DNA from: Liolophura sinensis
Taxonomy: Eukaryota; Mollusca; Polyplacophora; Chitonida; Chitonidae
Direction of reading: 5' to 3'
Length of the DNA stretch: 64,000 nt
Assembly (NCBI RefSeq): GCF_032854445.1
Contig: NC_088302.1
Location: 50,064,046 to 50,128,045, forward strand
A program made the translations under genes and the position numbers. Below, one piece after another: positions 1-64,000 of the stretch. A model generated the notes under the pieces. That model was not told where the DNA came from and did not search any database. It was given only the letters and a program-made list of their open reading frames with translations. Each line of letters opens with the position of its first letter. Position 1 is the stretch's first letter.

Positions 1-2860
1 GTGTGATTGTTAGGTACATGTTATTTGTTAACTATAGATATACACAATGGCATGTTTATTTTGTTCACTGGCAATTTGTAACTTTGAATGTGGCATAGTA
101 ATCTTATTGATAGACCTTGTTTGTGTTTGCTTGTTCAAGGGGTGGCATTAGCATTCCAGCAAAACTTGTGCACAAATGATTTTGGACACATGTGCCCAAA
201 TATCCTTTGGACAGATGTACCCAAATGACATTGACAGGTGTGCCCAAATGACATGCAGACAGAAATGACATACAGAAAAGAGTACCAAATGACATACAGA
301 TGTACCCAAATGACCTATGAACAGGAGTGCCCAAATGACCTTTGGACAGGTGTGCCCAGATGACCTTTGAACAGATGTACCTAAATGATCTTTGGACAAG
401 AGTGCCCAAATGACCTTTGGACAGATGTACCCAAATGACCTTTGGACAGGCGTGTCCATATGACCTTCGGACAGTTTGGCCCAAATGACATTTGGATAAG
501 TGTGTTGTAACACAAGCCTAGATTTGTCCAAGTCTCAGCAGTGTTTAGTTAGGCTATGGAATGGTAATGTTGCTTGTCTCTTGTGGCTTTCTACAGCATT
601 AGTCTGTCCGGTCTCAGACGTTAAGGGACCAGGCTCTCTGTGATGTCTGTATTAGTTCTCCTGCAGGGTAGGGCTTTTGGTTAACATTGTTTTCCTTTTA
701 CTTACATTTGTTACATCCTTGATTCTATCCTAAGGATAAGTGATACCTTGTAATGGCCTGCTCCATTATTGTTGAAGTTGTAGTGATGATTTGAAATATA
801 TATTTTCTTGTGCATAGGAGATGTGTGGTAGAGGCTTTAAATGAATTTATTTTAGCTTGTGCAGAACCATTTGAATCCAGTTCTTAGAAAATTATGCACA
901 GCAATCCGTTAAACACTGAGTCCAATATTTTGCTCCTTTTAATGCATAAACAACACTATGTATGTTGTATAGTTGACCTCCTTGTTGTCATCCAGTGTAA
1001 CGTTTAAATCATTACAAAGGAGCAAAATATAGTTTTCTGTTACCTATGGTGTTTACATGTTTGTCAAATCTCAGCACTTTTATACACAATGTGTGGATTA
1101 TTTTGTGATAATTAAACATAAAGGAAAATATTAAAGACATGACGAAACAGTGGTGCTCAGTTTGAAATGTATACTTTACAATGTTTTAATGGAAGTACAG
1201 GTGTAAAAATTTCTCTCTTTTAACTTATTTCTTCTGTTTGTGTTTTTTTTTATGCCTGTTAAAGTCTTTTAACAATGGTGGATATTGTATCGTTTGGTTT
1301 GTGTTATTTTGAAAAGTGTTACAGATATAGAAGAATTAAGATTTACCTGCCATAATCCATATTTGTAAGTGGCTTGGCATGATGTACCAAGATTTGGACC
1401 TATCATGACAGGTCATGTCCCAGTCAGCTGAATATAATATTCCAAATTATTTTCATACAATAAAATATCATGGCACAGATCATTCATCAACTTAAATTAT
1501 TTTAGCACGAAAAAGAAATGCAAGACTTTATTTCTTCATTGTGTAATCTTTTTTAAATTTAAATTCAAATACTTAAGTATTGATGTATACATTTTTAGCA
1601 TTTATATTTCTGAGGTATTTCAAAATCAGCTTTCTAGATTTAAATAATTTTTGTTTACAGTGTTCTATACCTTGATCTTACATGTGCCTTCATTCCATGT
1701 ATGATCACATTTGCACTGGAGTACTTGTTTAGTCTGAGCTTGCATTTTCAACAGATTTTTTTATGCCTTCTATGTTTGTTTACTTTTTCTTTTCTGTTAA
1801 TGATCTCGTTCATGTTGCTTTTTTCTTCTTGCACAAGCTTCAACTAGTCGTCCATTTTTTATTGTAGTTATTTTATGTCACAACTGTTTCATGAGTTTGT
1901 CTCACATTTTTAATAAACGCTTGGCACCAATTAAAACAGGTTTTGTGTGTCATTCATATAAGGTATAGAAGTCCAACTGCATGTCCGGCCTGATGGGAGT
2001 GATAGCTCAACATCTCCTGATTGCACAAGCTGGTTTCCAGCTGTGTATATAATATATTGACTATAGACTAAATAAAGACCAATATAACTGTTATATTAGT
2101 CCCAGGCAAAAACAGTCTTCTTTACTGGTACGCTGCAGTGCTTGTGTACTACAACATTGCTTTACAAGCACAATTACTGACAAACGGTGATTTATTACAG
2201 GTAAAAGCAGTACACCGCTAAGACACAGTTGTTTTGTAAAGCGGGTAATATTCCCCATAGTGAAGCTGAGGAACGGGGTTCAATCTTGATTTTGGTCAAG
2301 TCGGTGTCATGGCAATCTCAATATTTCTTTACATGGTGAAGGCAAGGTACTGGTAATCACTGTGTCAGAAGATTGAGTGACCTATCTCTGTGTCTGATAC
2401 TAATAAATTAGTCCCAGCTGTTACAAAATGGAAACAAAATTACTGAACATTATTGAAAGGATATAAAATATCTCCATGCACACAGCGCTGATTGTCAGTA
2501 CACTTGTCCTCATTTCGTGCGTGGAGGTAGAATAGAATGCATGATTCGAGCAATTCTGTGCAGCCGTTGGTTGCTATGTTCGCAAATAGTAGATCTCCAA
2601 GCATGGCGTTTCAGTACAATCTGCTGTCGGCGATCCCGGTCTCGTACACACGTCGACACACTCCAGTGGCCACATCGCTGGGTCACTCGTGGACAGAGTA
2701 CAGACGAGAGAAACAAGATTGTCTCTTCCGCTGTACTTTATACGCCGATTTAAGGGTTTACAACATGGGTATTACTAAGTGGTGCTCAAACACTGACGAG
2801 TTTTTTTGGACCGTATGTAATACGATTTGCTTTCTCACCTGTACTTCCTGTTTTGGATTA
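1..2860. other. Upstream AT-rich region without a recognisable gene
   Basis: No ORF here resembles a protein and no convincing exon was found. It holds a 25-bp minisatellite (about 160-500) and long AT-rich stretches. An AATAAA at 1912-1917 is followed by a TG-rich stretch, which could mark the 3' end of a + strand transcript starting outside the window. That is a guess. The last part, up to 2864, should contain the promoter and 5' UTR of the NACHT gene; no clear TATA box was seen. Confidence 0.5.
160..500. repeat. Minisatellite, 25-bp unit
   Basis: A degenerate unit of the type CCAAATGACCTTTGGACAGG is repeated about 13 times. Starts of the TGACC motif at 361, 386, 411, 436, 461 and 486 give an exact 25-bp period in the right half; the left half is more diverged. 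The overlapping long reading frames on the minus strand are by-products of the repeat and are not genes. Confidence 0.9.
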
Positions 2861-2864
2861 GACC

Positions 2865-2951
2865 ATGCAGGCCACACCTACGAAATCTGAGACCCCGCGG
2901 GAAGCGGCCGACCAGTATTTACGACGTACGGGTATTATTAATCTGTTTGAA
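2865..2951 (+). CDS. NACHT/WD40 gene exon 1 (start codon, first RIIa helix)
   Basis: It encodes 29 residues from the ATG and ends with YLRRTGIINLFE just before the donor gtaagt, in phase 0. The motif YLxxxGIxxLFE opens the RIIa/DPY-30 dimerisation fold. The ATG has A at -3 and an in-frame stop two codons upstream. The exon is too short to show up in a simple ORF search. Confidence 0.88.
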
Positions 2952-5900
2952 GTAAGTGGTGCAATTGTATAGGTTATAGCTGTGTGTGTAAATAGGTCTA
3001 CCTCCAACCGGATCCTATACTTATGAAACTTATGTCTCTAAAATATAGCCAGTTACATCAGCATATCGACAGTCTTTCACAGGTCCTGTCATTGCCCGAC
3101 ATATACATATGCATGTAGGCTTCGTGTACGCATGCAGAACTACATTCACAGCTAGCGTGGCCGAGAGGTCAGGATGCCCGTTCCTAGACGGGAGATCCCA
3201 GTTCAAAGCAAGTTTCTAGGGATATTGTTAATACTGCATTTAAAACTTAAAAGTCAGCGGAGAAATTTCTAATCAAGAAATGAGTTTTCATGGACCTAAT
3301 GGAGTTTTACTGCTAATTAGAGATTTAGATTAATACGTGGCTACATGTTTATACGTTCTCGCTCCTCAATCAGAAATAGCGGCATCGTGTGAGTTTTATA
3401 GAGATCATGAATCCAGTCAGATGGAATTGTCGTCATCTGTACTTCTCTTTTCCATCAAAATTGTCCGGTATTATGTCGTTTGTGATGATTTTGGCATCCA
3501 TTAGGCTATCCCGCCCCCTCCCCCCACCATGTAAACATGTGTATAGTTTGTTGTTATACACGCATGAAATTAAAACACATTTTGTCATTCAAGTTTCGTA
3601 TGTATATGCTAGCGCTATACGCTGAAAGATAAACTGTAGGCTATAACTTTGCTGTCCAGTTTTTTGGTTTCGTTTTTCCAGTTATTGCTTTATCCAGTCT
3701 TTCCTTTCGTTTTTTTCCAGTTATTGGTTTAACACTCTTTCCTTTCGTTTTTCCAGATGTTGGTTTGTCCACTCTTTCCTTTCGTTTTTCCACTTATTAG
3801 TTTATGTGTAACTTGTGTGTAATGATCTCAGGTCGTAGTTCGACTGTACTTTGAGTAGCATAAAATGTACTACAGCAAACTGTGAAATTGTTGTGCAGGA
3901 ACTTACAACTCGGCTGTTACAAAACCATCCAACGAACCCCATCGAATACCTGATTGGCTGCCTTCAAGAAATATCAGCCAATGGCCGTTGTTCACAGCAT
4001 GCAAAGCGGAATGTAGCACCAGAGAGTAGTAGTGCTGGTAAGACATGGCAGATATGAAATGACGAAAGACCTTTTAACACTCTCCAGAGAAATATTTCGA
4101 TTTCAGTTTTTTAGAATTTTTCAAACAGAATGAAAAGCTTTTAAAACATCAGATTCTATAATAGCCTGCTGGGACTATATAGTATAAATGGCGTCACACC
4201 CTTGTTTATTGCTTGAAATAGATTGTTTCAAGGTCCATTTGACTAACGTATGCATAGCTCTCTCTCTATATATATATATTCTAAATGCAAAAGTCTAGCA
4301 GTTTGTGTGTGCTAAGCGGTAAAAAGCTGGTGTGACGCCACAAGTCAGTGTATGGTCAAAATGGATACCGAAGAATTCATTATTTGAAACGCATTTTAAA
4401 CTATTAAAAAAATTCGAAAATGAAACTATTTTCTCGGGAAGTATGTAATGATCAACATCTGAAATATACTTCATGTTAGTCATTTCTTTCCTTGAAGCCT
4501 TGTACAAATGAACAGATTGAAGTGACTTCGACAAATGTTTGAAGACATAAGGAAACAAAGAAAAAAAATAGAACATCTTCTTAACCATGCAAACGTATTC
4601 AGAAAATTACTGAAACCACCACTAAAAGTCTTTATAAACAACATTACACATCAACACTAATTTGATATATAGGCATAAATAGCATCCTTAACCAGAAATA
4701 TTTAGAGTGTATACTTTTTTAAAAATTAAACACAGCAAACTATTAACATAGCGTGCAGTTTTTAGGTATGCACATGTTTAAGTATTACACGCAGTAATGC
4801 ATGTCTTGATATTGCATTTCCAGCTCGGACTCCGGGTTTCGTGAAAATGGCGAAGTCAAAAAGTGATGCTGGCACGAGTAGACAGTCCTGGTCCGAGATT
4901 TTACGCGGTTGTCTCGATGACTTACCACCTTTACCATCAAACATCGTGCGGGTGTTTTTGAGCTCCACATTCTCAGGTAAATCTGTGGTATACTCAGATA
5001 AACCTTATGCTAAGGTAAACTTGTTGTATACTCAGGTAAGCCTTTGATATGCTCAGGTAAACGTGTTGTATACTCAGGTAAACATCTGGTATACTCAAGT
5101 AAACTCTGGTATACTCAGGTAAACCGCTGATATACTCAGGCAAATATTTGGTATACTCAGGCAAACATTTGGTATACTCAGGTAAACCTTTAGTATACTC
5201 AGACAAATTCTGGTATACTCAAGTAAACCTCTGGTATATTCAGGTAACTTCTGGTATACTCAGGTAAACCTTTGGTATAGTCAGGTAAACCTCTTATATA
5301 CTCAGGGAAACCTCTGGTGTACTCAGACAAACATGTAATATACTCAGGGAAACCTCTTGTATACTCAGGTAAACCTGTGATATACTCAGGTAAACCTGTG
5401 ATATACCTCTGGTATACTCAAGCAAACCTCAGATGTACTCAGGTAAACCTCTGGTGTACTGAGGTAAACCTCTGGTATACTCCGGTGAAGATATGCTATA
5501 CTCCAGTGAAGATCTGATATGCTCTGGTAAATATCTTGTATAGTCTCAGGCACGGAGTCCTGGTACCTTTTAAACAGTATACTAGGTTTGAACCTGAGAT
5601 TTGTCTGTGATAAGACGCATTGATCTGTTTGTATGTTGGAGCAGATTTCAAAGCTGAGCGTACTGTATTACCGAGAACAGCCTATCCCCTGATACAACAG
5701 TTTTGCAGTCAGAGAGGGTTGGATTTCCAGGTACGACTGTTTCCAGTCTGGGTATTTACGTTTGCAGCAATTTGATTTTAAATTTACAAACAATTCATCT
5801 GAAACTTAAATTTCTTTTTATTTGTGCAGCGCGGTATAGCCTTTGCCTCTACCTTTATACCAAATTTGCAGATTAAATTTAGTAAAACAATTTTACTAAA

Positions 5901-8900
5901 GCGTTATAATGGATGGAAATGTAATTCGTTTTCTTCTGATCTTTTCTGGAAATTCAGGTAGTGGACATGAGATGGGGTGTCACTGACGAGATGGTGAATG
6001 ATCACATGACTTCAGCCATTTGCCTAAGGGAGATAACTTTATGCCAGGAATTGTCTCAGGGACCGTGTTTCATTGTAAGTATTTTCCAGATGTACATTTA
6101 AGCAATATTAAAAAAATAACAATACATTTGGAAATTTACTCCCATTTGAATATGCACCATATACTAAGGCATATAGCGCCTCAGACAGCATTTTGAGTAG
6201 TTCTAGACCAGTGACATCATCATTTTGACTAATTCAGAATAAAACCATGACTGAGGTAAACTGACAAGAGGCCGGATTTCACCGGTCACATATGACCATT
6301 TGCCAAGTATCACACTATCGTCTCTGCTCTGGATTTAGCCTCTATGCTGTACGTCTTTTATAGTATTTACCCTCTATGGTGTATGTCTTCACTTATATTT
6401 GTTGTTAATTCGCATTTTACTATTTTCAGGCAATGCTGGGTCAGCGCTACGGCTACCAGCCTCTACCTTCTTTCATCGAAGCTCAGGAATTTGAAGTCCT
6501 CCACCAGGTGGCTAAGGGTCAAAATTTACAGAACATACGGGTCTTGGAGAATTGGTACATCAGAGATGATAATGCCTTACCGTCAGTCTATTGTCTGCAG
6601 GTTGGTAATCACCCCTCTATCTATTGACGGCGCTAAACTACCCAACAAGGCGCCGACAAAGTTGTTGAAGAATTACCGATCAGTTGGCCTATAATGGCTA
6701 TAGTGTACAGACATTTCCATTCTAAAAGAAGGAACGCTCACGGTGTGTGAGAGAAGTTCAATATATTTTACGGATCGCTAGGACGCTAGATCTTGGTTAA
6801 ATCGTATTCCAGCTAGATGGAATCAGTATGCATTGATAACACTGAATCCATCTCTGTTTCTCAAAAAACCATCTGGCTGGACCAGTTCAGTTCGAACTAA
6901 GAACAGGGAATCATCGAGATTCGCCCGCGGTCGACATTGTTAGTAAGGTCATTGAGGTATAGTATTGTCATTGAGTTAAACGTAGGTTACTTGCCTCTCA
7001 TCCGTCTGGTTACTTGCCTCTCATCCATCTGGTAACTTGCTTCTCATCCATATGGTTGAGAGGCATATACGATTTTAGTCTGCAGGTGAAAATCCACGTG
7101 TTACACTTGAGAAAGCAGGCCTCCACTTAAGGCTTCTTCCATCCATAAAACAGATCGACGTCGTTTAACTGAAAAATTCTTGAACCAGGGATTAAAATAT
7201 AAGTGCTACAGCATAGAGTAAAACTCCAGTAGCGACTACAGTGTGATTGTCGGTAAATGGTCACACCTAAACGGTGAAATACGGTCTCAGATTACGTCAG
7301 TTAGGGTTTTATTCTAACTATTCATGCAAATGATTAAATAACAGCAGTCACACACCCCTAGAACCATGCCTTAAGCAGGATTAGGTTAACAAAAAAAACA
7401 GTGACATGAATTCTAATGTATCAGACGTCGCTAGTCTAGACTTACTAAAAATACTAACTAAAAATGCCAAAGATACAAAAGAATAAACCACAGTATTTAT
7501 GTTTGTAACAGCCCATCACAGACAACTTGCCACACTATAATAACATGGATCCCAGCCAGCGTGAGTTACAAGAGAAAGCCAAGGAGACTTGGGACACAGT
7601 TTACCATCAACTGCAGAGTTTACTGAGGACTGCTGTGCAGTTCGCCACGAAGAGGGGTCTGCTGGCTGAAAATAGAAAAAGAACTTACTATATGTCAGGT
7701 ATTGGATGATAATAAACTGTCAAAAAAGGGAATGGTATAAAGTCAGAGAATTAGCCAGAGGAAGCGACACAAGTCATATTGCAAACACTTGATTTAGGCT
7801 TGTGTCACTTTGGAGGGCCGAGGTGGCCATGGTGGTTAGCTGCCAACGCGGGGCGGTGGAGCGTCTCACCAATGCGGTCGTTGTGAATTCAATTCCAGCA
7901 CATGCTGCCTTTCTCTCCGGCCGTACGTGGGAATGTATGACCGCAACGTACGAATGGTCGTGGGTTTCTCCCGAGCACTACCCAGTTTCCTCCCGCTGTC
8001 AATTAAATGAAATATTTTTGAGTACGGCGTATAACACCAATGGAATAAATAAATGTATCAATGTGCAGCTCATGCTGGCTTCCTCGCCGGCCGTACGTGT
8101 TATGGTCTGGCAGCAACCTGCGGATGGTTGTGGGTTTCCCCCGGGCTCTGCCCGGTTACCACCCACCATAATGCTGACCGTCGTCGTATAGGTGAAATAT
8201 TCTTGAGTACGGCGTAAAACACCAATCAAATAAATAAATAAATTAAATATGAATTAAATGCGGGCTGGAAACTATCTGCTAGGGAAGTGTCTTACTTTAC
8301 ATACTTTCTCGCAGAAAATTAAGCGCAAATGAAACCTTTATGTGGGGGTCTGTAAACATTGTTTTGGAAATTGATCTCGTGATTATCCACCTTGAACATT
8401 CATTATGACTGACGACTGGTTGACGTAAGTCTGTTTCGACGTCTAGGTTAGGTGTACTTTTATGTTCTTGTTTCCATAGTGACCGAAGAAGAAATTCAAC
8501 AAGGCATCTTGCTGACCAGTTCTCTGGCGGACAGCGCTCTGTGTTATGTAAGAGAGTTGGAGGGAATCAGAAACGTCCCTTTCAATAACGCCACAGTTAC
8601 TAGGTACCTAGATGTTCTGGAGCAACGCCATCTTGACGAAACAGCCCAGGAGCTCTTGTCCGAGCTGGTCACTGAGAAACTACCGACAAAGTTGACACCG
8701 GACCAGTTTAAAACGTACACTACGAAATGGACGGGGACACCCCTGGAGACGCTACAGGAGCAGGTTCACAAGAAGTATCTGGATAGATTCTGCACTGACT
8801 TCGTGAAGGACATTCAGACAATGGTATCAGACAGGAGGGCAAGACCAGAAAAGGATGTTCCATTCGTGCACAGAGACGTTTATTTGGAAGTCTTACAACA

Positions 8901-11900
8901 TTCTAAATTTTGCCTGAAGAAATGCGAGGTGTTTTGCGGCCAAGAGGATACCATTCAGAAAGTGAAAAGGTACATAGGGAATCTTGATGAACCCCACCAG
9001 CCGTTGGTGATACATGGGAAGTCTGGATATGGGAAGACATCACTGCTGGCTCACATTGGGAAACTCGCTAGTAAGGTACTATCAGGCGTGGACAGTGTCG
9101 TGATCCGCTTCCTTGGTACTTCTCCTGGAAGTAGTTCCATTAAGTGCTCCTTGCTCTCCATTACAAAACAGTTAGGTATTGTATATGGTTTGGACACGAC
9201 CCGGATGGACAAACTTGAAAGGATGAGCGACGTCCGTAGGGAATTTATACAGTGCGTGCAAACGGTGAGCCAGCTTCTACGAGATGGTAAGAAGCTGTTG
9301 ATTATTCTCGACTCGATTGATCAGCTTTCTCCGGCGTTTGGCGGCCATCAAATGTACTGGTTGCCAAGGATATTACCGAACAACGTCGGGATGATCTTGT
9401 CGATGCTGACTGACCGCTATGCCTGTTACACTGCAGCTAAAGAGCGACTCAGAAATCTAGAGGCTTTCATCGAGTTGAGAGAAATGCCAAGTACTACTGG
9501 GAAGCAGATTGTCGAGCAATACCTTCAAAACAACAATCGCCAGATAACATCATATCAAACTGAGCTGATCATGAAAGCTTTTGCTACATGTCAGCAGCCG
9601 TTGTTTCTAAAATTGTTACTAGACGAAGCTAGGCAGTGGAAGTCGTACACTCAACCATCAGGGCTGGAACTCTTGACGTCTATCCAGGCTGCTATAAATC
9701 AACTCTTCGAAACGTTGGAAGAGAAATTCGGAAGTGTGTTTGTACGCGGTGCTCTGGGATACCTGACATGTGGGAAAGACGGTCTGACTGGCATCGAGCT
9801 TGAGGATGTTCTCTCATGTGACGACGAAGTCCTGAATGAGGTGTATGCTTTTCACGACCCTCCTCTATCGGACGTTATCCGACTACCTCCCCTACTATGG
9901 GCTCGTCTTCAGTATGAGATCAAAGAATACTTAGTTGAAAGAACGGCAGATGGCAAAACAGTGATGGCGTGGTACCATCGTCTCTTCTGGGAAACAGCAA
10001 CACTGAGATTTGTAGAGCCTTGCCCGAGGAAAATGGATTTGCATTGTAGACTTGCACAGATTTTCAATTGTGAACTCTCTGTGAAGAAGAGCGTCGTGCT
10101 TCAGAAACGCAACAATCTAACAATGATTGACGCTGATCGCCAGGTGGCTCCACAGCCACTTACTGTCAGAAATGTAAGAAAACTTAATTGTTTCCCCTTT
10201 CACCTGTTCCACAGCGGTCAGTTTGAAGAGCTTAAAACCCGATGTTTACTAGATTTTGAGTGGCTTCTGACTAAGATTAAGGCCGTGTCCGTCATAGAAG
10301 TCGCAGATGAATACGATTTATTTTCTTCCAGTGAACCCCTGTCAGGTGACAGTGCCGTGTGCTTGATAAAAGACTTTCTTCACCTGGCTTTCGAACCACT
10401 GAAAGAGGACCCTCAGCAATTGGCATATCAGGTGCTTGAGAGATTAGCTCCCCTCTGTGATCGATACTCGTCCATAGCGACCTTTGTGGAAAGTGCAAAA
10501 AACTGGACTGAAAATACTCAAACGCCTGTTCTTCTACCAGTTCACAATACCAACATGAAATCGCCTGAAAGTTCCCTAATATTCTCTTTTCTGGCTGGAA
10601 ATACAGGTGTCATCAGCAAAACGGGAGAAATAGCAGTCTGTGGATTTTTGGACAAGCTGTCTGGAAAGTTCAAAGTTCAGATATGGAATCTTATCTCAAG
10701 AGATATCACGGAGTCGGTCCCTTCTAAACCCACGCACCCGTTTGTAATATCCGGTGACTCTCACGTAATGGCTATTGTCAAGGAAAACACAGTGACTGTT
10801 TACGACACTCGCAGTGGTGATTTGGTTCAGGAATTTTGCTACAGACAAGAGAAATGTTTGAAATGCTACATTAAAAGTGTATGCTTGGACGAAAAAGGCT
10901 ACATGCTGGTGATTGGTTCAAAAATTGGTGAAAAGGCTAAGGGATCTGGTATTCGTTATCGCTCGGAGCTTCATTTTATTGACTTGCAGAAAGCATTGGT
11001 GAATGAAGCCGTGGAATATTCCTGTCCAGGATCAAGGTCCTTGGAGCAACTGATGCTTGTCCCTGGAGGGACAAAACTGTTGGTTTTAGATTATGAAAAA
11101 ATTGTTGTGTATGACATGAAAACGCTTAGTGTATGCCGGACCTTCGACGAACTTTTAGAAATTAAAGTGGACACTTTCTGCTTCGCAGAGTCAGGAAAAA
11201 CCTTATTTGGAACTTCGGGTGGATATAACTCAGAAAGTAGTCGGATTTTGGCAATCGATCTTGAAAATGGGACGGTGGAAGCTAGTGACGTTTTGTTCGA
11301 GCCTATGATACTCAGGTATGAAGACCACTGTTGTACATCCGCTGTCGAAGAACTGGATCCATCTGAGAGTGATTCTGGCAGCGATGGCGAGCAGCCACTT
11401 ATCCTCACACGAGCTTTCTCTCTGGTATCTAATCCTCAAGGGAGCGTCCTGTTGGCCGGGTTGTCGTCGGTGGGCGCGGACAGACGAAATGCCATCGCTG
11501 TGTGGCGCAGAGACGATGGACACATTCAAACGCTTGAGCTACCTGAGAGAAAGGAAAGATTTCCAAAGTGCATGGAGGCGTTTCCAGACTGGACGTCAGC
11601 TGTAGTTGGATGGGATGATGGGCTGATGATGTTTATTGACCTACCACGGATGATAGTCACCAAAGGGATGAAAGCTCATGAAATGAGTGTTAATGTAATG
11701 CAGATGATCCCTGAGAAAGGCCATTTGATTTCCATCGGCACGGATAGAAACTTAAAGGTTTGGGATATAGATCATTTGCAAAGAGAAATGGAAGAACAGA
11801 GGACGCAGCCACGGCGGAGTACAACACAGGTATGTCTTGACGAACATGAGCAGGTCGTAGATTTTTCCAGCGTAGACTCCATGGTTGTGACCGCTCTGCC

Positions 11901-12912
11901 GTACCCTACAAGCCCTCCTAAACTGTGGTCAACAACAACGGCCCAGCCTTGCACGGACATCAACACGCCCCTTCAGCAAAGTTACCAAGAAGTATATCCA
12001 GAAAAGTCTGAGTTCAGAAAAGATGTAAATTTAACGTTCTTGCAAGGTGGTAGGTACCTTGTGGATGTGAGAAGGCGAAGAGCCGAAGCTAAGGCTCATG
12101 TTATTGACATGAACAGCCATAAAATCATCTCCCAGTTTGAGACGTTCAATCCGCATCTTATCATTGATGATCGTCACTTTCTGACTGTCATGTTCGGCGA
12201 GCTCATGATTCATGAATTACCCTCCGGAGATGTGATTCGCACAGTTAAGATGTCCCCATGGCCAGATGAGCTGGTCAAAGAACACATCAACACACCACCA
12301 CAAATTGCAGTGACAGGAAACAAGAAGTATTTTGTATTCATTAATCTAACGGGTAATGAAAAATACGTTGAGGTTGTAGACCTGGAATCTTATTCCGTGA
12401 TGTGTAAATCAGACATTCCTGAAGGCCAAGTCGTGAATGCTTTTCTCTCATTCGGCTACACCTATTTACTTGTACGCAAAACAAACTCTGTATCGATTAG
12501 ATCTCCAGAAAGCCTAGTCTCAACTGGTGCAGATGATGTAACTTTTAAAGGTGTGTTAATCAGTAAATTGATATCCCCTTCGCAAAGATATGGAATCACT
12601 TTACAAAGCTCACCCAATACATTAACCTTGTGGGACACTGATAATGGGTTTAGCTTGTACAAAACCGACACTCTGCCTCAAAAGGTACACTGTGTCTGCT
12701 TCTCTCCAAACGAGCGGTACTTCCTGACAGGATCTTACAACGTTGTGTCTATCTGGTCAGTTCAAAACGGAGAAACTCTGTCTAAGATTCACACATACGG
12801 TGCTGTTTGCCGATTGTCTTTTACTCCGAGCGGAGAGCACGCTCTCATTCACTGTTACGCCGCACCTAAACGAAAACGTTTGATAATATGTAAAGCATTG
12901 AACATGGGGTAG
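2865..12912 (+). CDS. NACHT and WD40 repeat STAND ATPase with N-terminal RIIa/DPY-30-like domain (NWD1/NWD2-like), complete gene, 8 exons
   Basis: Exons 2865-2951, 3899-4037, 4824-4976, 5645-5730, 5958-6074, 6430-6600, 7512-7698 and 8480-12912 join to 5373 nt, encoding 1790 residues plus stop. All introns are GT-AG and every phase matches. An in-frame TAG at 2859-2861 fixes the ATG at 2865. Domain order: RIIa/DPY-30-like helices (about 13-57); a NWD-type N-terminal domain (about 115-250) with VRVFLSSTFSD, VVDMRWGV and AMLGQRYG; a NACHT ATPase with Walker A GKSGYGKTS (493-501) and Walker B LLIILDSIDQ (586-595); and a WD40 region from about 1000 to the C terminus. In this family the ATPase is thought to act as a nucleotide switch for an assembly platform, with WD40 blades binding ligands. 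The N-terminal helices would be expected to bind AKAP-like or ciliary partners; this is inference. Length is close to vertebrate NWD2. TEP1-like or NPHP3-like relatives are less likely. Confidence 0.92.
3655..3800 (+). repeat. Acceptor-like tandem repeat in intron 1, about 37 bp x 4
   Basis: Four copies of a unit containing CCTTTCGTTTTTCCAG are spaced 36-39 bp apart. CCAG ends fall at 3681, 3720 and 3756; the fourth copy reads CCAC. Each copy looks like a polypyrimidine tract plus AG, and the array lies about 100-240 nt upstream of the true exon 2 acceptor at 3898. Confidence 0.8.
3899..4037 (+). CDS. NACHT/WD40 gene exon 2 (second RIIa helix)
   Basis: The acceptor is ttgtgcag and the donor is gtaaga, leaving phase 1. 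The exon begins ELTTRLLQNHPTNPIEYL, the canonical second half of an RIIa/DPY-30 domain, and continues into a polar linker. In-frame joining to exon 1 reconstitutes the whole helical hairpin, which is the main evidence for both exons. Confidence 0.88.
4824..4976 (+). CDS. NACHT/WD40 gene exon 3 (linker and VFLSSTFS strand)
   Basis: It starts after tttccag and ends in VRVFLSSTFS plus one base before the donor gtaaat (phase 1). RVFxSSTFxD is the hallmark first strand of the N-terminal domain in NWD1/TEP1-like proteins. The donor is the first member of the minisatellite that fills intron 3. Confidence 0.9.
4966..5545. repeat. Minisatellite seeded on the exon 3 splice donor, about 20-21 bp x 26
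   Basis: The unit is of the type TATACTCAGGTAAACCTCTG. The exon 3 end plus donor, ATTCTCAG|GTAAATCTG, aligns with the first unit, so the array repeats the CAG|GTAAA donor core many times along intron 3. Units vary from 19 to 22 bp and some have lost the GT. It produces long artefactual frames on both strands. Confidence 0.88.
5645..5730 (+). CDS. NACHT/WD40 gene exon 4
   Basis: The split codon gives D after exon 3, restoring STFSDFKAER. The exon ends RGLDFQ before the donor gtacga in phase 0. It matches the helix that follows the first strand in the NWD N-terminal domain. Confidence 0.88.
5958..6074 (+). CDS. NACHT/WD40 gene exon 5 (VVDMRWGV)
   Basis: It opens with VVDMRWGVTDE and ends with SQGPCFI at the donor gtaagt. 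Length is 39 codons, phase 0 at both ends. The VDxRWG motif is the second conserved strand of the NWD/TEP1-type N-terminal domain. Confidence 0.9.
6190..6345. repeat. Dispersed repeat, family with copies at 15025 and 38453
   Basis: It shares blocks such as GAGTAGTTCTAGACCAGTGA, GGCCGGATTTCACCGG and ATGTGACCATTTG-like text with 15025-15275 and 38453-38570. Copies are diverged and have no obvious coding capacity. It is probably an old non-autonomous element; the family is not recognised. Confidence 0.65.
6430..6600 (+). CDS. NACHT/WD40 gene exon 6 (AMLGQRYG)
   Basis: It begins AMLGQRYGYQPLP and ends PSVYCLQ before the donor gttggt, giving 57 codons in phase 0. LGxRYG and WYxxDxNALPxxYxLQ are conserved in NWD1/NWD2 relatives. 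The donor is a weak GTTGGT. Confidence 0.9.
6985..7056. repeat. Short tandem repeat, about 24 bp x 3
   Basis: Three adjacent copies of a unit like TTACTTGCCTCTCATCCATC lie in intron 6. Confidence 0.75.
7512..7698 (+). CDS. NACHT/WD40 gene exon 7
   Basis: The acceptor is tttgtaacag and the donor is gtattg, with phase 0 in and phase 1 out. It encodes 62 residues including LQEKAKETWDTVYHQLQSLL, a helical stretch with little sequence signature. Support comes from exact frame continuity between exons 6 and 8 and from the position expected in the family. Confidence 0.82.
7812..8245 (+). repeat. Dimeric tRNA-derived SINE in intron 7
   Basis: The left monomer (about 7812-8050) starts with a degenerate tRNA-like head and ends with the tail GAGTACGGCGTATAACACCA plus AATAAATAAA. 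A headless second monomer (about 8068-8245) follows directly and ends GTACGGCGTAAAACACCAAT plus AAATAAATAAA. The same dimer with the same junction lies inverted at 29488-29908, so this is an element structure rather than two chance insertions. Confidence 0.9.
8480..12912 (+). CDS. NACHT/WD40 gene exon 8 (NACHT ATPase and all WD40 repeats)
   Basis: One exon of 4433 nt carries residues 314-1790. The acceptor is tttccatag and the split codon gives V before TEEEIQQG. An ATG at 8452 is upstream of this acceptor and intronic, so it is not the true start. Walker A is at 9016-9042 and Walker B at about 9295-9324. The WD40 part shows blade ends such as KVQIWNL, NLKVWDID, TLTLWDTD and VVSIWSVQNG. Having NACHT, winged-helix-like spacer and the whole propeller in one large exon, while the N-terminal domain is spread over seven small ones, is notable. 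The stop TAG at 12910-12912 is followed by AATAAA at 13609-13614. Confidence 0.95.
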
Positions 12913-13608
12913 TAAAGTTGAAGTGATCTATAAGCCTATTTCTGTCACCAGTTTACTTAGTGTGGAACGTGAGCAGTCTACGTCAAGTCGGTAGTTAAAT
13001 ACACAAATACATCGTTATGAATGTTTCAAGTTCCGCGTACTTCGCGGTTTCACACAAGAGGGTAGCTTGGTATTTGGTGCAACTATTTTAGACTGTGCGC
13101 TCAGTTGCGGACTTCTCGCCAAATCTGAGTCAAAAAGGAAAAAAAATATGGCGAGATGACGAAACGATAAATCCACAAAACTGACAACTGGAAGACAAAC
13201 GACAAATCGAGAATTCAGTCGAGAAATCAGAATTTGGTGGGACTATTTTCCATTTTCTCGCAGAATTTTATTTTCTTTGGCTACCTATAAACCAGTGAAT
13301 ATGAGGAATTGGTATAGAAGACGTCCCACTCTGTACCTAATATAATGGTCTTTCGACATAACTGTTTTTAATATTGCGTAGTCATTTCGTGCTTCATCAA
13401 AATATTCCTGGTCAATTACCATTTATGAAATCGCTGTATGAAAGTGTGAATATTTTAGAGTTTAGTTTTCTTAGTTTGAAGATGGAACAGATGACTAGTG
13501 TGTTCTCTTCGGGAAAATCTTTTCTCCGACCATATGGGTCATTGAGTTTTTTTGAGAGATAGGATAACAGCACACCAAATCACTACTGGATTTGTATCCT
13601 ATACGCAA

Positions 13609-13614
13609 AATAAA
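13609..13614 (+). promoter_or_regulatory. Candidate poly(A) signal of the NACHT/WD40 gene
   Basis: This AATAAA lies about 700 nt after the stop codon, in the correct strand. Without transcripts it is only a candidate. Confidence 0.3.
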
Positions 13615-14351
13615 TTATGTCGAATCTTTAATGTCTTTAATAGTAATATTATTGTTACAGCAGTGCTTGCTTAAGTAAATATATGGAAAACAAACTTTTT
13701 AAAACAATATAGAGCCTAAAAGAGCTTGTTTGTGTATGGGTTTAAAGTAGTTTATTTTACAACTCCTCCCTTTATCAACTCGGTTCTCCAGATAAAAGCT
13801 TTTGGTGAAGGGGGGTTCTCCACGACCAGCCCTCTGCAAAGTGAAGCAAATCTTCGTAAAAACAGGAGTGCCCTCTACCTTTTTAAATAACAATACAATG
13901 ATTTCAATATCATCAACAGTATGTTATTCAAATAGGTATCGGGCACTCTTGTTCCATGAATTACAAGATTTTGCTCCTATTTGCTGGTGAACCCCATAAG
14001 CCAGCCACGGCCTCATCAAAAATACTTGGCCAAACGAAGATATTGTTGCCTTGGTTGCTCTGTCCTATATCGTTTTACTCTTGGCTTCATTTATATTTCA
14101 TTCTGTAAAATCGTATATTTAGTATAGATTTTGCTGAAATCTCCAGATCACCGGAGACTTTCTGTTCAGTCCCAATCTTTGACATGGAATTTACAAGAGC
14201 CTGCTACTTACATTGTTCGCGAAACTCTGGAAAGAGGCTGTGGACAGTCCCATTCTCTGACAGGGAATTTACATGATTTACAAGATTCTCTCCTGCTTGT
14301 TTTGTTCATGAGACCCTGGTGACAGGAAGCTGTGAACAGCGCTGTCGTGTG

Positions 14352-14602
14352 TGGTTTGGTTGTTGTTTAACGCTATACATAATCAAGAATTTTGCACTTG
14401 TAAGATATTATGATTGGAGGAAACCAGGGTGACTACGGGGAAGAAATGAGCATTTCCCACGTGCGGAGTATAAGTATGAACATACTGGTCAAAGGACGGC
14501 AAACTGTGTAAACATGTACACGAGCGTTGTCGATCGCTTATTGTCACTAAGCGACACACCTACAAACCAAGTACCTTTAACCACTGGACCACGGCTCGCT
14601 CC
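14352..14602 (-). repeat. tRNA-derived SINE (second family), minus strand
   Basis: On the minus strand the head reads GCGAGCCGTGGTCCAGTGG, an A-box-like start of a tRNA. The other end carries GTTTAACGCTATAC-type text on the + strand, resembling the common 3' end of invertebrate SINEs. It is diverged, with no clear target-site duplication. Confidence 0.6.
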
Positions 14603-14684
14603 CCTCTCCTGTAGTCTGACGTTAATTACCCTGGAGACAGCTTACCTGCCACCAATATGACATATTTCACATGTTGAAAAGTTC

Positions 14685-14826
14685 CCAGGTAAGGTGCTAG
14701 AAGTCGGTGGTTCACTCCGGGCATTCCGGTTTCCTTCACCCAGAAACATGTAAGACAGCGTGTGAGTCAAAAATTCTTATGGGTATGGCATTAAACAACA
14801 ATCAAATGAACAAATATGAATAAACT
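14685..14826 (+). repeat. SINE 3' part, plus strand
   Basis: It ends with GGTATGGCATTAAACAACAA followed by TCAAATGAACAAATA, a diverged version of the tail found in the main SINE family of this window. The upstream part (GGTTTCCTTCACC) matches the conserved core. Confidence 0.65.
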
Positions 14827-15024
14827 GATTTGTAACGTCCTTCTCGTGAGTATTTTTTTTACCATGATAAGTTTTCATTCGGAGGAAACCACTGCACCTT
14901 ACCAGGGTACATGACATACAAGGTTTCTGATACTTGGCGGTAGACGGGCGGGGGCGAGTACTGGATTCGAACAAGTGACCTCGTTCACAAAAAGCCATTT
15001 TTTTGTACCTGGTGTGATGACAAT

Positions 15025-15275
15025 ACAGCATACTGAGTAATTCTAGACCAGTGATAATTATTTAACATCAATGTATGTGTTTTTTTTAAACTAATTCTGC
15101 TCAAACCACGATGCTAGGGGGCGTGTAATCTAGTACTATTTAAGCATTTACATGAACAGTTAGAACAAAACCCTGACTAATGTAAACCGACAAAGGGCCG
15201 GATTACATTGGTTGCATGTGACCATTTCCAACTATCTCGCTGACGGCTTTGCAGTGGTTTTACTCACTATGCTGT
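15025..15275. repeat. Dispersed repeat, same family as 6190-6345
   Basis: It shares GAGTAATTCTAGACCAGTGA, AACAAAACCCTGACTAATGT and GGGCCGGATTACATTGG-like blocks in the same order as the copy at 6190. Conserved order over about 150-250 bp shows common descent. Confidence 0.65.
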
Positions 15276-16524
15276 AAGTGACTTCAGAACAAGTGAGTAA
15301 CCTGTACAGAGTTCATGTTTTATGCATATCTGTGTAATAAAACTAGAATTATTTTATGCTTACCTGGGAAAATTTAAATTCAAATCAAAGCAACTCCATC
15401 TCTTTGTTTCTCTTTGCGGGTTCCAAATTTATTCCCGCTGAGAGTAAACTATATACGGTATACGGCTTGATTTTAAAAGAGGCTTGTTTTGTTGTCTTAT
15501 ACACAGAAACGCAGTCTATAAGAAGTCTTACAAGGGGAGGTAATATGATCTTAGGATCAACCATTGGCGGTCTTCAGTTATATTCTCGTTATCGCTACTC
15601 AGATCTCTCCCATTACCTATAGGCCTAATATAGTGGCAATAGGACTGAGCCCACGTTTAAAAAAACTGATGTTCAGGTTTCATTCTCTATGCTGTAGCCT
15701 TATACTGGCTATGTTCGCAAAGGAAGCTGTTATCTTACTGCGATCTTACTTCGCGTGATATTTTATTCATTGTGATCTTACTGTGATGCGATATTTTATT
15801 TTACTGAGATGCTAACCCATTCCGATAAAGTTTTTCTCGTTCTTATGGCTCGGCCCATAATCAGTTAGTTAACAGGGTCAAATCCAGATCTCGACAGCTT
15901 TATACTACGAAACTTGTCTAATACCTGATAAAGGGCGGTTTACCCTGAGCTCTCCGCTTTTCCTCCATTCACAAACCCTACCGCCATCTTTAAAGAAACG
16001 AGCTCTTCATTACGGCGTTTATCACTGATGAAATGGATAAAATAAATAAATAGGTGATCTTGCCATCGTGTACACAAGAGTATTCTGCTTGCAAGAGAAA
16101 TCTTTGATCTGTTTGAGTATTTCTGCATTTCTAGTAAGCTTTGGTATGGCGTTTTCTGAACACAGCGGATAATCCATTTAGTAATTACAGATGTTGGATG
16201 TTATGCATTTCTGGCTTACGGCTGATACATCAGTGACTGTCAATGGTATGGAAAGATAATTGGGTCAGTCATCACGGATATCGACTGAGCGTGCGATATT
16301 TGCATAGCTCATGTTCTGCTTTTACCTTAATAAGCGGCCACAAGATTGCGACGTACGCACAAAAGAATCTTCATTATCATGTTGTTCCTACAGAGGAACA
16401 TGGCGTGAAGAATGTTCGTTCTGTTCTTACTGAGAAAGTAATTTAAGGCGGTCAGACCAGGAATTGCAGGAACGGGCGTGGTTTTGGTGGTTGGCACATG
16501 TGTAGATGTTTGCAATTCAGTGTA

Positions 16525-16761
16525 CTAGACGTAGTTGTTTCCTGACAGCAGCGTTACGATATGTTGCTCTTGTTGCCGCCAGATTTTGGATAGCCACAGG
16601 ATATCATCTTCCATCTGATTACAGTTTCCAGGTCTAATGCCATGAACAGCTATGTCAAATTGCATGCCTGTCAAAGACTGATTATTGGCATTGCCCTTCA
16701 AGACAGGAATGGATGGCATCTGGACAAGTATGTCTAACTTGTAATATGAGCATAGTTCCAT
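16525..16761 (-). CDS. Unrecognised ORF, possible exon
   Basis: A 78-codon minus-strand frame with ordinary amino-acid composition, including NQMEDDILWLSKIWRQQEQH. No family is recognised. A further minus-strand frame follows at 16327-16515. Neither has clear splice sites or a second supporting copy, so this may be chance or a decayed element. Confidence 0.15.
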   Translation of the reverse strand: MELCSYYKLDILVQMPSIPVLKGNANNQSLTGMQFDIAVHGIRPGNCNQMEDDILWLSKIWRQQEQHIVTLLSGNNYV

Positions 16762-17009
16762 CGTTAGTTCTGGTGATACGGGAACTTGGATATGGGTGTT
16801 GACGGTTCACATCGTACTGCTGGACTAATTATTCGTTATGCACTATATACCTGCCTATAACGTGGTGTTCGCTAATTAGCAACAAACTGCCACCTGGAGA
16901 AGGTATTATAGACAGGCGAAATCAGGGTCCAGTTATTTACCGGGGTCAGGTAAGGCTCAATAAAACTGTGATCAATAGACCCCTAACGCCATTATCCACC
17001 AGGTTTTTA

Positions 17010-17471
17010 TCACATGTCGAATGTAAACCACTTATTGATCGGCTTGAGGTTTGATTCGAGCACGGCTTCAAAGGACTGTCGACGGACAGGTGAGGCTCTG
17101 CCATCATCTGTCGACAATTTGATCCAAGTGAGTTCCCTTAGGGATGCAGGTCTCTGCGAAGATACCTGGTACTCATCAGCATAAGAGCGGCAAGGACTGC
17201 GTATCTTCATGCCGTGTTGTGCAAGGCGGACAAACAGACGTGTGACAAACCACAGTTTTGTATGCTGACGACACAATCTGCTTAAAGAACTGCTGTAGCT
17301 TTGAAGGAGCATATAGTTCCGTCTGATACTCAACCATTCAGTCCTCGCTACAGCCATCAAGCTGGCGTTTGCACCTCCTCGTCGTTTGCCCAGTCTGCGA
17401 CCACCCTCGGGAAAGGCTTTCCGGTCCCCCGTGAGCCTGGATGTTCCCAGACGACAAAGCACGTACACCAA
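17010..17471 (-). CDS. Unrecognised 153-codon ORF, doubtful
   Basis: This is among the longest minus-strand frames in the gene-poor part. Composition is basic and serine-rich with no domain recognised. A + strand frame of 108 codons overlaps it at 17386-17712. Local GC is higher than in the surroundings, which lengthens frames by chance, so confidence is low. Confidence 0.12.
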   Translation of the reverse strand: MVYVLCRLGTSRLTGDRKAFPEGGRRLGKRRGGANASLMAVARTEWLSIRRNYMLLQSYSSSLSRLCRQHTKLWFVTRLFVRLAQHGMKIRSPCRSYADEYQVSSQRPASLRELTWIKLSTDDGRASPVRRQSFEAVLESNLKPINKWFTFDM

Positions 17472-20409
17472 GCGGCCAACTCGTCATGCACCGGCCTCAG
17501 AGGGGGTCAAGGAAACAGTTGGCTGTGACGGATTTACAAACCTGGACAAACTGTTTAACATGCGGACAGCTTTGCGAGCTCGTCGACGTCGTAAGACAAG
17601 AGGTAACTCCTTGCCCACGAGTAAAGTATTAGATCAGGCGACAACATGTGTGCATATACCTATTAGTAACTTGAAAACTGATTCATTACGGCGTCTTCTT
17701 ACGCAGCACTAAGTCGTTTACCAGAGCATATATAGTCAACAGCACTGGCATATTGTGATCATTTAGGTTTTTTCTTACGTAAATCGTTTAATTCTTTATG
17801 AGATAGTTCCAGTCTAATCTCAATTGCCGTTGAGACGATTTCAGTGACTTAACAGGCCAGCGTATCGAACAAAAGCGTGGATAATATCTTTATAGCGTAG
17901 GATCTCATCGGGGTTGTATTTATTTAAATAGATTTGGTAACTATTTACCCGTACTGATTACAGGATAATAAATAATGCCTTACACTTGGACAGAATGACA
18001 GGAGTTCAGGGTTATCATTTGCTCTGTTATCGTAACCGGACATTTTCGGATTTTCTTACTTAATGATGCAGATCGATGGTGAGCTAAATGACAAAGAATG
18101 GTAATAATGATGACTAAGTAAAACATTTATTGGCCTGAATAGCGCGACCAGAGTGAATGAATCAATGGTTTTCCATTTACGCCATGCCATAAGAATATTT
18201 CGGCTACAGCAATATTCAAGGACCAGGACGCAGTGTTGTTGTGAAAATGAGAGTGGCAAGATTTTAAATTGATGAAAACGACATTTTTGAAAAAAAAATA
18301 AAAACAAATCGAGGTGGGCTATAAGAGATAAGTGTGACTTGAGCGCATGTCTTCTTTTATGAACTGCCCGGTTTCCAGACGGCAAACACATTGTCTATTT
18401 CAACAACTGTTTTCAAGTCAACCCGTGTGAAAAGACTGTGGACTAAATCAGTTTTGAATAAATAAGCATCGAAATTAGTGTGGAGCTTGAATTTTGAATT
18501 GGATATTTGTTTTCTGAGCACGTTTTCGGTATATCACAACCAGGTTTCTTAATATAGAGTCATACTATACGCTGAATCATGGGTAACAGTTAAGGGAGTA
18601 TGCGACTTCGAGTGGAACAAATGCCCTACTTCCATGGTATAAGTTTGTACTTTTCTATCCAATAATTCACACATCAAGGTCTTTATTAAAGAGAAGATAT
18701 AGCCTACATTGCCCTTAATCACTAGTGAACGTATGGATGGGGGCTAGGGAGTAGAAATCGACGAATAAATTATGATTGCCATCATTCTATTTGTAACTAC
18801 ATTTATAATATTTTTCATTTTTCCAAATAGATAGTTTTGGCATAAACGTAAAAATAGAAATTAGCATGCTTCAAACCAGCTAATATAGACTATATCCGTT
18901 GAAGCCAGAGAGTAGTGTTGGGTTTCCCATCCTCCGTAAGAAGTATAAAGATTGGTACCTTTAACTAAAAGCTGTCTTCTGCACGCCTTATTTACTAGGG
19001 CCTTGAGTAACTGGTGAATCTTAGATCGACTTTCTCTGAGCTCTGAAGTATCTGAACACAAAGGTAATTTCGATATCTACGAATAGACCTACCATAAAGG
19101 TGGATATTATGAATCAAAGGCTTGGCTGTCACTTGTAAGACCTGGTGTACTGATCAGTGTTCTGTTCGCTTTGGTGCCCTAAATCAAACAGTCTTGATAA
19201 GCCCCACTGACCTTGTTTGACAGCGTCACTTTTTTCTCTCCTTGTATTGATAGTGGCCGATCCTTTTTATCAATCTCAATGATTTACAACACTTAAACGA
19301 ACAGGCCTCCCTACTTCAGTTAACCTGGACTTAACAAGACGAGTTTTACCTTAGCCGCCCTTCTCATTTCTCCACCCGTGTGTCCCCACTTTCCATGGAA
19401 TCAGTGACCGTGTCAACTATAAACAGTGACAAGATCTAATTTGGGCTTCGACCTGCCTGTGGTATATAGGTAAGGCATTGTTTTGATCTCGTTGTAAATA
19501 TCCGTGTATCTTAGACCTCATTGTGACTGCAAAAAAAAGCTCCGTGGAGACACGCTTCGTATAAAGTCACGTTAGTACAGCTACTACAGAATCTTGCAAA
19601 TCCTCGAAAAAACGTTTGGTTTATTCGTGAAATTAGTAAGGCAAAAGATCGTTTAGAGGTGGTATGTTCACATTTCTTTGTAAAGTAATGAGACAGGTGA
19701 GAACTCCATCATTTTCAGAAGGACGCCATATTTGTGTGGTATCAGAATGATTAATCGTAATTTTAACGCTTTTGTTTTGTAAAAGGAACGGGTTGTTGTA
19801 GCGTATGTAGGAGGTGTATATTTATGAATGCGTACATACACATTGTACGGACAAAAGTAGCAAATCGTGTGCTTGTACAATTGACCCGTTACAAAGACCA
19901 CGAGCCAATAACGCTGACCCTCCCTCCCCTCTAAGATAGACCCAGAATATACTCTGTAGTGATTAGTTACACGCTAGTATGAAAAAAAAAACGTATTCTT
20001 GTCAATAGGGCAAATGCATTCTTGATACTGGGCTAACATAATGAAATTAAAAAAAATAGTGGCAACGATTTTTGGAAGAACTGATCATTTTTCACGCAAC
20101 TCTGTTCTCTTCAAGTGTTGTCCATTCCTCAGTTTGAAGACTCTATTGCTACATCACATAGACAGTTTAGTTTAACTGACCAGAGATCATATATCTACTA
20201 CAAAATAACCTTGCCGGAGATCATTGCTGAGATAAAGTTATGCGCCTGCCTAAGCTAACTCTAGCAATCAGACGTCCACATGTAACCAGTTACCGACTAT
20301 GTATCTGAACTGCAAATTTTCTTATCTTTCCTCAACTCACTTTATATAGCTGCATAGCACGCCAACATCCCAAAGCTGGGAGGCAATAAATCATAATAGC
20401 TGCTCATCA

Positions 20410-20480
20410 ATGAATGAATGATTATCGCTTAACACCACATCGGCAGTATTTCAGCCATATCGTGGCGAGGAGCCGCTAAT
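20410..20480 (-). repeat. SINE 3' tail fragment, minus strand
   Basis: The run TGAATGAATGATTATCGCTT followed by AACACCACATCGGCAGTATT and CAGCCATAT is the inverted 3' end of a SINE type common in marine invertebrates. The remainder of the element is not recognisable. Confidence 0.6.
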
Positions 20481-20782
20481 GGAATGTATGTATAACTTTT
20501 TGATACAAATATCTTTCACCAAAGCCAAATAGATGAGGACGTGGATGTAATATGGATCACTTTAGTGATACATTCATCATAAATGATAATTAAAAACATT
20601 AGTTTACATCCCATGGACTTGTGGTTTGTCGCCGTGTGATTGATAAGTGTGGAAAACTGATTCTAGATTTGCCTCCAGAATTTCCTGACACCTATAATTT
20701 CAACCATTACCTATTCTCTCTTTCGTAGGGTCGATACTTCTGCATTAAGTTCATTCCATTTACCGGCTTGAAGTAATTAATT

Positions 20783-20842
20783 CTCACAGTTCCCATGGTG
20801 ACACCATCCAGTTTCCATGGTGACCTCATCCAGCTTCCATGC
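20783..20842. repeat. Short tandem repeat, about 24 bp x 3
   Basis: Three copies of a unit like TTCCATGGTGACACCATCCAG are adjacent. Confidence 0.75.
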
Positions 20843-22585
20843 AATAGACGGTATTAAAATGATGGGAGTTAAATAACTTCTCGAACAACCGCTCTATAGG
20901 GTCCGTTAATTAATACCTTCCGTCTTGGTGTACTTCGCTTTTGTTTGAAATGCTGGTTTTAGGGCCACTTCCCTTTCGGATATTGTGGCCCTTTGATGCC
21001 CTTCACAACACCTCAAGGTCCAGAAATAGTCAATATTTGCGTCAGATATTGACAGGTCTATTTTCAGTAGACGTGAATTGCTGTGAACAAGTAATCTGAT
21101 ACAGGATTATAGATAACAATGTAAATCTGATGTTCTAATTATATACTGCAAGCTTACACTTCCCACTAGGATAGATATACACTGGCCTTGTGTTAACGTG
21201 TCCACATGATAAGACTGGCTCAACAGGTCCAAGTTTTCTGAAAAAAAAGAACACATTGTTTTCTGCTTTGGTGCTAATAAGAGGGCAAGACAAGAGATCT
21301 GTTCGATGTTAGTATTCTGTCATTGAGTGAGATCCTGTGTTAATTGTATCGGCCACGAGGTTTCAGTATGTACATCGTCCAGTTATAGAAGGAATCATCG
21401 TCGGAATACGGCTCGACTCCTGAACATGTATGGTAGAACAATCCTCTCAATATTTGATAGCCCGCTCCTTTCCATGATCAAAATAACATGAGCGGAATCA
21501 AACGATACCGTATATCACGACGCAGAAGATTCTGAATTTTTTTCAGTTTGCCCTTGCAAACAGTGAGTAAAATAATACATGTTGTTCCTGATGTTATGCT
21601 AATTATGCAAAACGCATAAGACAAGTCATGAAAGCATCTTTCCCATGTTAGATTGCAATAAGCCAACTCGCCATTTTAGCACACTCATCAGTTCACGCAA
21701 GCTGAGGCGAGAAAAGATACGGCTCTCGCAAATTAACGCGGCTAAACTTCTTCTGACTCTTCATGTAGCACCTGTTTTGTCTTTTATCTCCCACCTTGCA
21801 AAGATAAGAGTTTAAATCACATTTCAGATTTTGACTTAATCAAAAGTGGCTGTTTGGAATCGCACCTTGATTTTACGGCAGTTGCTTCGCCAAACTTGTC
21901 AACTCTACAGCACCAACTTACCGTAATTACGGCCGTTATGCGTCCCATACGAATTTGAAGCAGACCTGCCTGGGCGTTAATTTCTTTAGAATTGTTACGT
22001 AATAACTCAACCAAACTGCAAACAGGATGTATGTTGTAAGAAAGCCGAGGAATAACTGTGAATGTGGCTTGGCCGTTAAGGTGTTACTTAGATCAATAAA
22101 ATAGTCCCAGCTGTTGGCAATGAGCAGGTGAGACCTCCTCTCCTTCCACCTTACCCCCTCCCCCCCAGCCCCCTGTGACCGAGGTCTGCCGTCAACATTG
22201 AAAAACGGTTGCCCGAACAGACAGCATTTCTCAGATGATACAGATCCTAACAATTAACTTCTCCCATGTGTTAAACGACCGTTAAGTGGATGTTCCTTCT
22301 TTCGCTTACGGCAAGGTTATTTATAAATACCACATATGCTTGTTGTTGTGACGTTCGGAGTCCAGACCTATGCGTGTAATGCGTCCGCCATTACATCACC
22401 TGTTGGTTTGTATTGACTGGGTTATTTGGGGATTATTGTTACCTGGGTGGCCTTTCAACAAATACATGAGCAAAGGTAATAGCATGTAAACTTCCAGGTA
22501 GCATATAGCCTGCTGTGTGCAGATGGATGTATACCATACTTGGAATGTACAAGCGTTAGGTGAGTAGCACCACGATTTCATACAG

Positions 22586-22700
22586 TTATTCCCTCCGCCA
22601 AGGAAGTTATGTTTGTCTGTCTGTCTGACTGACTGTCTGTCGGCAGCCTGAAAAAGAGTTATGGACGGACTTAGATAAAATTTAGCGCACGATAGACCAA
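22586..22700. repeat. Dispersed repeat with CCTCCGCCAAGGAAGTTATG core and TCTG tract
   Basis: The core CCCTCCGCCAAGGAAGTTAT followed by GTCTGTCTGTCTGACTGACTG resembles a repeat seen widely in marine invertebrate genomes. Only this one copy is in the window, so the assignment rests on memory of the motif. Confidence 0.45.
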
Positions 22701-24599
22701 ATACTAAACTTTTAAAGTGACCTGAACCTGAATCATTTTAACAATTCTTCACGCTGAGTACTGTCCCTTTTTCTGTAATAAGGATTTGTACATTTAGCTG
22801 TGGCAATACCGTCTGATCCGAGCAAAGTAATGTAACAGTGGTGATCTTCCATGGTATACGGTGTGTATCTGTTAGACGGTTCCCTAAGCGGTACACGCTT
22901 CCCATCCGATTTAGTGTTGAATACATAGATATCCGGATTTATATAGCTTTTACAGAGGACAATTAAAAGGTTTGGAGTTAATATCTAACAACAGTGTTGA
23001 AAAGGAAAGAAACTTTTGGTTTGGCTCCAGGGGAAATGTCAAAATACAAATTCGTAGTTGTCAATAAGAAATCAATATTCCCCAATGATTGTCTTACAGA
23101 ATAAATTTTGTGAAGTAGGGCTCTTTTTCATTCGTTTAACCTTCTGTAAAATAAATTGTATTAAGCCATCTTCAGGCAGGTTTTCTTCTCTATACGCTAA
23201 CTAAATTCAGGTCGAAAGAGAGGAAATCAACATCCAACACTCAGGAGTTTCTGCCCTTTCAATATGCATAGGTATTCAATGGAATATTCCAAGCCATTTT
23301 CGGACGACTGTGGAAAGATACGACGTCAGATTGTATATAAATAATTACACTGTGATTGTCAGACCCAGCCGTCACGCAAAGGAAGTTGTCTCCCCGCTCC
23401 TAATTGCATATTAAACATTTCGCTCAAAGCGCCAAATCTCAGCTCGTCGCCAGAATAGCCCGGGTTTTATTACATTGCGTAGCGTGAATGCAATGGGTCG
23501 CATTCCCAGGTTGCTGTACATAAAAACTGCAATCTAGCAGTATTAATTACTGCCCGGCACATTGATAACAGCGGTCAAGTCAGATGATTGAAATGTGTTC
23601 GATCCATGGGTAGATCAGGTAAACAACCTGTAACTCGATGGGTCCAGTATTTGGTCTCTGTATATGGGCTCTGGGTATCGATCTACCATTGATTAACCAC
23701 CACGAGCCCGTGTTTCTTGGCACACAGCCGCACGCCCATTGATATGTGGTCCGTTCGATCAGTTCGAGCCTTGCTGCACGGTGGGGAATGGTTGTAGTGG
23801 CGAGCTGCATGCCGTAACCTCACCACTCCTGACAGATACCGTTAGCCAGGGTAATCAGTTGTTTTGTCTCACGAAAAGTTCATCGTGCTTGGTTTTTTAA
23901 CTAACAGGAAACACCTGTTTTACTAGATCTAACCGCAATGGCCTTGGTTCGACATCTAGAGCTGGCGATATCCGATGGGCGTTGTTTTATTTTACCTCCC
24001 CTACACCGGAACCGTCTTCCGCTAACACTACTGTTACGCCTCAGTGGACGTACCTGGGGGATATTGCTGTTTACTAATGCTCTCTGTGTTTACTCTACAA
24101 CATCCGCGGTTCTGATGTTAAGGAACTATCGGCTTTAATAACAGTTGAGAAAGGCAAAAATAGAGTTTCAGTTTATTTGGCTTGTAGTAGCCATTCACTA
24201 ACCAAGGCACACAGAACCGTTACCTAAATGTAACTCAGCCAACACGCCTGTAAATACAAAGCAGTGAAAGACTGTGGCGACCAGCCCGTCTTTGTTCCCA
24301 ATATAAACCTGGCGTGGCTTAAACCGGCAACACACCTGACTTTGTCCTTCTGAAAGCTGATAGCTGTAAAGGAATTGTCCCGATTTATTCACCCGCATTA
24401 TAAGCTTGGCGGACTAATGCGGCAGTGCCGCCCAGCTCACACCGAACTGCCAAGTCGTCACATGCTAGCGCTGAGACCTTTGTTTGCTCTGTGTCTTCTG
24501 CCTATCTCTGTATGAGTTTATGGACGAGGATTTACCAAAATCTCGTTTGTGGTTGATTATAAGTTCACTCGTTCCCTTGTGCCTTGCAGGTCCAGGATC

Positions 24600-24607
24600 A
24601 TACCAAC
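24600..24607 (+). other. 5' UTR part of the coiled-coil gene's exon
   Basis: A polypyrimidine stretch and GTGCCTTGCAG ending at 24599 form a good acceptor just upstream of the ATG. This suggests a spliced 5' leader whose first exon was not identified. Confidence 0.55.
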
Positions 24608-26005
24608 ATGGCGACGGTCTGCACGGGGGTACAGCGGGATTATCTGGAGAGTCTGAACTACATGAGGAGCATGATCACAGAAACCGAGCGTGATTTAGAC
24701 AACCTGAAGCTCAGCTTCTACCAGTGCTCCGAGACTGATGAAGACAAGTACGAGGAGTACCTCAAGCAGTGTGACAACTGGCTTCTCCAGGCCAACAACC
24801 ACCTGAGGCGGAGAGAGGTGACTTTGGAGGTGATTGACGGAGAGGTTAAGATCGTAGAGATGCTGAACCAATTAAGGGAGACGGAAGCAGATGGCGACAC
24901 CATCGTCGCCATCACGGAACTATGGGAAAACCTCAAAGTAGCCTCCGAAGCCTTGCAGACGACAGTGTCAAAGTTCCAGACAAATGTGCTGAACAGGTTA
25001 AAAATGTACTGTATGAGTTACACCAGCTCGAATATCAGACTGGACGTAACCAGCAGGTACACGGACGAAGTGTCCGGATACCTGTCGGATTTAGAGACAG
25101 TCATTCTTAACTCTCATACCTTATTGAAGAGCTTCCCTGGAGGCCTTCACCAAGAGTTGTTCACGAACACTCGCTTCTCAGAAAGAGTTCTTGTGTGTTG
25201 TGATCAAAAGGCATTCCCTATTTTGCGATATATTCCTGATCTGACGGAAAAAGTTCTCTCAATGTGCGCTGTGGCAAGGAAGTGGTTAGATCGAGATGAA
25301 ACTTATGTTTATGAGATTAACAACTACATCCGGGAAACTCGGACAATGACGCGGAAACGTGCGGAAGTTTTGAAAACGGAGAAGGAAAAACAGAAAAAAG
25401 TGGTTAAAACTGTGAAAGCCGCTTCGATACTGTGCCAAAACAACAAACAAAAATTACAAAAGATAGAAACTGAACTAAACGAGTTAGAACATCAAATTAC
25501 CAGTGTGATGTCCGAGAAAAAGGATAAATGTGTGGAAAAGCAACAGAAGGAGTCTATGGTTGACTTTCTAAAAATCAGCATTTCTCAAACGAAACGAAAT
25601 TACACTCTTCAGCTCAAACGTTCCAGACTTTTAAGACAGGTGAAAGAGCTTGAGCAAATGCTTGAGTTCATTGAGAACGAGTTAAGTGCGATGCACGAAC
25701 AAGTAGTCGTGAAGGTTCAGGAGAAAGAAGTTCAGAAAGAGAAAGTTGAGACGAGTAAGCGATCTTGTAATACTCTCAGGAGTGAGTTGGAGCGGTTTAC
25801 CGAGAACTTGGATCAGTTAGAGGCCGAAGTGAATGACCTATCTGGTCAGCTGTTACAACTGGAGATCATTCACACGATAAAGACGAGTCCGGAGAAAGTA
25901 GAAGAGATCTACGAGAGACCTACCAGCGTTAAACTGGCGCCGTCTCTCAAAGAGAAAATTAAACGGCGGAGAAAAATGGCTCACAACACTGGTCGATTAA
26001 AGTGA
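24608..26005 (+). CDS. Coiled-coil protein, 465 residues, family not recognised
   Basis: A single uninterrupted exon. The ATG at 24608 lies in ACCAACATGGCG, a strong start context; an in-frame ATG-like extension to 24584 would cross the predicted acceptor at 24599, so 24608 was chosen. Residues 1-240 are predicted helical with scattered cysteines and WL motifs (DNWLLQANNHL, ARKWLDRDE). Residues about 245-420 are heptad-rich coiled coil dense in K, E, Q and L. The C terminus has a basic cluster, KEKIKRRRKMA (about 448-458), that could be a nuclear or membrane/microtubule-binding patch. There is no signal peptide or membrane segment, so it is probably cytoplasmic and self-associating. Function is unknown. 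The NACHT gene upstream is on the same strand but 11.7 kb away, so no functional link is implied. Confidence 0.85.
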   Translation: MATVCTGVQRDYLESLNYMRSMITETERDLDNLKLSFYQCSETDEDKYEEYLKQCDNWLLQANNHLRRREVTLEVIDGEVKIVEMLNQLRETEADGDTIVAITELWENLKVASEALQTTVSKFQTNVLNRLKMYCMSYTSSNIRLDVTSRYTDEVSGYLSDLETVILNSHTLLKSFPGGLHQELFTNTRFSERVLVCCDQKAFPILRYIPDLTEKVLSMCAVARKWLDRDETYVYEINNYIRETRTMTRKRAEVLKTEKEKQKKVVKTVKAASILCQNNKQKLQKIETELNELEHQITSVMSEKKDKCVEKQQKESMVDFLKISISQTKRNYTLQLKRSRLLRQVKELEQMLEFIENELSAMHEQVVVKVQEKEVQKEKVETSKRSCNTLRSELERFTENLDQLEAEVNDLSGQLLQLEIIHTIKTSPEKVEEIYERPTSVKLAPSLKEKIKRRRKMAHNTGRLK

Positions 26006-27945
26006 GCGTTCCCACACTTATTAGTCTGTGGGATACTGTCTAGTGCTAGTGTCAGATGAACATACATGTTAACATCTATGGGAAATACCAATTCGTATTC
26101 ATCCTTATCGCTAGCTAAATAGAGTAAATATCCAGGGACAGGGTGTTATCGTGGATAAGAATGAATTGCGTCTGGACATAGAAATGTGGAGTGGACAGTC
26201 TATTACGTGCTATCAGTTATGAAGTGCATGACAAGTACATGTATATGGTATATTTGCATTAGCGCAGGATCTTGACAAATTAACGATGTCAGCGCTGACA
26301 CTTTCTCAGGAAAAGTTTGTAATATGATTCTGAAGGTATTACCGCCTGAACGTCAGTATATCTATACTCTGTGGTAAAGTGCATAAATGCAATTGACACA
26401 TAGACCCACCTGTGTCCTGTAAAATCAGAGCTTCCTTCCAACATAATAGCACGTTTATTATATATGTCTATGAAAAATAGTCAATTATTTTTACCCCTTC
26501 AGTAAAAAGGTTAATAGTTTCGTGTTGAAAGCAGACAAAGCTGTGTTCAACAAATTGAAAAGTTAGATTCTTACACGATGGTATGTTTAAACCCGATCGG
26601 ATATATTTTATCTGATATATTTTATCTACGCAATCCCTTTGAAATGTGTTTATTGTGTTGTTTTCTTTCCTAAAGGCCACCGGGCACCAAACATTCTTAT
26701 TGTGTATGCAATGGTACAATTGGATACTACTTACAAATTATAAGTGCATCTGGGATATTAAATGAATGTAGGGGGATTGGTCTATGTCATGGATTAGCAA
26801 AAGGTAGGCCTGTATTTTTTGACTAAATACAGGACTTCCAGTTTTTAAGACCTGATAAACGCCAGAGGAATACATTTTGACGAAGACAGCGTTAAGTTTA
26901 CTGCATACAATAGCAAACAAAAAGTTGAACCAAGTGTTTTGTTTTACTTTGACAAAAACATCGTTGTCAGGTACAGGTCAACATACTATCTCATTCCGTT
27001 TACAGTCAGAGTGCAAATTTTGCGAAGTCATTAACTTGTAAATTTTGTTTGATGTAGGAATGAGTCGATGAAACTCGATCCTGGTAAGGCTATCATACAC
27101 CTGTAATCTAATACTGTCCCAATTGTCAGCACTAATCAGGTCAGGTGTCTTACCGGTGAGGTATACGCCCGCAGACATAGGATTTCTTCCCTACATCGAC
27201 GTGGCCAAAAACTGGGGCTCTTCATTCACACAATGCTCGTTTGTAGCCAGATAATTGATAGAAATCTGATATAATTTCTGAAAGGCGATTATCGTGTATA
27301 CAATTTGTGATGATCTGACAACGAGCGACCTTTGAACCTTTAGACCCGGTAGTTTGATCCATTTTGAAACCTGGCCTCGATTCCAGCAGCAGTTACCCAA
27401 CGACAACAGAATGCCAGATTTTCTGAGCATGCATGGTTTAAATTTCTGACTAATACCGTAGTAAAGAGATTGACACACAGAGCTCTGATCTTTGACACAG
27501 ATTTGACACGGTTCACTTGTAATCGAGGGAGCAGTCGTAATTAATGTGTGAAGTTCGCCATAGGTCACAGGTTGACGTGTAATTAGTCCTCTCAGTGACT
27601 CTGCATTTTGTGCTCATCAATTCGCTCCACAGTAGCAGTAAAACGAAGAAAGAGAATACAACTTGGACCAAGCGGGCTTTGCAAAAAGCGGGCTACGTTC
27701 CTTATTTCGGGTGCACGAACATACATAAATACATTGCACCCATCGGGCCTCAAATCCAGTCTGTTAACATTTTATTCATCAGAGACAGGTGAATACAGGA
27801 ATGTCAGACGATGTTTAGATTCAGGCTGTAATTAATTTGTCTTCCACGTATATTTTACAACATCCAGCGCCTAATACTCCCTAAATCTACAAGTCATAAA
27901 CGCTCTTAGCCTGTTGTAAGACACTGCCTACGTCTAAGACATTAC

Positions 27946-28068
27946 TGGTAAAAATTACGTAAGAACATGATGGTTTAAAGTTTTTGCTAAGGCCTCTAAA
28001 ACACACAAGGGATCTGAAGGACTCAGGTAAGCACAGTCCATACGTAAATTCTTACGTAATTTTTACTG
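27946..28068. mobile_element. Possible MITE: 20-bp terminal inverted repeats, 123 bp
   Basis: The left arm TGGTAAAAATTACGTAAGAA (27946-27965) pairs with the right arm TTCTTACGTAATTTTTACTG (28049-28068) at 19 of 20 positions. The interior of 83 bp is non-coding. No clear target-site duplication was seen, so a stable hairpin of another origin is possible. Confidence 0.5.
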
Positions 28069-29109
28069 CCCTGTAGTTGGCGATGTAGTTTAAAAATAAG
28101 GATTCTTGATATTATTTATGTTGACAAAAACGCGCATTTAGAGAACAACACTTACTTCAGTACATAGAGACTCACCATCATTTTGGGGCTAAATGAACTA
28201 TACTTCTGTTCCAGCCTCCTTTTGTTTTAAAAATAAAAAAATTCCCTCTCCAAAAGTATTGCTATCTTGCGGTGTATCAATGCCACCTCGTCAATCGCTT
28301 CTAACTTTACCTGATACTATTATGTCACGCAAAAACGCATCATTTGGCACAACGCCGAAAATTGTCACAAATGACGCTGTACTCCCCAACGCCATCGGCA
28401 TCATTCAAGGAAACTTGCCCTTACGTCATATCTGTCACAAATCCCACTAGACTCAACCAGACAAAACACAACGCCATTGGATTAGAACGTTTTTTTTATT
28501 GTCAATAGACGTGACACGAGATGGCCGCGGTGTGATCACACTTGTGTTGGCTTGCCATCATAGTTAGAAATTTATTTTGCCGATCACAAGAAATGCCGCG
28601 TCATTTTTATTTAATAACAACAGAAAAAACATTGAGTGTTGGCATTCATGTGTGAACATGGATGACCACATCATTGGTGAAAATCTCACAGCGCTGAAAC
28701 AGCTAAGGTACGAAAATAAGCAAACTGTTATCACTAGAAAATTTATGCTTTTCGCAAGTATGTCCCCGCAATAACTTTATTCATGTACAACTCACTTATA
28801 TAAGTCGCACTTACATTTTGACACCATTTACGTGTAAAGCGTAGATGGTAAACGTTCTAAACCCAAACCACTGGAGCAATACGAGGAGCATATGATGGAA
28901 TGTTGTTTTCTAATAATTAATCGTCGCACTCGGGAATACGATACCTTCCCTTATGATTATGTAAATGAGATAGGCAATAATTTCAGGAGCTACAGTTTGT
29001 TACAAAGAAAACGTGGATGATAATATTTCAGCGAAAGTTAAATTCTGCTTATGACTGGGTAGTTACGGAAGCCATTTAGTGTCACAGTGAAGAAAAATTG
29101 GGTGTAAAA

Positions 29110-29340
29110 AGTACTTTTTTCTCGAAATTTCGACTTTTGTTCTCGGAAGTTCGACTTCCCTATGTCATGCAGTTGGTATCGTGATTAGGAGCAAACCATG
29201 CACTCATACCTTGTGTATTACTATACACGATGCCTCCGTGTGTCATCAAAGTGTGTCAGTGAGTGGGTGTCAAAGTTCGAGAGAAAAAGGCCGAAATTTC
29301 GAGAAAATGATTTCGAAATTTCGACTTTTTACTCCCAAAT
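29110..29340. repeat. Segment with repeated palindrome TCGAAATTTCGA
   Basis: CTCGAAATTTCGAC (about 29122) and CGAAATTTCGAGAAAATGAT plus TTCGAAATTTCGAC (about 29293-29328) flank a 160-bp spacer. The motif is self-complementary and also makes the flanks an inverted pair. It is probably a dispersed repeat or foldback element; the family is unknown. Confidence 0.4.
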
Positions 29341-29487
29341 TTTTTTGCAGTGACACTAAAGGGCTTCTGCAGATAATTTCAAGCCTGTTGCTAGGATAGA
29401 TTGGGTCTTCGATTCAAGGGACGTAACTCCAGCAGTACAGCACAAACTAGTTTGAGGATGATAATGTGAGCGCTAACACATCACGGA

Positions 29488-29908
29488 TTTTTTTTTTTTT
29501 TGATTGGTGTTTTACGCCGTACTCAAGAATATTTCACTTATACGACGGCGGCCAGCATTATGGTGGGTGGAAACCGGGCAGAGCCCGGGGGAAACCCACG
29601 ACCATCCGCAGGTTGCTGCCAGACCATAACACGTATGGCCGGCGAGGAAGCCAGCATGAGCTGCACATTGATACATTTATTTATTCCATTGGTGTTATAC
29701 GCCGTACTCAAAAATATTTCATTTAATTAACAGCGGGAGGAAACTGGGTAGTGCTCGGGAGAAACCCATGACCATTCGCACATTCAGACCTTCTCACACG
29801 TACGGCCGCCAGTATGAGCTGGACTTGAACTCAAAGCGACCGCATAGGTGAGAGACTCCTGGGTCATTACGCTGCGTTAGCGCTTTAACCGACTGAGCCA
29901 CGGAGGCC
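29488..29908 (-). repeat. Dimeric tRNA-derived SINE, full length, minus strand
   Basis: A poly-T run and GATTGGTGTTTTACGCCGTA mark the inverted 3' end; GACTGAGCCACGGAGGCCCC at the right is the inverted tRNA-like head (A box TGGCTCAGTCGG on the element strand). It contains the same two-monomer junction as 7812-8245, with only a few differences, including the shared spacer TGCACATTGATACATTTATT (as written on +). Confidence 0.92.
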
Positions 29909-30021
29909 CCGGCAATTATTGAAGTCGTTCGCTTATTGTTTCGGACAGGTAAGTCAAAACCATTTGATTTACGATTGAATGAGTTATTTCCGTTCCATTC
30001 GCGATAACACACCGAAACGAT

Positions 30022-30210
30022 GGGAGGCCTCAATTGCACAGTTGGGTAGCGCGCCAGCGCAGCGTTATGACCTAGGAGCCTCTCACCAATGCCATTGCTG
30101 TGAGTTGCGGTCGCTGCGGGTTCAAGTCCAGCTCATGCTGGATTCCTCTCCGGCCGTAACTAGGAAGGTCTGACAGCAACCTGCGGATGGTCGTGAGTTT
30201 CCCAAGACAT
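30022..30210 (+). repeat. tRNA-derived SINE, 3' truncated
   Basis: It starts GGAGGCCTCAATTGCACAGT, with an A-box-like GCACAGTTGGGTAGCGC and a B-box-like GGGTTCAAGTCC. The conserved core CAGCTCATGCTGGATTCCTC to GCGGATGGTCGTGAGTTTCC follows and stops before the tail. Confidence 0.85.
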
Positions 30211-31727
30211 TTGAAGATTTAAAAAAAAAAACCTGTACTCTAACTACACATCTGGCATTTTGTAATGGGTGTACAGTAGGAAAACATGATGTGAGCAAAA
30301 ACTATAACCCATTGAACTGGTATTCCTCAGTATACACACACCGCGAGCTACATGTGCATGAAAACAATCGATTTTCAGACTACCATTCCAAAAACGTATT
30401 CCATAGCTTCCTAAATACATTCCCTAAGGAAGAAAAAAATGACATGATATACTTGGACTGAACTAATTTACTGTATATCTATGTATATATATCTGTTACA
30501 ACACTGATGGGCTCTTTACCATGTTGTTGATGAGTAGAGTGGATTCTATCCTGCTCGCCTCGGCACGTCTGGTGCTCAATATCAACAATTTTACGTGTAC
30601 ATAAATAAATATGTCAATCAGAATTGACTAACCTAATCGGAACTGACTTACATCGATGTGTAACATTATACGGGCCCCACTACCAGACCCTGTACCGGAC
30701 AGTATATACAGCGAGACAGACAAGGATATACGAGGCAAAGTGAACATGACTCTTGTTCCTCCAGGCAGAGCTTTACACGGGCTAATGCAACATGGAATGG
30801 TGAGCTTGACCCAACATTGGGACTGAGCTTAATCGTGTATGTTGCACTTGTGTGTCAACAATTTGTGCATGGCTTTTTTGGCCAGAACTTTCTTAATATC
30901 TGCTGTAGTCCGATATACCTATTTTTATGCATTGAGGGGCTCCTGATTCAAGGTGTGACGCTCGGCCACTCGATCAAAGAGACCCCACATATACGACCAC
31001 TGTAATACAACAAAATAAATCTACTTTTACAAAATATCCGCACCCTTACAATATGAAATTTTGGAATGATTGAGTCAACAAACGTGCTTGTCATTTGCCT
31101 GGTTACACGCGATGTGGGTTCAATCCAATTCCAGACGCCGGACTTTGCTCAGATTCCATGGCTCTCTATTGTATAGTTTTACACGATGCTTGCTGGAGAC
31201 CACATGTTTATCGTGAATATGATATATGTCACGCTTAAAATGTCTCCAGTATAACAAATATCCATAGTTTATTCCCAGCTCTTTGGTTTACTTCAACCAT
31301 CATATATTCTGGCAGCCATAAGTGGAAAATGCTTAAGTATATCGATAAACAGCAAAGAAGAAAAAAATTGTTTTGGTAAAATAATATAAACATTATGAGG
31401 ATCCATAATATAATATTTGGGGACACAGTGGAAAGACTGTAGTCTTCAAAAGACACCGTGCTCTAGGACACATAGCCTTTTTACATTTGGTATACAGCTT
31501 TAGCTTAGACCTAGTATCTAGTCAAATACAAGCATGTTGCACACAATACTAAAACCACCTTCCCTTGAAGTCATTTCTACCCTACTTTTAATACACCTGT
31601 TTTGTTGTGCGTGAGTAGGAATGTCTGTTACAGATTACATCTCAGTAACCTTCTTACGGATAATGAAAATTATGTATGCTTATTATGCCAGCCGAGAGAC
31701 GTATGAAGTATTATTTTCACTATTATC

Positions 31728-31878
31728 CCTAAAAAGGGAAATAAAATGCCTTGTCACGTCTCATTGGTAGCAATATGTTTTTCTCAATCACTTTATTTTA
31801 AAATAGTACAGTATATTTTGTTAGCCTTAAAAAAGAGGAAAATAAATGCATTGTCACGTGTTATTGGTAATACTACGC
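31728..31878. repeat. Diverged direct duplication, about 102 bp
   Basis: AAAATGCCTTGTCACGTCTC at 31742 and AAATGCATTGTCACGTGTTA at 31844 lie in matching surroundings, showing an old two-copy tandem duplication. Confidence 0.55.
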
Positions 31879-32012
31879 GTTTCTACAGATCTGGATCCGT
31901 ATTTGTTAAGCAGCTTAAGGTGTAAGTCATAAACTGCAAGTACTTAATAGGTCAAACTCAGAACAGGAAATAACTCAAATTGTGGTTGGTACTCTGTTTT
32001 GCAGTAAAGAAT

Positions 32013-32113
32013 CAGTGCCTTGTTCATTGCTGCACACCTATGGTCGCCTTGTTCACTGTTGGACACCACTGATCGTTTTGTTCATTGGTGGAAGCCACTG
32101 ATCGCCTTGTTCC
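32013..32113. repeat. Short tandem repeat, about 35 bp x 3
   Basis: Units of the type CGCCTTGTTCATTGTTGGAC followed by ACCACTGAT are repeated three times with substitutions. Confidence 0.7.
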
Positions 32114-32873
32114 TGGAATCTCCTCTGTCAGCCTGATCAGTGTCTCAACGTTTCAAAAAACATGTTTATATTGACTCTGAAGAGGCAGCAAAAACGAATA
32201 AAAAAGGAATTTAGTTTCACAGCGGAATTATCTGATTTTGTCCAAGCACAGGAGACATTAAACCCAGGAGAGTCAGTGATAGACTGTTCGGAAACAATCA
32301 AGGCCATTTACAAGAAAAATGCATGCTCTGTGTGCATTCACTGATGTTTAAAAGAATTGAAGGAGAGACGCAAACGTCTGAATTTTAGGTAATGGTACAT
32401 TTATTCAAGCGTACCCTAGGCTGATTAATCAGGAATATTGTCAGAAGTACTCACCTATACCTTGTTCCCGCATGAATCCCCCTAAACACTCATGATTCCG
32501 CGCTCTGCATTATTCCCTCAACGGCATTATTCCTACACGTTGTTGTGTCCGCAATTTGTTTTTGGCTTTTTATCGTATTGGGTATCCTTTCTTTATAACA
32601 GGTCAACACAGTCAGCTTCTAACACCTACCGAATTTTTCATTATAAATATTTATCTGAATGATGTGTACTCTTGGCCTATTTTGTAAGATTTACGTTCTC
32701 ATTTTATGTCTGATTCTTGGATCATTTGGTACATGACCTTCGTTAACTAATTTATTACCTATTCTTCTGATTTTGTTGTTATCCATATTGTTTCCCGCTC
32801 AGCAGACTTATAAAATACCTAACTGATTTCCTACCTTGCATCCCCCAGTCGTCAGGGACATTTGTCGCTCAAA

Positions 32874-33113
32874 TTATCCATGAACATGTGCTCGTGTTTC
32901 GAATTCCTTCAGCGTTTTGTTGATAAATTTGTCAATTACATGACGAGGCGTGATGGTTTCTTTAGGGTTCTGTGCTATTTCTTTCATAAATAACCGAACA
33001 TTGTCTACCGTTGTATAGTCTATGTTAAAAAACATTAATAAGTGCGTGGAACCACATCCAATAAGAAATAAATCCTGTCGACCGGTATTTCTAAGCACAC
33101 TGTGAAACCCCAT
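32874..33113 (-). CDS. Unrecognised 79-codon ORF, doubtful
   Basis: The frame begins ATG and has a protein-like mix with RHVIDKFINKTLKEFETRAH near its end. It lies 256 nt upstream of the SLC6 start on the opposite strand. No family is recognised and no splice partner was found; it could be a fragment of a decayed gene or chance. Confidence 0.15.
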   Translation of the reverse strand: MGFHSVLRNTGRQDLFLIGCGSTHLLMFFNIDYTTVDNVRLFMKEIAQNPKETITPRHVIDKFINKTLKEFETRAHVHG

Positions 33114-33209
33114 CGGATAAGACTCTTCTCAAAACCTTTAACCCCTGTTGTGATGGAGTTTGCCACCTTTGAAGAGGACCATGTTTACCCCTGAAGATAA
33201 TTTTTGCCC

Positions 33210-33217
33210 TATATATG
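33210..33217 (+). promoter_or_regulatory. Candidate TATA box of the first SLC6 gene
   Basis: TATATATGG in otherwise mixed sequence lies about 150 nt upstream of the start codon at 33369. Position and sequence fit a core promoter, but there is no transcript evidence in the window. Confidence 0.3.
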
Positions 33218-33368
33218 GCGCAGTGGAGATAGGAGAGGCTTTGTCAAGTGTGCCATTAGAATGGAACCTGCATGACAGTTAGACAGTGAATGAATTTAAT
33301 AACTAGTACAGCAGGGACAGCGCTAGAGCACAGACACCTCTGCTCGGATACGACATTTTCCCCTCGCC

Positions 33369-33401
33369 ATGGATTTCAAGAGCGACACAGACCTGGTACA
33401 G
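33369..33401 (+). CDS. SLC6 copy A exon 1 (start)
   Basis: Eleven codons, [11 protein letters not shown], from an ATG in the strong context CGCCATGG to the donor gtgtgt, phase 0. Support is moderate: it joins in frame with exon 2, and copy B also has a short first exon ending in phase 0 far upstream of its exon 2. Confidence 0.65.
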
Positions 33402-35457
33402 GTGTGTTTATAGCATAAGTGTTGTTAATAAGATTTGTTAATTTTTGTTATTAAATTCGTAGATATTTCAGTTTTGATCAACGTGTTTTATGCCTTTGTA
33501 ATAACAGGGGGCGTAGGAAGCAAATAAAAAGTGGGAGGTGGGAGGGGGGCATTATTCTTACTATATTCTTACGTTGTTTGTGATAGAAAACATGCAGGCA
33601 CGGCTTCATGAAAGATTATCGTTTGTAAGTATTATAGCCATGCTGAAAATATGCCATAAAATAGAGCAAATACAGCACTAAATTTTGCTGAGTGCTGGAG
33701 GACTATGCCTTCCGGAGGAATTAATAGAAGCGAGTTTCACTCCGTTTGAATGCTGAGTTACACTGCCCTATTTTGCAAATTACAAAATTTCAGATTCCAT
33801 GACGACATGAACACTTTTCCCTGAGGTTAATATACCTGACCAATAAAATTCCAGAGCGTCAATCTGTTTGAACAACTTAAAAGAAATGTTTTAACATCCG
33901 ATTCAAAATACTGAAGAAAGCAATGAAAATTCACTGTGTATTTTTTTATATGGTTGGGTCGAAAAGTGGGGGGCGACAGAACATATGCTAGCCCCCCCAC
34001 CCCCCCACCCCCCACCCTCCACCACCACCACCACACACACTTCTTAAAGTAGTATAAGGGCACGCCATCCCCTCCCCCGGCATCCCGCCTCCTACGCCTC
34101 TGAATAAGTTTCAGCAACGTATGAAAGCCATTAAAACATGTTTTTATCTCATTACAGTTTTGAAAAAAACCATTACAATTATGAGAAGCAATGGAGACAC
34201 TAAGCTCTGCTTCATTATTCAGGCAGTATTTACACTCAACTATAAACGCGTAAACCCACAACGCCCTGAAATACTTTATGCGTTTGAAGCACTCAGCCAC
34301 ATGTGCTCCCGAAATTTTAGCTGAAGAGCATGGCAAGCAATTCCCAGGTGTCAATATTTATACCGTTATCAGTTTATAGATTGAACGTTACACAAAGCTC
34401 CGATTATCAGAGTGCATATCACTGACACCAGTTACACTATCACACAGAGATTACAGCTGATAAATAAGATCTTAGACTGGTTCATTAGCACCTCTGTTAA
34501 AATAACTACCAACAAGAGTAAACAATGTTAATTTTTTTTTACACCGTGAAAGCCTATATATGTTTTTCCATGAGGATCCGTTTTTGTTGACTGCTGAATA
34601 ACGCCTGATTTATGTATGTATGTATGTATGTATGTATGTATGTATGTATGTATGTATGTATGTATGTATGTATGTATGTATGTATGTATGTATGTATGTA
34701 TGTATGTATGTATTCTTTGGTTTTTACGTCATACTTTACAATTTTTTGGTCATGTGATGATGATGAGTTATTAGGTGTGTGTACATATACCGAGTCCTCT
34801 CGTGATCATGCCGATGGCACCAGACATGACATTCCACCCAGTCACATTTTGCTGAAACCGTGCCTACCAGTCCTGTTTCTTTGCTCTAACCTATCAGCAC
34901 AGTTGGTAGAGCGTCCGCTTCGGGACCTGTAGATACAGGATCAATCCTGGATCGAGTCACACCTAAGACTTTATAAGAGGAAGTTGTAACTTCCTCGCTT
35001 GGCGCTCAGCATAAAAGGGATAGTGCAAGGACTGGTTGACCCGTATCAGTATAATGGCTCGGGCGGGGCGGCTTACTTGCCTTCGGTAAGTCGTCTCAGT
35101 GAAGCAGCACTAGATAAAAAGAGGTGGAAATCCATCCTGCAACAAGGAGGCACATTACACGTGCATGCACCCTAAGGATTCCTTGGTCGTCCTATGACTG
35201 AAAAATTGTTAAGTACGACGTTAAACCCCAAGCACTCACTCACTCACTCTAACCTATCAGTGCTGGGCGGCAAGCGAGGAAGCAAAAAGTGCCATTTTCA
35301 GTCTTTGGCCTTTGGTGCCACCTGACTCGGGATTGATTCCACGTTTCCTCACTTTGAGGCGGGCGTTCTAACCAATAGATCACCGTACCGGTCAAACGCG
35401 TGACGATGTAACACTTTTTAGAAAATGGAATGGAATGTACATGTACATATACAGGAT

Positions 35458-35526
<69 letters not shown>

Positions 35527-38500
35527 CCTATAATTGTCAATACTGGAAAATTATTATTATTTCGTGGAGTAACCTTCAATTCAAATCAACGATCATGTAC
35601 TTAGCATGAGTAGTCTATTTTGAAGGTCTTGTTGACATGACGGTGGATTTCAGAGTCCATCCAGTCTCAAAGGTCAACTCAAGGTCGCAGATATTGAATT
35701 TTGAGGGTAAATATAACTTATCTCCTTACTTTGAGGTCTGCACACGGCAAGCCATGACGGCAAACACTTAGGCCCGTAATACAGGTAGAATCACTATGAT
35801 CTGTGCATTCCTTCACTTCCATTCACCAGCGTTCACTTGAAATTTGATCAGCGCTAAATTGACCGACCAACATAAAATACACATAAGCTGAGAAAGCATA
35901 GAATAACCAACCCCTATGTCATATATACATTTTTTCTTGAATTTTTCCCACTGAATTCAACTCTTTCCACACTCTAGACCGGAATTATTACTGAAAGTTG
36001 CGACTTTCTTTTGGCACTACCGGAACAATTATTTCAGTGTACCTGTTGGCAAAAACACTAAATAAACACTATTTGGAAAGAGGTTTGAAATGACCAATTC
36101 AATAGCTTAAATTAGTGTAAGTGAATTATGCCTGAAACGCTCTAGGAGGGAGTTTACAATCTTCTTTGAACTGAGCTTATAAAAGATACATTTTCATTTG
36201 GAAAAAAATATTTAGAATACCATATATATTGCCATGCACTATTATGCCATTCACTTCGTCTGGAGTACATGTTTTGTTTTTCTGTACTGTGGAGGCCACC
36301 TCAGGGAACATATATATTCAATTTTCAAAATAGAAAATTTTATTCTATTGTGTAAATTGCATACGTTTACTGGCTCACTGTAATTGTACAATTATGGAAC
36401 ATGTGGATGCTAAGAAGTTGACCTGAATCAAAGGCATCAAGATGAGAGTAAACAGTGTTCTGGCGGTGCGATACCAAGTAACTCTGTATGAAACTTATGT
36501 ACCTATGATGAGATCCAGTCTGTTTTCTTTTCGTGGGTATATTGAGGAACATTATGAAACTTATATACACAAGTGAAAAACAGCCTGTTTTCTTTTCGAG
36601 GATGACTGGATATTTTCCTGCACTATCTTTCTTTCGGAGGTCGTAGGTTGTTGGAGTTACAAAATCAGAAGCGAATGACGACAAGCCACCGCCTTACAAA
36701 TCGTTTGTGAAGGAAGATGACAAAATCCATGACAAGGCAGAATCGGATACTTTCGGTGAAGATGAAAACAAGGAACGTGGAAATTGGAGCGGAAAACTGG
36801 ACTTCATCTTATCCTGTATTGGATTTGCAGTCGGTCTTGGGAACGTATGGCGATTTCCATACAAGTGTTACGACAATGGCGGAGGTAGGGAATTAGTTTT
36901 TGGTTCGTTGTTTGACAATACTTAACTCAGAACATACAAACCTCATCAGGAATCGTCCACAGGGAGAGAATATGTACAGGTAGCAGATAACACGAATTGC
37001 GCACTAGTCGCACAAAAAATCGGAAAGGTCCATTGATAACCTTGGCATAAAACTTCATAAAGTGGAAAAATGATTTACAAAACAAACAGCAAGAAAAATA
37101 AGTTCCTAACTCACTCCCAAGGAAGATAATACACATAACATCATAACAATCAAAGACAAAAACAAACACTGACCCCAACATCCTGTTAGATTTGTCATGT
37201 GCATGTTAAAATCATTTTTTGAATATATTTTAAGAAAGCAAACAGTATAGTGTGTGACCTTGCCCTCACGATTGTTAAATACAAACACTGAAGATAAGAT
37301 CTACAGTTAATTGCGCGGACCATGTCCTATTGCTCTACAAATATATCCAAAACTTCTTTAAATTTACATGCCCAGTAAGAGCACATATAAAGGCAAGATG
37401 TTGTTTACTCACCAACCCTAATAATGTCCCGGGCATATTATTTGTGCTATTTTTACTCTATATACGTGTGAAACTTTTTGATGTTACCCAAAACTTGCTC
37501 AACTTGCCCATTCACTTGGAAGGCTTTCCCTGCCAAGTGACCAAGAAATTGGTCACTCCAATCTTAATAGCCATGAAGTTATCCACAAAGCGCATCATGC
37601 CAACACTTTGATGCTTGAACAAGCGCTTAAAAAGCATTGAACATCTAAGCTTGAATTCTGGGCTGGAAATTCCAAATATCTGAGCCTATAAGGCGAACTA
37701 TACTTTGTTTATCTGGTACATGATTGGTTCTTACCTTTATATAGAAATGATCATTATGTATACAAATTTATCGGACTCTTGCTAAAAATTACCTTTGTGA
37801 ATGAGTAAATATACTAATAAAGTCTCGAAATAATGACTCACCATTCTGAGCCTCACATCTTAAAAATTGTTCTTAAAAACGTGTTAAATTTTTTCCAGTA
37901 ATTTTTACTATATAGTATTTGTCATGATTTCAAGATATATTTTTCCTCAGAGATTTTCACCTTGGTGGAAAGTCAGGTGATATCCTCGCCAGAGAGAAAC
38001 AAGATGGTTGACAAAATGTGGTCGATATCAAAGCCAAGAGCAAACTGTTGACTATCGAAGTGTAGAACCGGATTGTATATTGACGAATTATAACCTATTT
38101 ATGTCAGCGACCATTTTGGATCCCGTGACTTTTCAACCAGATGATATCCTCTAAAACTTAATACTAAAAATTGCAGGCTGTCTCTAAGAAAATTAAAAGC
38201 GAATTGCTTCACCTTTGCCAAACAGGTGCTTTCCTAATTCCCTATACCCTGATGTTGGCCCTGGCTGGACTACCGTTATTTTTCATGGAACTGTCATTTG
38301 GCCAGTTTTCATCTCTAGGACCAATTACAATCTGGAAAATTAGCCCACTGTTCAAAGGTAAGACAAGAATGTGAGCAATGCTGCTACCAAGACCAGTTCT
38401 GATGAAATATTTCCTGTTTATATGTGTTCAGAGTATTACATATGTATGTAATACACGTATTTCACCGGTTACGTGAGACCATTTGGCCGTATTTCACCGG

Positions 38501-41500
38501 TTAGGTGTGACCATTTGACCGTATTTCACAGGTTACGCCAGCCGTCACAGTGTCGTCGCTGCTCTGCTTTTTTCTCTCTGTGTCTTAATTATACGTCTTA
38601 ATTATATTACAATTACATTTAGAGAATCAAAATAGTGGACATGTAATGTAATGTTTGGAGACTCGCTGCCCCACATGAGTAAAAACGCTAGTTCCCTGCG
38701 ACCATCTAGCCCTAACCTTTGAATTCGAGTGTTCCCATCCAGCTTTCGCTGTTCATGCTGTGGCTTTAATCAAGGTACCTTAGTCTTGTCTTGCATTATA
38801 CATCTATCATAATCATCAATAGATGAATTGTTGTATTTAACCAGGTATCGGTTACTGTATGGTGATCATTTCCATATTGGTGGACATCTACTACAACGTC
38901 ATCATTGGCTGGTCATTCTACTTTCTGTTCCGGTCCTTTACCTCTGTGTTACCATGGTCACACTGTGATAACGACTGGAACACCGAAATGTGTGTGGAGA
39001 TCGGAAACCTAAATTCCAGCCGGGTACAAAATATCACAGGTGAGGCGGTGGTGGGTAGCGCACGCTAGATACCTGTGTGAATATCGGACATCTCACCTCA
39101 CACCTTTATGCGGAGGGTTTTTAGATAAGTAATCCGCATTCGTATCATACACGGCTTAATTTGTGGATTCTCGTGTTAAAATATAGCAATCCAGTATAAA
39201 CTCAAATGATTGTTTAAAAATAATTTCGAACAAAAAGGTTCGCCTTTGATTCACATCATTTTTAATAAAAAGTTTTGTGTCCAAAATGTTGTCATTCTCT
39301 AGGATGGACCAGCCAGACAACTTAATCATCATCATCGTTATATCTTTCATTTATCATTCACAGATAAACTTTGTCAAGTCGCTCTCAAGGCCAATCCGCT
39401 AGCTAATTGCTCAGTTCCCAAGTTTTCCACCCCTAGCGAAGAGTTTTGGAAGTGAGTCACACACCTATATATTCATTACTGTTTGTTTCTGCCCAGCTCT
39501 CTACAGTCTGAATATGTCTAGTCTAAAGGTTAGGTCTACCCTGCCACAGTCTTAACCAACTACCTTGGTTTTACCGCTCATATGTTTTGTTATGAAGTCA
39601 AAGCCTCGAAATCACCCTGAATAACAGACTAACTTATTTGGTTTATTTATTTCCTTGGGGTTTTTTTTAGGATATTGAAGGGTATGGGAGAAGTTTGCCA
39701 GATACCTTAGAGCCTTTCTAAAGTAAAATTCAAATACAAGGCTTTCTGTCAGGATAAATACGAAATGCTATAAAAAGTATGACCTGTCTGTAGGTTAGTT
39801 TAACGTTCTGAAGAAGGCAAAATACCAATTATCAGACGTAAAAACTAGATGTTTACATACTCTTTCAAAACTTATTGTAAAATTTAACGTTGCTAGTTTC
39901 TGCTGTCTTAATATCACTAAATGTCTCTCATTATCCAAAGTTGTAGTTTCTATGTATTCCAGACGTCACGTGTTGAACCAAACAGACGGTCTTCACGATA
40001 TCGGAACCTTACGCTGGCAAACCACGCTGTGTCTTATACTCGCCTGGACAGTCATCTTCCTCTGTTTAGCGAAGGGCGTGAAGTCATCTGGCAAGGTACG
40101 AGTTACATGCTCTTACAAACTACCTAAATACTTTCAGTGGACATTTTGTATGAATATTTTTTCAATAATGTTATCGCATAACATAGTTTTCCCAGTGATA
40201 TGAAATTAAAATAAAAAGTAAGCTTGAAAAAATTTTAGCTTTTATTGTTCATGTGTATGCCTACTTTACAGGTTGTATACTTTACCGCAACATTTCCGTA
40301 TGTTGTTCTCCTGATCTTGTTAGTTCGAGGTTGCACGCTAGAAGGCTCTTTGGATGGAATTATATTCTACCTGACCCCTAAATGGGAGTACCTTCTTAGA
40401 GCCCAGGTGAATATATACTTTTTTTTATGAGAATATTAATTTTTTGCTTAGCTCGGCAAACACATGTACTGGTAATTTCAGTTACTAAACTTCAAGGAAA
40501 TATGGGGCAAAAAGTTGGAAAGCTGATCTGCGTTCAATAGATATGTCTGACTTAATGACAGTTAAATGCTGTATAAGTGAAGGAATATTGAGCAAACTTA
40601 GCGTCAATCAATCTGTCAAGGGAAGAACAACAAATTTTCTGGATCAGTGATAAATCCCGAGTAAAAATAAATGTCTTTTCTTTCCGTTCCACAGACCTGG
40701 GCTGTGGCCGCTACACAGATCTTCTACTCTCTGGGACCAGCTTTTGGTGGTCTGATCACAATGGCGTCTTACAATCGCTTCAACAACAACTGCTACAGGT
40801 ACTTCTGTGTATAAGGTTTATGCAAGGCTGGTGTATCACGGAAATCGGAGAGTGGTTTGTAGAGTAAATAGAGTAAAGGTGAAAGAGTAAATGAAGAAGT
40901 CTTTTGCACAAAGGTTGTGTGGAGAATTCCAACAGCCATCAGTGATTCCAAAATCTATCTGTTTCTCATTCTCAGAGACGCTCTGATCGTTGCTATTCTG
41001 AACTGTGCCACGAGCGTATTCGCGGGATTTGTTATCTTCTCGCTGATTGGCTTCATGGCTCGGATGATGAACAGAGATCCTTCCAAAGTAGTAGATCAGG
41101 GTGAGTGACTTAGTCAGCCATTTTCAAGCCCGCAGTAAAATCCATTTAACTTGATCTTCATTAATATACGGCTGTGGGGATGTTAACATGGAGAGGAAAT
41201 CTGAGCGAATTCGATGGAAATCTTCGTGCGTAACTAGTAAGTATTGTAAGCGGCCTGAAAAAGGCACCTAAAGTCGCACGTGATCCGTCAGAGGCTGGAC
41301 ACGGCTGGAGAACTTATGATCTCATTTCAAAGTGGTCACATTTTCCCGCCAATGACCATGCAGAGTCCTTAGATACACGTCTGACACGCAAGTCTGGTTT
41401 CTACAGAAGTCAGTGGGTGCCAAACGTCAAAATATTTTTCAAAAATATTTATGCTAATAAGAGAGATTGTAGAAGTTGTATCTCGTTACTATAGTATCTA

Positions 41501-44500
41501 GTAATTATGAGATACTTTCTTGTTATTATTTCTCATTAGCACTGGCTTCCCCAGGTCTCCTCTAAAAATACTGGCTCGACAACATGATTGGCTGGATAGA
41601 AGGAACGACTGCTAACCATTGTCTTGAAACTGTGCCTTCTTGTTATTCCTGGGAAGAGAATGTATCGAGCAGTTCTATGGTTTCGAAAACACCAGCGATG
41701 CCTTTCATGGAACTGTAATTACGCCAATGGACTACCTTTTAATAGGCGGAAAAGATAACTCCTGTATGTTTTTGACATTAAAATGTCATGGTTCCCTTTA
41801 TCCCGTGGACAGGTCCAGGCCTGGCGTTCATCGTGTACCCCGAGGGGATCGCCCAGATGCCCATCTCGCCATTGTGGTCAGTTCTCTTCTTCGCTATGCT
41901 GCTGACACTTGGGGTGGGCAGTCAGGTAAGGGAGGAAGTAGTTTATTTCTCAGAACTTTATGGAAATCAGAAACGCCACGTAACCAATTCGCATAAATTT
42001 ATTACAAAAGGAAATTATAGGAACCGTATTATGATTAGTATACTACAGAATTTATGTTAATAATATTTCATGCGAATCTTAATCTTCATGTAACTGTCCT
42101 ATCAGTGAACTCAAGCATGACGTTCCTCAAGACTGATGTCAGTTGCTACAAGCATTAAAGCCAGATATGAACTTTGACCTGGGAAAGCAGGCGGGGAGCC
42201 AATGTCTTCACTGTTGGACGGGCCGTTCTTGATTTCCGTAATTTAATGTGTAGCTCCTGTGTAGCTCCTGTGTAGCTGCTAAGATCCTCCCAATATGCCC
42301 AAGTTACTTAAGAATGTCGCTGGCAGTCATCCTCTTCATAAAAACGGCAGTCGTTCGTCATATCTATCTAACTTTTCACAGCTTATGGTGGCTGTTGTAG
42401 ATGACTCATTCTAGCGTGTAGAAATGGTGACGAATATTATACTGTTCATAGTTTGTGATGGTGGAGAACGTAATCAGCGCTATCGTAGACGAGTACCCGG
42501 TACTGAGAACCAGGAAGACGTGGGTGACGCTGGTCACGTGTGTGGTTATGTGTCTGCTAGGCCTCCCAATTTGTACACAGGTAAATTTTAACATATGCTG
42601 AAAAAAATCAAGGGCATCGTTCAAGTTATTTATTTGATTTATCTAATGGGTGTTTCACGTCATACTCAAGAATAATTCACTTACACGACTTTGGCCAGCA
42701 TTATGAATTGAAGAAACCGGACAGAGCCTGAAGGAAACCCACGACCATCCACAGGCTGCTGGAAGACAGTCCCACGTAGAGGAAGCCAGCATGAGCTGCA
42801 CTTGAACCATAAGTAGTGCGTCTGTTCCAGCCAGACTGTGTTTGTATCCCAGACTTTACGTAGGTAATGGTTCGACATTCATAACTTTATTCCCAGTCTA
42901 ATAGGATAGCTTTTCCACCATAATGTCGGGCCAATTTTCCATTGGTTATATCGACATACTCAATAAGCGAGATACACGCCAGGGATATTGTTCCAGGAAG
43001 CAGTTGTCTCAGTTGACTGCAACTATCAAGGCAACAGCACAAATTGTGACAGGGTTCTGGGAGTAATGACGTCTCGGAACCCCACTGCCACGCGTCTTTT
43101 CGAATCTTGGTTTATTTCCAGCCGTGTGTTATTATTTTTCAGGGTGGAATCTATCTATTTGTTCTCATGGAGAATTACACGGCCGGATTCTCACTGCTCA
43201 CTGTCGCTTTTCTTGAGTGTGTTGTGCTATGTTGGGTCTACGGTAAGTGTATATGCTCACTGTGCTATGTTGGGTCTTCGTTAAGTGTATATGTTCACTG
43301 TGCTATTTTGGGTCTGCGGTAAGTGTATATGATCACTGTGCTGTGTTGGGTCTTCGGTAAGTGTATATGTTCACTGTGCTATGTTGGGTCTTCGTTAAGT
43401 GTATATGATCACTGTGCTATGTTGGGTCTACGGTAAGTGTATATGATCACTGTGCTATGTTGGGTCTACGGTAAGTGTATATGATCACTGTGCTATGTTG
43501 GATCTTCGGTAAGTGTATATGTTCACTGTGCTATGTTGGGTCTACGGTAAGTGTATATGATCACTGTGCTATGTTGGGTCTACGGTAAGTGTATATTTTC
43601 ACTGTGCTATGTTGGATCTTCGGTAAGTGTATATGTTCAGTGTGCTATGTTGGGTCTACGGTAAGTGTATATGATCACTGTGCTATGTTGGGTCTACGGT
43701 AAGTGTATATGATCACTGTGCTATGTTGGGTCTACGGTAAGTGTATATTTTCACTGTGCTATGTTGGATCTTCGGTAAGTGTATATTTTCACTGTGCTAT
43801 GTTGGATCTTCGGTAAGTGTATATGTTCACTGTGCTATGTTGGGTCTACGGTAAGTGTATATTTTCACTGTGCTATGTTGGATCTACGGTAAGTGTATAT
43901 TTTCACTGTGCTATGTTGGGTCTACGGTAAGTGTATATTTTCACTGTGCTATGTTGGGTCTACGGTAAGTGTATATGATCACTGTGCTATGTTGGGTCTA
44001 CGGTAAGTGTATATTTTCACTGTGCTATGTTGGATCTTCGGTAAGTGTATATTTTCACTGTGCTATGTTGGATCTTCGGTAAGTGTATATGTTCACTGTG
44101 CTATGTTGGGTCTACGGTAAGTGTATATTTTCACTGTGCTATGTTGGATCTACGGTAAGTGTATATTTTCACTGTGCTATGTTGGGTCTACGGTAAGTGT
44201 ATATTTTCACTGTGCTATGTTGGATCTTCGGTAAGTGTATATTTTCACTGTGCTATGTTGGATCTTCGGTAAGTGTATATGTTCACTGTGCTATGTTGGG
44301 TCTACGGTAAGTGTATATTTTCACTGTGCTATGTTGGATCTACGGTAAGTGTATATTTTCACTGTGCTATGTTGGGTCTACGGTAAGTGTATATGAACAC
44401 TGTGCTATGTTGGGTCTACGGTAAGTGTATATGCTCACTGAATTCTGTAATATGCTGGGTATTCGTCAGTTGCATATATATGCTTTTTATGAATTTGCCA

Positions 44501-46539
44501 AAGGATTAAGGAACAGTATAAATTTTCCCGGTATATTGTAACATGCCGGCTTTACGGTAAATGTATATGTTCACTGTGTACAATAGCATGTTAGGTCTAT
44601 AGTGTCTGCATATTCTTAGTATGGATTGTTTTTGTATGCTGGATAACGGACAAATGTATGTGTTCACTACATGTAGTCATATGCGTGCTCCAGTGTAGCT
44701 TATTTTATTTGATGGGTGTTTTATGCCGTACCGTTAGGCCTTACTCAAGAGTTTTTCACTTACACGACCGGGTAGGGTCTGGGGGAAACCCACGACCATC
44801 CGCAGGATGCAGTGTAGTATTAATTCTTTAATGTTTATACTTTCCTTTCCTTCTGCCCACAGTTTGGAAATATAATTGTTCCAGAAAAACGATAATGTTT
44901 TATTTACCCTTGTTACCAAGACTAAATCCCGTCTAGCAGACATAGGTTTTATACACTTATCCTATTCTTTGTTATCGGTTTACAGGCTACAATAATTTTG
45001 CTGCCGATATAGAAATGATGTTAGGATTCAAACCAAACATTTTCTGGAGAATCTGTTGGTCGTTCCTCACTCCTGCAATTTTGTTGGTAAGATGCTCGAA
45101 TACTTAACCCCAAGGCTAAATCCGGGAACGATTTCAGAAAGGAAGTTTTCAGAATTGAAAATTGAAATTTGCCGATTTTTGACTATCGTTGCTGCAAGTC
45201 AGCGGGAACAAAATCGTATATTTTCACTTTTCAATGTCACGGTACGCTGTATTATTTACTAATTTGAAGATCTGGTTTATTGACTTCTCTTCCAAATAAA
45301 CTTTACACCTACAATTCTGGGAACATTTTTTTATCGCAGTTAAATAAAAAAATTATACTTTATAAATAACCAGAAATAATTGGTTAAGAAATATATAACC
45401 CACACATGGTATAAAGTGTAATGTTCACCTAAACACATCAACTTCCACTTTATCCTTTGTGTGAAAACATTTTTTTGATTTGTGATTGAGAACTATTGAT
45501 GTCATATTACCTGACACGTTTTTATAGGGAGGATGTCTCTGTGTTACTCTCGGTAAAGTGTGCATAATCTAACACCTGTTTTGTCACATTCCAGGCCATA
45601 ATGGTGTTCTCCTTCGTCCAGTACGCACCGTCCGTCTATAACGAGTATGTGTTCCCGGCCTGGGGAGAAGCCATCGGCTGGCTTATGATGTTCTGCTCCA
45701 TTGTCCTCATCCCTGCCTTTATGGTCACCCAGTACTGCCGGTCTGTCGGATTTGTTCAGGTAGGGACGTCTATATCAGGCCATAGCTCCTCATCCCCGCC
45801 TTTATGGTGATCCAGTACTGCTGGTCTGTCGGATTTGTTCAGGTAAGGACGTCTATATCAGGTCATCGCTGCTCATCCCTACCTATATGGCGATCCAGTA
45901 CTGCCGATCTGTCGGATTTGTTCAGGTAAGGACGTCTATATCAGGTCATCGCTGCTCATCCCTACCTATATGGTGATCCAGTACTGCCGGTCTGTCGGAT
46001 TTGTTCAGGTAAGGACGTCTATATCAGGTCATCGCTGCTCATCCCTACTTTTATGGTCATCCAGTACTGCCGATCTGTCGGATTTGTTCAGGTAGGGACG
46101 TCTGTATCAAGCCATAGGTCCTCGTCCATATCTGTATGGTTATCCAGTACTGCCAATCTGTCGGATTTGTTGAGGTAATGGCGTCTATAATTTTAGAACT
46201 TTTCTTTTCTATGAAACGAAACTTTCCAAGGTATATATGTAATACATTAGAACACGTTTGTTCCAGATCGAGTCCAACCAAAACATTACACCTGGAATTT
46301 TCTTTATTTCGCAGTCGTGCTCTAAAGTAGTGACCCATAGGAGCGACTGGGGACCGGCTTTAGAAAAGCACCGGGCGTTGGACCTTAGGTATAAAGCTCC
46401 TCTGGGAACAGACGCGTGCGCCATGGGGCAGAAATCGAAGTCCGATGCAACAGTTGAGAGAACGAGCAAGGAGATGAAGGATGTGCTTGAGACAGACTAT
46501 GGTAAAGACAATCTTACGTTTGCAAATGATCACTTGTGA
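33369..46539 (+). CDS. SLC6-family Na+/Cl- dependent amino-acid (glycine-transporter-like) transporter, copy A, complete, 15 exons
   Basis: Exons 33369-33401, 36647-36884, 38226-38357, 38845-39039, 39364-39451, 39963-40095, 40272-40406, 40695-40798, 40976-41100, 41813-41925, 42452-42580, 43143-43242, 44986-45086, 45595-45759 and 46315-46539 join to 2016 nt, 671 residues. All introns are GT-AG. The product is a 12-helix plasma-membrane symporter driven by Na+ and Cl-. TM1 reads [14 protein letters not shown] (70-83): G rather than the Asp of monoamine carriers, so an amino-acid substrate is expected. TM6 has [10 protein letters not shown], and the [12 protein letters not shown] loop follows. 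Extracellular loop 2 has glycosylation sequons (NSS, NIT, NQT) and cysteines. Glycine transporters are the closest pattern overall, but the TM6 motif differs from vertebrate GlyT, so the substrate is uncertain. N-terminal PPPY at 25-28. A paralogue follows in tandem from 51897. Confidence 0.94.
34612..34712. repeat. (TATG)n microsatellite
   Basis: About 24 uninterrupted tetranucleotide copies. Confidence 0.97.
34884..35260 (+). repeat. tRNA-derived SINE with ACTC tail and 14-bp target-site duplication
   Basis: The element (34898-35246) begins CACAGTTGGTAGAGCG, close to a tRNA A box, and ends GTACGACGTTAAACCCCAAG followed by CACTCACTCACT. Identical CTCTAACCTATCAG copies flank it at 34884-34897 and 35247-35260, a clear target-site duplication, so the boundaries are reliable. 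Confidence 0.92.
35459..35524. repeat. (TA)n microsatellite
   Basis: About 33 dinucleotide copies in intron 1 of SLC6 copy A. Confidence 0.97.
36485..36605. repeat. Diverged tandem duplication near exon 2 of SLC6 copy A
   Basis: ATGAAACTTATGTACC and CTGTTTTCTTTTCG recur as ATGAAACTTATATACA and CTGTTTTCTTTTCG about 65 bp later, so two copies of one segment are present. Confidence 0.6.
36647..36884 (+). CDS. SLC6 copy A exon 2 (N-terminal tail and TM1)
   Basis: It encodes the cytoplasmic tail with the PPPY motif and TM1, [14 protein letters not shown], ending NGG plus one base at the donor gtaggg. Starting at the acceptor tcgtag, it opens [11 protein letters not shown]. The conserved [18 protein letters not shown] run is shared with copy B. 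Confidence 0.93.
38226..38357 (+). CDS. SLC6 copy A exon 3 (TM2)
   Basis: It reads [19 protein letters not shown] and then [13 protein letters not shown], the classic TM2 and following loop of SLC6. Phase 1 in and out. Confidence 0.95.
38453..38570. repeat. 33-bp tandem triplicate related to the dispersed repeat at 6190
   Basis: Three copies of CCGTATTTCACCGGTTACGT followed by GAGACCATTTGG-like text lie in intron 3. The unit matches the GATTTCACCGGTCACATATG region of the repeat at 6190-6345, so one segment of that repeat has been amplified here. Confidence 0.7.
38845..39039 (+). CDS. SLC6 copy A exon 4 (TM3 and start of extracellular loop 2)
   Basis: It encodes [20 protein letters not shown] (TM3), then [15 protein letters not shown] with the loop cysteines and sequons NSS and NIT. 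The interior 143 bp (38878-39020) is identical to copy B, far above the similarity of the neighbouring exons. Confidence 0.96.
39364..39451 (+). CDS. SLC6 copy A exon 5 (extracellular loop 2)
   Basis: It encodes [20 protein letters not shown] and then FSTPSEEFW, with sequon NCS. It ends in phase 2 before gtgagt. Confidence 0.9.
39963..40095 (+). CDS. SLC6 copy A exon 6 (TM4)
   Basis: It encodes [20 protein letters not shown], then a hydrophobic TM4 stretch and KGVKSSGK. These motifs are conserved in glycine and GABA transporter-like SLC6 members. Confidence 0.94.
40272..40406 (+). CDS. SLC6 copy A exon 7 (TM5)
   Basis: [20 protein letters not shown] and then [20 protein letters not shown] and the TPKWEKL-like loop are family hallmarks. 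45 codons, phase 0. Confidence 0.95.
40695..40798 (+). CDS. SLC6 copy A exon 8 (TM6, substrate site)
   Basis: [20 protein letters not shown] followed by [17 protein letters not shown]6 lines the substrate and ion sites. SLGPAFGG differs from the vertebrate glycine transporter SLSxxWGG pattern and is nearer the SLGxxFG of other SLC6 branches. Confidence 0.95.
40976..41100 (+). CDS. SLC6 copy A exon 9 (TM7)
   Basis: [20 protein letters not shown], then [20 protein letters not shown]. [20 protein letters not shown] is the conserved TM7 signature. Confidence 0.95.
41813..41925 (+). CDS. SLC6 copy A exon 10 (extracellular loop 4 and TM8 start)
   Basis: [20 protein letters not shown] and then [18 protein letters not shown]. 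113 nt, intact, in contrast with the 112-nt version in copy B. Confidence 0.95.
42452..42580 (+). CDS. SLC6 copy A exon 11 (TM8 end and TM9)
   Basis: [20 protein letters not shown], then TM9 ending GLPICTQ. 43 codons, phase 0. The position normally read as FxxxExxxTxxxDEFP in the family is recognisable. Confidence 0.93.
42627..42807 (-). repeat. tRNA-derived SINE, partial, in intron 11 of SLC6 copy A
   Basis: Inverted tail TATTTATTTGATTTATCTAA, then GGCCAGCATTATGAATTG, ACCCACGACCATCCACAGG and CCAGCATGAGCTGCACTTGA. The tRNA-like head is missing. Confidence 0.82.
43143..43242 (+). CDS. SLC6 copy A exon 12 (TM10)
   Basis: [20 protein letters not shown], then [13 protein letters not shown] and one base before the donor gtaagt. 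The last 20 nt of the exon are the first half-unit of a 38-bp minisatellite that continues into the intron. Confidence 0.95.
43223..44440. repeat. 38-bp minisatellite that starts in exon 12 and copies its splice donor, 32 donors
   Basis: The unit has 20 nt of exon end, TGTGCTATGTTGGGTCTACG, plus 18 nt of intron, GTAAGTGTATATGATCAC. The first (true) donor is at 43243 and the last at 44421: exactly 31 periods of 38 bp, with no net indel. Variants ATGATC, ATGTTC and ATTTTC combine with GGGTCTACG or GGATCTTCG in recurring blocks, so a higher-order pattern is present. One early copy has TTAAGT instead of GTAAGT. Confidence 0.97.
44700..44812 (-). repeat. SINE 3' part, minus strand, in intron 12 of SLC6 copy A
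   Basis: TATTTGATGGGTGTTTTATG is followed by ACTCAAGAGTTTTTCACTTA and ACCCACGACCATCCGCAGGA, the inverted tail and core of the main SINE family, with a small internal insertion. Confidence 0.8.
44986..45086 (+). CDS. SLC6 copy A exon 13
   Basis: [20 protein letters not shown], then [14 protein letters not shown]. YGxxxFxxDIxxMxGxxPxxFWxxCWxFxTP is a strong family motif. It follows the 38-bp array by about 550 nt. Confidence 0.95.
45595..45759 (+). CDS. SLC6 copy A exon 14 (TM11-TM12)
   Basis: [20 protein letters not shown], then [20 protein letters not shown] and ending YCRSVGFVQ at the donor gtaggg. The last 55 nt of the exon are the start of the 83-bp array in the next intron. Confidence 0.95.
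45705..46180. repeat. 83-bp minisatellite that starts in exon 14 and copies its splice donor, 6 donors
   Basis: Donors lie at 45760 (true), 45843, 45926, 46009, 46092 and 46175, an exact 83-bp period. Each unit has 55 nt copied from the exon end and 28 nt of intron starting GTARGGACGTCTATATCAGG. Each copied unit also retains ATCCAG followed by 27 nt with no stop codon, ending TTCAG|GTAAGG or similar. Confidence 0.97.
46315..46539 (+). CDS. SLC6 copy A exon 15 (C-terminal tail, stop)
   Basis: The acceptor tttatttcgcag opens [20 protein letters not shown], the usual post-TM12 WGPALxxHR motif, then a polar tail ending FANDHL and TGA. An earlier acceptor, ttgttccag at 46266, would add 16 residues in frame; the later one was chosen because it has the better pyrimidine tract and fits the family's spacing. 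The final residues D-H-L could fit a class III PDZ ligand, which is speculative. Confidence 0.88.
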   Translation, partial: SCSKVVTHRSDWGPALEKHRALDLRYKAPLGTDACAMGQKSKSDATVERTSKEMKDVLETDYGKDNLTFANDHL

Positions 46540-46885
46540 AGTTGAGGCACGTCCTGGATCGTCAGCGGTAAAGCAAGCATCATTGGAAGTTGGAAATGTG
46601 AGGCAGATGTAGTATGGAAGAGAATGCAGACATTTCTATGCATGGATGCAGAGGGCCGCTTGTGAAGTTCCGGAACATAAAACATCAGGAGGTAGAATGT
46701 TTTGGAACATTTAATAACTAGCATAACCATTTTTTTTTTACACAATTCTCAACTCACGTAAGATTCGGCGGCATGATTGCCTGGAGTAGTCCTCTGCATA
46801 CTTAAGCATCAAGTACGAATTTAACTCACTACACACTGTCCAATTATCCTAGACTCGAGGTCATAATACTCTTCAATCAGGGCCG

Positions 46886-46891
46886 AATAAA
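46886..46891 (+). promoter_or_regulatory. Candidate poly(A) signal of SLC6 copy A
   Basis: AATAAA about 350 nt after the stop codon, correct strand. Confidence 0.35.
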
Positions 46892-47949
46892 CAACCACAG
46901 AAAAACATCTTGATAAGAAAAGAAATCTAAAACATCACAGATCCAGATTTCTATCAAAATAGTGTAACTAAATTAAGCACTCCGCCATGATATTTTTAAC
47001 TTTTGGTGTTTAATCTTTTCTGATGTTTTTATCATTCGAGTTTAAGCTTCCGTGATATTTCTAATAACTGGTCTCTATTAAACCATGTAGATAATCGGGA
47101 ACGTAGTCTTCCATGGGAATGATCACGAATAAGAAATCAATAAGAAGTATTGGCATTTAAGAAGGTTTTATGCTGAGTCCATGACTTTTAATTTTGCTCA
47201 TGAACAACAATCATCCCAGAACATGTTTTTCTGAGAACCATTCACTAATATCTTGTCTAAATTTTAACCATAGAATTTACATAGTTTACAACCTTTTTTA
47301 ATGCGAAGAAAGTCGAATTCTTATATTTCGTAACATGACAAAGACCAGAAAAAATAACTACCATATTCTCTCTCTGCACTAAACAAAAATCTCGGAGGAC
47401 CAAATTTTGGGTGTTCTGTTTCATATCAAGACCAACACCCTGACCTCCGTCATATCAATGACAAGATCTTGAGCTTTCCCGTCAACCACAAATCAAATAA
47501 ACCATTAAATAAAAACAAGAATATCTTCAAAAGATTGTTTAGTTAACACTAGAAATGTTAATTACAAGTTATTTAAGCCGTTTCTTAGGGTGCTATTTTC
47601 TCGCCAGAACGTGTATTAATGTTTTATTGATATATGTTTAAAACCTCATTTTCCTACATATACTTTATTTGGGTTTTATACATCCATTCAAATATGTCCA
47701 AGAACCTCTTCTTATAGAGGCGTGTTGATTTTTGTGCCTGTGTTTATTATAAAGAGTTCTCGTCTCCCTACGTGTGTCATTCGCAGATGACTCGTGATAG
47801 GAACAATTCACAGCCACGTAAGCGCCAACCATTCTTTAAATAATCTCATTCGAAAAATCCGCTTTGGATATTTTTTCCGTTTTATTTTTATAGACTTAAA
47901 ATGAAATTCGAAATAAAATCCTTACCTATTAAGGTAAAAACTTTGAGTG

Positions 47950-47987
47950 TAAATTAAGAAATGTGATTGATTGTGTTACATATTATC

Positions 47988-48073
<86 letters not shown>

Positions 48074-48084
48074 AATTACCAAAC

Positions 48085-48174
<90 letters not shown>

Positions 48175-48255
48175 TAAGAAATGTGATTGATTGTGTTACA
48201 GATTATCCTGTATATATATATATATAATCTGTAACACAATCAATCACATTTCTTA

Positions 48256-48295
<40 letters not shown>

Positions 48296-48313
48296 GTTTC
48301 GTAATTCATTTTT
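47950..48313. repeat. Large AT-rich palindrome of (TA)n blocks and two unique motifs
   Basis: Motif X (35 bp, 48171-48205, containing AAATTAAGAAATGTGATTGA) is perfectly inverted at 48225-48259 around a TA-rich centre. Outside it, (TA)n runs and a second motif Y (48068-48091, AAAATGAATTACCAAACAGA) pair with an inverted Y at about 48290-48313 with one mismatch. A third X copy in direct orientation stands at 47951-47985, with one base change. Confidence 0.92.
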
Positions 48314-48357
48314 TATCATGTCTTATTGATGTTTGGCATTGTCTAACTGTGCATGAC

Positions 48358-48600
48358 GGAGGGCCCTCCGTGGCTCAGTCCCAGGAGTCTCACCAATGCG
48401 GCCGCTATGAGTTCAAGTCCAGCTCATGCCGGCTTCCTCTCCGGCCGTACGTGGGAAGGTCTGCCAGCAACGCACGATGGTCGTGGGTTTCCTCCCGGCT
48501 CTTCACGGTTTCCACCCACCATAATGTTGGCCGCAGTCGTATAAGTGAAATATAAGTGACGTATAAGTGAGTACGGCGTAAAACACCAATCAAATGAATA
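48358..48600 (+). repeat. tRNA-derived SINE, nearly complete
   Basis: The head GGGCCCTCCGTGGCTCAGTC is followed by a shortened tRNA-like region (CGGCTATGAGTTCAAGTCC-like B box), the core CAGCTCATGCCGGCTTCCTC and the tail GAGTACGGCGTAAAACACCA plus ATCAAATGAAT. The head appears to lack about 25 nt between the A box and CCAGGAGTCTC relative to the copy at 29488. Confidence 0.9.
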
Positions 48601-48689
48601 CAGGAATATGGATTGACACAGTACGTCAATTACGTCAATTCTCATCTTTTGAGAACCGGTTGATGAATGCGTGAATGGATATATAATTA

Positions 48690-48782
48690 ATCAGCGTTTC
48701 CTACCACCGTAATACTGCCCGCCGTCGTATAAGTGAAATATTCTTTAGTACGGCGTAAAACACCAGTCAAATAAATAAATAA
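48690..48782 (+). repeat. SINE 3' end fragment
   Basis: GTTTCCTACCACCGTAATAC to GTACGGCGTAAAACACCAGT plus CAAATAAATAAATAAA; only the last 90 bp of the main SINE. Confidence 0.85.
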
Positions 48783-50479
48783 ACTGGTTAATCATGTTAG
48801 AAATAAAACTTGCGGAATTGGCGTCATTCGAGATTATAAATTACTTCACTCTAGAAACTTAATGCCCTCGATGATGTTTCTTCTTTGTTTCTATGTAACC
48901 ATATGTGTATGAAGTTTGTTGACACCTGACCTCCCCCTCAACTCACTTGACTTGGGACATTCCTTCGTTGCTACCACCCCTATCAGCACGGTCGCTGACT
49001 ACCTGGCTATGTTTTATCTGTGACAGAGGAAAACTACCGCTCTCGAGAATGACACCCACCATTACCAAACCTGGCAACCAATCATATTCCGGGTTTCACC
49101 ATGATCTAGACTACATGGAGTTCACTGAGTAATTCCTTCAAACCCATTCATCTCCAAAGTCATTCATTACCTTGGCCTGAAAAAACGTCTGTTATCATCT
49201 TAGATGACACTAAAAAAATTAAACCGACACACAATATCTAACATTTAAAGTGCACACTTACCTTGTGCTGTCTTGTACTAGATCTAGAGACAACTTTGTT
49301 TTCACCTGAAAGATTGACTGTTGCCTTTCGTTAGGAAGTTTGTCAGATTTTCGGTCTGCCGCGCTGGTTTCACTCCACGACTTGCTAGGTTCCCGTTTTA
49401 TTAGACTTAAACTTCATATTGGTAACGCTCTAGATTTAGTTTAGTGCTAGCCATCTGAACTTCCAGCTGGGTTAAATAAGGGATTCAGCATCTATTTTAG
49501 TCTGCAGGTTAGGAGGGTATTTGTAGAAAAAAAATTAGTGATAAACTTTTATCCGAATGAAATGTAGAGCAGCTGAATATTTGTGACTTGTTGTTATTTT
49601 AATATTATAACTTAAATTATAATTTAATTTTAATAAAATGTTAACCCTATAGCAACTAGCAAATCTGATGCGCTCTGCATTCCTAGGCCACTATCTTAGA
49701 TATGCATGCAGTCCTACGGCCATATTTATTACATTCATTTTGCTGGTCACGATTTTATAAGAGCTTTTCGTGTTATACAACATGTCATAATTAGGACAAT
49801 AAATTGTAGTAAACCCGGGAAAGAACAAGTACATAGATTACCGGATTAAGGCAAATGTGTTTCATGAAAAGAGACGCTGTTACTCCTCATTTACGGCTAT
49901 TGAGATAACTGAAATAAAACGCGACCTTTAAGTCTTGGTACTTGTGATTTAAACTCGGCCAGATATTTTATTCAACCCTGTATAGTTGACGTCGAGTACA
50001 CCATATATTAGACATACACATTGAGTAGATAACTGTAAAATATCTAACATCAAAGATGCTTGAGTAAACTCAGTGCAAACAATACTTGTTCCAACAATTT
50101 TTAACGACATAATTCAGAAGCCTTTGGTACTGTTTATTCAACTTTAATATTGTAATATGGGGCAAAGTTAAAGGCCTAACAATGGGTTTTACCCTTTGAA
50201 CTCTCCATTGTTACCTGTGAATGGTGTAGTTTTCAGGTAAACGTGGACAGGGGCGAGTTAGAGTCATTATACACCTGAAGCCTGTTTACCTGAGGAGCTT
50301 TGGGACACGAACCAGGTATTGTGTTGCACAGTGGCTCTCCTCAAACAGATGTACATTTCACTTTGGCATGGTATCTTTTATGATATGTCAGGGTTCGCTT
50401 AGAACAATAAATAATAAGATGCATAGTTGGACTGTAAGTGCCTACATACATTTACAACACTATCCGTGTAGCTCATGGA

Positions 50480-50960
50480 TGGATAGATGGGCTCGTGGAT
50501 AACTGTTGGTACGTATGGATGAGTAAATGAAGGTCGCACGGATTAATGGATGAGGAATGAGTGGATGGATGAGTGGACGCATGGATGAATGAATCGGCTG
50601 ATGGATGGATGAGTAAATGTATGGATAAATGATGGATGTATGGATGAATGGACAAAGGGTTGGATGGATGGATGTATGTATGGATGTATGTATGGATGGA
50701 TGGATGGATGGATGGATGGATGGATGGATGGATGGATGGATGGATGGGTGGGTGGGTGGGTGGAGGGGTGGATGGGTGAATGAATTGACAAAGGGTTGGA
50801 TGGATGGATAGATGGATGGATGGATGGATGTGCATGACTGGATTGATCGATTCAAATACAGATATATGAATAGACTGACAAGTGGATGGATGAGAAGATG
50901 AATAGATAGAGGGATGGATGGATGGAGGGAAAGATGGAGGTATGGATGGATATCCGTCAG
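50480..50960. repeat. Degenerate (GGAT)n microsatellite region
   Basis: Purest at 50690-50750, with GTGG variants near 50745-50775 and decaying ATGGATGGA copies on both sides. It gives artefactual minus-strand frames of repeated HPSIHPS. Confidence 0.95.
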
Positions 50961-51896
50961 TTGGTTGATTGATTAACTGATTGATTGATTGGCTGTTTTA
51001 ATGATTGATTGGCTCATCTAATATAACATCTGCGAAGCTTTTTTCACCAGGAAAGATCGTTCATACATTCGACAATCCATAACGCGAGCTTACAATGATT
51101 TGTTGTAAATTTTTAAAACTGTCAATGCCCAAAACCATCTCATTTCATCAATGTGATAGCATTTAATATATATTTAACCCCTTTTTACCTGATCCAACGT
51201 AGACCGTCGAGAAATCATAGGTGAATCCTTGTTTTGACAATATAACTTCATCATGTTCCAGTTTTAACGAGATCTAGCACATCTCGTCATTTGCAGAAAT
51301 GTTTGTCTCTTATCTCATTTCACTGGACAGGTGAAAATGCCAATATTGTGAGTGCTCCCGTTCTTTCCACGGATACGTGCATGATTACCAGCATCCTTTG
51401 TTCCCTGTAAAGATCGCTGTCTTCCTGTTGATGTCTGTAACACAGTAAATCTTTGGGGTCCCCTGGCCCTAGGTGGATGCGTGAGGTTCAAACTGATAAA
51501 AGTGTGTGTGCTCAATTTATTCCTTCCATTGCTGCATATTCCCTCTAAATAAGAACACTCACATACATGTGTAAAGAACTTTGACCCATGAGGTTCTGAT
51601 TGGGGTAACACTTTTGGAACACAACAAACAGAATTTCTCATCTCACTCCCCCACACAGCTACCATGACGGAACCGCTTATACCATGACCTGCTTCCCTGT
51701 TTTTTTTCTGTCCCCGCAGTCTGTTTGAATAGTAATATTTGATCGACATCTAACAGACAGAAGATTAGTATACAGATTGTGTGTACTAGCCAATAGAATA
51801 CAGCCCATGGCAGTTGAGGGGGGTGGGTTGGGGGGGGGGGGGCACAGTGATGACCTGTAAAACGGCGGCAGCCTCAGTTGAGGGGTAGGACTCAAG

Positions 51897-51947
51897 ATGA
51901 AAACAGACATGGAATCTACCACCGCCAATGGAAAGAACGTTGTCACG
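51897..51947 (+). CDS. SLC6 copy B exon 1 (start)
   Basis: [17 protein letters not shown] up to the donor gtaagt, phase 0. A second in-frame ATG at 51909 has the better context (GACATGG) and may be the real start. Support: excellent donor, in-frame join to exon 2, and the same short-first-exon layout as copy A. Confidence 0.65.
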
Positions 51948-54900
51948 GTAAGTATTTTCAAGGTTCATTAGTAAAACAGGAAATGTAATCAGTTTTTATC
52001 GGAGTTCCAAGAGACATTACACCCTTCATCGTTTTGATTCGAGAGGATACTTCAAAGAAACCATCATTTATTTCTTGCGCATTGAATGTATTTAAAAGTA
52101 ATCTTAAAAATAAACCATCCTGAGATAATGTATCAAATTTATAAAGTTGCATGGTGCATAGTACAGTTTGTTTGTCATATGTACTATTTCTCCCGACTAC
52201 TAAATACACCAATAACGAAAAACGGATGATAGAAGCTAAGGAAATGAATTTCCAAAAATAGATATAGGTCAAAATATCTTATTTTTTATCTGATATGTAC
52301 AGAAAATCAGTATTATTGTCCGGTCAGAACAACTGATAAAAGTGAAGAGGACAGGATCGTTTTTGCACCAACGTAAACATGCATATAAGTGGGGAAGCGG
52401 ATTCTCGCCATTTGAGCAGAGCAAGCCTAAGAAATGAATCATTCAAGCGGAAGGACATCATTCTGAGGCTCGCCATCTGAACGGAGCAAGCCTAAGATTT
52501 TTTTTTTTTTTTTTTTTGATTGGTGTTTTACGCCGTACTCAAGAATATTTCACTTATACGACGGCGGCCAGCATTATGGTGGGTGGAAACCGGGCACAGC
52601 CCGGGGGAAACCCACGACCATCCGCAAGCCTAAGAAATGAATCATTCAAGCGGAAGAAAACCATTCTGAGGCTCGCCATTTGAGCAGAGCAAGCCTAAGA
52701 AATGAATCATTCAAGCGGAAGAATACCATTCTGAGGCTCGCCATTTGAGCACAACAAGCCTAAGAAATGAATCATTCAAGCGGAAGGACACCATTCTGAG
52801 GCTCGCCATTTGAGCACAGCAAGCCTAAGAAATGAATCATTCAAGCGGAAGAACACCATTCTGAGGCTCGCCATCTGAGCACAGCAAGCCTAAGAAATGA
52901 ATCATTCAAGCGGAAGAACACCATTCTGAGTCTCGCAATCTGAGCAGAGCAAGCCTAAGAAATGAATCATTCAAGCGGGAGAATACCATTCTGAGACTTG
53001 AATGATCTCAAGTGCAATTAGATTCTAAAATTATATTTCCAAACTCAAGAAAATCTGATGCAAAGAATACTACCAAGAGGAAAAAATAAAATGGATATCA
53101 GAACATATCACAATTCATCCAACATTTTTACTAAACAAATAAACCAGCAAAGATTACAGGCCTGTTAAGTTTGCTAGGTACGAGATAATCGTACCTAACA
53201 AATAAAGCAGCAAAGTTTACATAAGTCTGTTAAGTTTGTTAGGCACGAGATAATAGCTCTTTATTTAATTATTTCTATTTATTTATTTTAATGTGGCACG
53301 AGAAATAAACATTAAGTGACTGCACAAAGTACCGTATAATGCTTTTCTTCTTTTTTAGAAACCAAATTATTTTATGATATGTGTCTGAAATCCAGGCATA
53401 TTGTCTATAAACTAAATGAAAACTAAAGTTATATTATTAAATTGGAAAACAGGATGATGTTTACATTTATTGTTTCACTGTGCATACATAGGGAAATCCG
53501 AGGCACTGACGAAAGCAAATTATTGTAGTAATTTTCTATAGTTATTATTCTTTTTACATTAATTTCATACCTTTTCTACGCCTTTTAGACATCTGTGAAA
53601 GTTACGATCAAGTTTTACAGGTTATTGGAATGCTTTCGCTTCTAAGATACTTTTGTATGAATTGAGTATGTTGAAGCATACGAATTTGTGATACGGTATC
53701 TAGGTGTGAATGGACAAAGAATGGGGATGTGTGACGTTGCTGGCAATAAAACTGCTGTACGAATTTGTGATACGGTATCTAGGTGTGAATGGACAAAGAA
53801 TGGGGATGTGTGACGTTGCTGGCAATAAAACTGCTGTACGAATTTGTGATACGGTATCTAGGTGTGAATGGACAAAGAATGGGGATGTGTGACGTTGCTG
53901 GCAATAAAACTGCTGTACGAATTTGGATGTGGTGGGCCCAATCAACTAAACCATTTCTAACTTACGTGAAAATATGAAATATGATTTTAGAGCTTTTAGT
54001 ATGGGCGGTGGGGGGAGGGGGGTAGCGCTTACAAATTAAAATTTGGACCACTTCATCAGTATAACCTTAAAAATGTACACGAATTTTGTACATTAGATCT
54101 GAACAAATACGGAGGGGTTTACAAAGTCGAAGACGCTGTATTCTGCACGGGTGCGGCGACTAGATTTAAACAGACGAGGAATGGTGATTGTAACATTGAT
54201 TATAATAAACACACTCATCCACTGTGAGCGCGACAGGCTCTGAAATTCAGCTACAACCACATGATGTCGCCATATGTGGATACACGACACCGATACGGCA
54301 TCTACATGTGAATATTAGACGAGGCATTGTGTACAAGTGATGATCATGAAAATGTATCGCTGTACAAAAAGTGGATACGGAAAATAAATGTTCATGGACG
54401 ATGAAGTGACATTGTTGACAATTGTATCGCCTTACAAATAGGGGATACGGGATATCGATCTTCAGGGACGATGAAGTGACGTTGTTGACAATTGTATCGC
54501 CTTACAAATAGCGGATACTGCATATCGATCTTCAGGGACGATGAAGTGACGTTGTTGACAATTGTATCGCCTTACAAATAGGGGAAACTGCATATCGATC
54601 TTCATGGACGATGAAGTAACATTGTTGACAATTGTATCGCCTTACAAATAGCGGATACGGGATATCGATCTTCAGGGACGATGAAGTGACGTTGTTGACA
54701 ATTGTATCGCCTTACAAATAGCGGATACTGCATATCGATCTTCAGGGACGATGAAGTGACGTTGTTGACAATTGTATCGCCTTACAAATAGCGGATACTG
54801 CATATCGATCTTCATGGACGATGAAGTAACATTGTTGACAATTGTATCGCCTTACAAATATCGGATACGGCATATCGATCTTCATGGACGATGAAGTGAC

Positions 54901-57900
54901 GTTGTTGACAATTGTATCGCCTTACAAATAGCGGATAAGGCACATGGATCTTCGTGGACGATGAAGTAACATTGTTGACAATTGTATCGCCTTACAAATA
55001 TCGGATACGGCATATCGATCTTCATGGACAATGAAGTGACATTGTTGACAATCGTATCGCCTTACAAATAACGGATACGGCACATAGATCTTCGTGGACG
55101 ATCAAGTGACATTGTTGACAATTGTATCGCCTTATACAATTGTATCGCCGTGGATACAAAACCCACGACCATCCGCAGGTTGCGTTGACAGTTGTATCGC
55201 CTTACAAATAAAAGGTACAGCATATAGATCTAGGCAGTGGATCGTGGTCGAGTGGTTAAGGTGCTTGGAAAGGAAATTTGTAGATTCTTGGGCTTTTCAT
55301 GGGACTTAACTGTCGACGACGTACATATATCCGTTTGCGAAGTCTACAGCTCCTATAGGAACGCTATTCTCTCCAACTAGTAAGTAACGTGTCAAAGGAC
55401 GATGGTTTGCGACGATAGATTGCATCGAGATCCCAACGAGATTTAGTTGAAAATCGCACTATTACTATTTCTATCTAATATCGTTGTGGTCTTTATGGGC
55501 ATTTATAACAACATGGCCGAAACCGGCTTCCACAGTTTACCAAGACTATAGCCTATAGTCTATTATAGGATTATCTCCCCCGGGCGGGCCCGTACAACCT
55601 ATCAGTTTTCCACCCCACAACTCAAATCTAACGATTAGGCGCTTCCCTCCTCACCTGTTAACCAGGGGTAATTTTCCATCACGCATGAGTCGCACTCACG
55701 TCACATCGATTAATTTTTTTTTATGAAATGTTAGACAAACCTGGTGTTCAGAAAAAAGCTGATAACGATAGCTGTCACATCAGCGACATAAAATGTTTGT
55801 ATTGGATTTTTATCGGGTCAATGACTAAACCTGACTAAACCTAAATATATTAAGCATTAACAGCCGTTAAAAACTTGGGAGCGAACATTCATCTGACAAA
55901 GAGAAAATCGTAACTGAGGTACATATCTTCATCTATTTAAATGAAAACACCAATCATGAATTTGAATTTGCATATTTTTACACTTGCAAAACTTCCATTA
56001 CTTCTATCATCGCGCAGAACCAGTGAATGGTTCGATCACTAACCCATCAGTGTGACGCAAGTCGCGTACCTTGCAGTCGCCCATTTTGGCTACGTCCATG
56101 AGTGTTAACGTGAAACGGGCCCCACACTTTACAGCGGAGTGTGTGAAGCATATTCTGTTATTATGCACTGTTTGGACTACCTGTTGATACTATAATGAAG
56201 GGGTAACATTTCCCGCTCGATGGCCACTCAGGTCCTAGCTGGATTGGGTGAGTACTCCGTAGCCAGTTTGTTTACAAAACGTTATCACAAAGGCAGGATT
56301 GACTAATAGATAAAAAAACATAAGGCAGGAAATGGGATCCCCATTGCCGAGATATAGGTTGATAAACTATGTATTAAACTGCAGTATTAAGTTTACCTTG
56401 CGTGTATAAGTATTCTTATTTTTACGAAAAGTGATGAAGGCCTCTGTACGCCTACTTGGCGCATGTTTTCGATCTAGGCTCTTAAAGAACCACAGGCTCT
56501 AACACTAAACTAAACATTCTTTTCTATGTGGATTATTTCCCTCTATTAAAAACTTTCCAAATTTTTCGCGTAGCAGTTCATGGATTTGTACTGAACGTCG
56601 CGCTAAAAATATTTCATATATACGGCAGTTGGAGTTCATTTTAAAATGCAGCCGGTAAAGGAAACGGAAGTGGTCGAATTACATCATGGATCTATTGCAA
56701 TAAACAGACAAACGTTCCCACAAGTGATGAAAAGATTCACACCCCCCCCCCCCCCCTTCCAACGACCCCCACCCCGGCAAAGTGTTTGTAATTTGTATGA
56801 CATACTGATGGAGATGGAGTGAGCTCCAAACATCTTCATTACTGCTGTGACGGGATGATTCTAGTTTGTCAATACCATATGTGAAAATATGAAAAACACA
56901 AACAACGGAAAGACATTGATAAATGTTTTTATTTTATGAAGGATTTACCATCAGTTGTTGGCATTTTGGCAGATTGAATACAAAAGTAAAGTAGGCCTAT
57001 TCACAAAGACAGCGAATTGTAGCGTAGGTCTTTTACATTTGAACCTAAATATTCCATTCAAAATTTTTTGCCTTGTAAAACGAGTAATTCTATAATCGTT
57101 CGTCATCGAGTTACTTTTATTCCTTTTCCAAATGTTGTCGCTTTATTTTATATGGCTTGTTTCAAATAGGCTGTCGGTTTCTCCAAACTCGACTTGAAGG
57201 ATGAAAAACCTCCGCCATATTCCTCCACTTTGGCTGCTGACGACATCGCTGGGGACGACAAAACCGTGGACGACGCCGAGTCCGAGGTGTCTGGTGGAGA
57301 TGAAAACAAAGAACGTGGTAACTGGAGCGGAAAACTGGACTTTATCCTGTCTTGTATAGGATTTGCCGTTGGAATCGGAAACGTCTGGAGGTTTCCCTAC
57401 AAGTGCTATGATAACGGCGGAGGTAGGCCTATTGCCGTTCGTGTACAATGCATATGATGGCTAATATTTATTTCCGTCCTCCCCTAGACCAAAAAGTGTA
57501 CTAAAACATACATACACATATACATGCATAAATAAGTTTAAATAGCGACTCCATTCCATGGCATGATTTGCGCCACGGCAATCAGAGGTGTATTACAAGA
57601 TATTCTTAGTCAGAATTCCTCTTGTTCTAATGACAGCGAAATTAGTAAAATCTTACCAAAGCCGCCATTTTGTTTTAGGCGCCTTTCTGATACCGTACAC
57701 GCTGATGTTGGTTCTGGCTGGTTTACCCCTATTTTTTCTTGAGCTGAGTTTTGGTCAGTTTTCGTCACTAGGGCCGATCACTGTCTGGAAGATCAGCCCA
57801 CTTTTCAAGGGTAAGACAGAGTTAAGCAGAATATCGAGTTTTCTCAATGAAGTAATTAGGCTAAAAAATGATAAACATCCACAAACTAACGTGCGCGTAA

Positions 57901-60900
57901 CCGTAAGCCTTGTGGTCATGGTGATAACGTGTATATTTAGTGCTGCGTTGATGGTGAAACGCGGTCTGAGAATTTGAAAGTGTTTGTTCACATTCCTGTA
58001 TAATTCCAGCTGACCATAGCTTTCTTGTGGAATATCTATTACTGTGCAATTCCTCACTAAACACGTTACATGTTAAATATTATATTTTATCAGGAATCAG
58101 GGGGCACTTTCACAAAACTGCGTGTGTCAAACTTCTCTTAACTTTTTATCATAAATGACGTGGAATGGGTTAAAGCGCCATCAGGCGACGGGAATGACGA
58201 GAGAAGTTAAGAAAAATTGTTTTACGAAGTTTCTTAAAAGTGCCTCCAGACACTGTGTTATATTGTGATCATACCTGTCTTGGTGTAGACTTTATACAAT
58301 GTCATGTCTAACCAGGTATCGGCTACTGTATGGTGATCATTTCCATACTGGTGGACATCTACTACAACGTCATCATTGGCTGGTCATTCTACTTTCTGTT
58401 CCGGTCCTTTACCTCTGTGTTACCATGGTCACACTGTGATAACGACTGGAACACCGAAATGTGTGTGGAGATCGGAAACCTAAATTCCAGCAGGGTGCAG
58501 AATATTACTGGTTAGTGGTTAGTGTGCTGTACAGTATATGTCATCGTCGTTGATAGAGGGTGGAAAAGAAGTACGGTAGGTCACATGATCACTCTTGTGA
58601 GTCCAAATTGGCCAAGCTTGGTATGTACAATTACAGCTAACGCCAGATCACATGGGACTGAGTAAGAGACTAATTTTATGTGATTACGAAAATAAAAAAA
58701 GCATTATTATTGTTGTTTATTCCACATCTCTGCTAGAAAACGCAAAAATGAGCTCATGCGGCACGATGCTTAATGTATTTTTCCTAAATATATATACTTT
58801 GTGCTATCACTGCAAACTTTATTACAACTTGAATAAAACTAATTGTATTGTACCTGTACATGTACAACTGTTGACAGTATTGAAAACCGTTATGGCTTGG
58901 CTTGCAATTCGGCCAATTCGGTGGACAAACATTTTCAGATTGTTGTGGGTGTTCGAAGAAGCAGAATGGAATACAGGGGTCTGCATTTACTAGAATCTGG
59001 CGGTTAGAGAAAATGCTGCGTCATGCCAGATTATACACGTTACTAGTTTTGATTTGGCTCCAATGCGTCTGTAATATCCATATGTTCTCATTCAAAGAAC
59101 GACTGTGTCAGTTAGCTCTTAATGCCAGCCCCAATGCTAACTGTACGCTGCCCAAGTTCTCAACACCCAGTGAAGAATTCTGGATGTAAGTAAAACCTAC
59201 CTTCAGATACTGTATACTTATCAACAGTGGCGAACGTTTTGATCATTAAAATAGTTTGTTCAGTTCCAAACAATCCTTGCTAGATAAAGAATAAGCAGAA
59301 CACCAAAGTTTTTTCTATAATATAGCGAAGTGAACATAGCAGTGCTAGTAAAACGAAACATATATGCTTATATATTGACTAGACAAACTAAACTTACCTC
59401 TGATATAACCTTTAATATTTATTTATATATTCCATTAGAGTTTTACCCCGCATATGGTATATCCATAAGATGGATATGAAGTAATTAGGTGGTATGGCAA
59501 GGAAGGCAGATGTACAAATTAACACACTGAGTTCTGTTCTTCCAACTGTACAAGATTCCCGCTTGCCAGCTTGCCAGGTGGCTTGAAGATTCAGAGGGGT
59601 ACCACTTTCTGGAACCTTGGACTGGTTTCCTGACTGGTTTCCAGATTGGTTTCCTGATTGTTTGTTTGATTTGTGCCGAAATTCCTCCTTAGGTTTGGTA
59701 CCGGTAACGTTTGCACAAACTTTACCAGGGTCGGGAAAAATAGATTTTGCTTTGTTAAGAGCTGTTTCAGTCTGACGAGTAATATTAATGGCCTTGGCCA
59801 GTTCGAGATGGAGTTCGAGCAACAGGTGTTCACGGATTCTTTGCTCACAACTATTCCACTGCTCAGTGAAAATGTCTAACAACCAATGCTATTCACTGAC
59901 CAGAACAAATCTCTGCACGAATGTGGAACCTGACGTTTAGATATTCTACACTTTGATATTCTCATGCCAATATTATTAACCGCAATCATCCGTAACATGT
60001 TTTGGATCTTCCAAGTGTACTTTCATTCTGAACCACATCAAGCTCGGTACATGCTATTACTCCCTCTCTGCAGACGCCACGTGTTGAACCAGACAGACGG
60101 TCTTCACGACATCGGGTCCATACGTTGGCAGACGTCGCTGTGTCTCGTATTCGCTTGGCTCGTCATCTTCCTCTGTATGGTCAAGGGTGTAAAATCGTCA
60201 GGAAAGGTACGAGTCATAGAAACCAAAGATTACACTCCTTAGCCTTTGTATTTATTTGTATGCTGTTTCATGCCGTACTCAAGAAATATTCACTTACTAG
60301 TATACGATAGCGGTCAGTCATGGGTTAAATTTAATCCAGATTGTTCTGTATAACGCAGGGACTTTTGGCTTGTTCTGACGACTTTTCTGCACGTGACGTG
60401 CTGACTTCCACACCAAACTGGTGGAAGATAAATGGTCTTCAGCGAACTTAAAACTATACAAACGATCCAATCCTCCACGAGCAATCAAAGTGAATCTTCT
60501 ACAAATTACGTCAGGCCTGCTTTAATATATCAGATGAGAGTAGAGTTGACATGCACAGAAACCATCGGCTACAAATTGCGGCTACGTTGCCTGATTCACC
60601 ATTGGGAAATGTCTGGAGAAATACTATCACAAATTATTATCTGTTGATTACAAAGCTAAGAAATCCTTCAGAATGTGTCTTTTGCTTCAGGATATTAGAT
60701 TGTAAAAAATATTGGGAATTTAAAAAAAAAAGGCAAAAAATCAGCTGTTGAATTAATAAACATTTTCGTTGTTCAGGTTGTATACGTCACGGCGACATTC
60801 CCTTACGTGGTTCTCCTCATCTTGCTGGTCCGTGGCTGCACGCTAGAGGGCGCTGTGGATGGTATTATATTCTACTTGACTCCAAAATGGGAATATCTCC

Positions 60901-62916
60901 TGAGGGCCCAGGTGAAAACCCTCAAACTCTCATGATGTGTTTATATGTTATGTTTATACGTTTAACCCGTCGTGACATCATTTTTCTTTCAAAGAAAAGA
61001 TAACAAATAATATAACCTTAGTTATTTCGGAAGGAGAGAGAGAGGGGGGGGGGGGGGGAATAGACTTAAACAGCCACAGCCATTTTGCGATGACGTGCCT
61101 GGTAACTGTACCCAGCTGAATACTCTCGCTGACTACAGGGTCACGTGACCTGGTGGAGATTTTTCCCACTGCCTCTGTTCACTTACCTTGACCAATGAGA
61201 TAGACAATCGGATCACTTCCGTTAGTTCCAGAATATTTCACTTGTACATGGATAACACGTGAGTGTTCGAAGTAAACCACTGGCTGTTGGCAAGTAACTT
61301 TTCCAACCGTGACGCAAAAATTTTCGCCTCAGGGCTGTTTCAATGTGTAGCCTACACGACATATGAAAATGTTCTGAAGTCATATAGAAATGCTTCACAT
61401 ATTTATAGATGTATTGAAACTTTTCTCTTCTTTTGTGCTACCCCATCGGTTAACAGCAGTTGGAATTCTTAGAGCTTCTGGAATTAGCTGGTTGATATTT
61501 TGGCTTACTTGAAGAATTTGTGCAGGATGTATGTTTGTGAGAATGTCTCAGCGGCTTCATGTGCTGAAGTCCATGTTCACATTGTGAAAACTCCGTTTCA
61601 TTCCCCCGACAGACCTGGGCTGTGGCCGCCACACAGATCTTCTACTCTCTGGGGCCGGCTTTTGGCGGATTGATCACCATGGCGTCTTACAATCGCTTCA
61701 ACAACAACTGCTACAGGTGGGCTGGTGGTGGGCTCAAAATACTCGAGTACTGTCAAATGATTCCAATGCTAAAGTGTAAGAATACTTTTGAACAAAAGGC
61801 ATTCAAATCCTCTTAACAAACCATACCTATGTGTGATTTAACTGATTTTTTTATTTGATTTCTTTATTGGACTGGTGTTTTACGCTATACTCCAGAATAT
61901 TTCACTTAGTTGACGGCGGACAGCATTATGGTGGCAGGACCTTCCCATTCACGAGAGGAGAAGAAGCCAACATGAGGTAGACTTGAACTCAGAATGGCCG
62001 CATTAGTGAGAGGCCTCGGCGTCATTGTGCTACGCTAGCACGCTACAAATTGGTACCATTGTCCATACAACGTATGACTTATTGCGATCGGCAGTATGCT
62101 TACCCATGATTCCTTTCTCTTCTAGGGACGCCCTTATCGTCTCCTTTCTGAACAGTGCCACGAGCGTGTTCGCCGGGTTTGTTATCTTCTCGCTGATTGG
62201 CTTCATGGCACGGATGATGAATAAAGATCCTTCTGAGGTGGTCGATCAGGGTGAGTGGCAGTGAAACGATTAATCCCGATCCTAACGACCAACAAACAGT
62301 TCGTTTAAAGATGTAATGTTTTAAGCGAAACAAAAATTCAGCTGGTAACATACATCAAAAAACTTTAAAATTACTACACTGCTAGACATCACTGTGGTTG
62401 TCAATACGTTATCTCGCTTCTTACTGAACAGTACCATGGAAATATATATAACCTGATTATCACAGAAGAGTGGTTATCTCCTCATAGTGAGGAACACTGT
62501 TATCCTTCTGTTGCTTATTACCGCAACCGCAGGAAAGCATTAGTTTATAAAATATTTCACGGAAACATGTTTTTTTTTCAAGATTTTCTTACCAAGACCT
62601 CCCATGATACAACCTGGGGATGGTCGTGGCTTTCCCCCGGGCTCTGCCGGGATTCCTCCCATCATAACGCTGGTGGCCGTCGTATGAGTGAAATATACTT
62701 GCGTACGGTGTGAAAACACCAATGAAACAAATAAATAAATTCCTAGCCAAGATGATCACTTTTTTCCGAAGAGTCTCGCAACTATTCTGTTCCTTCTACC
62801 CTAGGTCCTGGCCTGGCGTTTATTGTGTATCCTGAAGGGATAGCCCAGATGCAGTCTCACCTTTATGGGCTGTTCTCTTCTTCATCATGCTGCTGACGCT
62901 AGGCATCGGCAGTCAG
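51897..62916 (+). CDS. SLC6-family transporter, copy B, paralogue of copy A, 3' part outside window, frameshift in exon 10
   Basis: Visible exons are 51897-51947, 57170-57422, 57679-57810, 58316-58510, 59098-59185, 60074-60206, 60777-60911, 61613-61716, 62126-62250 and 62805-62916. From exon 3 to exon 9, every length and phase equals copy A. The encoded part spans the N-terminal tail (PPPY at 31-34), TM1 [14 protein letters not shown] and TM2-TM8. Exon 10 has 112 nt where copy A has 113: one C is missing after CAGATG near 62852, which shifts the frame to an early TGA. Either copy B is a recent pseudogene or the base is an assembly error; all other visible sites are intact, and no other stop is seen. 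Exons 11-15 were not found up to 64000 and probably lie beyond the window. Substrate expected as for copy A. Confidence 0.9.
52423..52995. repeat. 65-bp minisatellite interrupted by a SINE
   Basis: AAGCCTAAGAAATGAATCAT starts at 52423, 52488 (interrupted), 52626, 52691, 52756, 52821, 52886 and 52951: an exact 65-bp period on both sides of the insertion. Units differ by a few substitutions. Confidence 0.96.
52498..52625 (-). repeat. SINE inserted in the 65-bp array, minus strand, with target-site duplication
   Basis: A poly-T run of about 19, then GATTGGTGTTTTACGCCGTA through ACCCACGACCATCCGC: the 3' part of the main SINE. GCAAGCCTAAGA on the left and again on the right is both array sequence and an apparent target-site duplication of 10-12 bp. 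Near-identity with the SINE at 29488 suggests a young insertion. Confidence 0.9.
53134..53256. repeat. Tandem duplication, about 62 bp x 2
   Basis: CAAATAAACCAGCAAAGATT to GAGATAATCG and CAAATAAAGCAGCAAAGTTT to GAGATAATAG are adjacent copies. Confidence 0.75.
53681..53935. repeat. 79-bp minisatellite, 3 near-identical copies
   Basis: CGAATTTGTGATACGGTATC begins at 53681, 53760 and 53839, and a partial copy at 53918: an exact 79-bp period. Copies are identical as far as read, so the expansion is recent or homogenised. Confidence 0.96.
54321..55215. repeat. 70-bp minisatellite, about 12 copies, with an embedded SINE core fragment
   Basis: TTCATGGACG or TTCAGGGACG recurs every 70 bp from 54391 to 55091 (ten exact periods). 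Near 55160-55185 the array contains ACCCACGACCATCCGCAGGT, a piece of the main SINE core. GATACGGCAT in the unit resembles GATACGGTATC of the 79-bp array, so the two may share an origin. Confidence 0.94.
55236..55312 (+). repeat. tRNA-like fragment (SINE head or tRNA pseudogene)
   Basis: CGTGGTCGAGTGGTTAAGGT matches the D-arm/A-box of a class II (Ser/Leu-type) tRNA. The downstream half does not fold into a tRNA, so it is not a functional gene. A similar head, GCTAGCGTGGCCGAGAGGTC, stands at 3152. Confidence 0.45.
57170..57422 (+). CDS. SLC6 copy B exon 2 (N-terminal tail and TM1)
   Basis: The acceptor ttcaaatag opens [19 protein letters not shown], and TM1 is [14 protein letters not shown]. 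It is five codons longer than exon 2 of copy A in the acidic tail; from [18 protein letters not shown] onward the two align without gaps. Confidence 0.94.
57679..57810 (+). CDS. SLC6 copy B exon 3 (TM2)
   Basis: [20 protein letters not shown], then [17 protein letters not shown]. 132 nt as in copy A, but only about 75% identical in DNA (33 differences), mostly silent. Confidence 0.95.
58316..58510 (+). CDS. SLC6 copy B exon 4 (TM3, loop 2)
   Basis: 195 nt with only seven differences from copy A, and 143 consecutive identical bases (58349-58491). Protein sequence is identical across this exon apart from the ends. The donor is gttagt. Confidence 0.96.
59098..59185 (+). CDS. SLC6 copy B exon 5
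   Basis: [20 protein letters not shown] and then FSTPSEEFW. Sequon NCT. Length 88 nt and phase 2 out, as in copy A. Confidence 0.9.
59440..59882 (-). pseudogene. Possible LTR-retrotransposon gag remnant in intron 5 of copy B
   Basis: A minus-strand frame contains [18 protein letters not shown], resembling the RExLLxExxLTLxKAxxI segment of Gypsy-type gag, then a polar stretch with repeated SGNQ and cysteines downstream that could be a decayed zinc knuckle. No protease, polymerase or LTR was seen. The SGNQ part is a 12-13-bp tandem repeat. Confidence 0.35.
60074..60206 (+). CDS. SLC6 copy B exon 6 (TM4)
   Basis: [20 protein letters not shown], then TM4 and KGVKSSGK before the donor gtacga. 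133 nt as in copy A. Confidence 0.94.
60258..60312 (-). repeat. SINE tail fragment, minus strand
   Basis: CATGCCGTACTCAAGAAATA followed by TTCACTTACTAGTATACG: a short diverged piece of the inverted main SINE tail. Confidence 0.6.
60777..60911 (+). CDS. SLC6 copy B exon 7 (TM5)
   Basis: [20 protein letters not shown] and then [14 protein letters not shown] before the donor gtgaaa. 135 nt, phase 0. Confidence 0.95.
61613..61716 (+). CDS. SLC6 copy B exon 8 (TM6)
   Basis: [20 protein letters not shown] and then [14 protein letters not shown]: protein identical to copy A in this exon, with DNA about 94% identical. Confidence 0.95.
61844..62045 (-). repeat. tRNA-derived SINE, minus strand, in intron 8 of copy B
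   Basis: TGGACTGGTGTTTTACGCTA, GGCGGACAGCATTATGGTGG and GTAGACTTGAACTCAGAATG (inverted B-box region) follow each other to a decayed head ending near 62045. Part of the core is deleted. Confidence 0.82.
62126..62250 (+). CDS. SLC6 copy B exon 9 (TM7)
   Basis: [20 protein letters not shown] and then [20 protein letters not shown] before the donor gtgagt. 125 nt as in copy A. Confidence 0.95.
62612..62743 (+). repeat. SINE 3' part in intron 9 of copy B
   Basis: GGATGGTCGTGGCTTTCCCC to GTACGGTGTGAAAACACCAA plus AACAAATAAATAAA: core and tail of the main SINE, moderately diverged. Confidence 0.82.
62805..62916 (+). pseudogene. SLC6 copy B exon 10 with a one-base deletion
   Basis: It opens [16 protein letters not shown] as in copy A. 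After ATG, copy A has CCC ATC TCG while copy B has only CAG TCT CAC, one base short. The frame is lost and reaches TGA about 40 nt later. Read in the shifted frame, the rest still matches [14 protein letters not shown] and the donor gtatgt is intact. Confidence 0.88.
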
Positions 62917-64000
62917 GTATGTAGAAGAGCCCACAGGCTACATTATCTTTATTGTAACCCAAGCTAGAATGACCTGCAGGCAAGCAACCATAGCGTAGTA
63001 AAGGGTAAGGAAGATGTAATGGGCAATACATTTCAGCACAACAATCCCCACGATATTCCCGCTAAACTCACCCAACTGTGTTAGGGTGGGTTACATATGT
63101 GCTGATCATAAAGCACAGAAATAATAGTGGAAACAATTCTTTGTTTGTTTCTACAGAACACAGAATGTTACAAACCAGATTTGACAGTAAATCACACCTT
63201 AAAAAATATGTTTGATACAGAATAGTTCCTTCCTTATTAAGTACAAAAAAAAAACCAGCTCAGATACGCCAGGGGTGTGAGAAGTAGACCCTACATTAAA
63301 TGCTTTATTAATTGAGTAAATAGCTTTCCCATATCTGGAACAGCATACATGCGACACCTGTCCTGACCATACTGTTTTCTGTGTTTCAAGCACTCCATGA
63401 ATGACTGTTCAATTAAGCGATTTATTATGCACTAAGCTGCTGAATAGCTTAATTCAAGGACACAACTCTCACCGTACAATTAGCCCTTAAAAATAGGATC
63501 TGATTCTCTGCGACTGATACCCGTGAAAATGTTCAGATATTGGACTTCCCACTGAATCCACGTTGCTCCCATTCTCCGCCTTAGATTCTGGGGTCAGCTA
63601 TTGGATACCTGTAGTGATATAATGTACTGTTGTAGCACGATGACTACACGGCTGTTATATACCGCTTCGGTAGACTGACGTCCACCTCGAAGCCGGGAGA
63701 CATGGGGGTCAAACCCAGGTCGGGTCATATCAAAGACAAAGACACAAGAAAACACAGTATATGTACATACACCTAATGACTCCTCCTAATGATTGTTAAG
63801 TACGACGTAAACCGAAAGCATACATACATCCCGTTCACATATATGCTTCCAGGTTATACCTGTTAAACATGTTCTCTGCACCATAAGGCCGCAATATTGC
63901 CGATGTGGCTTTAAACTATAATCCATAATCACCACCCACTCATCCCCCACCCCCACCCTCACTGTCGGCTTGACAGTGGTGACAAGAAGCAGTAGAAGGT
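62917..64000. other. Intron 10 (or flank) of SLC6 copy B
   Basis: No counterpart of copy A exon 11 was found here. From about 63650 to 63835 a SINE related to the ACTC-tailed family is present (TGATTGTTAAGTACGACGTA then AACCGAAAGCATACATACAT), and the piece CCGCAATATTGCCGATGTGG at 63889 resembles another SINE tail. Nothing else was recognised. Confidence 0.6.

Follow-up and report, generated by a model that had tools for sequence, protein, structure and literature searches.

A minisatellite that places 31 further copies of a splice donor in an intron of a chiton SLC6 gene

The window, a stretch of 64,000 nucleotides from the chiton Liolophura sinensis, contains a gene of the sodium:neurotransmitter symporter family (SLC6), here called gene A, and part of a paralogue, copy B. 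The family was assigned by translation and homology: the nearest solved relatives of gene A are glycine transporters (best phmmer match GlyT1, 8wfj, E 5.3e-201), and its last four exons match the Pfam SNF family with an E value of 7.2e-37. Because the 581 codons of gene A that were compared hold no stop, and because the A-B pair has a dN/dS of 0.076, the gene pair must have been under constraint. In copy B, exon e09 is one base shorter than in A and its frame is broken despite that low ratio; either copy B has recently become a pseudogene or the sequence is in error here. Tandem repeats occur at several places in this region, including three minisatellites between the two copies; the positions of all features are collected in Table 1.

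Table 1. Genes, exons and repeats discussed in the text. Positions refer to the window unless another locus or contig is named; a slash in a motif marks the exon-intron boundary.
Feature	Position	Strand	Description
SLC6 gene A	36773..46536	+	14 coding exons by homology; e03 and e04 with provisional ends
Exon e11 (exon 12 of the initial annotation)	43143..43242	+	encodes a 34-residue stretch, phase 1 end; by translation and homology
38-bp minisatellite	43223..44440	+	32 units with exon end, donor and intron start; by TRF and unit listing
Authentic donor GTAAGT	43243..43248	+	first of the ladder; only donor predicted to keep the frame into the next exon
Decayed unit beyond the array	44537..44574	+	30/38 matches to the unit; donor now GTAAAT
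Exon e12	44986..45086	+	completes a split G codon, then encodes 33 residues
Exon e13	45595..45759	+	ends ...YCRSVGFVQ; donor GTAGGG
83-bp minisatellite of gene A	45704-46189	+	5.9 copies; last 56 bp of e13, donor and 27 bp of intron start; by TRF
SLC6 copy B	57311..64000	+	extends past the window into L019
Exon e09 of copy B	62804-62916		one base shorter than in A
83-bp array of copy B	L019 3103-6459		at exon e13
Minisatellite between A and B	52624-52995		65 bp x 5.7
Minisatellite between A and B	53679-53925		79 bp x 3.1, 100% matches
Minisatellite between A and B	54353-55134		70 bp x 11.2
21-bp array	4972-5542		unit CTCAGGTAAACCTCTGGTATA
Gene E acceptor array	L027 8653 to L028 780	minus strand of cluster	at exon e11
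GGTAAGT ladder	L046		at Core-2/I-branching enzyme exon end; by Pfam
GGTAAGT ladder	L057 (C1:26352475-26353775)		at glycosyl hydrolase 31 exon end; by Pfam
GGTAAGT ladder	L042		at DUF4457 exon end; by Pfam
Haemocyanin domains PF14830	C8:37880506-37891931		8 matches in a row

The array at the end of exon e11 consists of 32 head-to-tail units with a period of 38 bp (TRF: 32.1 copies, 94% matches, 0% indels). It starts 20 bp 5' of the donor of this exon, TACG/GTAAGT, and each unit joins the last 20 bp of the exon to the first 18 bp of the intron, so that the exon-intron boundary lies within the repeat unit, as it does in the "mirage" repeats discussed below. The motif GGTAAGTGTATAT, with up to 2 mismatches allowed, is present in all 32 units; its first and last occurrences lie at 43242, the exon end, and at 44420, which are 1178 or 31 x 38 bases apart, and the whole window contains 36 matches compared to 2.6 expected from shuffles. 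The initial annotation had described a unit composed of exon end and intron start in about equal halves, constant in length, with 31 periods between first and last copy, and all of this is borne out. Its statement that every unit offers the donor ACG/GTAAGT is too broad. GTAAGT is kept in 30 of the 32 units, preceded by ACG in 20 (unit 1 included), by TCG in 9 and by GCG in one, and units 2 and 5 read GTTAAGT and have lost the donor GT. Of 31 intronic copies, 29 therefore retain an intact GT, and the real donor is equalled or outscored by 19 of the 31 decoys.

The arrangement of the units bears on how the array grew. There are 12 unit types, units 13-19 are the same as units 20-26, and units 27-30 repeat the same order, and these repeated series show that the array expanded several units at a time, in blocks. 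Unit 1 is identical to unit 32, an identity of the two edge units that stands beside identical blocks in the interior and a decayed unit past the 3' edge. Weaker matches to the unit also start at 44446 (24 matching bases), 44582 (22) and 44630 (25), but in the shuffle control the maximum averaged 19 and reached 27 in the largest of 200 shuffles, so only the decayed unit at 44537 exceeds all of the shuffles. Nine columns of the 38-bp unit are variable, and the one that falls inside GTAAGT is about what 6 of 38 columns would give by chance.

That exon e11 ends at the first donor of this ladder, as initially annotated, is supported by homology: the donor is in phase 1, and 15 SLC6 genes were examined, of which 12 yielded this exon and 11 have a GT donor at the same codon. 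The twelfth, gene E, has no intron at that codon. Use of donor 2 or 3 of the array would shift the reading frame, and every donor after the third would take in the TAA of unit 3 and so a stop, from which it follows that only the first donor is predicted to yield a transporter. The earlier expectation that other donors would disrupt the frame is therefore correct, but the exception it made for donors shifted by three units is not, as these too would run into the TAA. Since 19 of the decoys match or exceed the real donor in score, the choice among them would seem to depend on place beside the defined exon rather than on strength.

The corresponding exon of copy B, which the initial annotation had proposed as a comparison, is present and has the donor GTAGGT, but the 38-bp unit is absent from the intron that follows it (best match 21/38). 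The array would thus either have arisen in A after the duplication or have been lost in B. Both paralogues carry an 83-bp array at the end of exon e13, with 6 units in gene A and 40 in copy B. In the gene A array the real donor GTAGGG is equalled or outscored by four of the five decoys, and all 39 extra units of copy B have kept their GT. Units 3 and 4 of the gene A array differ from units 3 and 14 of the copy B array at only 1 of 83 bases, although the two genes have a dS of 0.91; this discrepancy argues that the two arrays, which lie about 21 kb apart, have probably exchanged sequence.

Repeated splice sites are found at other loci as well, and at both ends of introns. In gene E, on the opposite strand of the cluster, about 35 further copies of the e11 acceptor are spread over some 2 kb upstream, mostly at intervals of 43-44 bp, and since it is an acceptor that has been multiplied here, donors are not special in this respect. 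The AG is intact in 22 of the 35 upstream copies, and its last base ranks fourth in variability among 32 columns. Further repeated donors were found at L031 e11, L032 e11 and L037 e07, and further repeated acceptors at L032 e06, L035 e06, L036 e02, L036 e03 and L038 e08, some of these boundary repeats having only one extra copy. Outside the SLC6 family, loci with three repeats of GGTAAGT were taken from the matches listed, which reach up to 26.6 Mb of contig C1, and grouped into 20 arrays whose upstream edges were fetched. Three of the 20 start at the end of a coding stretch recognised by Pfam (Table 1), and the open frames of five others gave no Pfam match, eight of the 20 having been put to Pfam. 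The ladder at the glycosyl hydrolase 31 exon has a unit of 39 bp, a multiple of three, and its first copy reads open; a later donor, if used, could add a 13-residue repeat to the protein. Two other observations concern repeats of different kinds: the consensus unit of a 21-bp array near the start of the window contains a donor-like CAG/GTAAAC, and the mollusc haemocyanin domain occurs eight times in a row on C8.

Whether arrays have a preference for splice sites was analyzed in 15 SLC6 genes at 252 boundaries, 120 donors and 132 acceptors, each with its GT or AG present. Another 24 candidates were left out because the expected GT or AG was missing from the extrapolated position, and 5 of an earlier 257 boundaries because the exons turned out to be fused and the GT or AG to be there by chance (C e06, C e07, E e06, E e10 and L030 e08); none of these 5 is among the recurring boundaries. 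The 30-mer centred on the boundary recurs nearby at 12 of the 252 boundaries, 6 donors and 6 acceptors, as compared to 169 of 3024 intron points at fixed distances and 6 of 756 points in exon interiors. With the 257 boundaries, the picture stayed the same when match length, radius and threshold were changed to five other combinations. When introns and exons were sampled densely, 465 of 3699 intron points and 5 of 675 exon points recurred, which puts the boundary rate at 0.38 of the intron rate; without genes A and B the counts are 9 of 207 boundaries, 221 of 2939 intron points and 3 of 541 exon points. With the 257 boundaries the dense ratio is 0.37 (gene bootstrap 0.20-0.82), or 0.56 (0.27-1.23) without A and B. 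The fixed-distance controls put the boundary rate close to that of introns; the dense ratio is lower because long arrays weigh more in it. Finally, 8 of 22 TRF arrays cross a boundary, compared to 6.6 ± 1.6 under random placement, where 548 of 2000 placements reach 8; three further arrays, in stretches whose boundaries had been dropped, were left out of this test.

By none of these measures are splice sites enriched in repeats in the 15 genes. Splice sites are not a preferred place for arrays, and by the dense measure arrays there are perhaps mildly avoided; it is exon interiors that are the protected places, nearly free of arrays. The possibility that donor motifs are enriched in minisatellites was also tried genome-wide and rejected, with 1619 triple occurrences of GGTAAGT against 2369 in the reversed control; simple repeats of TGAA/TGGA have probably raised the control count, and the comparison is to be read only as no evidence of enrichment. 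In 15 of 15 cases it is the intron that holds the extra copies, 110 of them downstream of donors and 43 upstream of acceptors; this result is in part built in, since the exon itself occurs only once. The decoy GT is intact in 103 of 110 copies as compared to 89 expected from flank identity, but that expectation is biased low by being measured against the real copy and the units are not independent, so the excess is not counted as evidence. Selection against decoy acceptors, an idea prompted by the variable AG of gene E, was likewise dropped, as 30 of 43 AGs are intact in the six acceptor arrays where 29.9 are expected. The loci sampled are those of one gene family and 20 others on one chromosome.

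The closest published parallel is the "mirage" minisatellites of amphioxus, described in Adh3, troponin C and the globins BflGb6 and BflGb9, with PGBD5 likened to them (PMC3087553, PMC3902484). These are tandem duplications over a 5' or 3' exon-intron boundary, with splice signals in many units and concerted evolution within the cluster, the edges being less homogenised; their length is unstable between haplotypes or somatic cells, and the authors' RT-PCR suggests that regular splicing is undisturbed. The chiton 38-bp unit likewise spans an exon-intron boundary and keeps its splice signal in most units (30 of 32), and its length falls within the published range of 10-72 bp for Adh3 and 150-160 bp for the globins (PMC3087553). 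The chiton arrays are larger, with 32, 40 and about 36 copies, whereas the two BflGb6 haplotypes have 3 and 6 (PMC3087553, PMC3902484). The host is also a mollusc, whereas mirages were described in cephalochordates, but this is not a structural criterion. In anatomy the chiton arrays are repeats of the mirage kind, in another phylum and with many copies. No mollusc case of mirage-type repeats was found among the literature matches listed, which cover open-licence papers only and do not establish priority, and in one mollusc paper (PMC3862624) minisatellites occur only in the reference list.

Two other systems share some of these features. Introns can be gained by tandem genomic duplication, through duplication of a proto-splice AGGT. 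The chiton arrays resemble this process in that splice sites are duplicated in tandem and may be raw material for new introns, but the intron position in gene A is common to 11 of the 12 paralogues with e11 and so is not a new intron. In human segmental duplications, internal tandem repeats with units of 30 bp on average sometimes lie at exon-intron boundaries, and they are reported to change exons or introns, often with transcript support (PMC2812944); the coding exon of gene A, in contrast, appears unchanged.

Three other explanations of the 38-bp array were considered. Tandem arrays are a usual source of assembly error, and the array could in principle be a false expansion. This is hardly credible, because the point differences among units fall in ordered blocks and because the genome was assembled from PacBio HiFi reads with a mean length of 8,347 bp at 14X, longer than the 1.2-kb array (PMC11068029). 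A second alternative is that the ladder is leaky, so that some downstream donors are used, the faulty transcripts are degraded, and gene A is expressed at a level set by the length of the array. The frame shift or stop that would follow each downstream donor, and the strength of many of these donors, are what such a process would call for; we nonetheless think it unlikely, as amphioxus mirages are reported to give no aberrant mRNA (PMC3087553, PMC3902484).

Selection for the decoys themselves, which might act as a U1 trap or shield, delay removal of the intron or guard it against premature polyadenylation, appears less probable still. The retention of GT in 29 of the 31 decoys, the scores of 19 of them and the unbroken GT of all extra units in the copy B e13 array are in its favor. 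On the other side, splice sites are not enriched in arrays, acceptors have been multiplied as well in gene E, paralogue B lacks the 38-bp array, and the single variable column within GTAAGT is close to chance expectation. Nor does the 1743-bp intron 11 contain either AATAAA or ATTAAA, the two signal forms searched, that bound U1 would suppress. Together with the lack of GGTAAGT enrichment, these results leave unsupported the suggestion of the initial annotation that U1 binding to the decoys is itself used. Its proposal that the constant unit length reflects either selection or recent homogenisation divides in the same way: the repeated blocks bear out homogenisation, and selection of the decoys finds no backing.

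The array is probably a minisatellite of the mirage type that grew neutrally and took in a splice site, with the outermost site defining the exon. A local tandem duplication, of a kind common in the introns of the genes examined, would have happened to span the e11 donor, and repeated block duplication, by unequal exchange or repair-driven duplication, would have carried the array to 32 units, of which 31 belong to the intron, with block duplication and exchange also homogenising the units. The donor that touches the coding exon would stay in use, and the intronic copies, including the 29 with an intact GT, would be removed with the intron and so be harmless. Because the coding exon must stay single-copy, the extra copies would accumulate on the intron side; and with only the exon-adjoining copy of consequence, arrays may cross splice sites about as freely as they occur elsewhere in the intron.

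Among equal donors, the intron-proximal one is generally favoured. Competing donors of human DOK7 and SRSF1-dependent sites have been studied in this context (PMC5585400). It is possible, though we hold it only tentatively, that in chitons ladders of donors or acceptors, variable in copy number, are common genome-wide, with the member that touches the exon consistently picked over equal or stronger copies. If so, they would amount to a natural mass experiment in which exon-anchored recognition overrides the intron-proximal preference reported for some competing donor pairs.

Splice-site choice among equal neighbours has usually been studied with two competing sites. Here a single genome presents up to about 40 equal sites at either end of an intron, in genes that are apparently unbroken, and if RNA confirms the use of the outermost site these loci would provide a direct test of exon definition. 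The chiton arrays also take mirage repeats beyond the lancelets and into the molluscs, and arrays of splice sites such as these may offer raw material for intron change.
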